A stretch of DNA of 64,000 bases, from assembly GCA_963971425.1 (NCBI GenBank), contig OZ020514.1, positions 19,937,406 through 20,001,405 on the forward strand, given 5' to 3'. The DNA is from Bryoerythrophyllum caledonicum (lineage: Eukaryota; Streptophyta; Bryopsida; Pottiales; Pottiaceae). This document shows positions 1 to 64,000 of the stretch, in pieces (position 1 is the first letter of the stretch; each line of letters begins with the position of its first letter). The notes under the pieces are model-generated. The model made no database searches, had not been told where the DNA came from, and saw only the letters and a program-made list of their open reading frames with translations. The translations under genes and the position numbers were made by a program.

Positions 1-392
1 TCGTGGGAATTACTGATGGATGAGAAACAAAATAGGGTGTAGGGGAATATGCTTTATTGATAGGTACATAATCCAGTCCATTATTATAGACATTAGGTGC
101 TCCCGCAAAATCCGTTTTTCCAGGGGGAAAAATATATTGGACATGAGATTTAACTGCTACTCCCAATAGGTCCTCATAAATGGTTTATTCTAAAACTTTA
201 GCTCTAGTGTAAGCTGCAGCTAAATTTGCTGGTTGACCCTCTTTTACACTCATCCTTAATCTCGAAGGTATTAACCCTTAAACAAATATTCTCAATTTTT
301 TCTCATCAGAGACTATTTGAATTTGGGGTATCCTTATAATGATATCACTAAACGGACCATAATATGAATCAATGGTCTCTCCTTGATTCATA
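1..392 (-). pseudogene. Gypsy retroelement 1, gag fragment distal to the MULE insertion
   Basis: Read on the minus strand, this continues the gag frame found at 10348-11615. If the MULE and one copy of its 9-bp target duplication are removed, the codons run on without a shift: MDQLHDL at the right-hand flank is followed here by TMNQGETIDSYYGPF, typical of the plant gag domain. Two in-frame TAA codons follow (after LRIFV and after KVLE), so this copy is dead apart from the insertion. The element continues past the left edge, where protease and reverse transcriptase would be expected. The frame continuity is seen directly; the gag assignment rests on family resemblance. Confidence 0.75.
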
Positions 393-401
393 GTAAGATC
401 A
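393..401. repeat. Left target-site duplication of the MULE (GTAAGATCA)
   Basis: The nine bases GTAAGATCA stand immediately outside the left end and are repeated exactly at 10339-10347 outside the right end. A 9-bp duplication is characteristic of Mutator-like transposition. The identity of the two copies suggests a fairly recent insertion. Confidence 0.93.
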
Positions 402-1010
402 CCCGGTCACTACAGTCAATCCGGGTTCGCGGTGTTAGGGCCCGGTTTTAGCCCTGACACCGCGAAGACCGGCCCTTCTCCCCAAGCGCCTTTTCGCCTC
501 CTTCCCACGATAACTGCCACTCTCGCCCTCAATTATTTCGCGCTGCCCGTCTCTCTTTTCGGCACTTCTCGCCGAAAAGTCCCTTCGCCCCCGCCTTCTC
601 CGGATCACCGAAGTCTCCTTAACGGCCCGACAGGTGTACTCCAGAATGGCCCGCCCTTCTCGGCAGCCCCAAACTGCCATCCACACCATTTCGTACGACG
701 CCGTCTTTGGCACGATCATTGTGTCGTGTAGAATCCTTTCGGAAGGGGAGTGATTGTCTGCGCCTAAATTGAGTTCCTCGATCACAATCTTCCCATACAG
801 GACAGGTCGAATGGAGATTCTAGCGAGACGGCGCCACCAACCGTTGCTGATAACGGGGCAGTAGGGAGGAATTGGAGGCGTCAAGGGAGAAAGAAAGAAG
901 CTGGCGTGCAAGAGAAGGGGCTGGAGGACCTTGATGCCGCGATTAGGGTTTGGCCCGCACGCAGACTACCTGAAGACACACGGTCACAAGGTTCTTCGGA
1001 TGCGCGATTC
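402..1010. repeat. Left terminal inverted repeat (609 bp)
   Basis: This is the inverted counterpart of 9723-10338, ending inward at GGATGCGCGATTC. Near the tip is an internal hairpin: TCGCGGTGTTAGGGC pairs with GCCCTGACACCGCGA. The inner third corresponds to the first codons of the transposase as found in the right repeat, but the start codon is TTG here and the frame is decayed. The repeat should contain the promoter of the Ulp1-type gene. Confidence 0.92.
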
Positions 1011-1542
1011 GAAGAGTAACGCAATCCAAGCTTATCGCTGATATTCCCTCAGATTGTAGGTCTAGGCTAATCGGTTTAGGCGGCGTAGGCAATAATCATC
1101 ATCGCCATCACCATCACCATCAACGTGAAACCCTAATCCAGGCATGGCAAAGTTTTGTGTGGCGGCACCATTTCCAGCACTTTCGAACAGTGTTTTTTGC
1201 CCTCTAGCGACATATCCAGGATCTTCAAGCTCTGCGTCAACGATCGCTACTTCAAAACTCCAGGATTTTCAAGCCTCTGCGTCAACGATCGCCGACTGAA
1301 CTTTTCGGTAAGTTCCCTGCCTTTCTTGCTTTTTATTTAATTCCATTTCGGTAAGTTCTCTGTCATTCTTACTTTCCATTTCTTTTTGGTGATGCATACG
1401 GGCGGTCCTTCTTCCATTTCGTTTCAAATGTGGGGCGTTGGAAAGTAAGCTGTGTGAAGGTGTAGAAAATTTTGCAAAGCGTCCAGGTTTAGGGTTTAAG
1501 AGTTTTAGGGTTCCCGATAATCGTTTCTTGCGATAAGGTTTC
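1011..1542 (+). promoter_or_regulatory. Leader region of the Ulp1-type gene
   Basis: No coding region is evident. The stretch holds a short CAT/CAC microsatellite near 1097-1122 and an imperfect direct duplication of about 35 bp (CCAGGATTTTCAAGCCTCTG and what follows, at about 1215-1250 and 1260-1293). A possible 5'-UTR intron has a donor at 1308 (CGGTAAGTTC) and an acceptor near 1537, just before the start codon. The intron is inferred from splice-site look alone. Confidence 0.4.
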
Positions 1543-4500
1543 ATGTTCGGCAATGTCCTTCCTCGCAAGACCGTAAAAATGCCGAAGCGGCCGGTGTGTT
1601 TCTGCAAGCCACTGTTTGATGAGATCCCGGTGGAGAACAGGAAAGGGATTCTACCCACCTACAACAAGGAAACGGGGAGGATCGAGCAGCTATTCATCAT
1701 TGAGAACGACCACATTTGGCGCGATAGCTGGGAGGTGATGGAGGCGAGGGACCTTATCCTGGAGCTGCATGGACCGGACTCGCCCATCGTACCGCCTGGA
1801 CAAACCGGCCCCAAGCAGATATTGTGCATTCATTGCAACACGACGCACCAGAAGCACAAGTTCAACCTCCACCGGAACCATGCATTGTGCGAAGGGAAGG
1901 GGAAGGAGGGCGTGAAGATGCCGTCGTATCCCAATTTGGGCGTCAGGGATGTGGCGAACTTTGTGGCACGACTTCGGGATTGCCAGTCGGCTCAAGATGC
2001 AATTCAGGTATTTGGCACCATAGAGCCGATAGCCACGAAGAGGAGGCCTCGGAAGGGTGCCGATAATGAGGAGGAACCGAACAGTCGACGTCGAATTAAG
2101 CGCGGGAAGAAGCTGTCAGAGGAGGGCCCTACGCAGAAGCGTACCGCGGCGGCTTCTCGGAAAAGACCTCCGCCCCCGAAAGCTATGTCGAGTGACGATA
2201 CTTCTTCCTCGGCAGAGTCGGGAGGAGGTCGCAGCACAGATCATGAGGCCGATAACGCACGGACTCTGACTATGCACGGCGAGAAGGGCGGTCTTCTGTC
2301 CGGGGATGATGCCTCTAGGAATTCCGGTGCCGAGAACCCGATGTCGAAAGTCCGGAAGTCCGCACTCGCGCCGGCGCCCAAGAGGGATTCCTCCATCGTC
2401 CTCCGGAAGGCGGAGCTTGCGAAGCAGAATGTACCGAAGAAGGTGGCACAAGCTGAAGAGGCCACGAAGAAGGCGAGATTTGAAGAGTCCTTGAAGAAGG
2501 CATTCCGGCCCCCAGCAACGGCGAAAAGGCTTATGGGAATGTCTGTGGAAGAGACCGCGATGGCGAGAAGGCATCGATCCCCACCGGTGCAACAGCGGTT
2601 CAGAGAGACGAGTAATGCCGAGAGACCCTCCTACTCTGACGAAGGAACGCCGATAACCTTGCACAAATTCCCCCAATCCTCGGCCCAGAAGGAACAACGA
2701 CCGCCGCTGACATTGGCCAGTATACTTCGGTTAGGCTCTAATGATGGTGCGAATCCCGATAAGCGCCTCATTCTCCCGGCGAAATGTAGTAGGGAGCAAG
2801 CTTTGGAGTCGGAGAGGGCCGAGATGATACGGCAGGTGCAGGAGGACGCTGCGCGCCTTTTCCCGTTGAAATTGGTGCCCACCCCCGAGAGGAAGGTACC
2901 GATAACGCCGCTATATCTACTCCTCAAGCATGGTCTGCTCGACAGTATCACGATGGGGAGTTTACATTCCGAAGATGAGCTGTTGAAGTACGTCTTGTCC
3001 TTGGTGGAGTCTGGAGGCAGCCAGGGGAGGTTCCACCAGGCTCTCGGTGCCTGCATTTCCGAAGGGGTCGGCTTCAACGATAACCCTGTTTCGCTTCAAC
3101 AGTTGTCAAGCCTTTGCAATCTGGCAAAGAATCCGGATTACAATACAACGAAAGAGGTCTGGACAGAGGCATCGAGAGGAACGTGGGCATACATGACGCA
3201 TATGTTGGAGTGCGTCAAGTTAGAAGCGGCTTTGCAGGCCAAAAACGACAAACAAAAGCGGTGCAGGGAGAAGTTAGTCACGATGGAGATGAGTAGATTT
3301 GATGCCGAAAGGGCCGTGGAGACAGAGGCTATTCGATGGGACTTCAACAATCTCTTCGGGTATTGCGCGATGAACAAGATTCTTCGACCATTGCTGCCCC
3401 CACTGCCATGGACGCACAACATTGACGAGGCTCGAGATGTCGTGCACCGTCTAATTTCTATCAGGATCGACATTGCCCCGTCTCCGGCTTCAGCTAAGCT
3501 GCTGAAGTGTTACTTCGTTTGCAACGGGTTCTCGCGGGTGTAAGTTTTTCCTTCTCGCCACAAACTTGTCCCTTATCGTGTCTTCTCGCCCCTTATCGTC
3601 TCTCATAGTCCCTTATCGTCTCTTATCGTCCCTTATCGTCCCTTATCGTCTGTTATCGTCTCTTATCGTCCCTTATCGGTTTACTTGACTCCGTTGTTTT
3701 TCAGGGGCCGGAATATGTGCAACCCTAGCGTAATCCCCGGGCCTGCTAGCATTGAATTGTACTTGGACGCTCCAGTGGAAAATTGGGATGGGCCGTCTCA
3801 AATGTACGAAGTCCTGAGTCCCTTCCTCTTTGGAAGGGACGCATCCGATATGCACCTCCCGTTCTCGGCGGCGTTCGTGGCTCCGCGATAATAAGAACGG
3901 CGGGCGAGATTCTGTGTTGCGCTTCATCGAAATGGTCCATGCTCGCACTGTCGTGGACACGGCAAAGAGTCATCCAGAGGATTTCGTTCGACAGTGGTGT
4001 GCTGCTGATAAGGGTACCTACGAACACTGGGATACCCTAGACGAGAACTGCTTGGCAAGGGAGGATCTGGACTTCATGTATGCCGGCTACGTTCCACGTA
4101 AGATTTATCCGATAACCCCGTCATTCATCTAACTGTTTTCTTCCTCATTCTTGGTATCTCCGTTATTTTCCTGTGACTAACGATAAGGCTTTTGCAGGCA
4201 CTGTAGATCCTACCGGGGCACGCGAAAGGGATCTTGCAGAGGCAGATTGCAAGAACGCCGTATCGCGTCTGGTAAAAAGAGAGTGGGATTGGCGAGAAGG
4301 GCATCCAGTGACTTCACATGACGAAATTCGGCGGGAGACGTCTACCCGAACAAGGGACCTCGAGGGTGCAGCCACCCTCCTTCACATGGACGAAGGAACC
4401 TCGAATGAATTCCGCGTCCAGAATCGGTTTCCGGGGAGTAACGAAGACGAAGGATTCCCCGACAAGTGTATGGACGAAGTTACGGAGGAAGCACAAGAGG

Positions 4501-6566
4501 GGCCTAGCGACGAAATACGTCAGGGAGGTGTTCCCGATAGCGTCCAGGAAGAGCCCGCTTCTACAACGGTGAAGTCACCGGGCCGTCCCGCCGATAACCC
4601 ATCTCCCATGGAGTTTTCGTGGACACAAGCTATGAATGACCCTACCCTCGGCTTTCCGGAGTCTTCACAGTCGCTGATGGGGCTATCTCAATTCGACACC
4701 CCTCTTCAGCATGTTGTGTTTGGGGGTACAGGGGAGACGGAACCCGGCATTAAACCCCACCGTCTATCGTTCCCTCTGTCGAGTCAAGGTATTGAAAACC
4801 TGGACTCTACTGACAGTCCCCCGGTGGTTCCCGAGGCGCCTTCCGTGACACCCTTCGAAAGTCATCCAATCCCAGAGAAGGCTCCCTCTCCGGACTCCGA
4901 TTACGCTTCTCTGCCAGGGCCCGATAACCCTGCTCCTCCGCCAGAGCCCGAGAACCCGCCAGAGCCCGAGAACCCTGCTACCCCGCCAGTGCCCCAGAAC
5001 CATGCCAGTCCGCCAGAATCCATTGAGCCTGCTTCAGTGCCAGATCTTGATAGCCATGTTCAGGTATCTGAGCCCGATAAGCCTGCTCCTTCGCCAGAGC
5101 TCGATATGCCTGCTCCTCCGCTAAGACCCGTTCAGGCTCCTCCTCCGCAAGAGCCCGATAACCCTTCTTCAAAGGAGATGGACCCCGAGGAGATCAGACT
5201 GGCATTGCGCTTTATCAAGAAAGCACAGGAATCTGGGATGTCTAGTATTTGGGTTTATCCTGGACTCGAAGAGCGTGTTATGAACAGAAGGGAAGGACAG
5301 AAGGCGGCGTATACGTGCATGTCGAAGGAGAACCGCGGAGTATGTACGTCAGACTGTGTGTCCTGGGAGAAAGAGCCCTCGCTCTGCTACGAAGCCGAGG
5401 AGCATGACGCATTCATGATAGAGAAGAACCTCGACATTATTGTAGAGGTCCTAATGCGGCGGTGAGTGTCGTCGTCTATGTTATCGTGTTCTCTGACACC
5501 TACTGTTTATCATCACCTGTTGTCTAATGTCCGCTTTCTTCTGAATTGCAGGCCTCGTTTTATTCACCCGAAGGACCTGACTGGAGGCATGAGGTTTTTC
5601 GGTCCAGACCTTCGGCAAGCCGTGGATGTCTCGCTCGCACTACAGGACTGGCATTGCGTGCTAAAGGACAAGCGGGAAATGGAAGGCACATTTCTGGATT
5701 TCATCCTTAGGCATGTCGTCTACCGTGCGAAGGAGCATGTTCGAATCCAGTATCATCACACGCACAACTGGTTATCGGCGACTTTGCAGTGCTATCTGGC
5801 GGATGAAGCGAAGGGTTGGGATGACATCATGAGCTTTCTCAGCCGCTCGTTCCGTAGCACCACCAAGACGCCGAATACCCTTATCGTCCCTTACCACGAT
5901 AAGGGTCACTGGAGCGTATTCGTCGTGGAGCAAAGGCGAACGTATCACCTGGATCCAGCGAAAGGCATGCACAAGGGTCGGGAAGTGAACAACTTCATCT
6001 TCCTTGTGCACATGGGATGGGCAACCGCGAAGGGCGTGAGGATCGGATCTCGGAGTTGGACTGAATGGCAGAGTCGATCGCCGATAAGGTTGCCTTTGCC
6101 TAGTCAGAAAGAAAGCTGGGAGTGTGGTTTCATGGCAGGCTTGGGCTTTTGGCAGTACCTGATCGCACGTGGTGGGCGCAAAGAGGCGGAGGAGAAGACC
6201 GTGACGGAGACCAAATATCTGGACTGGGACGGGAAGAAGGCGTACCGATGGTTCATGCAAGCGTTGTATACGGAGATTGTCGCACCGCTTCCGTTCCACG
6301 ATGCCCTTAATCTATGTGGTCAGGATACGGTGGAGTTCGGAAGCGGAAGTCCGGACGTAGTTTTCGTGGAAGCCGGTACAGAGACGATGAAGAAGAAGGA
6401 AGTCCCAGTTCTTGGTATTTCGGAGACAGTGGGGGATCGTGATCTTCAGGGCTTCAACGTGCTCACAAATCCACCAGTGACTCGAGGAAGGCGGAAGAAG
6501 TCAACCGCGCCAAAAAGCCCGAAAAAAATGAGAAAACCGAAGGGCACCACCAAGACGAAGAAGTAG
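1543..6566 (+). CDS. Ulp1-type cysteine protease fusion protein of the MULE, four exons, one frameshift
   Basis: Exons are 1543-3539, 3705-4097, 4198-5461 and 5552-6566, all with GT-AG introns whose phases agree. Apart from one extra base in exon 2 near 3870-3890 the chain would be about 1,555 residues. The N-terminal part has a cysteine/histidine cluster (CIHCNTTHQKH then HRNHALC, residues about 98-120) that could be a DNA-binding finger, followed by basic, disordered sequence. Exon 3 encodes proline-rich repeats around PDNP and PENP. Exon 4 has the C48 (SUMO/Ulp1) signature: GHWSVFV (His), HLDPAKG (Asp), and a Gln before WECGF (Cys). Such proteases cleave SUMO-like modifiers; in MULEs their target is unknown. 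The frameshift may be real inactivation or a sequencing error. Confidence 0.82.
3540..3704 (+). repeat. Intron 1 made of TTATCGTC tandem repeats
   Basis: The intron begins GTAAGTTTTT and ends TTTTTCAG. Most of its body is a run of imperfect 10-base units CCTTATCGTC, with nine copies of TTATCG. This is the densest cluster of the element-wide hexamer. Confidence 0.85.
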
Positions 6567-6943
6567 GCGATAAGGGGGGGTGTTGTACATAGTCGATAGA
6601 CTCCAGGAATTTGTACAGATTAATAGGATGCCGAAGTTGTACATTTCATTCATTGTAAATGACAATTTTTTCGATAGCGTACATAAACGGATTTTGGGAC
6701 CCCCTTGTAGAGGCTTGTAAGCGGAACTTAAAATCCAGTCTTTGCCGATTATATTGAATGTTGAGTTTTAACTTTCAAACTAAAGAAATATCACTTCAGT
6801 GGAAATTTCAGCCGATGCATGGAACTTAATCTAAGAGCATCTTATCGGCAGTATTCTACCGATAAGATTACTAATGGTTATCGGTGCAGGTTTGTAGCTG
6901 AAATCCTCTGCCCTTTATACTCATCCACATCGGTGCCGATAAC
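6567..6943. other. Intergenic spacer between the convergent MULE genes
   Basis: It lies between the stop codons of the two convergent genes. No coding potential is visible. Four CGATAA/TTATCG sites cluster at 6841-6940. It should hold the 3' UTRs and polyadenylation signals of both genes, which I cannot place exactly. Confidence 0.6.
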
Positions 6944-9900
6944 CTAAGTCGTTTCTTGAGTTAGTCTTCCGCTAGGTGGAACGGACCTCACCCGAAAAGC
7001 TCTGGAATCCAGGAAGTCATGCAACCTTCGGAGCCTCATTCCAAGACCGTCTTCATTTGTGGGGAGCGGTGCAGCTATATCCTGGAGTGGATGAAGCATT
7101 CCGGCTTCGATTTCAGCCTCCAACCTTGAGAGGGTGGCGTCGGTGTTGCGCAAAGCTGCATCCAAGTGTCTTGCTAGCAACGGTTGGCGATAAGCCTTCT
7201 CGAGTAGCTTCAGGACAAGCTGATGCATACGATCAAAGTCGCATACCCATGTCTCCCCTAATTCTCCAAGGTTGGAAGTCACTGGGGTTACATCTCCAGC
7301 TTCGGTATCGGAGGGAACATCATTATCGGGGAAGCCCTCGGTATTCGGGTGTCGACCATTGTCTTGGCGGAGAAGATTCGTCATTCCTCCTTGGATTGTG
7401 CCGCGAAGGGAGCCCAGATATCTAGCAATTTTGCCCTCCGCCAGGTCAGGTCTTGTCATTTTCAGGACCTTAACCTGGTGCTTACAGATGTTACCTTTCT
7501 GGGAATGAACACATTGGCAGACGGCCCATTCGGTGCATGGATTGTATACCGCATACGTAATGTGTCTCCTATTCGAGGATTTAACGTATGCAGGACCTCC
7601 CGACCACTCGGGCAAGGTGACCACATTATCGGGAATTGTGTTTGCTTGGTTGATTGCATTGACCATGATCTGCCGCTGCCTCTTGTTCTTTATAAAACCG
7701 TTTAGCTTACACCAGTGACTGTAATCATACTTCTCGATGACATTTCCAGTGAGCTCATAAATAAGCCAGTCCATCCTTCGGCCGATAAGCTTCCTTTTGG
7801 ATTGCCGGAGCACTGCTTTCATGTTAGAATGGTATGATTCGATCGCTGCAGTGGTGTCCTGGCCAGCATGGGGGATTTTCCGGTCTCCCACAACCCACAT
7901 TTTGATTTTCGGGAGCCATTCCTTGTCGAAGTACTTCCAGTATGCATCAGCGTCTGGCAAGAGAGCCTTAGCTTCGCCGTAAACGTGCCGCACCCACTCT
8001 ACCAAATTCCACACCTTATCGCCAGGAGCTCTCGCCGAAGGGTCTTGGAAGTCACTAGGTGTCTCTGATACGTACATAAGTGAGCCCACAATTCGCAAAG
8101 CTCCGGCCCTTGTCTCCATGTCTTTCAACTTAGCACATGCATTCTTCTGCCACGCTCGACGAACATGCCAGAGACATAGAAATAGATGCGAGTGCGGCCA
8201 AACCTCCCTGTGATAACCCGACACGCCGATAAGTACAACTCGCTGAAGCCCGTCACCCGATAACGTAAGAATGCTAAATTGCTTACCAAAGAGAGTTGAT
8301 CTCATTATCGGCGTCGTCAAGTACAAAGGCAGTGGGTCTCCAGTCCGGCCTTATCTGCACCAACTTCTGGTTCAGAGCGCGCATCCAAGGGACGAGATCT
8401 GCTTGTTTGGATTTCGCAGTGATCACGAAAGCCACTGGAACACCGTTTCTCCACTCGTCGAATACCATCATCGTGAAGAGCGGATACTGGACACGCAAGC
8501 AAGGAATTAAGCGGTATGGGAGTGAGTGCTCCTAATTTTTATACGGACCCTACATGGAGCACGGTAAAGGTATGTGTACCTTTTTGTTGTTCGTTGCGAA
8601 TGTCCCGTCTATAGCAATAATGTTATCGTGACTGTATTTCAGCATCATGTATGTCTGAAATGGGGTTTGAATCCCAATTACGAAGGGTACGTTATCGGCA
8701 TTCAGCACTCCGTCGACCTTGCTGCCCGGGTCTTGGTAGTAAAAAACCGTACCTCGGTTTTCTCGGACCCACATTCTCACACTCTCAGCGTCGTTGTCGT
8801 GTTTCTTGTATAGTTCTTGCGCACGGACTCTGCATATGTTGCGGATGTCCTCCATGCTAAGGAAACAATCCCGAGAAGGCGTAAGAGTGCCCTCATCCCG
8901 TGCCTTCAGTACCAGCTTCTGGTGCTTCTGTATTATAGCTGCCATCGGAACTTGCTCTTCAAATTGCCTACGAACCCAAAGCCTTACTTCCTCCGATATG
9001 TACTTCCGAAAGCGGAGCTTTCCCCTCTGCACATTGTCCTTATCGTGGACGATGAGGCCCTGTGTGTCGACATGTTCCGAGCAAAAGTACCCTATCTCGG
9101 CGATATATGGTAGAAAATAGTACCTCTTTACGTAGAATCGACATTGGCAGCCCACTTTCATAGAGCCCCCCTCCTTCGCATCAGTGGCACGAGGGCCTTT
9201 CTGGCCAGCGCCGGAAGTAAGTTGTTTCCCTTTGTGATTGTATTTCGATGACGTTGGTGTCATTTCGGGCGTGATAGCTTGGATCTTGTCCCTGTTGTCT
9301 TTGGGACCGTATTGACAACGCCATCTGCTTATCGGCGTTGACCATCAGAGATACGTGCGGTACTGAAGAGATGTAATGGCACAGCCGATAAACAGATCTA
9401 CCGTGTATATTGAATGTGATATCAGAGGTCGTGATTCACTTACCGCTGGTACTCGATGTGGCAGTTCCACCGATAGTGCGTCTTCTCGCCGACGTTTGTG
9501 GGGTCGTTCTTGTCGCGGACGAAGGTAGTCTCTACATCCTTTCGGCCAGACTGCTCACCCTCCACGAAATCCGAGACCCTATCCCAGGGAATGTAGGCGA
9601 TAAGCTTGGACTGCTTCCTCTTCGATGATTGCGGATCGTCTACGAACCTCGTATCATTCTCCGCCTCCATGTTCCACCTAAGACATTTCCACGTCAAAAT
9701 CCCTGGAGGAGGGTTCTGTAATGAATCGCGCATCCGAAGAACCTTGTGACCGTGTTTCTTCAGGTAGTCTGCATGCTGGCTTTCCCGGAACGCGGCATCA
9801 AGGTCCTCCACCCCCTTCTCACGCACGCCAGCCGGTTTCTTTCTCCCTTGACGCCTCGATTTCCTCCCTGCTGCCCCGTTATCGGCAACGGTTGGTGCCG

Positions 9901-9964
9901 CCGTCTCGCCAGAATTCCCATTCGGCCTGTCTTGGATGGGGAGATTGAGATCGAGGAACTCCAT
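6944..9964 (-). CDS. MULE transposase, four exons, intact 909-residue frame
   Basis: Exons on the minus strand are 9964-9444, 9324-8580, 8486-8287 and 8207-6944. Donor and acceptor sites are canonical, phases match at each junction, and the sum is 910 codons including stop. The start lies in the right terminal repeat and opens MEFLDLNLPIQ, which contains a DLNxP-like motif. A cysteine-rich FAR1-like zinc-binding region (GCQCRFYVKRYY) follows. The catalytic DDE residues are placed at IIAIDGTF, FVLDDADNE and AAIESYHSN, with the conserved LCLWHVRRAW in between. A SWIM zinc finger (CQCVHSQKGNICKH) is near the C-terminus. The enzyme should bind the terminal repeats and cut and rejoin DNA. No disabling change is visible, so the element may still be autonomous. 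Confidence 0.9.
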
Positions 9965-10338
9965 TCACGCGGAGACAAGCACTCCCCTTCCGGCAAGGTG
10001 CTACATGGCACAATAGATCGTGCGAAAGACGGCGCAGTACGAAACGATGTGGATGACACTTCGCGCCGGCATCTGCCGAGAAGGGCGGGTCATTCTGGAG
10101 TACACGTGGCGGGGGCGAGAAGGTGACTTCGGTGATCCGGAGAAGGCGGGGGCGAAGGGACTTTTCGGCGAGAAGTGCCGAAAAGAGAGACGGGCAGCGC
10201 GAAATAATTGAGGGCGAGAGTGGCAGTTATCGTGGGAAGGAGGCGAAAAGGCGCTTGGGGAGAAGGGCCGGTCTTCGTGGTGTCAGGGCTAAAACCGGGC
10301 CCTGACACCGCGAACCCGGATTGACTGTAGTGACCGGG
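9723..10338. repeat. Right terminal inverted repeat (616 bp) with transposase promoter and start
   Basis: It pairs with 402-1010 with few mismatches. Unlike the left arm it keeps the transposase ATG (9964-9962) and about the first 80 codons, so the coding region is partly inside the repeat. The same tip hairpin is present (CGCGGTGTCAGGGC with its complement). The promoter should lie between 9965 and 10338. Confidence 0.92.
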
Positions 10339-10347
10339 GTAAGATCA
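10339..10347. repeat. Right target-site duplication of the MULE (GTAAGATCA)
   Basis: An exact copy of 393-401, immediately outside the right terminus. Confidence 0.93.
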
Positions 10348-11615
10348 TGGAGTTGATCCATTAGTCTTCCATTAAAAGCAATTGGTCTAAATGTTTCTAA
10401 GAAGGTGTTTCGTAGACCTATCCAATTGGCAAAAGTTCCTGTATCTTGTCGGTTAAACCAATCATGGGCTGCACCTTGAAGAGTACCAGGGAAAATAGCC
10501 AACCAATGGGATTCATGTCTGGCATTATTTGCATTACATGCAGTTAAAAACTCCTTAATATGCCTATCGGGATCTAAACTCGGTTGTTCATAAAATATAG
10601 GGAAAGAAATTGTGGAATAAGGTCTATCGATAGGGTGGCCTGGTGCCATCACTACAGGAAGAACATTAGCTGGTACTTTAGCCATGTTTGGTATATCACT
10701 TTTGTTGTCTTCCCAATGGGCTTTAACTTTTGATGCAGGGAATGGTAATGGTGACCTGGTATCCAATGGGAAATTTGTAGATTTAAATACAAAAGGGCTA
10801 TTAGTTTCAAAATTTAGATATTGATCTGCAAAATTGTTTTCTACGGAAGAAGTAGCACTTTCGGGTGAACTCGGTATACTTCGTAATGAAGATGAACCCG
10901 ATGACCTTGGGTGACTTATACTATAACCCAAAGCTGACTTTAAATCATTTGGATCAACTGCTGATTTATAGTTAATTGAGCTAGACAAAGAATTATTGTC
11001 ACAAGAATGCCATGACATCAGTGGTGCACGTATCAAAGACTCTAAGGCACCATATACTATTGAATAAGCAAGTCCCTCAGCCCGGTCTATAGCCTGATCT
11101 CCCTCTTCTCTATTGGTGATTACTTTGCCATGCTCATTCAATTGATATGAGCCTGAAGATACATGAACTAATTGGTTTTCTAAATTAATTATATGTTCAG
11201 GTTCACTTAACAATGGTGAAGACACAACTTCTCTACCCTGATTGTTAGTCAATCCAATTTGCTCAGAGAACCAATTGGATGATTCCCCAATCACATCATT
11301 TGGAATAGAAGGAGGCATGTCAATAACAGACTCGAAATTATTTTCCAAATTGATTATCAACCCAGTTGTATCTCAATTGTGGGTCCTTAAAGCTTGGTGT
11401 TCACTGAGGTAAGGGTTGCTACCAAATTGGTCATAATAATTGGGCCTATTTTCTGGTGGAAATATTGGCTCAGAACCCGATTGGTTATTTGCCTTTTTCC
11501 TTCGGATTTCTATTTCCAATTGGGCTTTTACCCTTCTCTCGTATCTGATTGACCTAGGAGTTGGTTGACTATGCTTTTCGACATTAGTATTTGGACTTCC
11601 CGTGTCTGACATCAA
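10348..11615 (-). pseudogene. Gypsy retroelement 1, gag N-terminal part
   Basis: Minus-strand frame from MSDTGSPNTNVEKHSQ at about 11615-11612 to the MULE junction. One in-frame TGA (11375-11373) follows ALRTHN. The C-terminal half has the retrotransposon gag core with PDRHIKEFLTACNANN and AAHDWFNRQD. The order on the minus strand is LTR, primer binding site, gag, so the element reads leftward and its gag resumes at 392. Nonsense codons and the MULE insertion make it non-functional. The N-terminus resembles the probable gag start of the second gypsy element (MSRKYKETTE near 37954), so the two may be related. Confidence 0.78.
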
Positions 11616-11717
11616 ACATTCTCAACCACTTTAACCTGAATCCTTTCTTCCGATTTTCACCAATTTAAAGTCCAAAAGACACAGAGTTTGAAAAATCCCA
11701 AAACCAAATTAGTTACC

Positions 11718-11735
11718 TCCCCGGCAGAGGCGCCA
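11718..11735 (-). other. Primer binding site of gypsy retroelement 1
   Basis: On the minus strand the sequence is TGGCGCCTCTGCCGGGGA, two bases from the LTR edge. It closely matches the plant Ty3/gypsy site complementary to the 3' end of tRNA-Asp (from memory), and the same motif with one or two changes occurs in element 2. Confidence 0.8.
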
Positions 11736-11737
11736 AA

Positions 11738-12470
11738 TGTTGAAAAGTATTTTTAGTAACTATTGGAAAATCACTCAATAGTTAAGGTTCGTTCTCAGGG
11801 AGGTATTTAATTAGGTTTCTAACATAGGTGTCAACTCCAATTTTGGAATAGTCGAATTTTATATTCAATTTGGGTATTAAAATTCCACACATCACATCAA
11901 TGGAGAACTGCCTCACATCTTTTCATAATTCAACCATAGGCTAACCTCCTATTGGTTTCTGCTAATAATCTTGATTCAATTGGTCTTCTTGCTCATAATA
12001 TTCTCCCAACATCCAGCATACAGCAGCTTCCAAATTGACTGGTTCTCGCATCTCTTCAATTGGCTCAAACTTCAATAACCATTGATAATCTTCTTCTTGA
12101 AGCGCTGCTCCTATTGGTGTTCCACGGTTATTCTCCAACAAGATGAATATTTCTTCGCAAGCTCTTCTTTTTTCCTCTTTACTCACACTTCTTACAAGTC
12201 TCCCTAAATAGTGGGCTCTCCCATATTTCCTACTCAACAATTCCCACAATATTTCAATTAATTGCCTCTTGGTGAGCCTTATTCCAGGCATTACTTCCAA
12301 TCACTCGGCATGACTTCCCCATTGGTTTTGTTCTAAAAATTCCACAACGACAATCACATAACAATCTTCTCCTATTGGTTCACCAACCATCTCCAGAATC
12401 TCATCAATATCCAATGGTAAATTTGTCTTCACTGATTTACTCTCAATTGGTACAACTACTCAAAAGTACA
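11738..12470 (-). mobile_element. 5' LTR of gypsy retroelement 1 (outer end not defined)
   Basis: The inner edge is the TG at 11738-11739 (CA on the element strand). The outer edge cannot be placed because the partner LTR is outside the window; 12470 marks where the frequent ATTGG/CCAAT words stop. A minus-strand open frame at 12300-11962 (begins MEVMPGIRLTKRQL) lies inside; I do not recognise it and it may be fortuitous or an LTR-internal ORF. Confidence 0.5.
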
Positions 12471-12774
12471 ACACATTCTTCTAACAAATCAGCCCATGGG
12501 ACCTGGCATCACACATGCATCCATTCTCGCAAATAAACACCATAAATCAATAACTCCAATCAGTCAGGGTTGTCATACTGGACAGACGTCCGGTACGCTC
12601 GTCCGTCCGATTCACCTATCTGGTAGAGCTCTCGCCCGTCCGATACAGTCAATTGAGGGTTGACTTACTAGCTAGGTAAAGAACAGGCGACGTGGCAGCC
12701 GTGTTGGCACCTCATGGCTACCACGTAGGACAGAGTCATGTTTGAGTAGAAGCGGGGACTAATGCCAAGAGGGA

Positions 12775-12897
12775 GGTGGGCAGAGACGTCCCCGCCCCAC
12801 ACGGGCAGGGCGAAGACATCTCCGCCCCTGTCCCGTATGGGGCGGGGATGTCTCCGCCCCCCACACGGGCAGGGGCAGAGACGTCCCCGCCCAGATA
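12775..12897. repeat. GACGTC palindrome array, distal copy
   Basis: A short GC-rich tandem array of units of the form GGCGGRGACGTCYCCGCC alternating with CACACGGGCAGGG. Units are self-complementary around GACGTC. A minus-strand frame (13149-12736) crosses it, but its C-terminal half is just the translated repeat. Confidence 0.75.
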
Positions 12898-13364
12898 GCT
12901 CCTCGTCAACGCTCCTGTCATCCGACGGTTGTAAAACTCGATGGCAATCCCTCTACATTCAACCATGTATTCATGCGAGGGCATGTCCGGATTTGGTGAC
13001 TTCTTCCGCCTCTTCCCGCTCGATGACGACGGATTCAATGATCCCGAAGTCAACTTTGTGTTGGTGGACGGAAGAACCGTCTCATCAACATTATCCAAGT
13101 CCATAAATATTGGGCGCTTCTCCATCGACCTACTTCCTTCTCCCACCATATGTGATTGTCAACTCCCTACCGTGGTCGAAATTCCAAGTTGATGGTTTTA
13201 AAAATACCTGCAAAGAGTCTGGGTACAATAAATGGGCCAAGCCCAATCACCCACCAAACTCACTTTCAGGCCACAAAGCAAACTGACACGTGAGGCCTAG
13301 GGAGTGGACTTGGCAGAGAATAAAGACAAAATCTCCCCTATTTATATGGTATAGGGTTTTGTTT
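12898..13364. other. Spacer between the two palindrome arrays
   Basis: No gene that I can support. A minus-strand frame from 13149 opens MVGEGSRSMEKRPIFMDL and contains a basic SGKRRKKS stretch before running into the repeat. It could be the end of another decayed transposon gene. Confidence 0.3.
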
Positions 13365-13632
13365 GCGAAGACGCCTCCGCCCTACCTGGGCACGGCGGAG
13401 ACGTCTCCGTCCCTGCCCGGTAGGGGACGGAGACGTTGCCACCCCTGCCCGGGTAGGGAATGGACGTCTTTGCCCCTGCCCTGTTAGGGGCGGGGACGTC
13501 TCCGCCCTGCCCAGGTAGGGCGGGGATGTCTCCACCCCTGCGTGGGGTGGGGCGGGGACGTCCCCGCTCCATACGGGCAGGGGCGGAGACGTCCCCGCCC
13601 ATGCTGCTGAGACATCTCCGCCCCTGCCCGGG
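13365..13632. repeat. GACGTC palindrome array next to a promoter
   Basis: About eight imperfect units of 30-36 bp, each with a palindrome around ACGT such as GGCGGAGACGTCTCCGCC, separated by CCCTGCCCGGGTAGGG-like spacers. It ends about 30 bp before a TATA box and 190 bp before the start codon at 13820. GACGTC is a C-box-type core bound by plant bZIP factors, so an upstream activating role is possible but inferred. Confidence 0.75.
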
Positions 13633-13661
13633 GACGCTAGACCAGTGCTTCGTCTATCGGC

Positions 13662-13669
13662 TATATAAT
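13662..13669 (+). promoter_or_regulatory. TATA box candidate
   Basis: The sequence TATATAAT lies in GGCTATATAATATCG, just downstream of the palindrome array and about 150 bp before the first in-frame ATG of the RING-like gene. The spacing suits a plant core promoter. Confidence 0.55.
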
Positions 13670-13819
13670 ATCGTGCACACCCCTAATTGTCCCCGCCTCA
13701 CATACTCCCTCTTCATCCACCTCTTAATTGAGTTGGTTGTGGGCGTCGTGTGAGGACTTCATCCGTTCGCATCACATATATTATTCAGATTTTCCCCACC
13801 TATTGCCACGCCGATAAAA

Positions 13820-16087
13820 ATGAATAAAGAAGAACGAGACAAGAGTCAACTACGATCGGAAAACAAATCGCGGAAGAGGTTGCATGTGCTTCGGAATCCT
13901 GTTAAATTGGCTTTTAAAGGTTGGGAAGACGTTCCGGAGCCAAAGAGTTTCGAGGATTGCGCAAACTTCATCGAGTGGTGCCATATCGACAAGGCTTTTT
14001 TGGTGGAGCGACACAATTATCACCAACGCTTTCACAAGGCAAATTTATGGAAGTGCACCGACGAGGCGTTCAAAAATCGGTGCATTGAAGTATACCAGGT
14101 CTTGTACGACATCCCTTATATCAAATGCAATGAAGTATATCTCTTCTTTGCGCAAGGTGTCCACGCGGAGGTAAAGTTGGGCAAGAGGGTGGATTGGTCC
14201 ACCTTGAAAGCCATTGGAGATAGCATGAAAGTGCCTTCTCCGGCGAATGGATTGATTCCAATGGGGACACGGAGGAATCCAGAAGGCGGATTGGGCAAAT
14301 TGTTGGCAAAGATTGAATCGGTCGACACGTACGAGACCAATCCCTCAAACACGGATACAGACTCTGACGGATCCCACGTTCCAATCACAAAGAGCCAAAG
14401 GACACAAGCGCGCACCAAACGAAGGAGGGCAGAACAGATGGTTAACATAGTCGTTAACGATACCAATAATGAAGTTGTAGCTCAGGTACAATCCCCCGCG
14501 GTTGTTGATCGAACGTTAGAAGCCTCTACTAGTGTTAATTTTGCCAACACTATCCAAACCTTGCTCAATCAATTGGAAGGGAAGACGACAGAACTATTGT
14601 CATTGCGCGATGAGGTTCGCAAGTTGAGATTCGAAGTCAATGATAAAAACATTGTTATTGACCAGCAATGACGTGATATGGAGGAGCTCGGACTTGCCCT
14701 ACAAGCTAGTACAATGACCACAGAAGATCGGAATCGACGACGGGAGGAGGAAGGGCTTGTATACGTGTCAACCCAAGACGATTCACTGTCGTTTGATGAG
14801 GCCCCTACCAACACAGACAAAGCTATGGTCAATAAAGAAGAGGGTGCGGCGGGTGACGGCGGCAAAGAGCTAGCTAAAGCGCTTGAAGAGAATTCAAGAC
14901 TACAAAGTCGCTTGGATGTGTTGGTAGAACATTACTATCAATGGAAGTTGGCTTGCGTCTTCATGGTCGATTGATCCCGACAATTGGTGGCGGAATTCCA
15001 AAAAATCGACAACAACTATACCGAAAACAACCAGGAGAGGGTGTTTGGTTTGACGTCGTGGGCCCTTGTAGATGATCTTTTCAAGATGGATGAAATGGCG
15101 ATGGTGAAAACCGCTGGTGGGCAAACAACCATCGATTGGTCCCATTACAAATGGGATTTCAAAAAGGAGGTTTCATCCACCCTCGATCATCAGGGCAACC
15201 CCATGTTATTGTGGCCACAACCTTCGAGCTTCGTATCCGACGGTACGACTTGCTCAATTTATCTAAACCCATTTGGTCCAGAAGGTGTGATGCATCTAGG
15301 CACTTGTGAGTACTTGTACCATCCATTTTGCTTGATTAGCTTGATGGTTGTATGCCGGCGGTGCCCATTGTGCAAGGCCCCTTTTCAGGAGCGATTGTAC
15401 GAACTTTTTGGATTAGTTCCATACATGCCTCCACATTGGGAGTTCAATGTGACGAACGCTCCTGATCAATCACTTATGTGGAGAAAGGATTTGGTGTGGA
15501 GTTGGAAACTGAAGATGCACTCGTTGGATAAGATGCACCTCTCAAACGAGTGGGGTTGGGAAAGGGACCCGGAGCAGATTGTCCGGGTGTGCAAGAATTT
15601 GATCCCGTTAAAGGACAAATACGGTCAAGGAAAACGAAATTTCTTCTACCAATGCTTTAATGGCCATTGGGAGGAGAACGTGGAGCAATTTCGTTTCGGA
15701 CCTCATCCACGGCAATGGTTGTAGGCCGTTGATGGAGTTCGCATCACAGACGACAACGGGGATCGCATTTCTCACGACGTCCACCAACTGGACGCGCAAG
15801 AACTATGACAATTATCGGAATCAGAGTGGAAAGAAATTTTCCGAAATGACGAAATGGACTTCTTGCTCGATGTGCACAGTCCAGGGACATGGCAAGCGCT
15901 CGACCAGCTCATGCAATCCCAAATCCTAAGGGCCGTGTTGGATGAAGATGGACCAGCGAGGAGAACACGATCGGCATCTCGTAGACTTGTATTGGGTTTA
16001 GATGAAGATCTCCCTATGCACGTAGGGGCATACGACAACGAGGCAGGGGCGAGTGACACTACTAGTAGCCCGATGAATATTGACAAG
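13820..16087 (+). pseudogene. RING-like zinc-binding protein gene of a mobile family, four in-frame stops
   Basis: A single frame runs from ATG 13820 to about 16087 (some 756 codons), broken only by TGA 14669, TGA 14972, TAG 15722 and TGA 15804-15809. The N-terminal half is unrecognised (RNPVKLAFKGWEDVPEP). A basic stretch (RTQARTKRRRAEQ) and coiled-coil segments follow. About two thirds along is a RING-like cluster: TCSIY, LGTCEYLYHPFC and CRRCPLCKAPF, then RLYELFGL. The C-terminus is acidic and ends SPMNIDK before a possible donor site. RING-type domains often act as ubiquitin ligases, but the activity is unproven. Several stops fit a one-base change from CGA, CAG or TGG, as expected of methylated repeats. 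It is probably part of the same element as the following gene. Confidence 0.6.
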
Positions 16088-17162
16088 GTGTATTTTTTGT
16101 TTTTGCGGTACCAAGAGACAATTTTCTTACAATGCTTCATCTTTTAGCGTTTAATGTATTTTCCCATTTTCATATTACATTATGGATACTAAAAAAAAAT
16201 ATAAATAGCACTGTCTACATTCTACTTGATAATAGAGGTGTGAATTCGTGTGATTATGGATGTATTTAAGCCTCATAAGGATTTGTGCGTTTGTATAAAA
16301 AAAAATGGTGTGGACCAAGTTTTAAACCTCCAAACATTTTTAATCCCTAAAGGACCAAGGCATTTTTGCACCAAAAACACTTTAAAACTGCGAGGCTATA
16401 TTATAATGCCTAAGAATGGAGACAAAACCTTTTTATTTCTACATCTAACTGTAGGATCACAATAAATACTTCTTTGTTACTGTCCCTACAAAATTTCATA
16501 AATTTTAACCACACGGATTGAAAGGCTTGCATAGCTCCCATGCTATTCACTACTTGGTATCAAATTTTTGCACTAGATAAGGCCTAAATCCATTACTAAT
16601 GGTAGTTTAGGATGATGTTAGTTCCTTATACACCAATTGTTAGAGGTAGAAAAAGGGTGTACCTTATTCAAGTCAACTATGCTAGTAGTGGAAGCTAAAA
16701 AATGGGCAATTAACGTTTTAGTTTTTAGATACTTGATATGTTTTAGATTGGTGATTCAAACAGTCAATATGAAGGTCTACACCACATATTGTTGTGGAAA
16801 AAATCAAAAGTATAAAAAGTTAAAATCTCTAAGTTTTATGTGGCAAGACATTTTTGTTTTTGGTACCTTGCCCGTTATATTTTTGGCAATATGTGAAAAT
16901 CTTTGACTTGAGTTGAAGCGTTATTTTCCACTAAAGACAAGGAATTTTTTTTTTAATTTGGAAGGAAATAATTTTCTACATTCTTATGTTTGCTCCAAAA
17001 CTAATAGGGAGCTAATAAAGGTGTTCCTTATTCGAGAGCATGCCGTCAAAGTACAAAAGTTGTACTTTCCATTTCGCCTTCCTCCCTAGAACTAGGGAAA
17101 GACATAATCTGCATGTTATTTTAAGTGTTATTTTAAGTGCATTACTATCTATTTGGTCACAA

Positions 17163-17183
17163 TTTAGCTCGAGTCGAGCTAAA
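17163..17183. repeat. Palindrome copy 1 (TTAGCTCGAGTCGAGCTAA)
   Basis: Perfect ten-base arms around a single central G. The same core recurs at 17471-17493, 19132-19166, 41388-41412 and 41482-41502. Confidence 0.85.
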
Positions 17184-17470
17184 GATGAAGCATCAGCTAA
17201 AATACAGCCATGTTTATTGTCGTGTATCTCAACTCATGTCTACTTCTCGTGCAACTTCCTAAATCTTGCATGACCTTCAGTCCCGTTCCAACCACTTGAG
17301 AACCTTGAAGCGTGAGGTTTGTGAGTAATTGGATTGATTGGTAAGCTTTTCCGAGGTTTGGGAAGTTGCACGACAAGTAGACGCGAGTTGATTCATAGGA
17401 TCTAGGGAAGTTTTCCAAATGACTATATAATGTTGCAAAGTTATACTGACATACTTTGTATTTGAGTACA

Positions 17471-17493
17471 CTTTCGCTCGAGTCGAGCTAAAG
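17471..17493. repeat. Palindrome copy 2
   Basis: The core GCTCGAGTCGAGC with flanking CTTT and AAAG arms and one mismatch. Confidence 0.8.
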
Positions 17494-19041
17494 GGTAACC
17501 TCTCCAACTTATTTGGATTATCAATTTACAGATCTAATGCTTGTGCTCCGTTTCGTATGCGTGCAGAAATGAGAGGGACAAGATGGTGACTCAACTTCAG
17601 CACTTCTTCTAGAAAAAACCCGTCGACCTAGATGATGACGATGGAGACGACAACAACCTCTTGGATTGTTTGGAGCTCAAGGATCCAACAAAGACATTGA
17701 AGTGGACGCTTTTGTGGGCCCCCTAGAGAGATAATCTGGTGTTTGGTCAGATCTTTGTTGGGGATGTCTTAGAATCCCAACACATTGACTTCAATACCAA
17801 AATAACAGATGTAGTCCACAAAGATAATGAGCACTTTAAGTTGTCATGTGTGACAACCAATGAGTCCGTAGAGCCATATATGTTTACTATTGTAGTGAAC
17901 AATGTTGTTTCTCATTTCTCTCTTGAGGATTGTGTCGTGACACTAAGGGCGTCTAAATCCGATGAAGTAGTGGCTCGGATTGACCAGGAAATCTCACTAA
18001 AGAAATGGGAGACAAGTAGTGGTCAGCCGTTTAAAGCGAAGGTTGTAGCTAATAAACTCCGCGTCATACTATCCAGTATGAATACCTTTGCCGCTCTAGA
18101 GAAGGCAAAGATATTCGCGGATAGGCGCCTTTTATTGATTTCGATAGTGTCAGGGGCCAGGATCGGTAGCTAGGAGTTAAGCCAAACTTCGGTACCGGTT
18201 AAAACACCAGGCGTAGGAACAAGCAGAAGCACCCTGCGCAACACGCTGTTCGCTTCCCCCGTCAAGAAGCATTCTGCTGCCAAGAAGCCGGAGAGCTCAT
18301 CAAGGAAGTAGACGAAGCTCGTCTCAGAGGAGGAGTTGGCCAATTCAATAGCCTCTGCATTCTCAGAGCTCCCTCATGCATTCAGGTATGGAGAGACAGT
18401 CGACTACACCAACGTCGAAGATATTTACCAAAAATTTTGGACTGAGTGTCAGGGCTGCTTCTTCCTCGGAGACAGAGAGAAGAAGATCGAGCTCGACGTT
18501 ATGAGGCCATTTAATGCACCCCCGAAGTGGACGATCCGTGCATTTGAACCTAGGGGCATGGAGGAGTTGATGCATTATTACATTGAAATGCTCGACAAGT
18601 CGCAGAAGCAGACTCTCTACATCATGCCTAAGCTTGATGTTATGCCAACGCAGGCTGAGGACATTAGCGACTGTGACTTTTATATCATCAATGACCAGCA
18701 TAGCGTTGCAGCATCAAAGGCGATGATAAACAACAACGTCTCGGAGCAAATAAAGAAGCACTTCCCAACCTAGCAGTGTTTCATTGTCTGGACACAGGAT
18801 CCGGAGAAGCTGAGGAAGATTTCCACGTATTATAATCGCGTAAATCACTTGGTCCAATCCAAGTCAACCTAGGCAACCAATATCCTTGGCTCTCGGGCAA
18901 TGTGGATCCACGCTAGGAGACCAATGCGGAAGCACTCCAACGCGGGCATTTGTGGGTCTCACAGGTGAGGGCAAAGAACAGCTGTACAGTCTACAAATAA
19001 CAAGAAATTTGAGGTAAGAATTTCAAACCAAGCTCACACAT

Positions 19042-19061
19042 GTTAGCTCGAGTTGAGTTAA
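19042..19061. repeat. Palindrome copy 3 (degenerate)
   Basis: GTTAGCTCGAGTTGAGTTAA, in the intron of the QH-motif gene. Confidence 0.65.
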
Positions 19062-19131
19062 TGTGCAAGTATGCACCGTATATGTATAGTATTGTATTAT
19101 GATTCAAATCAATTACAATATATATTTTTAG

Positions 19132-19166
19132 ATTGCAAGTTAGCTCGAGTCGAGCTAACTTGCAAT
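19132..19166. repeat. Palindrome copy 4, longest (17-base arms)
   Basis: ATTGCAAGTTAGCTCGA is followed, after a central G, by its exact reverse complement. At 35 bases this is the longest perfect copy of the family. It lies in the same intron as copy 3. Confidence 0.88.
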
Positions 19167-19570
19167 TATCGAGTTCTACTTGATTTGATAATCTTCTACT
19201 CTAATGATAAACTTATTCAACCTTGTTTATGTTATGTGCAGCCATTTCTTAATGCGGTTTGTGAGCACTTTGCAATGATCGACATTGCAAAGAGCTAGGA
19301 AGAGCTCAAGAAAGCCAAAAAGGCAAAGGGGCTCTCGCTTACGAACGAGGTGAAGATCATCACCGTGTCGGAGGATTCCTTCAAGCTCTGGTCGAAGGTC
19401 ATCTCTTCAGCGGCGCACGGCGACCTCATTGATGCCAATTTGAAATCGACGCTGATGGCAAAGGTCAAGGACGCCAAGTCTTGGGTTCCGGAGAAGGATG
19501 GGATGTTGTCGCAAGAGTTCTTCAAGTTTCTCGGCAACATAACTAAGGCTGATCACTCGAAAGTGTGTTA

Positions 19571-20100
19571 GCACATACTCAATCAATTAGGGCCATCAAC
19601 CTCATATTCATTGAATTGAGACTTAACATAGTCTCAATTCATATAATTTCTAAAAATAGTTGTGACATCATATTCATTAAATTGAGATACAACATTGAAT
19701 TGAGACTCCATTCATAAAAAAAACGCATAAGCATACCTAATATATTGATGTATAATGCATCTTTTACAATACATATATTGCATTTAAACGTATTATTGGA
19801 CAATTAACAGTGGCAAAGAGGGCTAATTCCATTAACATTTCACTTAATTTTTGGAAAAGACAACTACAGTCTAGTGGTGGCAAAATAGGTTCAATCCAAA
19901 TACATTGTTCTAATCTATAAAAGAATAAAGTCCAAATATAGATAATAATTCTAATCCATTTACATTGTTCCAATCTATTAAAGAGTTAAGTCCAAACACA
20001 ATAACACCAAATATAATACATCATATTATTGAAATTTTGAAGAATTTAGACTAGTTAAAAGAGTCTAACGATATCTATGCTAGAAGCACTTAATTTCAAG
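19571..20100. other. AT-rich stretch without a recognisable gene
   Basis: Short near-repeats such as CATATTCATTGAATTGAGA and AATTGAGACTTAACA occur near 19600-19720, and CCAATCTATTAAAGA-like words near 19905-19990. Nothing codes convincingly. Confidence 0.5.
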
Positions 20101-22680
20101 CTCAATCTAATGAATACTACCAAGTTAAACAAGACATTGATTTCGCTTAAGCTATTATTGAATTTGAACCTTTATTTCATATAAAGACAAATTCACACTA
20201 ATAAAAGAATTCAATGAAAGCTTGCAAGACTCTTCAAAATGATTTCCACTTGATTTGTTGGAATCTTCATTTTTAAAATTGAAGTATCTTTCTTCACTCA
20301 AGATTTCCAAGATGTCATAATGGTGTTTGTCCCAATCCAATTCTCCAACTGCATAGGATCCATCTTCCAAAGTAATGCCTTCTTGGTCTCCTAACCTCGG
20401 TATGATCTAGCAAACTCAATGTCAGTAGTGATAGGCCTCCAATAACGAACCTCAATTGAAGTTGGATATAATGGATTACAATGAGGATCTCTTACAGCTC
20501 GAGCAATCCAAAATGGACAAGGCTTCTCATCCGTCGATCATACAATAATAAAATATTCGGCATACACATCTCTTCCAACTTGAAAGGATGGATGTGGTCT
20601 ATAACGTCTTTGACCAATGAAAGGCGTATCCACATCATATTCCTCTCTTAAATCTCCATTGTCAAGAAAATGATCTTCAGACACCCCGGATGCTTGTAGA
20701 ACTTGAACTGTTGAGCATTACTATGACCTTCTAATGCTTCATCATCATTCAGTGGAATGTAAGCTCAAATAAACTCTTTAAAATCAGGAACTTCTTCAAT
20801 GAGGTGAGGAATAACTCGTTGTGACTCGCTTCTCATGAAGGACTTCATGAGAAGCGGGATCGTTGGGTAGGTATTCGTCCTTAGTTTCATGCTCCATCGT
20901 CTAAACAAAGCATCAATATCATCATGGGTATGTCCAACAAGCATGAAGTTCATATAAACTTCACGAAAAATGCCATACGCGACAAGCAATGAAAAAAATG
21001 AAAAAACATAACGGTTCTTGTTGTCCAAGCATGCATTGTCAAGCTAAATGTTGAAAATTGGAGGAAGGGGAAATGCATGAACGGGACTCTGAGGTGTTGG
21101 CAATAATGATAGACTACAAATATCCGAACCATCTAGGAGGGCTTCATATAGAGGAGTAGACTTGCCACTATGAAAGAGTTCACGTGAAGATGAAGTTGGA
21201 GGCTTCTCTAAATCTCAAAGCAATTTTGCTATTGATCCAATAGTATGATTAGCATCCTTTGGGTACACATCCAAACCGTAGTGTATATATCAATCATCGC
21301 CATGACCATGCGCAATCATGTTGGGCAACTTCATGAAGGAGTCAATGGCCTTACTTTTGTGCAAAAACAAGGGTGAGGTTGTCTTTAAAAGGTCCATCTT
21401 ATCATGGATAACCATATGCACTTCTAGGGGACGAGACCATTGAAGAAATGTATCGAAGTGCATAGTACATCTCCCTATGAGCTCTCTAGGCAGCGAGATG
21501 CTCCGGTAGTTTAGTTTCCCACAATTGTTCAGTTCTAGACCCTTTTGTGGACGCTGACCTAAGTACTTTTAACATATCACATGCTCCACAACGTGCAAAA
21601 TTATCCCCCGGCTTTTGCTTTGAAAATTCAAGAAATGAACACATTCTAATTCTACTAAGTCCCATAGGTGATAATCTACTAAGTCCAAGGTTTTCATTTA
21701 CTAAGTTCATTTGAGGTAGAGTATCCTTCTACTTCCATGATGCTCGCAACGTCATGGAAACCACCTTCTCTCCTCCATCCAGGGTCTTAGTTTTGTGTGG
21801 CATGGCATCAGCAGAGTTCTCTAAAATGCACCTTAGTGTTGCAGTAGCCTGCACAACATGAGTCCTTGTCTTCTTGAGATTCCCATTACCATGGTCATTG
21901 GCACGAATTCCCTCAGTAGCATATTTACCATACCCGAAGAAGGTAGCTCTAGAGACTCCATAAATTGCATACCTTGCAGTAGGACATACATCAATCCCTT
22001 CTAAGGTAACAACATAATCACCTTCTACGTTAGTATGAATTTGTCGATGGACATCAAGCTTGATTTGCTTTCGGAACTTCACATCATCATTTTCATACAA
22101 CTGAGTCCTTAGTGCAAGGATTTTTGCACGGGGAAAAGGTTGTACACAATTCTTCTTGCAACAAACCTCCGAGGAGACAAGATTGATTGAACGAGCAGAC
22201 AATTTATCATGGGCCCTCAACACCTTCTCTAGAGCCTTAGAACGAACAAGATAGTCATACGGGCGTACTCCAACTCGCTTCTTACTACGAGAATTCTTCA
22301 TCATTGGCATCATTAAAGATATTGCGTTGTTCAAGATCATACAAAGATGAATCGTTGTACAAGACTCTCTTTATGTGCCATGCCCGCAATGAAAACATCG
22401 AGTCCAAGGGAGCCACTTCTTCGTCCAATGACTTGGAAATTTGAACAGCCACACGATCATCACCAAGTGGTCCGTCATTTCCAATAACGAGGTCAGTGCT
22501 TACACTATGACATAACCCTTTAGCAACTGCGATACCTGATTCACCAACCAACCTAACACACTTCGTAATCCACGAGGCCCGAGACGAACCTTCACATTCA
22601 GAGACGCCCTCTGGAAGCGTTCGTAGCATTAAATCCCGCATAAACAAATGAGGGTCCATCCTCTTGTACCTAACAACAGA
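20100..22680 (-). pseudogene. DUF7869-type protein gene, decayed
   Basis: Minus-strand blocks of one protein lie in order across three frames. MDPHLFMRDLMLRTLPEG is near 22660; KKRVGVRPYDYLVRSKA and CCKKNCVQPFP at 22280-22130; PGDNFARCGACDM near 21610; IHDKMDLLKTTSPLF near 21400; MIAHGHGDD near 21300; DNKNRYVFSFFSLLVAYG, then VGHTHDDIDALFRRWS and TIPLLMKSFM, at 21028-20830. These match the conserved order of the plant DUF7869 family, as I recall it; its function is unknown and it is often found in repeats. Several frameshifts and stops show it is dead. The hairpin array at 22805-23470 lies just upstream of its start. Confidence 0.65.
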
Positions 22681-22804
22681 TTGACCAAAATAGGTATTAG
22701 ATATAAATATGGAATTCACTATGATCACAATGATATCACAATCACTATAATAAATACCAAGTATTATACAGATATGAACATGATTACAGTTACTGCGAGA
22801 CAAG

Positions 22805-23470
22805 GTATTGATTTTGCTCATTACTAGCAAAATTATTGATTTTCCTCAATTTGAGTAAAACTACTGATTTTGCTCATTGTAAGCAAAATTACTGAATTTG
22901 CTCAGTGAGATCAAAATTATTGAGTTTGTTCATTGCGAGCAAAATTATTGATTTTGTTCATTGCGAGCATAAATACAAAATCTTCTTAGAGCAAGCAAAA
23001 TTAGTCAATGTTTTGCTCAGTGCAAGAAAATCATTTATTGATTCTCATCGGACCAAGCACAACAAATGAAAAAACTTTGCAGAAGTAACATTGATGATTC
23101 TTGTCTATGCGATTAGATTCGTGATTCACCTCATTAAAGGCAAAATTTGTAGTTCTTCTTAATTTGAGAAAACTTAGTAATATTCCTAAGTCCAAGTAAA
23201 TTTTTTTATTTGCTCAAAGCGGAGCAAAGTTAAGGATTTTTCTTTGTACAAGAAGAGTTCTGGATTTTGCTCAATGCGAGAAAAATTAAAGATTTTGCTC
23301 AGTGCAAGAAAAATTAAGGATTTTGCTCAGTGTGAGCAAAATTAAGGATTTTTCTCAATGCAAGAATTATTAAGGATTCTGCTTAGTGCAAACAAAATTA
23401 AGAGTTTTTCTCAATGCGAGCAAAGTTAACAATTTTGCTCAGTGCGAGCAAAATTCATAAATTCCGTACA
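22805..23470. repeat. Hairpin-unit tandem array (TTTTGCTC...GAGCAAAA)
   Basis: About 20 imperfect units of roughly 28-45 bp. Each carries TTTTGCTCAGTGCGAGCAAAA-like sequence, an inverted repeat with TTTTGCTC and GAGCAAAA arms around a 4-6 base loop, joined by ATTAAGG or TATTGAT linkers. The right-hand units (23220-23460) are the most regular. It lies upstream of the DUF7869-type gene on the minus strand. Confidence 0.8.
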
Positions 23471-23614
23471 AGGTGGGCAAAATCATATGTTTTACTTACA
23501 TAATGTGTTGTAACAAATTTGCTATCGCTTAAATAAGACACCAAACACTTGGTTGTCCAAACATGCAAAGTCAAACTTATGCGCTCCAACTACATAAAGA
23601 TTATCATTATATGG

Positions 23615-24814
23615 TGTAATCGTAAAAAGTTCTATACATAAAGATTGAAGAACACAATCCAAGAACCCTGTAATATGATTGTTCTTTTTAGGGAGAGTCG
23701 ATTCGTCTAGCGTTTAATGACTAAGGTCACTTGTTAAAGTTAAGATTCTCTAATTTCTATAAGGAGTTCTTTAGATTTCTATGTTATTGGGTTATCCTTA
23801 TAAAAATAATCGCTCAATCTATTCTAATTTATCATTAAATTCTATAATTGTCACTGCAAATCTTAGAATTCTACAATTCCAAGGCAACAATCATACATTC
23901 TATGGTGTAAGAATTACTTATCAGCCTGCGAGGTCCACCATCTTCAATCTTCAGAATCCCACTCCCAATAACGCCGTATGTCTCTACACCATCATATAAT
24001 GCTAGGTTTGCCTCACCACACTCGAAGCAACTAAGGATTACTCCTACAACGACCACATGTACGTGCAGACAATATCCTATGACAATAGCTCAGAGTTATC
24101 TGTGATGCTACAATTCCTAGTCTTTACACCGGCTGTGTTTACACTATTATTATCTGTAGAACAAACCAATTTTTATTCTACTTAAATAGTTTTTAAATTT
24201 AGGTCATAGGATCACAATCCGTGAATCACTCCTATCAACCTACATACTACGACATTATACCACTGTAATAAATCATGATCCTCACAGCAATTCGTCGTTT
24301 ACACTTAAATTGCAAGACTTGCTTTACAATTAAATTCCTTCTTTATAATATAATTTTACCTTGAATTCTTATTCTGAAAAGCAGTTCACAAAATTATATA
24401 ATTTTTGTATCACTTAATCACATATAATCAGGACATCTTTCAGTCAATTTCACTCTTCTCTTAAGTGCAAATCACTTAGGATCATCCAGTCTTAACATAC
24501 TAGTTTTCTCTAGGCTAGGACTCACACACTCTTCCGCTCAAATTCTAAACATTGTGTGTGGCGCTGGAAATGGCTGTTTTTCCTGACTATATAGTTCTAC
24601 AGTTAGAAAAACAGTTTCTTTATAGTTGTAACTTCCATTGTAGAATTAAAACCTTTCGTGTAGACCAATGTCTTTTCAAATCTCTAATCCTTTAAAGGTT
24701 GCAACTTCTTTTTACTCTAACTATTCATACTTCTACATCTTTTAAAACATTTTCTGTAGACTAATTTCACTAAAATTCAAAAATTGTACGTAAAAACTAA
24801 AAAATCCGTCTACA
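23615..24814 (-). repeat. 3' LTR of gypsy retroelement 2
   Basis: The outer end is TGTAATCG at 23615. The part shared with the 5' LTR ends at 24749. The true inner end may be CA at 24814, because the following minus-strand sequence AAAGTCGAGGGCTA just before it looks like a polypurine tract and the LTR would then begin TGTAGACGG. In that case the other LTR lacks its first 65 bases. Confidence 0.8.
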
Positions 24815-24832
24815 TAGCCCTCGACTTTCTAG
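24815..24832 (-). other. Polypurine tract candidate
   Basis: On the minus strand, TAGAAAGTCGAGGGCTA directly abuts the putative LTR start. Purine richness is moderate, so this is a tentative call. Confidence 0.45.
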
Positions 24833-26971
24833 ACTTGATGCCCTCATCAAGTGAAATTCCTATTTTGATCTTCAAAATGACATTGATGAATCTTCATGGC
24901 TTCAAATATGATTTTACAAGTCTTCATAGTCTTCTTTAAGTTTTATCTGGGTATAAGTCTTTGTAGCTTCCTTCCACAAGATTGCAATTTACCTTAATTG
25001 ACATATCCATATTCTTCAATTATCGCTTTTATAATTTATTGCTCAAAGTCTTGATCATCTTCATTAATTTGTAAACTTTTCTTATTCATATCACTTCATA
25101 TTATGATCTCTTTTAATTGCACACATATTCTTTACAATCTTGTATAATTTATTATTGAATTTTATTTTTATTTATTTTTTATTTTTTAATAAAATTTGCC
25201 AATCTTCAAACTATAATTTTTTAATCTCTTCAAGTATTCTTTCCTTGACTTGGTCATATATTTCTTCTTGAACTCTTCTATGCCCATCAAATTTCTTGAC
25301 CTAATTATTTCACTTCATTCCATAATCTTTATTTTCATTTTTTTTCTTTATCTTTTTTCAACTTAATAACTGTCTTCTAATGTCCTTTTCATCAAGATAC
25401 ATCAGCTTATATTTCTTCTTCTTGAAAAATTAGCACTTGTTAATTCTCACATCACTCAATTAGTATGTTAGTAGTTTTGGTCATAACTTCGCCACTAATT
25501 ACGAATTGCTATCTTACTAATTTTTTCCTTTCTTTATTTTTTTGCTCATTAGTTATCAAGTTCTCTCTTAACATATTGTTCTTTTATATTTCCAAATTCC
25601 TCAAGATCTTCTTCTTGCTCCATAATTCCATTTCTTTTATCTTATTATATTTTTTCCAAGGTCTAGACTATTCGTTCTTTCTTTATATTTTCTTTTTCTT
25701 TTTTCTACACAATAAATAAATGGTTTTCACTACTTTTTCCTTTTTCATTCTATACTCTCTAAATTACTAATTATTTATATTTATCAAGTTTTCCTTTTCC
25801 TGAAACCATTTGTTCATTATTTTACATAATTTCTAGCTATCTTAATTTAGTGATTGAATAACCAAATTTTTTGCCTCAGTAACTAATTAATCCAATGTAC
25901 AGTACTTCACTCGGAATAATCACATTATTTTTACTTTATAAATAACGGTTGGACTTGAACTTTCCAAGTCAAAAGCAACTACTTTTCTCAGGTCACCATC
26001 TTAAAGGCTACAAGTTAATTACACCTCATTTAAATATGTTTTTTTTTTTTTATTATTTTAATAAATTTTTAAGCTACTTCAGTTATCCCAACTTTTATTA
26101 AAAGTCACATTTAGTATTTCCATTTACGCGCAAAATGGTTGGCATAACTACATCTCTATAACTTTCAAGAACTGTATCAAAAGATGAAGAATTGTCATCA
26201 ACGGTTGTACTGGAGGAGCATCAACCACGATATCATGTTGGACTCTCATCCATTGGCTGACCACCGCAATTTCATTCAAGGAGTGGTTGCCAAACTTCCA
26301 TCCATTATGTATTATTCATCCAAGAGCATGAACGTTTGCACAGACAGACATGTGTCTGTATAGACATGATTAACAACTTTTATAATAGAATTGACGTTAA
26401 TTTGCTTGTGTATACAAACACAACTTCCAGCGATTCGTCTCCATGTATGAACAAGTTAATCATGCACATGATCATCACAAGGCTCCTTCAAATCAGTGCT
26501 TCATTTAAGGTCTCCAACTTTTTGTCATGTCTTCTAACAGAACTTGAAGGTATCAATATGCACTGTTTAACATCTAGACTTAGTGTACATCTCAAACTTT
26601 CCAATATCACTTGTCAACATCAACAATTACTTATCTTGATTAAGACATCTTCAAACTTCATCACATTCAAATATTGGTTATTTCAAAAAGGTGACTTCAA
26701 CGTATAATAATATATGTATTATAAGCCTTTACGATAAGCATTTTCAGCCCTTCCACATATCACCAAATACTATATCGGTGTCTAACTTCGAGTTTCAAAA
26801 CAACTATCCTTCACCAAAATGAGGTAGAAATACCACAACTATTTATCACAAACTTCCGGCGTACAGACTAATCACCAAAGTTCAAACGTCACGTCAGTCT
26901 GCATTTATCCTTTGCTAACATTACTGCAAAGACATCTCTATCCCCAGTTCAAAATTCACATGCAATCAACT
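24833..26971. other. Non-coding 3' internal region of gypsy retroelement 2
   Basis: Very AT-rich, with long T/C runs on the plus strand (CTTCTT, TTTTTTTC). No supported ORF. Large untranslated spacers before the 3' LTR are common in Athila-like elements. Confidence 0.55.
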
Positions 26972-28796
26972 TTACGTATGAGTTGAGGAAATTGACGGTC
27001 CTTGAGATGAAACGTCACCACCAACCGGTTGCTCAATCGCCACAATAGTTGAATGGTTGTCCACTTTCATCCTTCCTTCCTTCACATGACTGATCGCTTC
27101 AGTTAATCGTTCTTTAGTCTTCCTCAAGGTATGCACATAATGGAGCTGCGTGAATTCACTCCCACGATGAGTCTCTTCACGCACCTGTACATAGTCCAAG
27201 CCTTCTTTGATAACGTCAGTATTATCGATTGCCTTCATCAAATCCTCAAGCATTGGCAACCATGAAAGGCGTATATGCTTAGAAAAGTTTCGGTGAGCCG
27301 CCTGCCAAATCGCTTCGGAATAATCTAGAATCTGAATTTTACGAATTGGAGCTGATTCGTTACACAACTTCTTTTCATACAACTCGCGTTCCAGCTCAAG
27401 ATAATATAATAGTGAGCGCACTCCTACGTCACTTGCCGGAATCAACAATGATAGTGGATTATTCACGTAGAGATGCCCTTGTGCCAACATTTCACAAATT
27501 AAATTCTGCATGTTCGGGTAAATTTCCGCTTGAGTCCACATCATGGCAAACTCATCAGACTGCACAGTTTGGCCTTCCTTGATCTCAAGTATTGCACAGG
27601 CTGCTTGCTTTTAGAGTTCATAAGCGCGCGCCAAAGTAGATGCATGTGGAGATCTTAATTCGTGAGCCCATAGAATACAATAACTGGAGCTGCTCCATTT
27701 CATAACTCTTTGGTGCAGCTTCTTGCTGAAGCTTACTTTGTTCCTTCTGTAGAGATTCCCTCTCTTGCTTGTGCGCACTGATAATCTGAAGTTGTTGATC
27801 CACCAACTCATACACCTTGGTGGTAAGAGTCTGATTCTCTACCGTCCACTTCTCTTTTTTCTTATCATACTTGTCACGGGTTACAAAATCTGCTGAAGGT
27901 AGTCTTTGCATGCAATTCTTCTGTGTAGAAGTCCCTGTATCAATTCCATACAAGTTGCCAGGAGGAGAATTTCCAATTGAGGTTGCTCCCGGAGTCGCTA
28001 TCTCATATCGGGGCCTCTTGGGTACAGGTTCATCTTCTTCATCCTCTGTCTCCTCGGAAATATCAATGACATCCATAGGTAGAGAAGATCTTGAACCTCG
28101 AATTGTACGCTTGCGTCCACGCTTGGCAGGTGTTCTTGATGCCAATGGTTGTTCATTCACTACCGGAGGGAGATGAGTAGTCTGCAGAGTTCTACATATT
28201 GCCTCCAAATAATTCAAGTTATAACTGATGAAAGGATTCTGTACCTTCTTCGAGCTCATCTCCACGTTGATTTTTTGAAAAACTACGCTTGCCCAATTGA
28301 TTTTTTCACCTCTCCACACCATCATCGCAGCTTCTACTTGTTGGTCAGATATGAACTTATCTGCTAAAAAGAAGAGTTGATTCATTAAAGTAAGCCATTC
28401 TCGCCAGCTCGTCTTGGCCTTTGATATTGTCCAACTGGTAGACGTATGAGCATTACGCTCAAAGTACTGTTGAATCTCCTCGTGCTTGGCTGTGATGGAA
28501 AGCACTGAACTTCCTTCCTCCGGTAACTTGAAAATTGTGGAGGTCGTTAATGGTGTATACTGAAATATTTTCTCATAGATCATGAATTCTTGACATCTTC
28601 CATGTTGTGAGCTTTTGATGAAGTGGACCACCTTGCTTGGATCCTCCAATTCCGTCGGCCATGTTGTAAGAAGGTTCTCCCATACGCCCGCACTCTTCAA
28701 ATTTCCTTCGTTCTTCATCATCTTCACCAAAAGCTCATCCGAAATAGGTGTAAACTGCAGCTGAGTCAACTCATGTTGTCGCGGTTCGGACTTCAT
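26972..28796 (-). pseudogene. ORF3 downstream of pol in gypsy retroelement 2
   Basis: A minus-strand frame from ATG 28796 (MKSEPRQHELTQLQF) runs to about 27700, then a shift leads to a second frame that has one TAA (27613-27611) and continues from 27610 to 26972. The first part has WRGEKINWASVVFQKINVE and PFISYNLNYLEAICR, in spacing reminiscent of the plant transposon protein domain in Athila-type extra ORFs. The middle has a nuclear-signal-like RGRKRTIRGSR, an acidic stretch EETEDEEDEP and a coiled coil. In Athila this position is called env-like, but no signal peptide or membrane segment is visible here. Its role is unknown. Confidence 0.6.
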
Positions 28797-31613
28797 TGCT
28801 ACCTGTTCACAACAGCATTAACCTTGTTCCCTATCGACATCTCACCGATATTCCATCCATTTGTATCTTAATGTCACCTTGTTGTGTCTTTGCAGCTTTT
28901 TAATCTCACATTTTAACATTACACACACAAAATATTCTTGCAGTCATCTCCTTGCTTCTTTAGCACTTTGTCTGGCTACAGTTTACTCATCAAGATCACT
29001 CATGAAGTTCACTCATCAAGATCACTCATGAAGTTCACTCATGAAGTTCACTCATGAAGTTCACTCATCAAGTTCTAATACTTTTCTTAGTACACGTAGT
29101 TGACAAGAAAGTTGACGTGAGTGAGCCCATAAACTTGCAACAAATCAAACTTCTAGTCTACGTGTAAACTAGACGCAACAAAATTTCATAAATTTTATTT
29201 GCTACGACGGGTTGATATTTTTTATCAACACTGAACTCTACTCAAAACAAAGAGAACTCACCTCAGCTTCGTGTCAACTTTGTGACCTTTGAACTTCTCC
29301 CGACGTGTCCTTTACTCGCCAATCTCTTCTAAACTACAGTGTACTCAACTTCTCACATACTGCAGAAAGATACAAGTTCAACCAAACAGACACTAAATCT
29401 TGAAAAGAGAACAAGCTATAGTAGTCGACATAGTTGGTTAGTCGTGGTCAGGTTGTCCTCATCAAGTAAATTACATCATGTGCCCATGAAGTTTGTTACA
29501 TAATTATGATTTTGAACGACATATTAACACGCTAATTCAGTTGTGATTCTGTACTAGATTGTTACATCTTACAACGTTCTTGGCAAGGGTTCAAATGATT
29601 TACTAGCATTTAACAAGAAGACAGTCTATTGACATAAACCTACACAGGACTAATTCTGAGAAAATAGAACAACTTGCAGAAAAAAAGAAAACGTGCAGAT
29701 GACCTAGACCTACCATGCAATACTACATTTGCTATGTAAGTCCAGGTAGGAAAATTTTCAATAACGACCTTAACTTGCATGAGCTTAGTAGACTCAGTGG
29801 AGGAAACTGCAACGTCTAACTTTAACAATATGAAACATACATATTCGTCTATGAACATTTTGACGTGAAAGACTACTTATTGCTGACTTAATGAATATTA
29901 GACAAACAACATCAACAGACTGGACTTTTAAATTAATTTTTTGTTTTGAAATCTTCTTCTAGCTTCACTGATCACTTCATCTAGCTTCAAGTCTTTATAT
30001 TCTCCACTCGGCAAGCTTATGCCATACTACTATCAAACTTCACTTATAACTAAAAGTTTCTAAGTTAATATGTTGAACGATTTGCCAATCGTATCAACAC
30101 AACTTAGTGACTTACTGTAGAATTAAGAAGGCTTAATTCAGTTCATCAAGAGTTCACATCTAAAGTCTAACTTCTTAATTTTTGCATTCTTACAAACATG
30201 ATCAACCTTTCATGCCATTGTCATCCTCGTCAAAACAAAAAATAATTGAGGTTCAAAGGAAGCTCACTTCAAACTTGACACACTGGACCCTCTTTTAGGC
30301 GACAACCACCGCTATCCACCAATGCTCTGCAAGCTTTGCATGAACTAACACATTAGTCAACATGCACAAGAAACTGTAGAACGTGTGAGAAAGCAGCCAA
30401 CAACTTGACAACTTTGAAAGTGCTTGCAGTTCAAGTATAAGTATTATTAAAAGAGGTAACGTCTCTTCAAAGTTCACATGCATCTCAAATCCAGAAAATC
30501 AACGTTGCCTTACGTCATTCAAGATTATCCTAACGCATGTGATAACACATTTTGTATCAAAAAACCTCAAACACACTTACTGCAATCATAAGCAAATCTC
30601 ATATACTCATGCAATGGTGAAGACAGAATGCAAGCAGATCTTGAGAATTGAACTTACAGAAATTGTTCAACTTCTCAGTTCTAAACTTTGCTTTCCACGT
30701 CTCGTAATGCAACCCAAAGTTCAGCTCTAACCTCAGAATCTTTCAAGTAAGACGCCCCAAAATCAAAGACTTGAGTCCTCTCTCAATTTTGTAGTAAGAG
30801 AACATCACACTTATCTGGACAGAAAGTACTCACAAAGCATACAGAGGAGACACTCGACATTTATGAAATCTTGATAATGTGTACTTGTGAACAGAATTAG
30901 TGAGTGGTAATTAAGATAGTTCCAACAGAATAAGTTGTTGACAACAAACAATCTCAACAGAGTCTCAGACGTGATCATGAGAGATCACGTCCACAGTATC
31001 CTACAGATATCTCATCTCAATCATCAAGACACGTGTCCCCACATGACTTGGACAACGTGTCAAATCATTAAGATTGACTAGGACATCTCATCAGTTAACT
31101 CCTTGATGTTACTTTTCCAATTCCACCTTTCAATGCTTTAAAATAATGATGCTTCCATTTTTTTTCAGAATTGTCTTTATTTATTACAGATTTCTTTTAC
31201 TGTTTCAGTGATTTCTTTATCTTTCATTGGTTTGGCCATTTCTTTACAGCCAATTTTTTTATTATTATTTTTTTAACACTAATTTCAACCATATCAACTT
31301 TAATCATACAAAATTTCCTTCATAGACTAATTGTTCATTTAAGATCTACTAGTCCTAGGTTTTGTACATCTTCCTCTTAGTCTTTGATTTTGATATTATT
31401 AATCTTTTTAAAAGGCATCACCGTCATTCCTAGGAATTTTTAAGGATCATACAATGAAATTAACTTATTTTGTTTTCAATTTGCTTATTCAAATTCAAAA
31501 ATGACAAAATTTACAGATTTATTTATTTATTTATTTATTTATTTATTATTTTTACAAATAATTTAATAAAATTAAATACATATTGCCCCCGTCTTTCAAA
31601 ACCTAACTTGCCC
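28797..31613. other. Non-coding spacer between ORF3 and pol
   Basis: No gene is supported. Near 28980-29070 there are about five tandem copies of ACTCATCAAGATC/ACTCATGAAGTTC. A TTTA microsatellite is at about 31520-31550. The words AACTTC and CAACTT are unusually frequent. Confidence 0.5.
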
Positions 31614-34600
31614 TCAAGTTAGATAATGTTTGAGACGATAACCATTATAGCGAGTAGCATGGTTTTTACCATCAAAGTCCTGCAATTCTACAGAACCATT
31701 ATGATAAGAATGTACAACTTTATAAGGTCCAAACCATCGCATTTTAAATTTACCAGGAAACTTTTGAAATCTACTATCATAAAGGAGAACTAAATCGTTT
31801 TCTTTTATAGTTTTAGGTTGTAATTTACTATCATAGTATGTTTTACGATGTTTTTGTATAGCAACCATGTTAAGAAAAGCTTGAGCTCGAGACTCATCTA
31901 ACTTTTCTAACATGTAGCAACGATGTTTTAAAGACTCATTATCACCAATTCTTTCCTCGATAGCTATACGAAGTCAAGGCACTTCAAGTTCAATTGGTAA
32001 AATAGCTTCTTGGCCATAAACCAACTGAAATGGAGTATGCTTAGTTGTTACTCCAAAGGCACAGCGATATGCCCATAAAGCATCAAAGAGTTTAGCATCC
32101 CAATCTATACTAGATCCCTGAACAGTTTTAGTGATAATTTTACATAAAATTCCATTAGTCTTTTCGGTCTGTCCATTAGCTCTAGGATGATATGGAGAAG
32201 ACTTTCTATGTTTAATTAAATATTTAGTAGTCAACAATTCTATCATATCATTCAGAAAATGTGTCCCCCGGTCACTTACCAATTCTTCAGGACAACCAAA
32301 CCGAGTTATAATATTTTCATACAAAAATTTAGCTACAATAGGTGCATCATCATTTTTAGTGGCTATAGCTTCAGCCCATTTTGTAACATAGTCTGTAGCT
32401 ACTAAAATGTATCGCTTTTGACCATGACGGCTAGGAAGTTTGATTGGTCCTACGAAATCAATACCCCACTTCTCGAAAGGTACTTGTGCTAGGATAGGGT
32501 TTAATGGCATAGCCTTAGAGGGTGTAGGTTTTCCTACACGCTGACAAGGATCACATTTTTTAGCATACCTAGCAGCATCTGAAAATAACGTAGGCCACCA
32601 GTAACCGGACTGTAAGGCTTTATGAGCAGTAATTAAACCCGCAAAATGACCACCACACACATCATCATGACAACCTTTTAAAATTTATGGGACTTCACTA
32701 GGATTAATACATCTTCGAAGGACACCATCTTGACCTTGTTTATAAAGAACCTCACCAATCATTGTGTAAGGTTTACTTTTATGAACAAGTTTACGTTTTT
32801 CCTTATCAGAGTATTGTAAAGGAAATGTACCACTCCTTAAAATATAAATGACATCAGCATAATCCGAAGGGATTATATCCAAAACATCTATATTATCATT
32901 AATAGTAAAAAGATGTGCGTCTGGAAAATTATCATTTATAGACTCAGGGTTGACATCATCTTTTAACCTAGACAAAAAATCTGCATTAGAATGACGTTTC
33001 CCAGGACGTACATTTATTGTAAAGTTAAATTCCTGCAAAAGTAGAACCCACCTAGCTATACAACCACTAAGTTGAGGTTTATTAATCATGTATTTCAAAG
33101 CATCATGATCAATATGGAATGTAAATTTATATCCTAATAAATAATGCCGATATTTCTGTACAGAATAAATCATTCCCAAACCCTCACGTTCAGTCACCGT
33201 ATAATTCTTTTCAGGTGCACTCATTTGACGACTTGCAAAATATATAGGACGATCATGTCCCTTAGCATCTTTTTGACTTAACACACTACCTATAGCAACA
33301 TTAGATGCATCTATATAGACTTCAAAAGGTTTAGACCAATCAGGAGGTATTAGGATGGGAGCACGACTTAAACGACGTTTTAGCTTATTAAAAGCTTTTG
33401 TACATTCATCAGTCCATACACCCGGCAATTCTGTTTGTTTGGTTAAGTGTGTTTAGGCTGAGGCTATCTCCGCGTAAAAATAAATGAAGCGTCTATAATA
33501 ACTTGTAGCACCTAAAAATCCCTTTAAAGCTGTCATATGCTCTGGAATTTGTAAAGCTAAAATTGTAGCAACCTTATCAGGGTCTACAGCAATACCATCT
33601 ATAGAAACAATATGGCCTACAAGTCTACCACAAGGAACTGCAAATATAGACTTTTCAGCATTTATAGAAATTCCAAACTGAGCACATTTTTTGAAACATT
33701 TTTTAACACATTTTCTATGTAAAGTTTTTGTGCTAAATACACAAAAGTCATCTAAAAAGATTTCTATAAATTTTCGGAGATATTTCTGAAATGCTGTAGT
33801 CATAGCTCTTTGAAAAGTCGCAGGTGCATTACAAAGACCAAAGGGCATAACGTTATAGGCAAATGTACCCCAGTCTGTTGTAAAAGTTGTTAAATTTTTA
33901 TTTTCAAGTGCAATTTGCACTTGATTATAGCCCGAAAAACCATCTAGGAAGGAATAGCATTCATGGCCTGCTACACCGTCTAAGATAGCGTCGGTAAAAG
34001 GCAGAGGAAAATAATCCTTTTTTGTAACACTATTCAGTTTTCTAAAATCCTGACATATGCGTAGCTTTCCATTCTTTTTAGGAACAACTACTATGGGAGA
34101 GACCCATTCACTGTAGGGTACTGGGTATATAAAACCACACTCTAACAATTTGTCAATTTCGGCCTTAACCATTAAAGAATACTTAGGATTCATCCTGTAC
34201 TGACGTTGTCTAACAGGTTTTGTATTTGGTTCTAAAACAATTTTATGTTGACAGACATCTAGAGGTATTCCCTTCAAATCTTTGTAGGTCCAGGCAAAGG
34301 CACTATTATTATTCTTAAAGAATTCAAACCATTCATTGAATTCTGTAGGAGTTAATCCTGAATATACTTTTATAAGTCTAGGATCCTCTTCAGTTCCTAA
34401 ATTCATAGGAACATGCTCGCTGGTAGTAGATCTATAAGGAGGTAATTTTACATGAGTCAGATTTTCTATCAGCTCATCAGAATCTGTAAGATACGGTGGT
34501 TCTTGTTCAGATTCTACTTCAGCTAATACATTGTAAACTGGTGAATTTTCCCATGCAAGTATTGCACCATCAGAGTCTTCTGCCAACTCTAAAGGAACAA

Positions 34601-36782
34601 AATATTCACCCGGCCCTACACTCTTAAACGTAGGCATATCCTTACATACAACATTAGTAGACTCATCCTCACTGTTAGACTCCTCATCAGTTGTAACATT
34701 AGAATCATAATTTTGAGTTTCTCCTTGGTAGTTGTCAGGAAACATAGGAAGAACTATTTTTTCACTTCCTTTTCCTAAAGTAATAGTTCCCTTACCCCAA
34801 TCATCTTGAACGGCCGCATCTTTTAGCCATGGCCTTCCAAGAAGAATTGGATAAGTAGATGTAGCACCAGCAACTTTAAAAACAATATAACTTATATTAT
34901 AACTTAGACCACCTATTATACTTGTAACATGTGGTAAAATTCCTAAAGGTTTCACTCGACTTTGATCAGCCATACGTAAAATAATTGGAGTTTCCTCTAA
35001 TTTAGTTAAACCAATTTCTTCCATTGTTTCAAAATTCATAAGATTCACACTAGACCCACTGTCAACTTGCACACCATGTACAATAGACCCGTCTATAATG
35101 ACGTCTACAGTAGGAGATCCAGGATCTAAGGTTACATCATGAACTTCTATAAGCTTACGTCTTTTCCTAACAAGAGAAGAACTTAATTCACTCCTACATT
35201 TAGGAGCTATGGCCAACAATTGTCTTAAGGTAATTTGAGGTTGGATTTGATCCATATTACTCAAAATATCATGGGACATGACACCTTCAGCTAATTTCAT
35301 GGTACGTTTTAACTTCCTAGGTTTAGATGTAACAATATTAGATTTGGATATCTTCTTGGGTGGTCTATAGAAAGTTGGTCGTAGTAAATCTTCAACAGGT
35401 TTGTTCACAGTTTCCATAAGGGAAGAATCTTTAAGAGGGAGTGGATTAGGTATAACAATTGGGTCCTTCAATCTAAGATTATCTTTTACAACAAGACTAC
35501 GAGAAACAAATGGTTTTTCTAGGACTCTTTGGATCTCATTCACCTTAGATTTTTTAGGGAGAATTTCTGAAGAATTGCTATTTGATTCACTTTCTAAGAC
35601 ATTTTTCTTAGCTTGTGCCCTAGTAATAAATATATCCCTATCCCATTGTGCAGGACTTTCATGTATATAATTTACATTTCTTGAATTTGAACTCTCTGGA
35701 ATATCTGTAAATTTGACTTCTCTTCTTTTTTGATAATCTTTTTCAGAGGGTGGAAATTCAGTGATAATAGCTGTACAATATGTAGAGATGTGGCCAGGTT
35801 CCTTACACCTACCACATATTGGTGTATAACCAACCTCTTTTTTAGCATTCCCACAATCAGATTTAAAATGACCTGCCTCTCCACAATTATAACATACCGG
35901 AACTTTTCTTCCTTGAGGAGAAGCTTGATAAGGACGTATAAAAGGTTTCTTTGAAATTACACTATAAGGTGTTTTACCTTTATCATTTTCCTTCTTTTGT
36001 TCTACGGCTACATTTCTGACTTCTGACAGATTCCAACAGGTTGTAACGTCATGACCTCTACCTTTACAATAACTACACCTAATCAGAGTTTTATTCCCCA
36101 CAGGTGTAGAACATTCGGTGGGCAAATGGCCATGGCCTCCACAGTTTGTACACCAGACGTTGGACCTCTGTTTTGTAGCCTTAAATCTTTTAGGACGACC
36201 ATTAGCTACTTGTACAGACAATTCTTGTAATTTATTAGTTAAATTCATGATCTCATTTAGTTGAGAATCATCCTTAGGTTGCATTATGGCTAAGGATTTT
36301 GAAAAGGGTTCTCTAGTTGCTCTCATAGATAAAGGTTGTGGAGCTAAAATTTGTTTTTGTGGGACACATTGAGGATAATAATCTTTCCCGTAGCTATCCA
36401 TAGGATAATGGGTCGCAGGAGGTTCTAAAAAACTTGGATCAGGGTAACCATGATAAGTGTATCCAACTCGAATCATTGATTCTTCACAAGCTCGAGCTAG
36501 GTTAAAAGCTTCTTCAAAAGTATCTGGATTTTGTACCCTTACATGGTATTGACATTGTGGATCAGGGATACTATCTATAAAAAGTTTTTTAAGAAACTCA
36601 TTAGACATCCCATGGTCACGCCACTTATGGAGTAACAACCTTAATCTTGTGTATCCTGAAGAAATAGACTCATATTGTCCTATGGTAAATGATCGTAATT
36701 GAGTTTGTAGTTCAGACCTAAAGCCCTGGCTTCTAAACCTAGTAAAAAATGCCTCTCTTAAATCATTCCAAGTTGTAGGTCT
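31614..36782 (-). pseudogene. pol of gypsy retroelement 2 (protease, RT, RNase H, integrase), three in-frame stops
   Basis: A single frame continues from gag. Protease: GVQVDSGSSVNLMNF near 35080. Reverse transcriptase: WVSPIVVVPKKNGKLRIC, FTTDWGTFAYNVMPFGLCN, and IFLDDFCVF in place of the usual YxDD box. RNase H: FEVYIDASNVAIGSVLSQ, then FHIDHDALKYM. Integrase: a His/His/Cys/Cys zinc finger (CHDDVCGGH and CDPC), and the catalytic residues in WGIDFVGP, SDRGTHF and RANGQTEKTN. A C-terminal domain follows (KMRWFGPYKVVHSYHNGSV). Stops are TAA at 33453-33455, TAA at 32685-32687 and TGA at 31974-31976. No frameshift is seen. Confidence 0.9.
35770..36170 (-). other. Four CCHC zinc knuckles at the gag-pol boundary
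   Basis: Four C-x2-C-x4-H-x4-C motifs follow each other: CTNCGGHGHLPTEC, CSYCKGRGHDVTTC, CYNCGEAGHFKSDC and CGRCKEPGHISTYC. They are the nucleocapsid RNA-binding fingers. Plant gypsy gag usually has one to three. Confidence 0.85.
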
Positions 36783-37954
36783 AGGATCCAGGCTATTGTA
36801 TCATAAGGCTGCCTCGCCTACCAAATTTCTAGGAAAACTGGTGAGGTATTTTGTAGGATCTAGATCATTAGCAACAGCTACTGTCACAAACCGATCAAGG
36901 TAAGCATCAGGATCATCACCAATTTTTCCAAAGAAATAAGGATAAGGTGCTACATTTAAATGCCTCTGCATATTGGCACCTTGGTTTATAGGTATTAAAT
37001 CCAGTGCAGGTGGTGTAGGGGGTGTAGGAGGTCTAGACGGTAGTGAATTATGATGAGGTTGTCTAGGAGAAAATTGATCACGTTCACTCGACTCGCCTTT
37101 ACTATTATCTTCTGACTCACTGGAACTACTATCAGAAGTTTTCCTCGGATGAAATTGAGATTCTAAATTCAATTTATCTGTATATGAAAACTGGTAAGGT
37201 TGTAATGGAAGTTGTTCTTCAGAAAACTTATCCCTTTCATTTACAGCCTGATGTTTATTTTTTCCTATTTTAGAAACTTCATTTGTAATATCTTTAATTA
37301 TTTCTTGAATAAAATCTTGTATAAATTTTGCTGATTCTACATCAGGTTTTCCTGAAACATCCTTAACCCACTCTTCTAAATCTGTTATCACTGTATGTGA
37401 AGAAGATGCTAGAGAGGTTAAGGGTGTCTGAAATTTCAATCTTTTAATTGTAGAATCATCCAAAGTATGACTAAAGAATTCATCTTTCACTTTCTTTAAA
37501 GTCTTAGAAACATATATTTCTAATTTGTAGCTTTTCCTTTTTTGGAAAGGTAAAGTTGATTTTGATGTTTTGATGTAAGTCCTATGTTCTGGTGAATCAT
37601 AACAAGAATGGTAGGGATGACTTTGCCCTGCTAAGTCTACATTCCTAGACTCTTCAAATTGTTGAATAATTTCATTTACAGGTACTTTAATATCTGACAA
37701 TTCTTCTCCAGGTGTTATGACAGAACTAGGTAGAATTCGATCTTCCTCGTCAATAACATCTAATAGAGGTAGACCAAATTTGACTATAGGAACATTTGAC
37801 TCATTAATACTAGGTGAAGGTGTACTGTCAAAGATTGGATTGGCTGAGACTAACACGGACTTATAAGGAGCTCTTTTTGTTCTGCTCTAAGCCGTTGTCT
37901 TTCATCCCTAGAAATTTTTACATTTTCCGTAGTTTCTTTATACTTCCGTGACAT
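36783..37954 (-). pseudogene. gag of gypsy retroelement 2, capsid part
   Basis: The frame runs leftward and continues into pol. A likely ATG at 37954 (MSRKYKETTENVKIS) is out of phase with the long frame and needs a shift near 37870. The capsid-like end reads GDDPDAYLDRF and FPRNLVGEAAL, then a TGA (36803-36801) where the family has Trp, then YNSLDPRPTTWNDL. The protein packages element RNA in related elements. Confidence 0.8.
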
Positions 37955-38077
37955 TTAAAAATGCCATATATTCTAGAATCAAAATATTGATTTTTTCCAA
38001 GAATATTATAAGACAATTGTAAATATAAGACTATGATTTTAAAAAAATAACAAGTCCTTGATTGAAGACAAATCCTC

Positions 38078-39104
38078 TAATGCCACGTTAGTGGGTGACT
38101 ATACTTATACCAAGGAGCTAAGGTAATTGGTTTAACTTCATAGATCTCTAAAATCTCTTTTTCTAATAATTCTCTAGGATAATTGAATTTAGCTATTAAT
38201 TCTTTGACTAAAGTTTCGTTTTTTAATGTAGTCTTTACAATTGTACAAATTTATTCAATTTCATCTTTTAGAAGAGCAAAAAAAACTGACTCATTACATT
38301 GAATGCCCGCATAAATTATCAATAGTCTTTTTAGACGTGCAAATAATTCATCGAAGCTGTCAACGTCTAAGACCATATTCTACAAACATAGTCTTGCAAA
38401 AACTACAGAATTTGGGATGGAAGAATCTCTACACAAAAAATCAGGAATTAGCACTTTGCTTTGTAGGTTTTGTGGACCGTAAGTAAAGATATATTTTCTT
38501 CCCTCTATCTTATACCCGTTCCAGGCTCCACAACCTTTGGAGATTAAAGGGAACGTACAATTTTTCAATTTTCCATATTGTGCGAATAGAAATTGTAATT
38601 TTAGGGATAGTAATAGTTCACTCTTAATTACAAAAAAATCAGAAAAATCACTACCTTCATCCCAAATTTTAGACAATATAATTTGTTTAACATTTAGAGG
38701 TAAATCGTCAACTTTCTGTAAAAATGTTTCATCAATATTCAATTTTAAACCACTAAACTGGAACCCTTGTCCATAATAAGCTCCTCTGTACAATCTGTAC
38801 AAAGCTGCGAATAAATATGGACCTTTAAAAAATGAATTTATATTTTCTTTGTTGACTTCCCAAGGGAAGCACGACATTCTACAACACTGTATTTTGGTTC
38901 ACAACAAAATTTGCATTTCTTTTGAACATAATTTACACTTTTAACATTCTGACTATTTTTAAGCAAACTGACCCAGATTATAGGTTTATTTTCTTCTTTA
39001 GAAGCCATGCACATAAAATTATTGAAACGCGACAAGTAAACAGTCACAATTCTATAATCATGTGTTTTTTTTTTTTTTTTTTTTTTAAGTAATTTTTTAA
39101 ACAC
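38078..39104 (-). pseudogene. Extra ORF between primer binding site and gag of gypsy retroelement 2
   Basis: Minus-strand frames join as MASKEENKPIIWVSLLKN and CKFCCEPKYS, then, after a shift near 38885, CRMSCFPWEVNKEN and KGPYLFAALYRLYRG, ending about LAPWYKYSHPLTWH. Two in-frame stops occur in the second half. A coding region upstream of gag is known from Ogre-type elements. I recognise no domain; a cysteine cluster near the N-terminus could bind metal. Confidence 0.5.
39064..39087. repeat. Poly-T tract
   Basis: A run of about 23 T on the plus strand in the leader of gypsy retroelement 2. It encodes a lysine run in one minus frame. Confidence 0.8.
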
Positions 39105-39258
39105 TCACAGTGAACATACCATTCCACCTAAGTTGTAATATTCTTTAGTCGAAGCTATATTTTCTACACTGTGAGTTGTAACCCTAATCTAAAATTCATT
39201 ACAGACTATTTTTTAAGAATATTTTTTCTTTACAACTTAGCCACCGTTAGCCGTACTC

Positions 39259-39276
39259 TCCCCGGCAGCGGCGCCA
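39259..39276 (-). other. Primer binding site of gypsy retroelement 2
   Basis: TGGCGCCGCTGCCGGGGA on the minus strand, three bases from the LTR edge at 39280. It matches the tRNA-Asp type site of plant gypsy elements with one or two changes. Confidence 0.85.
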
Positions 39277-39279
39277 AAA

Positions 39280-40414
39280 TGTAATCGTAAAAAGTTCTAT
39301 ACATAAAGATTGAAGAACACAACCCAAGAACCCTGTAATATGATTGTTCTTTTTAGTGAGAGTCGATTCGTCTAGCGTTTAATGACTAAGGTCACTTGTT
39401 AAAGTTAAGATTCTCTAATTTCTGTAAGGAGTTCTTTAGATTTCTATGTTATTGGGTTATCCTTATAAAAATAATCGCTCAATCTATTCTAATTTATCAT
39501 TAAATTCTATAATTGTCACTGCAAATCTTAGAATTCTACAATTCCAAGGCAACAATCATACATTCTATGGTGTAAGAATTACTTATCAGCCTGCGAGGTC
39601 CACCATCTTCAATCTTCAGAATCCCACTCCCAATAACGCCGTATGTCTCTACACCATCATATAATGCTAGGTTTGCCTCACCACACTCGAAGCAACTAAG
39701 GATTACTCCTACAACGACCACATGTACGTGCAGACAATATCCTATGACAATAGCTCAGAGTTATCTGTGATGCTACAATTCCTAGTCTTTACACCGGCTG
39801 TGTTTACACTATTATTATCTGTAGAACAAACCAATTTTTATTCTACTTAAATAGTTTTTAAATTTAGGTCATAGGATCACAATCCGTGAATCATTCCTAT
39901 CAACCTACATACTACGACATTATACCACTGTAATAAATCATGATCCTCACAGCAATTCGTCGTTTACACTTAAATTGCAAGACTTGCTTTACAATTAAAT
40001 TCCTTCTTTATAATATAATTTTACCTTGAATTCTTATTCTGAAAAGCAGTTCACAAAATTATATAATTTTTGTATCACTTAATCACATATAATCAGGACA
40101 TCTTTCAGTCAATTTCACTCTTCTCTTAAGTGCAAATCACTTAGGATCATCCAGTCTTAACATACTAGTTTTCTCTAGGCTAGGACTCACACACTCTTCC
40201 GCTCAAATTCTAAACATTGTGTGTGGCGCTGGAAATGGCTGTTTTTCCTGACTATATAGTTCTACAGTTAGAAAAACAGTTTCTTTATAGTTGTAACTTC
40301 CATTGTAGAATTAAAACCTTTCGTGTAGACCAATGTCTTTTCAAATCTCTAATCCTTTAAAGGTTGCAACTTCTTTTTACTCTAACTATTCATACTTCTA
40401 CATCTTTTAAAATA
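39280..40414 (-). repeat. 5' LTR of gypsy retroelement 2 (possibly truncated)
   Basis: It is 1,135 bp and nearly identical to 23615-24749. Differences seen are T/C in AATCCAAG, G/T in TTTAGGGAG, A/G in TTCTATAAG, C/T in ATCACTCC and C/T at the last CA. If the LTR truly extends to the 24814 equivalent, the first 65 bases are missing here. Confidence 0.88.
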
Positions 40415-40860
40415 TAACTACTCTGAGTTTTTGCTATTACTGCGACTTGCACTAAATCAATTTGTGTAGTGTAAAGATCCAGATTTAAATTGCAAAAGAA
40501 TTACATGCTAAAGAATAACATGTTTTTTCTAGCTCTAGAAAACTGTAAAGAGACATCAAAAACTCAAGTTGTGTCTACATCTGATCCTTCTGTTATGTAC
40601 TACAAGAAGAATTTATCATTGATCTACGATGTTATATAAAAAAAACGGCCATCCCTCTGTATTTGAGTGAGGTCCTTAATCCTAACCTCGATTAAAGATT
40701 AAACAGATTGAAGAACCTCCTCCCACTTGAACTGGAATAAACGCTTCAACACCTTGTTCACACTTGTTCACCATGAAAGAAGTATGAGTAATAGTGAAAA
40801 ATGGCACACACACACACATCGTCACAATCACCTACAGCCACGTCTAGATGACACCATAGC
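40415..40860. other. Flank of gypsy retroelement 2, no gene supported
   Basis: It includes a short CA repeat near 40808-40819. A possible splice acceptor (CACCTACAG, about 40836) precedes the next coding block. Confidence 0.4.
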
Positions 40861-41387
40861 CCCGACTCCTTTGAAAATGAAGGTGTGTGCCGCCACATCC
40901 GTTTTTTGTTGAACATGAAACTCTTGTTTGCATCGAAAGGGCAGCCCACCCTCACCGACCTTCCAGCCTGGCTCTTCATTTGCGGCGACGCGCGGTCTCT
41001 TCTTCAAGTGAAGGCGTGTGTAGAGGGCAAGTCATTGTACCATGCATACGATATGCTACACTCAACATACGTTCCCTCCAAGAACGAGCGCTCGGGAGGA
41101 TTTGCACCAAAGAGCAACAATGCTCTGGACCCTATTGGCCTCCTCTTCCTCTTAAAGAAAGAGCTCACACAGATTCCAGCCGTGAAAAAGACCTATGCAG
41201 CTTCGGAGCATGTGTTGCACACAAAGCTTTGCAAGTACAACGAGCTGGTGTACACAATGAACATGAACGAGCTAAGGTTGGAGTCCTTCATCAAGGTCCT
41301 GGAACTCTTCTGCAAGAGGGGGGAGGTGGTTGTCCAATTGTTCGGTGGGACGAACTTACTTACTATGAGCGTAGTAAGTTCACTTAG

Positions 41388-41412
41388 AGTTTAGCTCGAG
41401 TCGAGCTAAACT
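41388..41412. repeat. Palindrome copy 5
   Basis: Twelve-base arms AGTTTAGCTCGA around one central G, at the start of the intron of the methyltransferase-like gene. Confidence 0.85.
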
Positions 41413-41481
41413 GTAGATTTCTTGATGACTCCTGCATGGATTGTTGGAGAGCACCTTCTTCTGCTATGCCAAGTGTAGCAC

Positions 41482-41502
41482 TTTAGCTCGAGTCGAGCTA
41501 AA
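41482..41502. repeat. Palindrome copy 6
   Basis: Identical in core and arms to copy 1, in the same intron as copy 5. Confidence 0.85.
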
Positions 41503-41604
41503 CTGCCGACTTAGTCTTATATGCTTTTGTATAGTAGTCACCAATCGCATTGTATCCCTTGAGTTTTCAATAGTTGTCGTGTAGTATCTAAATGCCTTTA
41601 CATT

Positions 41605-41631
41605 CACTTTAGCTCGATTCGACGTAAAGTG
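41605..41631. repeat. Palindrome copy 7 (degenerate)
   Basis: CACTTTAGCTCGATTCGACG continues TAAAGTG. The outer arms are intact; the core has changed. Confidence 0.6.
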
Positions 41632-42628
41632 TGACTTGTCAAATTTTTTCGTGTGCAGATGTTGGATCAGAAGGCATTCTGCATCTCGCACGACTCCGAT
41701 GAGATAGACTTCGATGAAGCTGCAGAGGTCGCATTGATGCTGGACCATGCCGATTTTGTCTTCTCAGGGTATCACGTCAACGAAAAGATCTTCCTAGAGC
41801 TTGGCTAGGCCGTCGCCAAGGGGAACAAGAAAGCAGTTATACCTCGTCAATGAGGAGGATGATGTAGACCCGAGCCCCATGGGTGTGTGCCCAAGCTCGA
41901 GCACGGCCAATGCGGACGATGAATCCCTTGATGACTTCAATGATGCCACTCCACCAAAGTTTCAGAGTGGCATTCAATCTGAAGGAGGGGACACAGTAAG
42001 TACCTCGCGGCAGGAATTTGAGTTCCCGGAGTTGGATTCGCTGGATATTTCGGACAGGCCTCATTCATCGCCCACCTTGGGCGGGTCATCCGCTCGACGT
42101 GCAGCCAAGAAGAGGAAGGTCGCCAACGTGAGCGGCCGCTCTACGTTGGCTTTGGCGAGCATTGCTCAAGACGACATCAGGTTGATCACTCTCGGGAAGA
42201 AGCTCGAAGAGGAGGCCATCCAACAAAGGTTGATGGAGCAGCAGCTGGCGAAGCGTGACGAGGAGCTGAGGAGCCTGCAGCTCAGGCGTGACGAAGAGAT
42301 GAAGAGGGACCAAGAGCAGAGGCATGCCGACATGATGCTCATGCTAGAGAGATTCATGGCCGCTAAGTTGCCTACTATCGCCACGACACCACCCGCGGTT
42401 AATGCTGCGATCTCCCTGCCTCCCCTCTTAGCGGATGAAGGGATTAGAAGTCAGTCTCACGGTTCATTGCTCCCATCTCCGATTGGTTCGTCCTCCTTCT
42501 CTTTAGGGGCTCAAATGCTTCCTCTTCCTCCATCCTCGTTGAACCCCCCCTTTACTCTCCGAAGTCTCCCGCTCAATCCTTATCTGTCAAAGATGTCCCC
42601 AAGTCATCGTCAAGTTAGTATGATGTAG

Positions 42629-43799
42629 TTACAATTGTATAAAGACAGAAAATTTTGTAAATGTTCATTTTTGTACTCCCATTTTTTGTTAATATTACAG
42701 TGCTCAGCGAGCACTTGAGCTCGGCTCGAGCTAAACTGCTTGACATCTGACGACTCTGCCTTGTATCAATGTCCTATGTGTTCATCAACTGATAGTTTGA
42801 ATTGTTGAATCTTCCAGATTAAAATTTTGGTGATGACTCGATCGCTTACCCAATCATAGAAAAGGTCATCCAAAGTGCAGTCTCAATCGTAGAAGAGGTC
42901 GTCCAAGATTTGGTTGTGCTCGTAGAAGAGGTAAATCTTGATTCTACTGTCTCCAAGCCACCTCTTCTTGTCCACGTGTCGAGCCCTCAAATGGTTGGGG
43001 AACACTTGGAACCTCTTGGCAACATGCACGGTTTGTTGCACTCTACAGCAACTGAACCCCCTTCGGAGTAAAGGGCTTTTGTTGCACTCTACAGCAACTG
43101 CACAATCAACCATGGATTATTTGACCATGATAGTGGACGACGGAGTTGTTGAAAGCCTTATTGCTCACGAGCCAATTCATGATAGGATCAACTCCCCTTT
43201 GCCATAGTGGCCTCGTTCAGTTCCAAGGTCTCCGCTTTTGAATCCGGGTAGTTGTACTCCTGCAAAGCGTATTCTTTATGACGGTTTAAGGGATGCTCAT
43301 TACCCACGCTCGTCACGGTGCATTTTATGCTCACCTCCTAGTTATTACACTATTGAGTCGGTTTTTGCCTAGGCAATCTTGGTTCGTTGTTGAGCTGCAT
43401 TGCACTCATGTAATTTAGCTTCATTTGAGCTCATATTTTTTTTCGATGGATGATAAACGTGCTGTGTGAATGTACCCTTCAGCATTTTAGCTCCATTCGA
43501 CCTAAAGTGCACTTGGATGGATCTTAATGATACAGTTTTTATGTGTGCCGTGTAGGAGTATTCGACCTAAAGTGTATTTGTTTGGATTGTATGTGGCACC
43601 TATTGTGCAGGAACCATTTGGAAAACGTCGCAGCCCCCGCATTCTCTCAGAAAATACTGCTAGAAACAAATGGTCTCTTACAAATCCCACCCGTTGCGAC
43701 TCGCTGCCCAAATCAAACATTGATGAGTTGCATAGGCGGGCTTTGCAACGTCTTCTAGTCAGTCCATTAATGCAAGAGAATGGCGCAACATGGACTTAG
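42629..43799 (+). pseudogene. Possible C-terminal exons of the same gene
   Basis: After an intron containing another palindrome (42710-42741), readable blocks are SIVEEVVQDLVVLVEEVNLD, then YLTMIVDDGVVESLIAHEP and PLLNPGSCTPAKRILYDG in another frame. An exon after TTGTGCAG at about 43610 reads EPFGKRRSPRILSENTARNK and SNIDELHRRALQRLLVSP. The sequence between has degenerate AGCTC/GACCTAAA palindrome remnants at about 43420, 43490 and 43559. A 20-bp direct repeat TGTTGCACTCTACAGCAACT occurs at about 43033 and 43079. No domain is recognised. Confidence 0.35.
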
Positions 43800-44142
43800 C
43801 AACCTCAAAGGACTTTTTGAAGACGCGTATAGAGGCTTATGGAGGAACTCCTTAGACAATTTAATCAATGATAGGACGATTGTGTTTTGCCTTGAGGTAA
43901 ATGAGTGTTGTGTATGGCTTTCTTTCATGAAGTTTTGAATAAAGCTTGGATTAATGGCATATGCTTCTTTTACCGTTACCAACTTTTTGGACATTCGGCT
44001 AATTTTGTCCCTCCATGGAATGAAATATAGTATTCTCGGTACATTGTCTCTATGCTTTGCACCTACAAATGTCTATTTATATTGATATTTCAAAGATCAT
44101 ATATCTTTAAAGTCATGGAAATCTCCCAATATAACAAATATG
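43800..44142. other. Spacer before the second MULE transposase exon
   Basis: No coding block is supported. It ends in a plausible splice acceptor, GGTGTTAG, at 44142. Confidence 0.4.
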
Positions 44143-45166
44143 GTGTTAGATGTGGCCTGAACGTGATGGCATTGACGGGGCTAAGATATTTCTTTGCCTA
44201 TGGCATTTGCGCAAGGCCTGGCTTGAGAAAGCTATGCAAAAAATCAAGGCCAACTACCTACGTACTTACATTTTGAAGGGTTGTTTCGATTTAATGTACG
44301 AGACTGGAATTCTCGAGGGCAAAACTACAGTGCAGAATTCCAGGGCCAGGTTCCTTCAGTTGCAAAATAAGAATGGAGACGGAGTTAAGACTTTCTTTAA
44401 CTATTTTGAAAAGACTTGGATTTCAAAACTCGATATGTGGATTAGAGGGTTTAGAAGTATTCTACATACAAATCAAGATACAAATGCCGTTGTGGAGAGC
44501 TATCATGCTAATCTAAAGTCCATATTGTCTACTTCAAGGCAGAAGTTTAACGGCCGTCGCGTGGACTGGTTGATACACTACCTAGTCAAGGATGTCCTCA
44601 CTCACTTTTGGTACCCAGTTCTGTGCAAGAACGGCATTGCGTACGTGGCGAGTGAGACGAACTTTCCAATGGTTTGGATGGTAGCAAGCCCTAACACAGA
44701 CGAGGCTCATTGTACGTGTCCTCTAAGGATGCGGAGGAATATTTGCAAACACGTTGTGAAGGTGTTTAAGCTCATCAATGTCGGTGTGCAGGACACGACC
44801 AACGTACGGTAGGCTGGAACTCTACGGGGTATCATTGCTAAGGAAAGAATTCCTGCTGGCATGGATCCTCCTAAGGCGGGCGGACTACACGACGCGACAC
44901 ATACCCAATGTAAATATGCCAGAGAAATGGATACATCGAATCCGCAAAAACAAATGGCGGATATCATGTCCGCTTGGGCTCATCTCCAGGACTTTGTTAT
45001 TCAGAATGAAGACTTGGGGGGACATTTGTTGGCTAGCCTCAATGAATTGAAGGGCAAGGTCTCAAGCTTGAAGGCAAGAGCTGATGTTGGCCTCCTACAT
45101 CCAGCATCTCAAGCATCGTTTCATTTTAATGAAGGGAGTAATACCAAAAGGCGATTCAAAGCTTGA
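44143..45166 (+). pseudogene. Last exon of a second MULE transposase
   Basis: It begins MWPERDGIDGAKIFLCLWHL directly after an acceptor-like AG, at the same protein position as the last intron of the transposase at 6944-9964 (there EVWPHSHLFLCLWHV). It keeps the catalytic-Glu motif NAVVESYHANLK and the SWIM finger CTCPLRMRRNICKH. A TAG at 44810-44812 interrupts the frame, which then runs to a C-terminus with VGLLHPASQ. Earlier exons with the first two catalytic Asp residues are not found in front of it, so this is a fragment. Confidence 0.78.
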
Positions 45167-46534
45167 AGTGAATTAGGTGGGCATAAGTCTGGGTCGTCCA
45201 TTAGGCTAGGTAGACGGCGAACAGGTGGGTCATATGAGGTTCTCGGTTTAACAGAACTATACATTAGTTCTTGAACTATGTGACAAGAGTCATTGAGGAC
45301 TATACTTGCATTGTTAATGGAATTTCTCATGCTTTCCATATACTTCGTGTATGTTGGTTAATTATATCTATGGGACTATTATGTTTGTTAAACTAGTGTC
45401 CAATTGGACTTACCCTCCAAATGGGATAATCCCTCTCCATCTATTTTTTTTATTTTGATTAAATGTTTTAAAGGATTGCCCCTGATTTCGATAATTACAT
45501 ATTCTAAAAATAACTAACTACTAAAAAAACTTGTCCATCACTCACCCTCTCTTACTATCCCTCTCTTCCTTACTCTCCCTCCCTTACTCTCCCTTTCTAC
45601 CTTACTCTCCCTCCCTTACTCTCCCGTCACTTGTTTTTATTTTATTTCTATTTTACTCTCCCCTCCTTCTCCCTTTCTATCTCATATTTATTTTTGGTTA
45701 AAAAAATTAAGATTGCCCCTTATTTGAATAATATGTTTCCTCTAAAAATAATAATCTACTCTATAGATAAATCCATCACTCTCCCTCTCTTCTTTATTCT
45801 CCCTCTCACTTTATTCCTTATTATTTTTTCTTTTTTTTACTGTCCCTCTCCCTATCTCTCTCACTTTTTTTTTGGTAATTATTTCTTATTGTGCCTTCCT
45901 TCTCCAGTTTTTTTTCAAATTTTAATTTTGAATTGTTTTTTTGGATTATCCCTGATGTCAACATTAGTGTACTATATATAAATGTGAAAAAAACTCTAGA
46001 CATTTGATTCCTTCTTTGCTTTTATGAGTTGTCCCTTGCTCCTTCCCTCTTTATATCATTCAGTCCAACATCAATGCTTTACATTATTTGGGGTGGGATT
46101 AAAGAGTTGACGCCAGGTTAAAGGCAAATCTAGTCGGCCTTCCATCCAACCCCGGGCCTTCCATCATATATGAGATTTTTCTTTCTAGCAAAGAGTATTC
46201 ACTTCCTTGGACATTGTCTATATAATTGTCAAATCAAGGTTCAAGGAGTGACTACGTGCACAAAAATGGAAATATAAAGGGAACATAATTATAAAATGTA
46301 GTGAGAGATGAACACCACTCATTGTAAATAGTTTTTTTTTCAATAAGTGGAAATAATTTAAAAAACTATAAATACATAGCCATAATATAATGTAGACTAA
46401 GTTTCTTTTATGTGGCGTGAACGGGAATCATAAGTACACCTGCACTAGAGCACGCGTAACTTCAAAACATATAAATGTACCTCCATATTTACAATGGCTA
46501 ACCAAAAAATAAAATGGAGGAAATCTCTAGACTT
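45167..46534. other. AT-rich, pyrimidine-tract region without a gene
   Basis: Between about 45540 and 45860 there are repeated CTCCCTCCCTTACTCTCCC-type tracts on the plus strand. Two blocks are similar to each other (ATAATCCCTCTC..., about 45420-45640 and 45700-45860). No coding region. Confidence 0.5.
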
Positions 46535-48087
46535 CTACGTAGCATGGCACTTCGTCACAATGACATGACCATCTACATCAATAGAGACATCGTGGCAAAC
46601 TGTGGCCAGGGCAACCTTGGAGGTGACTTCCGGATGACCTACGGAAGGAGCTGCAGAGGCCAAAGCAGTTGTGGACGTCTCAGCCACGAAGGCCACTTTG
46701 GAGGGGCACGCTGCCAAAGCCGGCGCGGAATGGGCTGTTGTGCCGAGGGCAACTTTGGGCATCGGAGCCACGAAAGTCAATTCGGAGGGGCACGCTGCCG
46801 AGGATGGCACGGGAGGGGCTGCAGCGGCCAGGGCAGCTGTGGACGTTGCAGCCACTAAGATCACTTCGGAGAGGCACGCTGTCGGGGTTGGTGTGGGAAG
46901 GGTTGATGTGCCCAGGGCAGTTGTGGACATGGCACCCACCAAGGTTATTCTGGAGGGGAACTCTGCTTCCTCTGCACACCCAATTGCTCCTACCAAAATG
47001 TCCTTCGCTACGCCCATGGCCTCCGCATACGGGTCACTTGTCGCCTGGAATGAGCTGGGTAGCTGAGCTTCCATGGAGCTCGTGAATTCCGCCTGCTCGT
47101 CGTCAACTATGATCTTTTTCAGCTTCGCATGCTAGGCTGCAACACTAGCCACCATCAAATCTTTGTACACGAGCTACAACCTCTCCTAGATACCTTCTGG
47201 CCGCACACCCGTAGCCTCTACGGAATTTAGAGCATAGCTCAGTGAGATATTCTCACGCAAAAGGAGGACATGCTCAAACTGTGGACTCTCCACTAGCATC
47301 ACAACCGGCCCATCTTTCACCCGAAACTTCCGGAGCTCATGGGCCATATTAGCATGCAACATGTCGGAGCACACAAACATAGATGTTGCCCTCCGCCAGT
47401 GGATATATTCACTACGGAGTTCGGAGGTAATGTCCCACATCTCCAACGCATCTCGCAAAGCGATGAAATCCGATCCAGTGGTTTCTATGTCTGGAAAGTA
47501 AATCTTCCACATGCGGACGAGTTCACGCATGGCAAAGAACACGTGAGACACCGGACCATCCACAGTTCCATTTGCCGATAATCCATGAACGGGACACGAC
47601 ATGGGCACCGTGCAGCCATTGACATTGCACAAATGCAACTTCAAGGCGCGTGCATATAGTGGCGGTGTGACATCCAACTTCCCGAGCTGCTCTCATCTAA
47701 CATCCACAATGTCAACTCATCAAATTCCACGTCAGAATGCAAAAACAGACGCTCTATGACCGGTGGAATCGGTAACAAACTAAAGACAAGAAAGAGTGGG
47801 GACCATGCCCACTGACTACTCTCCAACTCGATGGCCACGCGATGATCATATGCACCAATCAAATGAGCTATGTATGCACTTCTCCCTTCCGTGATCTCTT
47901 CAACCTTCGAGTTGTAATTAAGCCGCCGGTCTTTGTAAGTAAACACCTCGTCGTGGTGGAGGTAGAACTTCTCAATCTTCTCTTCCATCAATGCCTCCGT
48001 CTGCCTCATGAATACGTCTTTACAGCAATCGATGGCATCCAGATCACGGGTGGAAATCAAATTCTCCAAAACCAGAAACTGACACAT
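46535..48087 (-). pseudogene. Unrecognised protein gene with alanine-rich tandem repeats
   Basis: Minus-strand frame 48087-47690 (MCQFLVLENLISTRDLDAID, YKDRRLNYNSKVEEI) shifts near 47690 into a second frame, 47677-46535, with stops after ATGVRPEGI and nearby. The second part contains LKLHLCNVNGCTVPMSCPVH, FFAMRELVRMWKIYFPDIET, then four 28-residue repeats built on CPSEVTLVAAMSTTALG. I do not recognise the family. Given its surroundings it is probably a transposon gene. Confidence 0.4.
46620..46965. repeat. 84-bp coding tandem repeat, four units
   Basis: The units encode PSRITLVGAMSTTAL, LSEVILVAATSTAAL, PSELTFVAPMPKVAL and PSKVAFVAETSTTAL, each followed by a proline/alanine-rich linker, giving a 28-residue period. 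Confidence 0.75.
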
Positions 48088-48293
48088 GAATGTTTATCTA
48101 CAAGAAGTGTTTTGTGTTAAACACATTTGAAAATAGGTGATGCGGCCACTTACAGGGAGTTGTAAGTTGCACTGGACTGCTCCCAAAGCATGAAAAATTA
48201 TCTTTGGCAATCGTCCTCCACCGTGCAATGCCCGCAGCGTGGCAACGGGCCTCTCCAAATCGTTCAACTCCTCTAAGGGAATAACATCACATG

Positions 48294-49286
48294 TCAACTT
48301 AACAAGCAAATAATAGGAGCCGCAGGTAGGGCATCGGGATCCAAATCTGGATTCACATCTGGAAACCTTTGCTCCGCATTTCCAATGATCTTTGCAAGCT
48401 CTTGGGCCCTAGCGTCGCTTGCCCGCCCACGTGGAAGGTTGGGCAGAAAGCCATCTACTATGTGGCCACAATGGAGACTATCCGGGGCAGGTCCTCTAAA
48501 CAACGGATTGTCCGGCGCTAAACTGTCCGGCACATGTCCGGCATAATCTAGACTTTGGCGCGAGGGGATGTCCTCTGGGATGCGGTGTGACTAAAGTGGG
48601 TCATTGGCAGTCAATTGAAGTTGAATTGGAGCACCTACCGGATCAACAAGAGAACCATCTAGAGGTGCGTGAGCATGATTGCTAGAATTGGGAGGCTACG
48701 TCCCCCCGGGTGGGGCTGTGGCTACTATAGGAACACACTAGGAAGCTGTGCCTTGAAGATTTCTCTACGATGCAGAGGGTGTGGTTGTGGCCGCTGTAGG
48801 AGCACGCTACTGCTTGGTAGTTGTTGATGGAGTTCCGGCCTAGCTAGCTTCACCGCTGCCATCTCCCTTCCACTTGAGCCCTCTGCCTTTATGCTGCGAA
48901 CTCTGCCCTTCACTCTGACTAGCAGCCATCAGATCCGCAATAGAGATGCTTGGGTTGGCTAGAGGAAGAAAACTCAAGTGAATTCCTGGGCTTTGTTTTT
49001 GCTTAGGTCCATCGTCCTGCCGAGAGCTAAGAACCTCAATCGGAACTGAAAGTGTTGGAGGGGTCGGGCTAGTACATGTGCCCTTCGTCCACTTCGATAT
49101 CTTTCCGGTCATCACGAAAGGAATCAGGATGTAGTACTTTTGGAAAACTTCACGGGCCTCTTTGTTGCCATGAACTCCACGAGAAGGATAGATCTTCAAG
49201 TCCTCAAGTTGCTTGTAATCCAGTACACAAATCAAGTATAAATAAGGCACTATAGTACAATAGAAATATGGAAGAAATTTGTTCAA
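48294..49286 (-). pseudogene. Decayed coding blocks upstream of the alanine-repeat gene
   Basis: Minus-strand blocks include LKIYPSRGVHGNKEAREV and KYYILIPFVMTGKISKWT (49200-49090), a low-complexity serine/glutamine stretch, and ARAQELAKIIGNAEQRFPD (about 48420-48350). They may be N-terminal exons of the gene at 46535-48087. No family is recognised. Confidence 0.3.
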
Positions 49287-49960
49287 GTGTAAATTGGTCT
49301 ATGTATAAATTGATGAAATGAAACATGCAGTACTGGAGTAACATGGCCATAGATTCTCTCGAACCGTTCAATCACAGTGGGCATGATGATAGAGGTTGGC
49401 AATAGTCTTCGAGAACCAAATCTGAATTTAAAAAAATCCTAAATCAGAAACCCTACCTGTGAACTAACTCATAGTACCACCCTAAAATTCCCTTGCCTAC
49501 CCTAAACCTTGAACTAAAACAAACCGAAGCAATGTTATTGTGGCCATGGAAGGTGGTACTCGGCCTGCATCATTTGGTGTGGCCTGGTCACGGTGGAGCA
49601 GCACTTTGTGGAGATGGCGGTGATGCACAAACTGGCCTGCTGCTACTAAGGGCACAAAAGGGTTGACAAGGATTTATCAATCATCATAGAGTATGAAAAA
49701 ATAAAAAGTCAATAAAACATGGAAAAGGTATGGGAGAAATGTAAGAGACTAAAAGAAAAAACCACAAAACTGTGACATGGAGAAAGAACAGAAGCTTACC
49801 TGGTCAAGCCTAACCCTCCATGGCTGAGCGCTCCACCCAATGGCCACGGAACTTCTAAGTCCTGGAGCCTAAACCTTAATTTTAGGTAGCCATCGCCCTC
49901 GACCTATTGGCGATCGCCGTCACCCTCACCTTCATCGCGCTCTTCCTTGCCCTACTTGTG
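49287..49960. other. No gene seen
   Basis: Mixed sequence with no convincing frame, repeat or splice pattern. Confidence 0.4.
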
Positions 49961-49979
49961 CTCAACCTCGCTCAAGTCG

Positions 49980-50510
49980 TGCTCGCCCTCGCCGATTGCG
50001 TTGTGGCTTCCGCTCCGGATCACTTAAACTAGGGTGTGGCCATTGCTGGAACGACCTAAGTGCGGTGGCGGTGGCGGTGGCCCTCCTCTGCCCGCGACCA
50101 TGCTTCACCCTCACCGTTGTCGCGCTCTTCTTCGCCCTCGCCCAAGTCGCACTCGCCCTCGACAATCGCGTAGTGGCTCCCGCGCTCCGGATCACTGAAA
50201 CTGTGGTGTGGCCATTGCTAAGGTTGAGCTAAGTGCGTTGGCCGCAACGCTCGCCTCCTCTGTCCGTGGTTGCTCTAACTGTCACCCTTGTCGCGCTCGC
50301 CCTCGTCCTAGTCGCGCTCGCCCTCCCCGATCGTGTTGTGGCTCCCGCGCTCCAAGTCAGTCAAACTGGAGTGCGGCCATTGCCCTCGTCGCGCTAAGTG
50401 CGCTGGCCGTGGCGCTATCGCTCCTATGTCCGCGGTCGCCGCTCTTCCCCTCCCTCGTTGCGCTTTTCCTCGCCCTTATCGCGCTAAGTGCGCTGGCCGT
50501 GGTGGTTTAG
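49980..50510. repeat. About 168-bp tandem repeat, three units, GC-rich
   Basis: Three successive units share CGCCCTCGCCGATTGCGTTG, TGGCTCCCGCGCTCC, a TGTGGCCATTGC segment and CTAAGTGCGCTGGCCGTGG. They start near 49986, 50154 and 50321. Open frames through it are by-products of its composition. Confidence 0.7.
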
Positions 50511-50571
50511 CTTGCACCCTAAAACCTGCTCCCATCCTCTTCCTCCAATACTCCTCTCCCTAAATCCTCAA

Positions 50572-50765
50572 CAGCAAACCCTAAATCCTCACCTCAACGG
50601 ACTCAACAAAGGTAGCAAAGAGCAATGCCTAATCCTTTGCCTCAATGCACCCAACAAAGGCACCATAAAACAAAGCCTAAACCTTCATCAAAATGCACCC
50701 AACCAAGGTAGCAAGAAGAATACCCTAACCCAAACACACAATGCACACTACCTAGCCTGCAAGAA
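50572..50765. repeat. About 57-bp degenerate tandem repeat
   Basis: Four imperfect copies around CAATGCACCCAACAAAGG and GCCTAAACCTTCAT. Confidence 0.6.
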
Positions 50766-51239
50766 GCACACCCCAACCTCCAAACTCTATACGGCATCAA
50801 TGTCTACGGCGGTTGTGGCAGCGGACGTCAAGGTGTCAAGATCTGAAAAGGCTGCTACATTAGTCTGGGTCAGAATTGACGAAGGGTGGGTTGCCCGGCT
50901 CAGGGAAGGACGGGCTGGCTTAGAAAAAAGATCGGGCTTGAGCATGGAAGGTCGGGTTGCTGGGTGGGCGGTGGAAAGAATGGGTTGCCGGGCGGGCGCC
51001 ATGGTGGCGGGTTAACTAGTTGGGCGAGTCGTGAAGGAGGGTCGGGGTTGAGGCAGCTATCCTAGCGAGGCTACAGCTTGGGCCAACGCTTGTCGGAGTG
51101 AATTAGCCAGATCCCAATTGAACAACATGTAGTCCAACATCCTATCTTATTGAATTTATGTTTGCAGTCCTTCCAAATCCTTCATCTTCATTACATCAAT
51201 GTACATACCTCCACCAGGGTTGTATTAAAATAGAAAATA

Positions 51240-51590
51240 GAAAATAATAATAATATTAATAATAGTAATATTGTTAATAGTAATAATAGTAATAATATTA
51301 ATAATATTAATGATAGTAATAATATTAATAATATTACTATTAATAATATTAATAATATTACTATTAATAATATTAATAATATTACTATTAATAATATTAA
51401 TAATATTACTATTAATAATATTAATAATATTACTATTAATAATATTAATAATATTACTATTAATAATATTAATAATATTACTATTAATAATATTAATAAT
51501 ATTACTATTAATAATATTAATAATATTACTATTAATAATATTAATAATATTACTATTAATAGTATTAATAATAATGAAATAAATAACAAA
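51240..51590. repeat. 24-bp AT-only minisatellite
   Basis: About ten exact copies of TATTAATAATATTAAT then AATATTAC occupy 51310-51565, flanked by less regular ATA/AAT repeats. The long hydrophobic frames across it are artefacts. Confidence 0.93.
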
Positions 51591-51674
51591 TATATAATTC
51601 ATTTTCAAAAAAATTGAGTGCCAACGAGTGCTAGACATTCAGCAATGAAATGATGATGGCAATTGCAAAAGCCA

Positions 51675-51687
51675 ACACAACATGACA
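51675..51687. repeat. SINE target-site duplication, left (ACACAACATGACA)
   Basis: Thirteen bases repeated exactly at 52040-52052, on the two sides of the SINE. Confidence 0.88.
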
Positions 51688-52039
51688 TAAAATAAGAATA
51701 AAAAGAACCCCAGTCTCCGAAGGAGTCCGGCATGAATATAGTGTTTTTTCATTCTCTTCACTAAGTATATGGCTACGGGACATAGGCTAGTGTAATAAAA
51801 CTACTCCCCCTTCTCGAGGGTAAACACTTTTCTGCACTAAGTGCTTCCCTACACTAATTGCCTCACAGACAACCAACATGTCATTTCCCCTAGGGGCTTC
51901 GTTGATCCCCATACAACGAGGCCTTGGGACCCCCCACCATAATTGGGTGGATTACGGTGGTAGACACCACGCCGGCAATAGGACTTGAACTCACAACAAC
52001 CTCACCGGTGTGCCATGATCCAAACCACTACACCAAGGC
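51688..52039 (-). mobile_element. tRNA-derived SINE, 352 bp
   Basis: On the minus strand it starts GCCTTGGTGTAGTGGTTTGG, with an A box TGGTGTAGTGG (52035-52025) and a B box GTTCAAGTCC (51990-51981), the internal RNA polymerase III promoter of tRNA genes. The tRNA-like head is followed by a non-tRNA body and an A/T-rich tail ending TTCTTATTTTA. A perfect 13-bp duplication flanks it, as expected of LINE-mediated insertion. A true tRNA is unlikely, as the 3' acceptor half is not complementary to the start. Confidence 0.85.
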
Positions 52040-52052
52040 ACACAACATGACA
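52040..52052. repeat. SINE target-site duplication, right
   Basis: An exact copy of 51675-51687, next to the head of the SINE. Confidence 0.88.
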
Positions 52053-52740
52053 CGTATTGAAGAGTCAACACTCCCTGATGGAAGCTTGGTAAATGAATGG
52101 AGCATCGCGCCACGACAAACGTCTGTTTAGTGAACTTGTATCTAGAGCATAGCAGAAGGTAGTTAAATGTGAAAACAACCCTGCGAAGTCCTACATTCAC
52201 TGTGACGAAAGAGAGCAATGAAGGGAGGCGTTTCTTGGAAATCGGATCTCCAACTTCTCGATCAGCATTTACCATCTTCCTCCATATTTTAATTTGAAAT
52301 TTAGAGCTCACATCATTAAACCATGTAAGGACTACAGTCACCACTAACAACCTCCAATATATAGATGGAAGGACAAATAAGAATGTGTTTGAAGGCACAA
52401 ATCTTCTATTTCTTCAAATTTCACACACTTACTTAAGCATACAATATAATGCTTACAAAAAGAAGTCCTATCTAAGAAACTAAAAAGAATAAATCCTAAA
52501 TCCTAAATGTGAATATTATATTTACATGTAAATCTCTACACATCCCACATTTATTACAACATGCAAGCACTAATTCAAAATTGAAAGTACATAAAATATC
52601 TTCATCGTCTTAGAAATGCATATTTTTTTTAACATCAACTTCTATACCTCAACATTTAAAAGATGGCTAAGCTTTGTGCTACAACACAATCTCTTCTATT
52701 CTCTTCTCAAATGGAACTTCAGATACTGCATTCTAGAGTT
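52053..52740. other. No gene seen
   Basis: AT-rich sequence. A minus-strand frame around 52398-51991 overlaps the SINE and shows no recognisable domain. Confidence 0.4.
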
Positions 52741-52912
52741 TCAAGACCACAAGCTCTATTTTACTTCATAGGGATTCTAGTTGGGAGAAACACCAGAAGT
52801 TCATTAGCACTTAATAAAGAATTGTATCAAGACCACAAGCTCTATTTTACTTCATAGGGATTCTAGTTGGGAGAAACACCAGAAGTTCATTAGCACTTAA
52901 TAAAGAATTGTA
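52741..52912. repeat. Perfect 86-bp tandem duplication
   Basis: The segment beginning TCAAGACCACAAGCTC at 52741 is repeated without visible change at 52827. Confidence 0.93.
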
Positions 52913-54204
52913 GTAGAGGTCGTAGACAAAATTTGGTTTGATTGAAGTTACAACTAGTAAATACAAGACACAATTGTATTATGAATTTCAAGATGTGATG
53001 CCTTATTCAAACACTTAACTTTATAAACCACTCTAATATCAAATGTCAACCCTTTAAAGCTTACGATGGTTGACTTTTGTGCTTTTGATGTTGTAACTTT
53101 CACAACAATCGCCTATTGTCTTCGCAACTTTTAGAACGCACTTGGAGCTCAAAGAGAACTTTCTAATGCATCCCCTTTGTCTCCAATCGATGCACGCATT
53201 GAGAAATTGCAGTGATTACTATGAAGTAGGATTGCGATGAATTGTACTTGCCGTGTAGATGATGTTTTGCATAATCTAATACCCTCATAGATTCTGTCAG
53301 CGGCACACAATCCACTTGGGCGGTAGAGGGTCAATTCTTCATGAAATGCTTGTCATTCACCTTCAAAATCATGATTTTCCTACTTCAATGAAAAATTTCT
53401 AGTCAACTGGGTGCATGTTGAGGGGAGGAGAGCGAACACAAGACGGACCTACACAAGCCAAGTATTCTCGATAATGCTGGTGGGGGAGGGGACTGAAAGT
53501 AGATGCGCATGAAGGCCAAATGGAGCGTTAGGTTCCTGATCTCGAGAAAAAAAAGTGTGGGTTGAGCTTCCAATAGCTAAACCAGTTCGGCGTGGACAGG
53601 AAACCCCCCACGCTCGGACTTACTACATGGGCTCATTTTTCTAACCCTCCCATTTTGGGGGGGTCAGAGGCTTTTTTTGGCTTTTTTTAAAACTTAATTG
53701 GGGCTACGGCCCCAATTTAGTGGAAAAGATCCCCCCCTTATTAAATTTAGGGCCCCATCCAAAAACAAAATAGGGGAGGCTATATTCCCATGCAATCCAA
53801 TTGCGTTCCTTGTACGTTTCCTGTGTGTTGCATGTGTGTTTTCTGTGTGTTTCCTATGTGTTGCCTGTGTGTTTCTTGTGAGTTCATTGTGCATTCTCCA
53901 GACATTCCCATCATGGTTCAAACGCGTGCCCACTGGTGACAAATTTATACTTTTCTAACTACTGTTGACTTAACTTTTAAAACTCGTAGCAGATGGGGCC
54001 CACCAATACTCGTTTGGTTCTCAATGGCCACGGATGTGCACACATGTGGATGAGCTTGTGCGGACCGATGATTGTGGACGCAAGTAAGGAGCCCTTCGTC
54101 ACGCCTAGGGCGAACTGACCCCCTCGTTGCTCCATAATGGGATGAACAGGAGGTCGTTCCCCTGGCTCTCTTCGTTGGCCCTTCCCAGGCCTGCCTCACC
54201 CGGC
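52913..54204. other. No gene seen; a GTGTGT-rich stretch
   Basis: Around 53815-53885 there are imperfect repeats of TGTGTGTTGCCTGTGTGTTT. Otherwise there is nothing I can name. Confidence 0.4.
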
Positions 54205-54464
54205 CCTCCCCGATCAGTCCCCGAGCCTCGGCACTATCTCCCAGTCAAGTTGGGGGATAGTGCCGCCTGCCCGGGTGCCATAGCTGCCCGCCTCTCCTTG
54301 GGCCTCCTATGCTCCCAGACGCTCCCTGCGTTCCTGAGCCTTCCCGCTTCTTCCTGCTTAGAAGTTACGGTAGTCTCTCCTTCCTTCGCAGCAGCTCTCA
54401 CTCCGCTCCAAAAACCAGTTATCCTAAAACCCTATGAGTTGCAACATGTACTCGTGTTATGTAC
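54205..54464. repeat. Left arm of a large inverted repeat, outer part
   Basis: It pairs in reverse with 62862-63130: for instance GGCACTATCTCCCAGTCAAG, CCCGGGTGCCATAGCTGCCC and CATGTACTCGTGTTATGTA occur here and, complemented, there. The arm continues after a small inserted element, at 55521-55545. Confidence 0.8.
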
Positions 54465-55520
54465 TTTGAGATGCAACTAAATAGCCGGCCACAATTGAAA
54501 CCAAATCGAGTATATGGTACAAAGCCACCGCTCCTAACTACAAAAACTCTAGTCCCATTACTAATGAACTGATCTCAATGAGGTGCCAATTGAGAAACCA
54601 CTCCTACCTCCAAGAAGAACTCTAGTTTCACTCGGAGGGCGACGTGAACGAAGCCTGTTCATGTTACGCCTTGCAACAAGAGGAGTATTCACAGCTCACA
54701 TGGGCTACTCTCCATCAAGTAGTCCTACCCCGTTGTGATGGTCACCGACAATCAGAAGTACTCAAAGTACTTGAAGTACAAATCACAAGTACATAACATA
54801 TGAAAGCATAAAAGAACACGAGTTTTGAGAAGATTTACATCATGGTGATTGGTTTCTGCAGATATCCAATGACATGCACTTTGCGATTTAGAAGTTCGCT
54901 GATGGTGAAAAGAAGTGTATGCACATCTCGAGATGCACATAATTGTAAACAAATAGCATCACACAAGGTTTTAGAGTGTCAAGAGCACATATTTCATTAC
55001 ATGTGTAATTATGCATGCTCAAGTTTGCAATGTGAAAAAGTGAGGGTCACTGGATTGGTTGATTCTATAGTTTCATCACATGCACTGTGATGGAATGATG
55101 TGCACAACAATTTCAGCATCAATTTAAGGTGATGTGCATTGCAAATTCATCTGAGGAAATCATTCAAATTTTAGGGCTGTCAAGGACACTGGTTTCTGTG
55201 GTAATTATTGCAATTTCTACACTATGTACACACAATTTGCAGCACAATATGAGGTGGTGTGCACGGCATCAAGGTCTTAGGGTCACTGGTTTGTGCAGAA
55301 ATCCCATCACACGATGTGCACACAAATTGCACCGGTGCCCTCCAAGTGAAACTAGAGTTCTTCTTGGAGGTAGGAGTGGTTTCTCAATTGGCACCTATTG
55401 AGGTCATTGAGGTCAGTCCATTAGTAATGGGGCTCGAGTTTTTGTAGATAGGAGTGGTGGCTCTGTAACATATTCTCGGTTTGGTTTCAATTTTGGCCGG
55501 ATATTTAGTTGCATCTCAAA
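54465..55520. mobile_element. Non-autonomous inverted-repeat element (MITE-like), 1,056 bp
   Basis: The ends TTTGAGATGCAACTAAATA and its complement extend into about 190-bp terminal inverted repeats with some mismatches. It is flanked by TAC on both sides (54462-54464 and 55521-55523), a 3-bp duplication. The middle (54840-55320) has about three degenerate copies of a 120-bp unit with GGTCACTGGTTTCTGCAGA and GTGCACACAATTTGCA. No transposase is encoded. A 3-bp duplication fits PIF/Harbinger or CACTA types; the superfamily is unclear. Confidence 0.8.
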
Positions 55521-56066
55521 TACGTAATGCCCGGGAAGGTTTTGGGCACATTCATTTTGAGAACCCTCCCAGCGCAATATCATTCCGCGAAAGGGGCTCC
55601 CGTAAATCTCACGAATAAAACACCTCACTAGAAAACCACCTCACCAGAAAAACCCCGGGCAGCTATTTGTAAACTTTTAACATGTTTAAAAATTGCCAGA
55701 AATTGTTTCATGCTCCCTTTGTATCAAATAAAGCGACAGATATTTTATTGAGTTGACATTGAAATGATTGAAGTTGATTAATTTTGTGTTTTCTAACCAT
55801 TAGCACAATTAACAAAAGTGTTTGCAGAACATCCAATTGTGAAATGCAGTATCAAGTAATTGTATGCAGCTTTTAGCTTGCAAAAAAATGATTGTTCCCA
55901 AGTTTACAATCGAATATACCAAGTTGAAATCAAATTGCAACAACAAAAACAACTATCATCTACATGTACATCCTATATCTACAATCTACAGTTCGAATTG
56001 ATCCATTCTACAACATTAACATCTTCACTTTCGTTGCATGTGGTGAACTTCACATCAGATGTTGTT
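55521..56066. other. End of the left inverted-repeat arm, then non-coding sequence
   Basis: ACGTAATGCCCGGGAAGGTT (about 55522-55541) is the inner end of the arm and pairs with 62713-62732. The rest, up to the end of the recombinase-like gene, shows no gene. Confidence 0.5.
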
Positions 56067-59000
56067 TCATTGCTTCCCATCAACTCCCTGAAAACATATA
56101 ACATCCACAATTAGAAATAGTCATATATACAATACCTTCACGTGATGAAAGACAAATGTAGACAATACCTTCACGTGATCGAAAATCGCCGCCATCGTGA
56201 CAACATCTACACCACCAGAGAAATTGATTACATTGCAGCTAGATACTGATCCAATTAAAATCCCCTTGTCCACCTAAAACAAATGGAAAAACACATCAAA
56301 GCAGTATTAGTGAAAAACTTAATTAGCGGGCACCTTAGAAACAACAATGAATGACTGTGGGCATAAGAAACACATGCAATTTATGTTGACATACATTTTC
56401 GGCATACTACAACACCACCAAATAATAACAATTACTTACAAACTCTCCAGTGCAACACTTTTCAAATCCATAACTAGACTTTGGAAAGATTGTCTTCTCC
56501 AGTTGAACATTGCCTGATGTCTTGTAATCTGCAATATTTTCCATTGCCGCCTTGCAATCAGCTTCCTGTGAAAATGAGGATTTAAGTAGAAAAGTCACCA
56601 AAAGAACAAAAAAAAATCATCCGAAAATAAAATTAGGTTAACGAAGTGATTACCACTTTTGTCTTTGCCTTCTGCTCTTCCTCGACTAAAACTTCGCTGA
56701 ACTTGAAGGCACGTCCAGAATCAGACACAACTGAAGTACCGCTTATAATTCTCTAGCACGCACACATGGCGGCTTTCTCGCTCGCAGCATTGTACTGTTG
56801 GTAACTTTTAATGTCATGATGTCGAGTAATTGCCATGCCCTTCTCGCAAGGAATATTTGTAGCTTCCATACGGGAAATCCCCATTCTCCTTAGGGTTTTA
56901 TTCAAAAATTTGCGGCCCTTCAAATCAATCCCTGACGCCTCGACCAAGTTCCTTACCATAAGTCCGAGAGTGTTTTTTCCCACGGCACGCGGCTGAAACC
57001 GAATGGCATCACCAACCTTCCACTTTAGCTTTGACATTAAGAAAATCAGGTGAGGCAAATCCTTCCACTTTGCGTTCAGCTTTTGCACTGGGGGGCGATA
57101 ACCAATAAGGTCCTTCCACGCTTGAATGAACTTCGGATCCGCCCAATCCATAGGCTTTCTCAAAGAGTGTGCAGCATAGTTCGCCACGCTGTATTTGAAA
57201 GTCTTTGTAAGAATTGGCTTGTACCTACAAAAAAACAAAAATACATACATTCAGTAGATACAAAAGTATAAAACATTCCTTACATTTAGTTTATTTTGCT
57301 TCTACAGTTCTATTGTAAGGTCACACATAGAAAAAACAAGAACCAAAACAAAGAAACATCACCTTAATATCTCCAAGCCATCTTCAAAGAAGAGCTCGAA
57401 TTGAGCCATATTGGTCGAACGAATTTCATCTTGGCCGCGAATGAAAAAATTCTTACAAAGGTACCAGTGAACAGTACTATTAACGCCACTAGGCGTCCAA
57501 ATATCAGCCACCTTACATTGTAACACGGCCACTTCTTCCTGCAGAGTAAAGAGGTCACTTGTTTTCACACGAACGCCTAACCCCCTCTTGAATGAACGCT
57601 TTCCAACTTCAGTCCCCGCAATGAAAACCTTTCTGTACCTGACATCCTTAAAAATATCAAAAGGAACTTCAGATACAGAGGTTTCAAGAATACGCTTCTC
57701 TTGTTGATGACAGATCACACGGCCCAAAATCTGCTCCCACAACTCGCCGATCGTCATTTTTATTCCGTGCCCCATAACTGACCACCACTCATTGAAAGCG
57801 TTAGACGCTCACTTCTCGTTGTGACTGCTGCGACGCTCTCCACCACCAGCAACATGACGAACTTCAACGTCATCAAGGTCACGAAAGCGAGATGACTTGG
57901 AACCTGCGGGAGCATTGCCTAGATCCGAATCCTCCGGAAAATGGCCACTCTTCAGAGCAAAGGTGCCCTTGCAATCATCATCGGGATCATCATGATGAGA
58001 ACGATCCTCCACATCATCAGCATCTTCATCATCGTCTTGCTCTTCCTCGTCATCCTCTTCTGTAATATAACCAAAAATAAAATTACTAAAAAAACACATC
58101 AATACAGCAAAATAGAGTAAAACTAACGCAAATTACCATTCAAATCAGAGGGCTCATGAGCTGCCACACGATCCACTTTAGTGACGCCGAGAGCAGAATC
58201 TTCCTCAATAGCTGCAAAAAACAACAATCATAAATTAAAACTAACTACATTTACTAGTCTCCTGGTTATTACTCCTGGTTATTTCTTTCCCTGGTTTCGT
58301 ATACATTTCTTGGTTGCATAAACTTACCTTTTACATTCCAGACTGCAATAAATTTCCGAAGTTCTTTTTACTCTTTACATTTGTTTAACATCTCATTAAA
58401 AATGGTGATAATATTCAACATGTGATCATACCGCAATTGCAAGTTCGCCCACACAAACCGCATCCAATAGAATCTAAACCAACAAGCAAAGCATTAGACT
58501 AAGCATTGCATTCAAAATTTGATATATCAAAAAATTGAACTAAAAAATAGGCAAACACAAAAAGAGACACAAAAATCAAAAAAACAAATAGCCACTAAGA
58601 CATACTATCGCCAGTTCTGAGATCGCCTCCAGAAACGTCTTCAACGTCAAAGCCTACACATAAACAACAAACTATCATTCAATCACATGCAATACACATA
58701 TCACAAGACAACACATGGGACAAAATATTAAAAAAAGATAATTACCTCCACAGGTAACAACCGCACCTCCACCAACACTGTCCACGTTACTACCTGAACA
58801 CAAACAAAACTATCAAAAAATAGAAAAATCAACTAAAACAAGTAATAATCTACAATTGCGATAGTGCACAAGCGCTGTCATACGCCAACGGGCCGGCAAA
58901 ATCAAAATATATAATTTGAAAACAAGAAAGCAGCCATCATATAAAAAAAACAATACAACAATAATACCTAAAGATATAAACAAAGGATACCTTCAACAAA

Positions 59001-59653
59001 TACAACCACAACTTCTGAAACACCGACTACGTCACCAACTGAACATGAACAACAGAATGTGACATATACATCAAGAGTAGTCAAACGGATAAAATACAAA
59101 AAATAAACTTTAATCACGGCAACGCACTGCCGCGCAGCGACTAGCCAGCCAAGGCCGGCTAGATACGCATATTCAACTCAAAAAACAAGAGAAAAGTTTA
59201 TTGAATTAAAAACCTGAAAAACCTTGCAAGTGCTGTGATTGAGTGAGATACACATCATATGACAAATTGCACCACTCATTCACAACGTCATCATCATCTT
59301 CCGATTCCGCCACGACTTCCACTTCACATTCAAGCATGTGCAGTTCTCCAATTTCGTGTTGATGTTGGATATCATCCAAGTCAGATATTGAAGGCGCTCC
59401 ATCACCTGCCACATACATTGACATTTACTCAACAACAATAAAGGAAAATAGTAGCCTAACATGAAGAAATCCAAAAGTCATAACAGATCATAACGATAGT
59501 CATATAGCAACCTTATTCAGCTTACATACCTGTTTCAGCCTCGAGCTTGAAGCTCGACGTGATCCCAAGGCTAAACAGATGCGATGGAAGACAATTGTCG
59601 AGAACATACATATCCTCTCTATTTGCCTTCCTCTTTCTAAGCTTAACGCCCAT
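56067..59653 (-). pseudogene. Tyrosine-recombinase-like (Crypton-like) gene, 12 exons, two in-frame stops
   Basis: Minus-strand exons: 59653-59530, 59405-59223 (or to 59214), 59038-58991, 58793-58746, 58663-58616, 58473-58432, 58211-58137, 58059-57363, 57224-56654, 56565-56440, 56273-56169, 56087-56067. All splice sites are GT-AG and every phase agrees, giving 696 codons. It starts MGVKLRKRKANREDMYVLD, then has acidic and glycine-rich linkers. The C-terminal half has FFIRGQDEIRSTN (possible first catalytic Arg), KFLNKTLRRMGISR, and ITRHHDIKSYQQYNAA (possible His and nucleophile Tyr), the order of Crypton-type tyrosine recombinases. TGA follows SSHNEK in exon 8 and TAG follows AAMCAC in exon 9; each is one base from a sense codon. 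It lies inside the 54.2-63.1 kb inverted repeat. Confidence 0.7.
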
Positions 59654-61400
59654 CTTGAGAAGCTTAGAAAAAAAAACGCAAAAATCAGCATGATTGACTA
59701 CAAAGTCATATACAAATCCACTAAAAAAAAGAGTAAAGAGAAAAGCGAGCGCACCTTAAAATCTTGCCAATGACAATATCGCACAATATGACAACACACT
59801 ATTACACCAGCACAATACAAAAGCAAATGAATACGCTCAAAGAAACTGAATACAAAAAAAGTACAAATAGAAAAATAGCGGAGTCAAGTCTTAAAAGACT
59901 ATATATACATTAAGAATCGGCACATTCTGAAAGGAGTCTCTCGAACATTCTGCTACACTATCCACGATCCTCGATTCACAATCCACGGTCATCGGATCAC
60001 ATCCACGGTCATCAGATCATAATCCATGCAAACCACATAATCAACACAAAAGCATACCACGACCATCTCCAAAAAAAAAACTAAGCCAAATTTGAACCAA
60101 CACCAATGAAATGTACACACATACACAAGATAGATCAAACAACTAGACACGCCAGGAAGCAAAGACACTTATATTAGAAGAACGTAGAAGCTTTCAACTT
60201 ATCAATGGCGCGAAGAAATTTGAAACTCCTGAAGGCGCGTGGCCTATCCATGATAGTAAATGTGCCTCCACGACCACGTCACGTCAGCAGTACATCAACC
60301 TCTACGTCCAGGACACGGCTATCGACTTGTACAAACGGACCATCTCCAAGACCTTCTCCAAATCCTCTAATACATGCAACATCAAGATACAACTCAGAAA
60401 TCAAGATACAACATCGATATCCAAATCAAGATTATACATGCAACAAGTGAACATCAAGATACAACAAGTGAACATAAACAAATATGCATGCAACATCAAG
60501 ATACAACATCGATATCACTGACCTTAGTTCGTAGAAGACCGTTGTTGTGCACAAACAAAGCCGAAGATTCGCGCAAAACACCAACGTTCAACGCAGGAAC
60601 CTCAAACCCTAGCCCAGATACTGGAAGCTTCTTGACGATGAACATTAAGTCGAAACGGATGAAATGATTTCTGGAAATAGTTCATCCACCGGGTTGAATG
60701 GTTGAGATCGACGCGTAGAAAGTACGCACACCCATGAACGGTGGAGATCAAATGTTGTGCTCCTCACTTTCACTTCTGTTTTGCTCCTCACTTACACTCC
60801 TCATTTTTGTTTTCTCTCCTGCTCTGTGTGTGTGCGCTTCTCTTGTGCTGTGTGTTTAATCCCGCTGTCTGTGCACTTGGTTCAATCGTGCTCTCTCTGT
60901 GTGCGACCACGTGCTTGCGCTCTCTTGCACGTTTCATCTCTGTTTATCACGTTTCGTCTAGTCTTCACTCAGGTTGTCAAGTTAAGTCAGTTGAGTTAGG
61001 AGCCAGTTTATATTTAACCGATCAGCAACCGCCATCAAATGACGACGGGAATCGGAGTCTGCCACAGTGTGTACGATGCACCATGCACGGATGCCATCTC
61101 TCAAAAGAGCGGCTCCGAGACGATCGAACAGGATATCAATGCGACTGTTGACACAAATGATTGTTGTGATTCAAAACTTCTCCGCATGAAGCTGAATTAT
61201 TCTTGTGATAGGGTTATAGAGAGCTACATACAACCAGTAACTCCTCCACACAAATCTACTCCAGACCTTTTCAACACCAAGAGGGCGAAGCAAGAGCGTG
61301 TAGAAGGAAGCGTGTAGAAGAAGCGCGTAGGAGGGAGGCAACGCACCATGGACGCATGGATCAAGTAGAATATCGTAAGTTTATCATCTTTGTTTATCAC
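59654..61400. other. No firm gene; short tandem repeats
   Basis: This includes the region upstream of the recombinase-like gene, with a direct repeat ATCCACGGTCATC(A/G)GATCA near 59975-60020. ATGCAACATCAAGATACAAC-type repeats lie at 60370-60510. A plus-strand frame at 60205-60450 opens MARRNLKLLKARGLSMIVNV and is unrecognised. Nothing else is supported. Confidence 0.4.
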
Positions 61401-61589
61401 GTTTCATCTAGTCTTCACTCAGGTTGAGTAGCTTCCCCAAAGTGGATCTTGATGGGGTGGTATTGGATGGAAATGGCAATGTGGTGGTAGTCTGGTGCTT
61501 CTACTCCACCTGTGAGCTGACGAGAGAGGAGCTCGAGTCGCCTATGCGCAAGAGAGGCGATTCGTGGCTCCATTCCAAGAGCATTCGGC

Positions 61590-62075
61590 GCTTTGTGGAA
61601 TTGCGTAACGACTTGCACTGGACATCAAAGTACTCGAGGAAGGGAAGGCCTTGGCGATATGGTGCACTTGCATTTGCAAAGTATTGGAGCTTTGGAAGAC
61701 GAGGAGGACGTGAGCGTCATGTTGAGACTGAACCGCGTGGTGCTCAGGTATTCATCGCATGCTGGTGAGCGCTTCTTCGGATTCGGAGAACAATTTTCGT
61801 TTTTAATCTCAAGGGGATGCGAGTGCTGATCATGGTGCAAGAGCACGGACTGGGGCGAGGTACCAACCGATCACCGTCGCAGCGAACCTCGTCGCATACA
61901 GGTTCAGAATATAGAATCCTTATCTCTCATTTATTCTTGTTGGCTTCCTTTTCTTCAAAACCTTAACCTCGTTGTTGTTTGGTTCACGTGGGTTTGCAGA
62001 GCAGGAGACGATTGGCACACGACCTTCACGGCGTCTCCGCATTACCGGATTGAGAGATAGCTGGAGAGGCGCAGT
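61590..62075 (+). pseudogene. GH31 alpha-glucosidase-like fragment with an intron
   Basis: The readable blocks are LRLNRVVLRYSSHAGERFFG, then FGFGEQFSF, then in another frame MVQEHGLGRGTNR, then in a third ANLVAYR. After an intron (about 61903-61998, ending TTTGCAG) it continues AGDDWHTTFTASPHY. This is the N-terminal part of the GH31 catalytic region of plant YihQ-type alpha-glucosidases, in the right order. The junction rebuilds an Arg codon (AG/A), so the intron is ancestral. At least two frameshifts and no downstream catalytic domain make it a captured, decayed fragment. Upstream sequence from 61424 is open but not recognised. Confidence 0.65.
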
Positions 62076-62340
62076 GCTTGCATCACGTGAAGGAATCTGT
62101 GCACGACAATGGACGCCATCGACTGGTGTGTGCTCTGGCACCTTCAACACTGCCACGATCCATAGTGTTTTCTATTGGTGGCGTAGATTCGGTGTGAGAT
62201 TACGTAGATTTCATGTGTGTCTGCGTGGAATCACTCTCGTAAGTAGATTGTAAGTGTGAATTTGTTGGGTTTCGGCGCAGTCGCGGTTATGGGGCTTTGT
62301 CTTTGCATTCGATCCACATCTTGGACTTTCTTCAGAATGA
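62076..62340. other. No gene seen
   Basis: Continuation of the captured region without recognisable coding motifs. Confidence 0.35.
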
Positions 62341-62351
62341 ACATCTTGGAG

Positions 62352-62582
62352 ATTATTCATCTTATTGTAATTTGCACATGTATTTAAGGTTATTCATCTT
62401 ATTGTAATCTGCACATGTTTTTGAGGGTTATTCAACTTATTGTAATCCGCACATGTTTTTTAGGGTTATTCAATTTATTGTAATCTGCACATGTTTTTGA
62501 GGGTTATTCAACTTATTGTAATTTGCACATGTTTTTGAGGGTTATTCAACTTATTGTAATCTGCACATGTTTTTGAAGGTTT
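62352..62582. repeat. 38-bp tandem repeat, six copies
   Basis: Unit GTTATTCAACTTATTGTAAT continued by CTGCACATGTTTTTGAGG, with few substitutions. Confidence 0.9.
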
Positions 62583-62689
62583 TACTCATCTTACATACGA
62601 AGATGTTTCAAATGTTTTTTAACATTTTTTTATAAATGGTTGTTAAATCTTGAACAAAATCGCAGCCAATGAGAATTCAATTTGAGCGG

Positions 62690-63130
62690 TAGTATGCGGT
62701 CAGCGGGCACTGAAACCTTCCCGGGCATTACGCCGGAAGAGACCCGCCTGAGAGGGCCTCACGATTTGGGAGATCCCCTCCGCGTCGGGCCGGGCTACCG
62801 CCCTTGCCCTCCGCGTCAAGTATCTTCCAAATTGTGAGGCCCTCCCAGGCGGGTCTCTTCCTATACATAACACGAGTACATGTCGCAACACTCATAGGGT
62901 TTTAGGGTTACTGGTTTTTGGAGCGGAGTGAGAGCTGCTGCGAAGGAAGGAGAGAGTAACTTCTAAGCAAGAAGAAGCGGGAAGGCTCGGTGAGACTTTG
63001 GGAGCGCAGGGAGCGTTTGGGAGCGTTGGAGGGCCAAGGAGAGACGGGCAGCTATGGCACCCGGGCAGGCGGCACTATCCCCGAACTTGACTGGGAGATA
63101 GTGCCAAGGGTCCCCGAGCAGCCCCTGATC
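62690..63130. repeat. Right arm of the large inverted repeat
   Basis: It pairs with 54205-54464 and 55521-55545. It is interrupted at 62733-62863 by a small inverted-repeat element. Together the arms enclose about 7-8.9 kb including the recombinase-like gene and the GH31 fragment. I see no flanking duplication outside the arms. Confidence 0.78.
62735..62861. mobile_element. Small palindromic element (MITE-like), about 127 bp
   Basis: GGAAGAGACCCGCCTGAGAG at the left pairs with its complement at 62842-62861, with arms of about 40 bp and a GC-rich loop (CCGCGTCGGGCCGGGC). It sits exactly where the left arm of the large repeat holds a different element. Confidence 0.7.
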
Positions 63131-64000
63131 CCTGATATCCGCCGCTCCGATACCCGCCCGCCTCCTCCAGCCCTACAACTAAGGATCATGTCCATACGCT
63201 GATTCAGCATCCTGCCAACCCTGGATGGTGCACATGTTCTTCCCGCCGGTTGTGATCCGTGTGTTGTGCCTCTCAGTCACCATACGAAGAAACTATTCTG
63301 CTCCAAACCCTAACCCACCTCTCGATGTACGACTTGTGCGACTTGGACATCTCTCCGTGACACACTTGCAATTGCTCCACCGGACTCCACGAACTGATGG
63401 AGCGCTCGGACGCCGCATTCACGACGCTCTAGTGTACATTCTTAAGGTCCATATTGCAGCCGGGCTTGTGCATCATGAATCTCAACTAAGGTCTAGGAAC
63501 TTGTCCTGGAAATGAGCACTTTCGGAGCGAGTCCTAGAGCAAACTTGGACCCATCTTCCTGATGGAATTGCTGTAACTTGTCCTTCCATAGTCTCTCCTC
63601 TCCGACAACGTTGGTGCTGTGATTTTACTGTGACGAAGTACTCGAGGTGCAGCCAAGAGCATTCAATGGTTTTAGTGCATTTCGTTGCAAATTGGACCCT
63701 CTTCTTTGTAACATGGAAGCATGTGTTTAATGTTCCGTTTGTAGACAACTCACCAAACCCCGTGATGCACACAACGGCCATTTCCTTTGACAGCTCCTTG
63801 ATACATCTCGGGTACGTACTTCCTGTGCGTTGCGAGAGAATGGCATCATGATTTAGAAGTCTTCAAAAAGAATGGTTCGAAGCTTTCGTTGATTTATGGT
63901 CTCAAATTTCTGTTGAACTTCGGTTAGGGTTTGGAGCACTTTGTATGGCGACTGGGAGGCACAACATAGGGATCACAACCAGCCGGAAGAGCATATGCAC
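63131..64000. other. No gene supported to the window edge
   Basis: Several overlapping frames exist on both strands (for example 63225-63515 plus and 63781-63482 minus), but none has a recognisable domain or clear splice context. Confidence 0.4.

Follow-up and report, generated by a model that had tools for sequence, protein, structure and literature searches.

TnpA of maize Spm recognizes short sites that are repeated in Spm itself, and it works against methylation; these sites lie near the Spm ends, and Spm belongs to another superfamily than the Mutator-like elements (MULEs). VANC of Arabidopsis is the one transposon-encoded, word-specific anti-silencing system that we found described in the literature consulted: according to the available part of the source, VANC21 and VANC6 are precedents for transposon proteins that read a short private word, and the VANC protein carries DUF1985 and DUF287 (PMC5735166). 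MULEs with a second gene ending in an Ulp1-like region, such as Kaonashi (KIU), are described from Arabidopsis, grapevine, melon and rice in the available part of a second source (PMC13317346). Literature searches on CGATAA with transposons found no further such system, and those on moss MULEs returned none among the matches listed (titles and abstract starts).

Here we describe a MULE at positions 402–10338 of the window (the whole 64,000-nucleotide stretch of DNA that was analysed, from the moss Bryoerythrophyllum caledonicum), delimited by its ends, target site duplication and inverted repeats, which carries 52 copies of CGATAA/TTATCG. Like VANDAL21 (Hiun) with VANC21 and VANDAL6 with VANC6, it is Mutator-like, encodes a transposase and a second large protein, and holds a short word, private here within the window, that is dense inside, rare outside and partly gathered in an intron array. 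However, the VANDAL words are YAGTATTAY and AGTTGTMC instead of CGATAA; the VANC words lie mainly in non-coding tandem repeats, whereas half of the copies here are exonic and one intron array is present; and binding and hypomethylation have been shown for VANC, whereas this MULE is known from sequence alone (PMC5735166, in its available part). Neither DUF1985 nor DUF287 appeared in any piece of the second gene, ORF1, at E up to 1 or, with the limit raised to E 10, in its N-terminal part and exon 4; HMMER filters may lose weak matches in either case. VANDAL elements have no terminal inverted repeats (TIRs) or short degenerate ones, whereas the TIRs here are long; their absence is a soft VANDAL criterion, because some VANDAL relatives possess TIRs (PMC6446971, in its available part). 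On the features tested, the MULE is not a member of VANDAL/VANC. The end of its second gene, a putative Ulp1-like region, resembles that of Kaonashi and other Ulp1-bearing MULEs, but these are described as non-TIR MULEs of flowering plants (PMC13317346, in its available part), whereas the present element has long TIRs and the nearest named relative of its transposase is a moss sequence.

Element structure and hexamer counts

A 9-bp target site duplication, GTAAGATCA, read off the sequence, flanks the element exactly, at 393–401 on the left and 10339–10347 on the right; together with the long TIRs and transposase open reading frames without stops, it identifies 402–10338 as Mutator-like. The left TIR (402–948) consists of arms 402–628 and 718–948, with a motif at 508, and the right TIR (9784–10338) of arms 9784–10014 and 10112–10338, with motifs at 9879 and 10227. 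Arm 402–628 is 97% identical to 10112–10338, and 718–948 is 85% identical to 9784–10014. Two convergent genes lie on either side of a spacer with five motifs (6567–6943). The transposase gene, on the reverse strand, comprises exon 1 (9444–9964), exon 2 (8580–9324), exon 3 (8287–8486) and exon 4 (6944–8207, including the stop codon), contains 11 motifs in all, and encodes a MULE domain (PF10551, E 1.7e-13, above the Pfam cut-off). No relative of the transposase was confirmed among 72 pattern matches in viral contigs and 21 in genome contigs, and the TIR end gave 0 matches in viral contigs. The CpG observed/expected ratio is 0.99 in the MULE and 0.71 outside, which is compatible with low methylation and also with youth or base composition.

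An earlier sequence-only reading had reported 52 copies of the hexamer on both strands of this 9.9 kb and few elsewhere, and the recount agrees: 402–10338 holds 27 CGATAA and 25 TTATCG, against about four expected, and the remaining 54 kb of the window holds 12. Markov models of order 1 and 2 expect 4.1 and 4.3, about one-twelfth of the observed number; orders 3 and 4 expect 14.2 and 37.6, but such models already hold most of CGATAA. The rest of the window shows no equal density, and every 9,937-bp segment downstream of the MULE has at most four copies. When 6-mers were scanned in 4- and 8-kb segments at 1-kb steps, CGATAA ranked first, and it did so after copies less than 30 bp apart had been collapsed, with 40 copies in 2001–10000 against 3.6 expected (log10 P about −27); no comparable private word elsewhere in the window was found among the best 6- and 7-mers listed. 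A remnant of another MULE (44150–44812, 31% identical where aligned) sits in a stretch with 2 motifs in 11 kb.

The motif occurs in exons, introns, the spacer and the TIRs, as had been noted: 26 of the 52 copies are exonic and 26 fall within 2,538 bp of non-coding DNA, five of the six introns contain it, and both strands are used. Nine copies form a single array of 10-bp period (3568–3678) and 43 are dispersed. Copies are not concentrated towards the MULE ends; the outermost stand at 508 and 10227, leaving 106 bp at each end without CGATAA. With the array counted as one site, their spacing is more regular than chance would give, and with the array left out this evenness is weaker (P 0.028 for the CV, 0.24 for the largest gap).

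Codon choice and site specificity

The earlier reading had argued that the motif is not a product of codon bias, and this holds when codon composition is modeled: the exons carry 26 copies against 6.9 ± 2.3 in codon shuffles, and 0 of 5000 shuffles reach 26. X-Asp-(Asn/Lys) triplets are spelled xxC GAT in 18 of 29 cases, where 4.1 are expected, and other X-Asp triplets in 11 of 124, where 15.6 are expected. Composition or codon bias as the source of the excess is ruled out by the Markov expectation, the codon shuffle and this synonymous choice. Asp-Asn and Asp-Lys pairs number 15 in the transposase against 7.5 expected, compared with 1 (4.1 expected) and 5 (4.3 expected) in two relatives; because the pairs are doubled here and not in these relatives, the transposase itself has apparently been changed by the word.

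The site consensus is VCGA[T>G]AA[G/C], in which the one tolerated substitution yields CGAGAA, an enriched but weaker variant. The earlier reading had also remarked that the motif contains GATA. AGATAA, TGATAA and GGATAA occur 1, 2 and 2 times in exons (4.4, 4.8 and 4.4 expected) and 0, 3 and 1 times outside them (1.2–1.4 expected), that is, below expectation in exons and with no clear excess elsewhere; with no enrichment of AGATAA or TGATAA, a GATA-factor site is ruled out as the identity of the motif. Beyond two bases from the motif, the flanks of the 43 dispersed copies are unrelated, and their logo resembles a binding site; for most of these copies, the unrelated flanks rule out an origin by duplication of some longer sequence. 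CGATAA in the MULE is in excess, sharply defined, and independent of codon usage and of strand. The DNA-level target proposed in the sequence-only reading fits the codon shuffle, the synonymous choice, the variant spectrum, the flank logo, the use of both strands and the dipeptide excess.

The second gene and its candidate role

The gene that had been placed at 1543–6566 is present, on the forward strand, but it is spliced and shifts frame at the CGATAA of 3886; the ORF1 protein of the present copy may therefore be broken. Exon 1 (1543–3539) has six motifs, and intron 1 (3540–3704) has nine, all in the array; the frame change falls in exon 2 (3705–4097). Exon 3 (4198–5461) has four motifs and proline-rich repeats at about 4905–5165, and exon 4 (5552–6566), with four motifs, is Ulp1/C48 protease-like. 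Exon 4 matches PF02902 at E 0.02 and 15.2 bits, below the curated Pfam cut-off of 20.7, and SENP2 weakly (E 0.093), with His, Asp, Gln and Cys aligned; the ORF1 C-terminus looks like a SUMO protease. Exons 1–3 have no known domain in Pfam, and a PDB search with exon 1 gave no solved relative of note and no zinc-finger chain. A finger-like C-x2-C-x11-H-x5-C was spotted by eye near the ORF1 N-terminus, in exon 1, and matches none of the Pfam families up to an E of 10. Among 6945 candidates examined, 0 ORF1 homologues were found at E up to 10, and single-sequence AlphaFold2 models were unusable (mean pLDDT 36.6 for the N-terminal part, 34.7 for exon 4).

We propose that selection gave the MULE a dense, element-wide VCGA[T>G]AA[G/C] address, which a sequence-specific DNA-binding protein would read along the length of the element. 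The most likely reader would be the ORF1 protein with its SUMO-protease-like C-terminus, occupying clustered motifs across genes, introns, spacer and TIRs. Once bound, it may clear silent chromatin or keep it from forming, possibly through removal of SUMO from proteins that silence; because silencing would be removed only on address-dense DNA, the element's own family alone would stay expressible. We judge this reading, a selected address most probably read by ORF1 for VANC-like anti-silencing, to stand at about even probability. Points that weigh against this reading are that one copy was analysed, that ORF1 shows neither a known domain in exons 1–3 nor a homologue that would point to DNA binding, that its protease match falls below the cut-off, that the frame changes at 3886, that half of the motifs are exonic, unlike those of VANDAL21, and that the even spacing weakens without the array. 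The fuller claim, a self-addressing system of anti-silencing that is distinct from VANDAL/VANC, with a SUMO-protease-like reader and a word that overrode synonymous and even amino-acid choice, in a TIR-bearing MULE from a bryophyte-like host, is more tentative, and we consider it somewhat doubtful.

Rival readings and meaning

The reader could instead be the transposase, which would compact or mark the MULE DNA before it transposes and would play no part in anti-silencing. Short subterminal sites in several copies are known for other transposases, for example that of Ac, and the transposase is open throughout in the present copy, whereas ORF1 has the frame change; however, a transposase would be expected at the ends, where the word is not concentrated and the outermost 106 bp on either side lack it, and we regard this reading as unlikely. 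We assign a comparably low probability to a host DNA-binding protein, concerned with open chromatin or transcription, whose sites the MULE has gathered. A short, sharp site is of the type that host factors read, and a parallel exists in BEAF-32B, a Drosophila boundary protein with a BED finger that reads clustered CGATA sites whose spacing and orientation follow no clear rule (PMC5021357, in its available part); BEAF-32B, though, is an animal host protein, and neither Pfam nor PDB searches support the ORF1 finger. For a host promoter factor, sites by transcription starts would be needed, not across exons and introns, and both the 12 motifs in 54 kb outside the MULE and the motif-poor surroundings of the other MULE remnant speak against a host reader.

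A role of the word in RNA (splicing, export or stability) would accord with the sense orientation of 21 of the 26 exonic motifs, but a surplus of sense over antisense copies is also what codon shuffles give (5.2 to 1.8), the introns outside the array hold three sense and four antisense motifs, the array copies run antisense to ORF1, and the word is also present in the spacer and TIRs; action at the RNA level is unlikely, and we give it very little weight. As improbable is a bias of mutation or copying (slippage, conversion or base composition) without selection. The nine array copies are clearly products of tandem duplication, the exon 3 repeats may have multiplied a few further motifs, and the TIR motifs at 508 and 10227 are a single site counted twice, but the 43 dispersed motifs differ in their outer flanks, and this and the codon-shuffle and synonymous tests disfavor such a bias.

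If the self-address reading is true, a lineage far from Arabidopsis uses a second word unlike those of VANC, and transposons in general may then be suspected of addressing themselves. Such words can be found from the DNA sequence itself, because they are written into exons, and a search for elements in which the leading k-mer remains in excess over codon shuffles makes the frequency of such systems directly testable. The same reading, if true, would mean that the proteins of a transposon have been shaped by DNA-binding needs.

A hexamer concentrated in one transposon

The Mutator-like element (MULE) at 402–10338 is flanked on both sides by the 9-bp target duplication GTAAGATCA and ends in outer (402–628/10112–10338; 97%) and inner (718–948/9784–10014; 85%) terminal inverted repeat (TIR) arms; it has inserted into an ORF that weakly matches retrotransposon gag (PF03732, E 0.0008, under its cut-off). 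Recounting CGATAA/TTATCG gave 52 copies in the element and 12 in the remaining window, in agreement with the sequence-only reading (52 and about a dozen). Markov models of order 1 and 2 expect 4.1 and 4.3 in the element, close to the five or so that reading had attributed to chance; orders 3 and 4 expect 14.2 and 37.6, yet already contain most of the word. The 52 copies include a TIR site counted twice (508, 10227) and an array of nine with a 10-bp period (3568–3678) in intron 1 of ORF1, which encodes the large second protein. In a 6-mer scan of 4- and 8-kb segments, with copies <30 bp apart collapsed, CGATAA in the element ranks first (40 observed vs. 3.6 expected). The surroundings of a separate MULE remnant (44150–44812), which is 31% identical to the element's transposase where aligned and has a SWIM-like end, hold 2 copies in 11 kb and no dense private word. 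The CpG observed/expected ratio reaches 0.99 within the element, or 0.95 when the word is masked, vs. 0.71 outside.

Other repeats in the window comprise GC-rich, partly palindromic tandem repeats of the GACGTCTCCGCCCCTGCCC type (12795–13604), directly upstream of ORFs at 13754–15724; a 28-bp tandem repeat in two blocks with TTTGCTCAATGCAAGCAAAAT-like units (22769–23473); a 300-bp direct repeat, 99% identical, with 15.7 kb between its copies (23615–23914 and 39280–39579); a perfect 86-bp tandem duplication (52741–52912); and nested inverted repeats at 54223–63112 (54465–54640/55337–55520 and 54223–54439/62890–63112), which are 90–98% complementary.

Shape and placement of the site

Leaving the array aside, 43 copies remain; their core is preceded by C in 27, A in 9, G in 7 and T in 0, and followed by C in 18, G in 18, T in 6 and A in 1, and information is ≤0.17 bits beyond positions −1 to +8. 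The variant CGAGAA is enriched both in exons (15 vs. 5.6 expected) and outside them (7 vs. 1.9), four of these seven being two TIR sites counted twice; G or C follows it in 21 of 22 copies and T precedes it in 2 of 22, and the copy at 3583, within the array, holds the 10-bp register of its CGATAA neighbors. CGAAAA is elevated outside exons (8 vs. 2.7 expected) but not within them (7 vs. 5.3 expected). CGACAA and CAATAA lack a clear excess in the element, as do TGATAA, AGATAA and GGATAA, which rules out a GATA site, an association raised earlier from the GATA within the motif. On this sequence evidence, the site behaves as expected of a recognition site in which one position tolerates substitution. 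At the inner TIR site (847–854 vs. 9879–9884), the left arm reads CTGATAAC and the right CCGATAAC, differing by C/T at the motif's CpG.

The word is denser outside exons, since 26 copies fall in 2,538 bp of non-coding sequence vs. 26 in 7,399 bp of exons; five of the six introns contain it, and with the TIR site at 508/10227 this supports the spread over exons, introns and terminal repeats described previously. If the array counts as one, the resulting 44 sites lie at more regular intervals than chance placement would give (CV 0.68, P 0.004; largest gap 547 bp, P 0.001); this evenness partly hangs on the handling of the array, because the P values weaken to 0.028 (CV) and 0.24 (largest gap) once it is omitted.

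The word in coding sequence

The transposase gene (6944–9964, minus strand) has four exons encoding 909 aa with no stop and a MULE domain (Pfam profile, E 1.7e-13); in this gene and ORF1, splice sites were assigned by visual inspection, guided by GT-AG borders and the reading frame. When synonymous codons were shuffled within each piece, preserving protein and codon usage, 6.9 ± 2.3 exon copies were obtained vs. the 26 present, a number reached by 0 of 5,000 shuffles; the excess thus survives modeling of codon composition, and codon bias is not its cause, as had been argued. Sense copies number 21 (5.2 expected; 0 of 3,000 shuffles), and the antisense excess (5 vs. 1.8) is by itself modest, because 66 of 3,000 shuffles reach 5. 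The spelling xxC GAT is used in 18 of 29 X-Asp-(Asn/Lys) triplets, where the codon usage of these genes predicts 4.1, and in 11 of 124 other X-Asp triplets (15.6 predicted). The word also lies in other frames, e.g., Pro-Ile, Leu-Ile, Leu-Ser and Tyr-Arg.

A transposase search returned two proteins, P0001 from the moss Ceratodon purpureus (44% identity) and P0002 on a 3.8-kb contig (47%); a Ty3 polyprotein from the window had 4767 matches, those named among the 120 listed including Physcomitrium, Riccia and Marchantia as well as flowering plants, ferns and an alga. A bryophyte is thus the likely host. The transposase has 15 Asp-Asn or Asp-Lys pairs (7.5 expected), vs. 1 in P0001 (4.1), 5 in P0002 (4.3) and 0 in the short MULE remnant (1.5). 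Seven of the 11 transposase coding sites were judged alignable by eye with the relatives: HDKDN and ADNVP have their residue pair in common with P0002, and at KLIAY, HDNII, ADNEI, GDKVW and KLIGR the pair is absent from either relative having residues there. With two relatives at ~45% identity, this alignment shows no more than that protein conservation does not impose the word. The word seems to have changed the element's proteins and is almost certainly under selection, as judged from one copy of one family.

ORF1 as a candidate reader

ORF1 (plus strand; exons 1543–3539, 3705–4097, 4198–5461 and 5552–6566) has in its last exon a weak Ulp1/C48 protease match (E 0.02, under cut-off) and a match to SENP2 (E 0.093) that aligns His, Asp, Gln and Cys, which we take to be the catalytic residues. 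The search for homologues, among proteins 0.55–1.75 times the length of ORF1, found none. The ORF1 protein may be broken in this copy, because its frame changes within exon 2; the switch coincides exactly with the CGATAA at 3886, whose TAA closes the upstream frame. This CGATAA may itself mark or cause the break; on the other hand, the frame change may stem from an error in the assembly or from an intron that went unrecognised. Close to the N terminus we noted by eye a finger-like C-x2-C-x11-H-x5-C resembling BED fingers, an assignment that Pfam and PDB searches did not support. The BED finger of Drosophila BEAF-32B reads CGATA (PMC5021357).

According to PMC5735166, Arabidopsis VANC21 binds YAGTATTAY, which is dense in VANDAL21 and rare elsewhere, and lowers methylation across the whole element, and VANC6 has different words from VANC21; PMC10398659 describes VANC targets as non-coding tandem repeats whose effect extends into coding regions. 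The parallel with this system suggested earlier holds for a short word, dense in the element and private to it within this window, and for a second protein of large size. On the features tested, the element is not a VANDAL/VANC member: it has no DUF1985 or DUF287, its TIRs are long and half of the copies are in exons.

We propose a DNA reader that would profit from coverage of the whole element, and give an even chance to ORF1 being that reader, with an anti-silencing role. Its protease-like end could then lead to loss of SUMO from silencing complexes, and the tiling of exons could reflect a weaker spread of the effect in this element, requiring the protein to sit everywhere.
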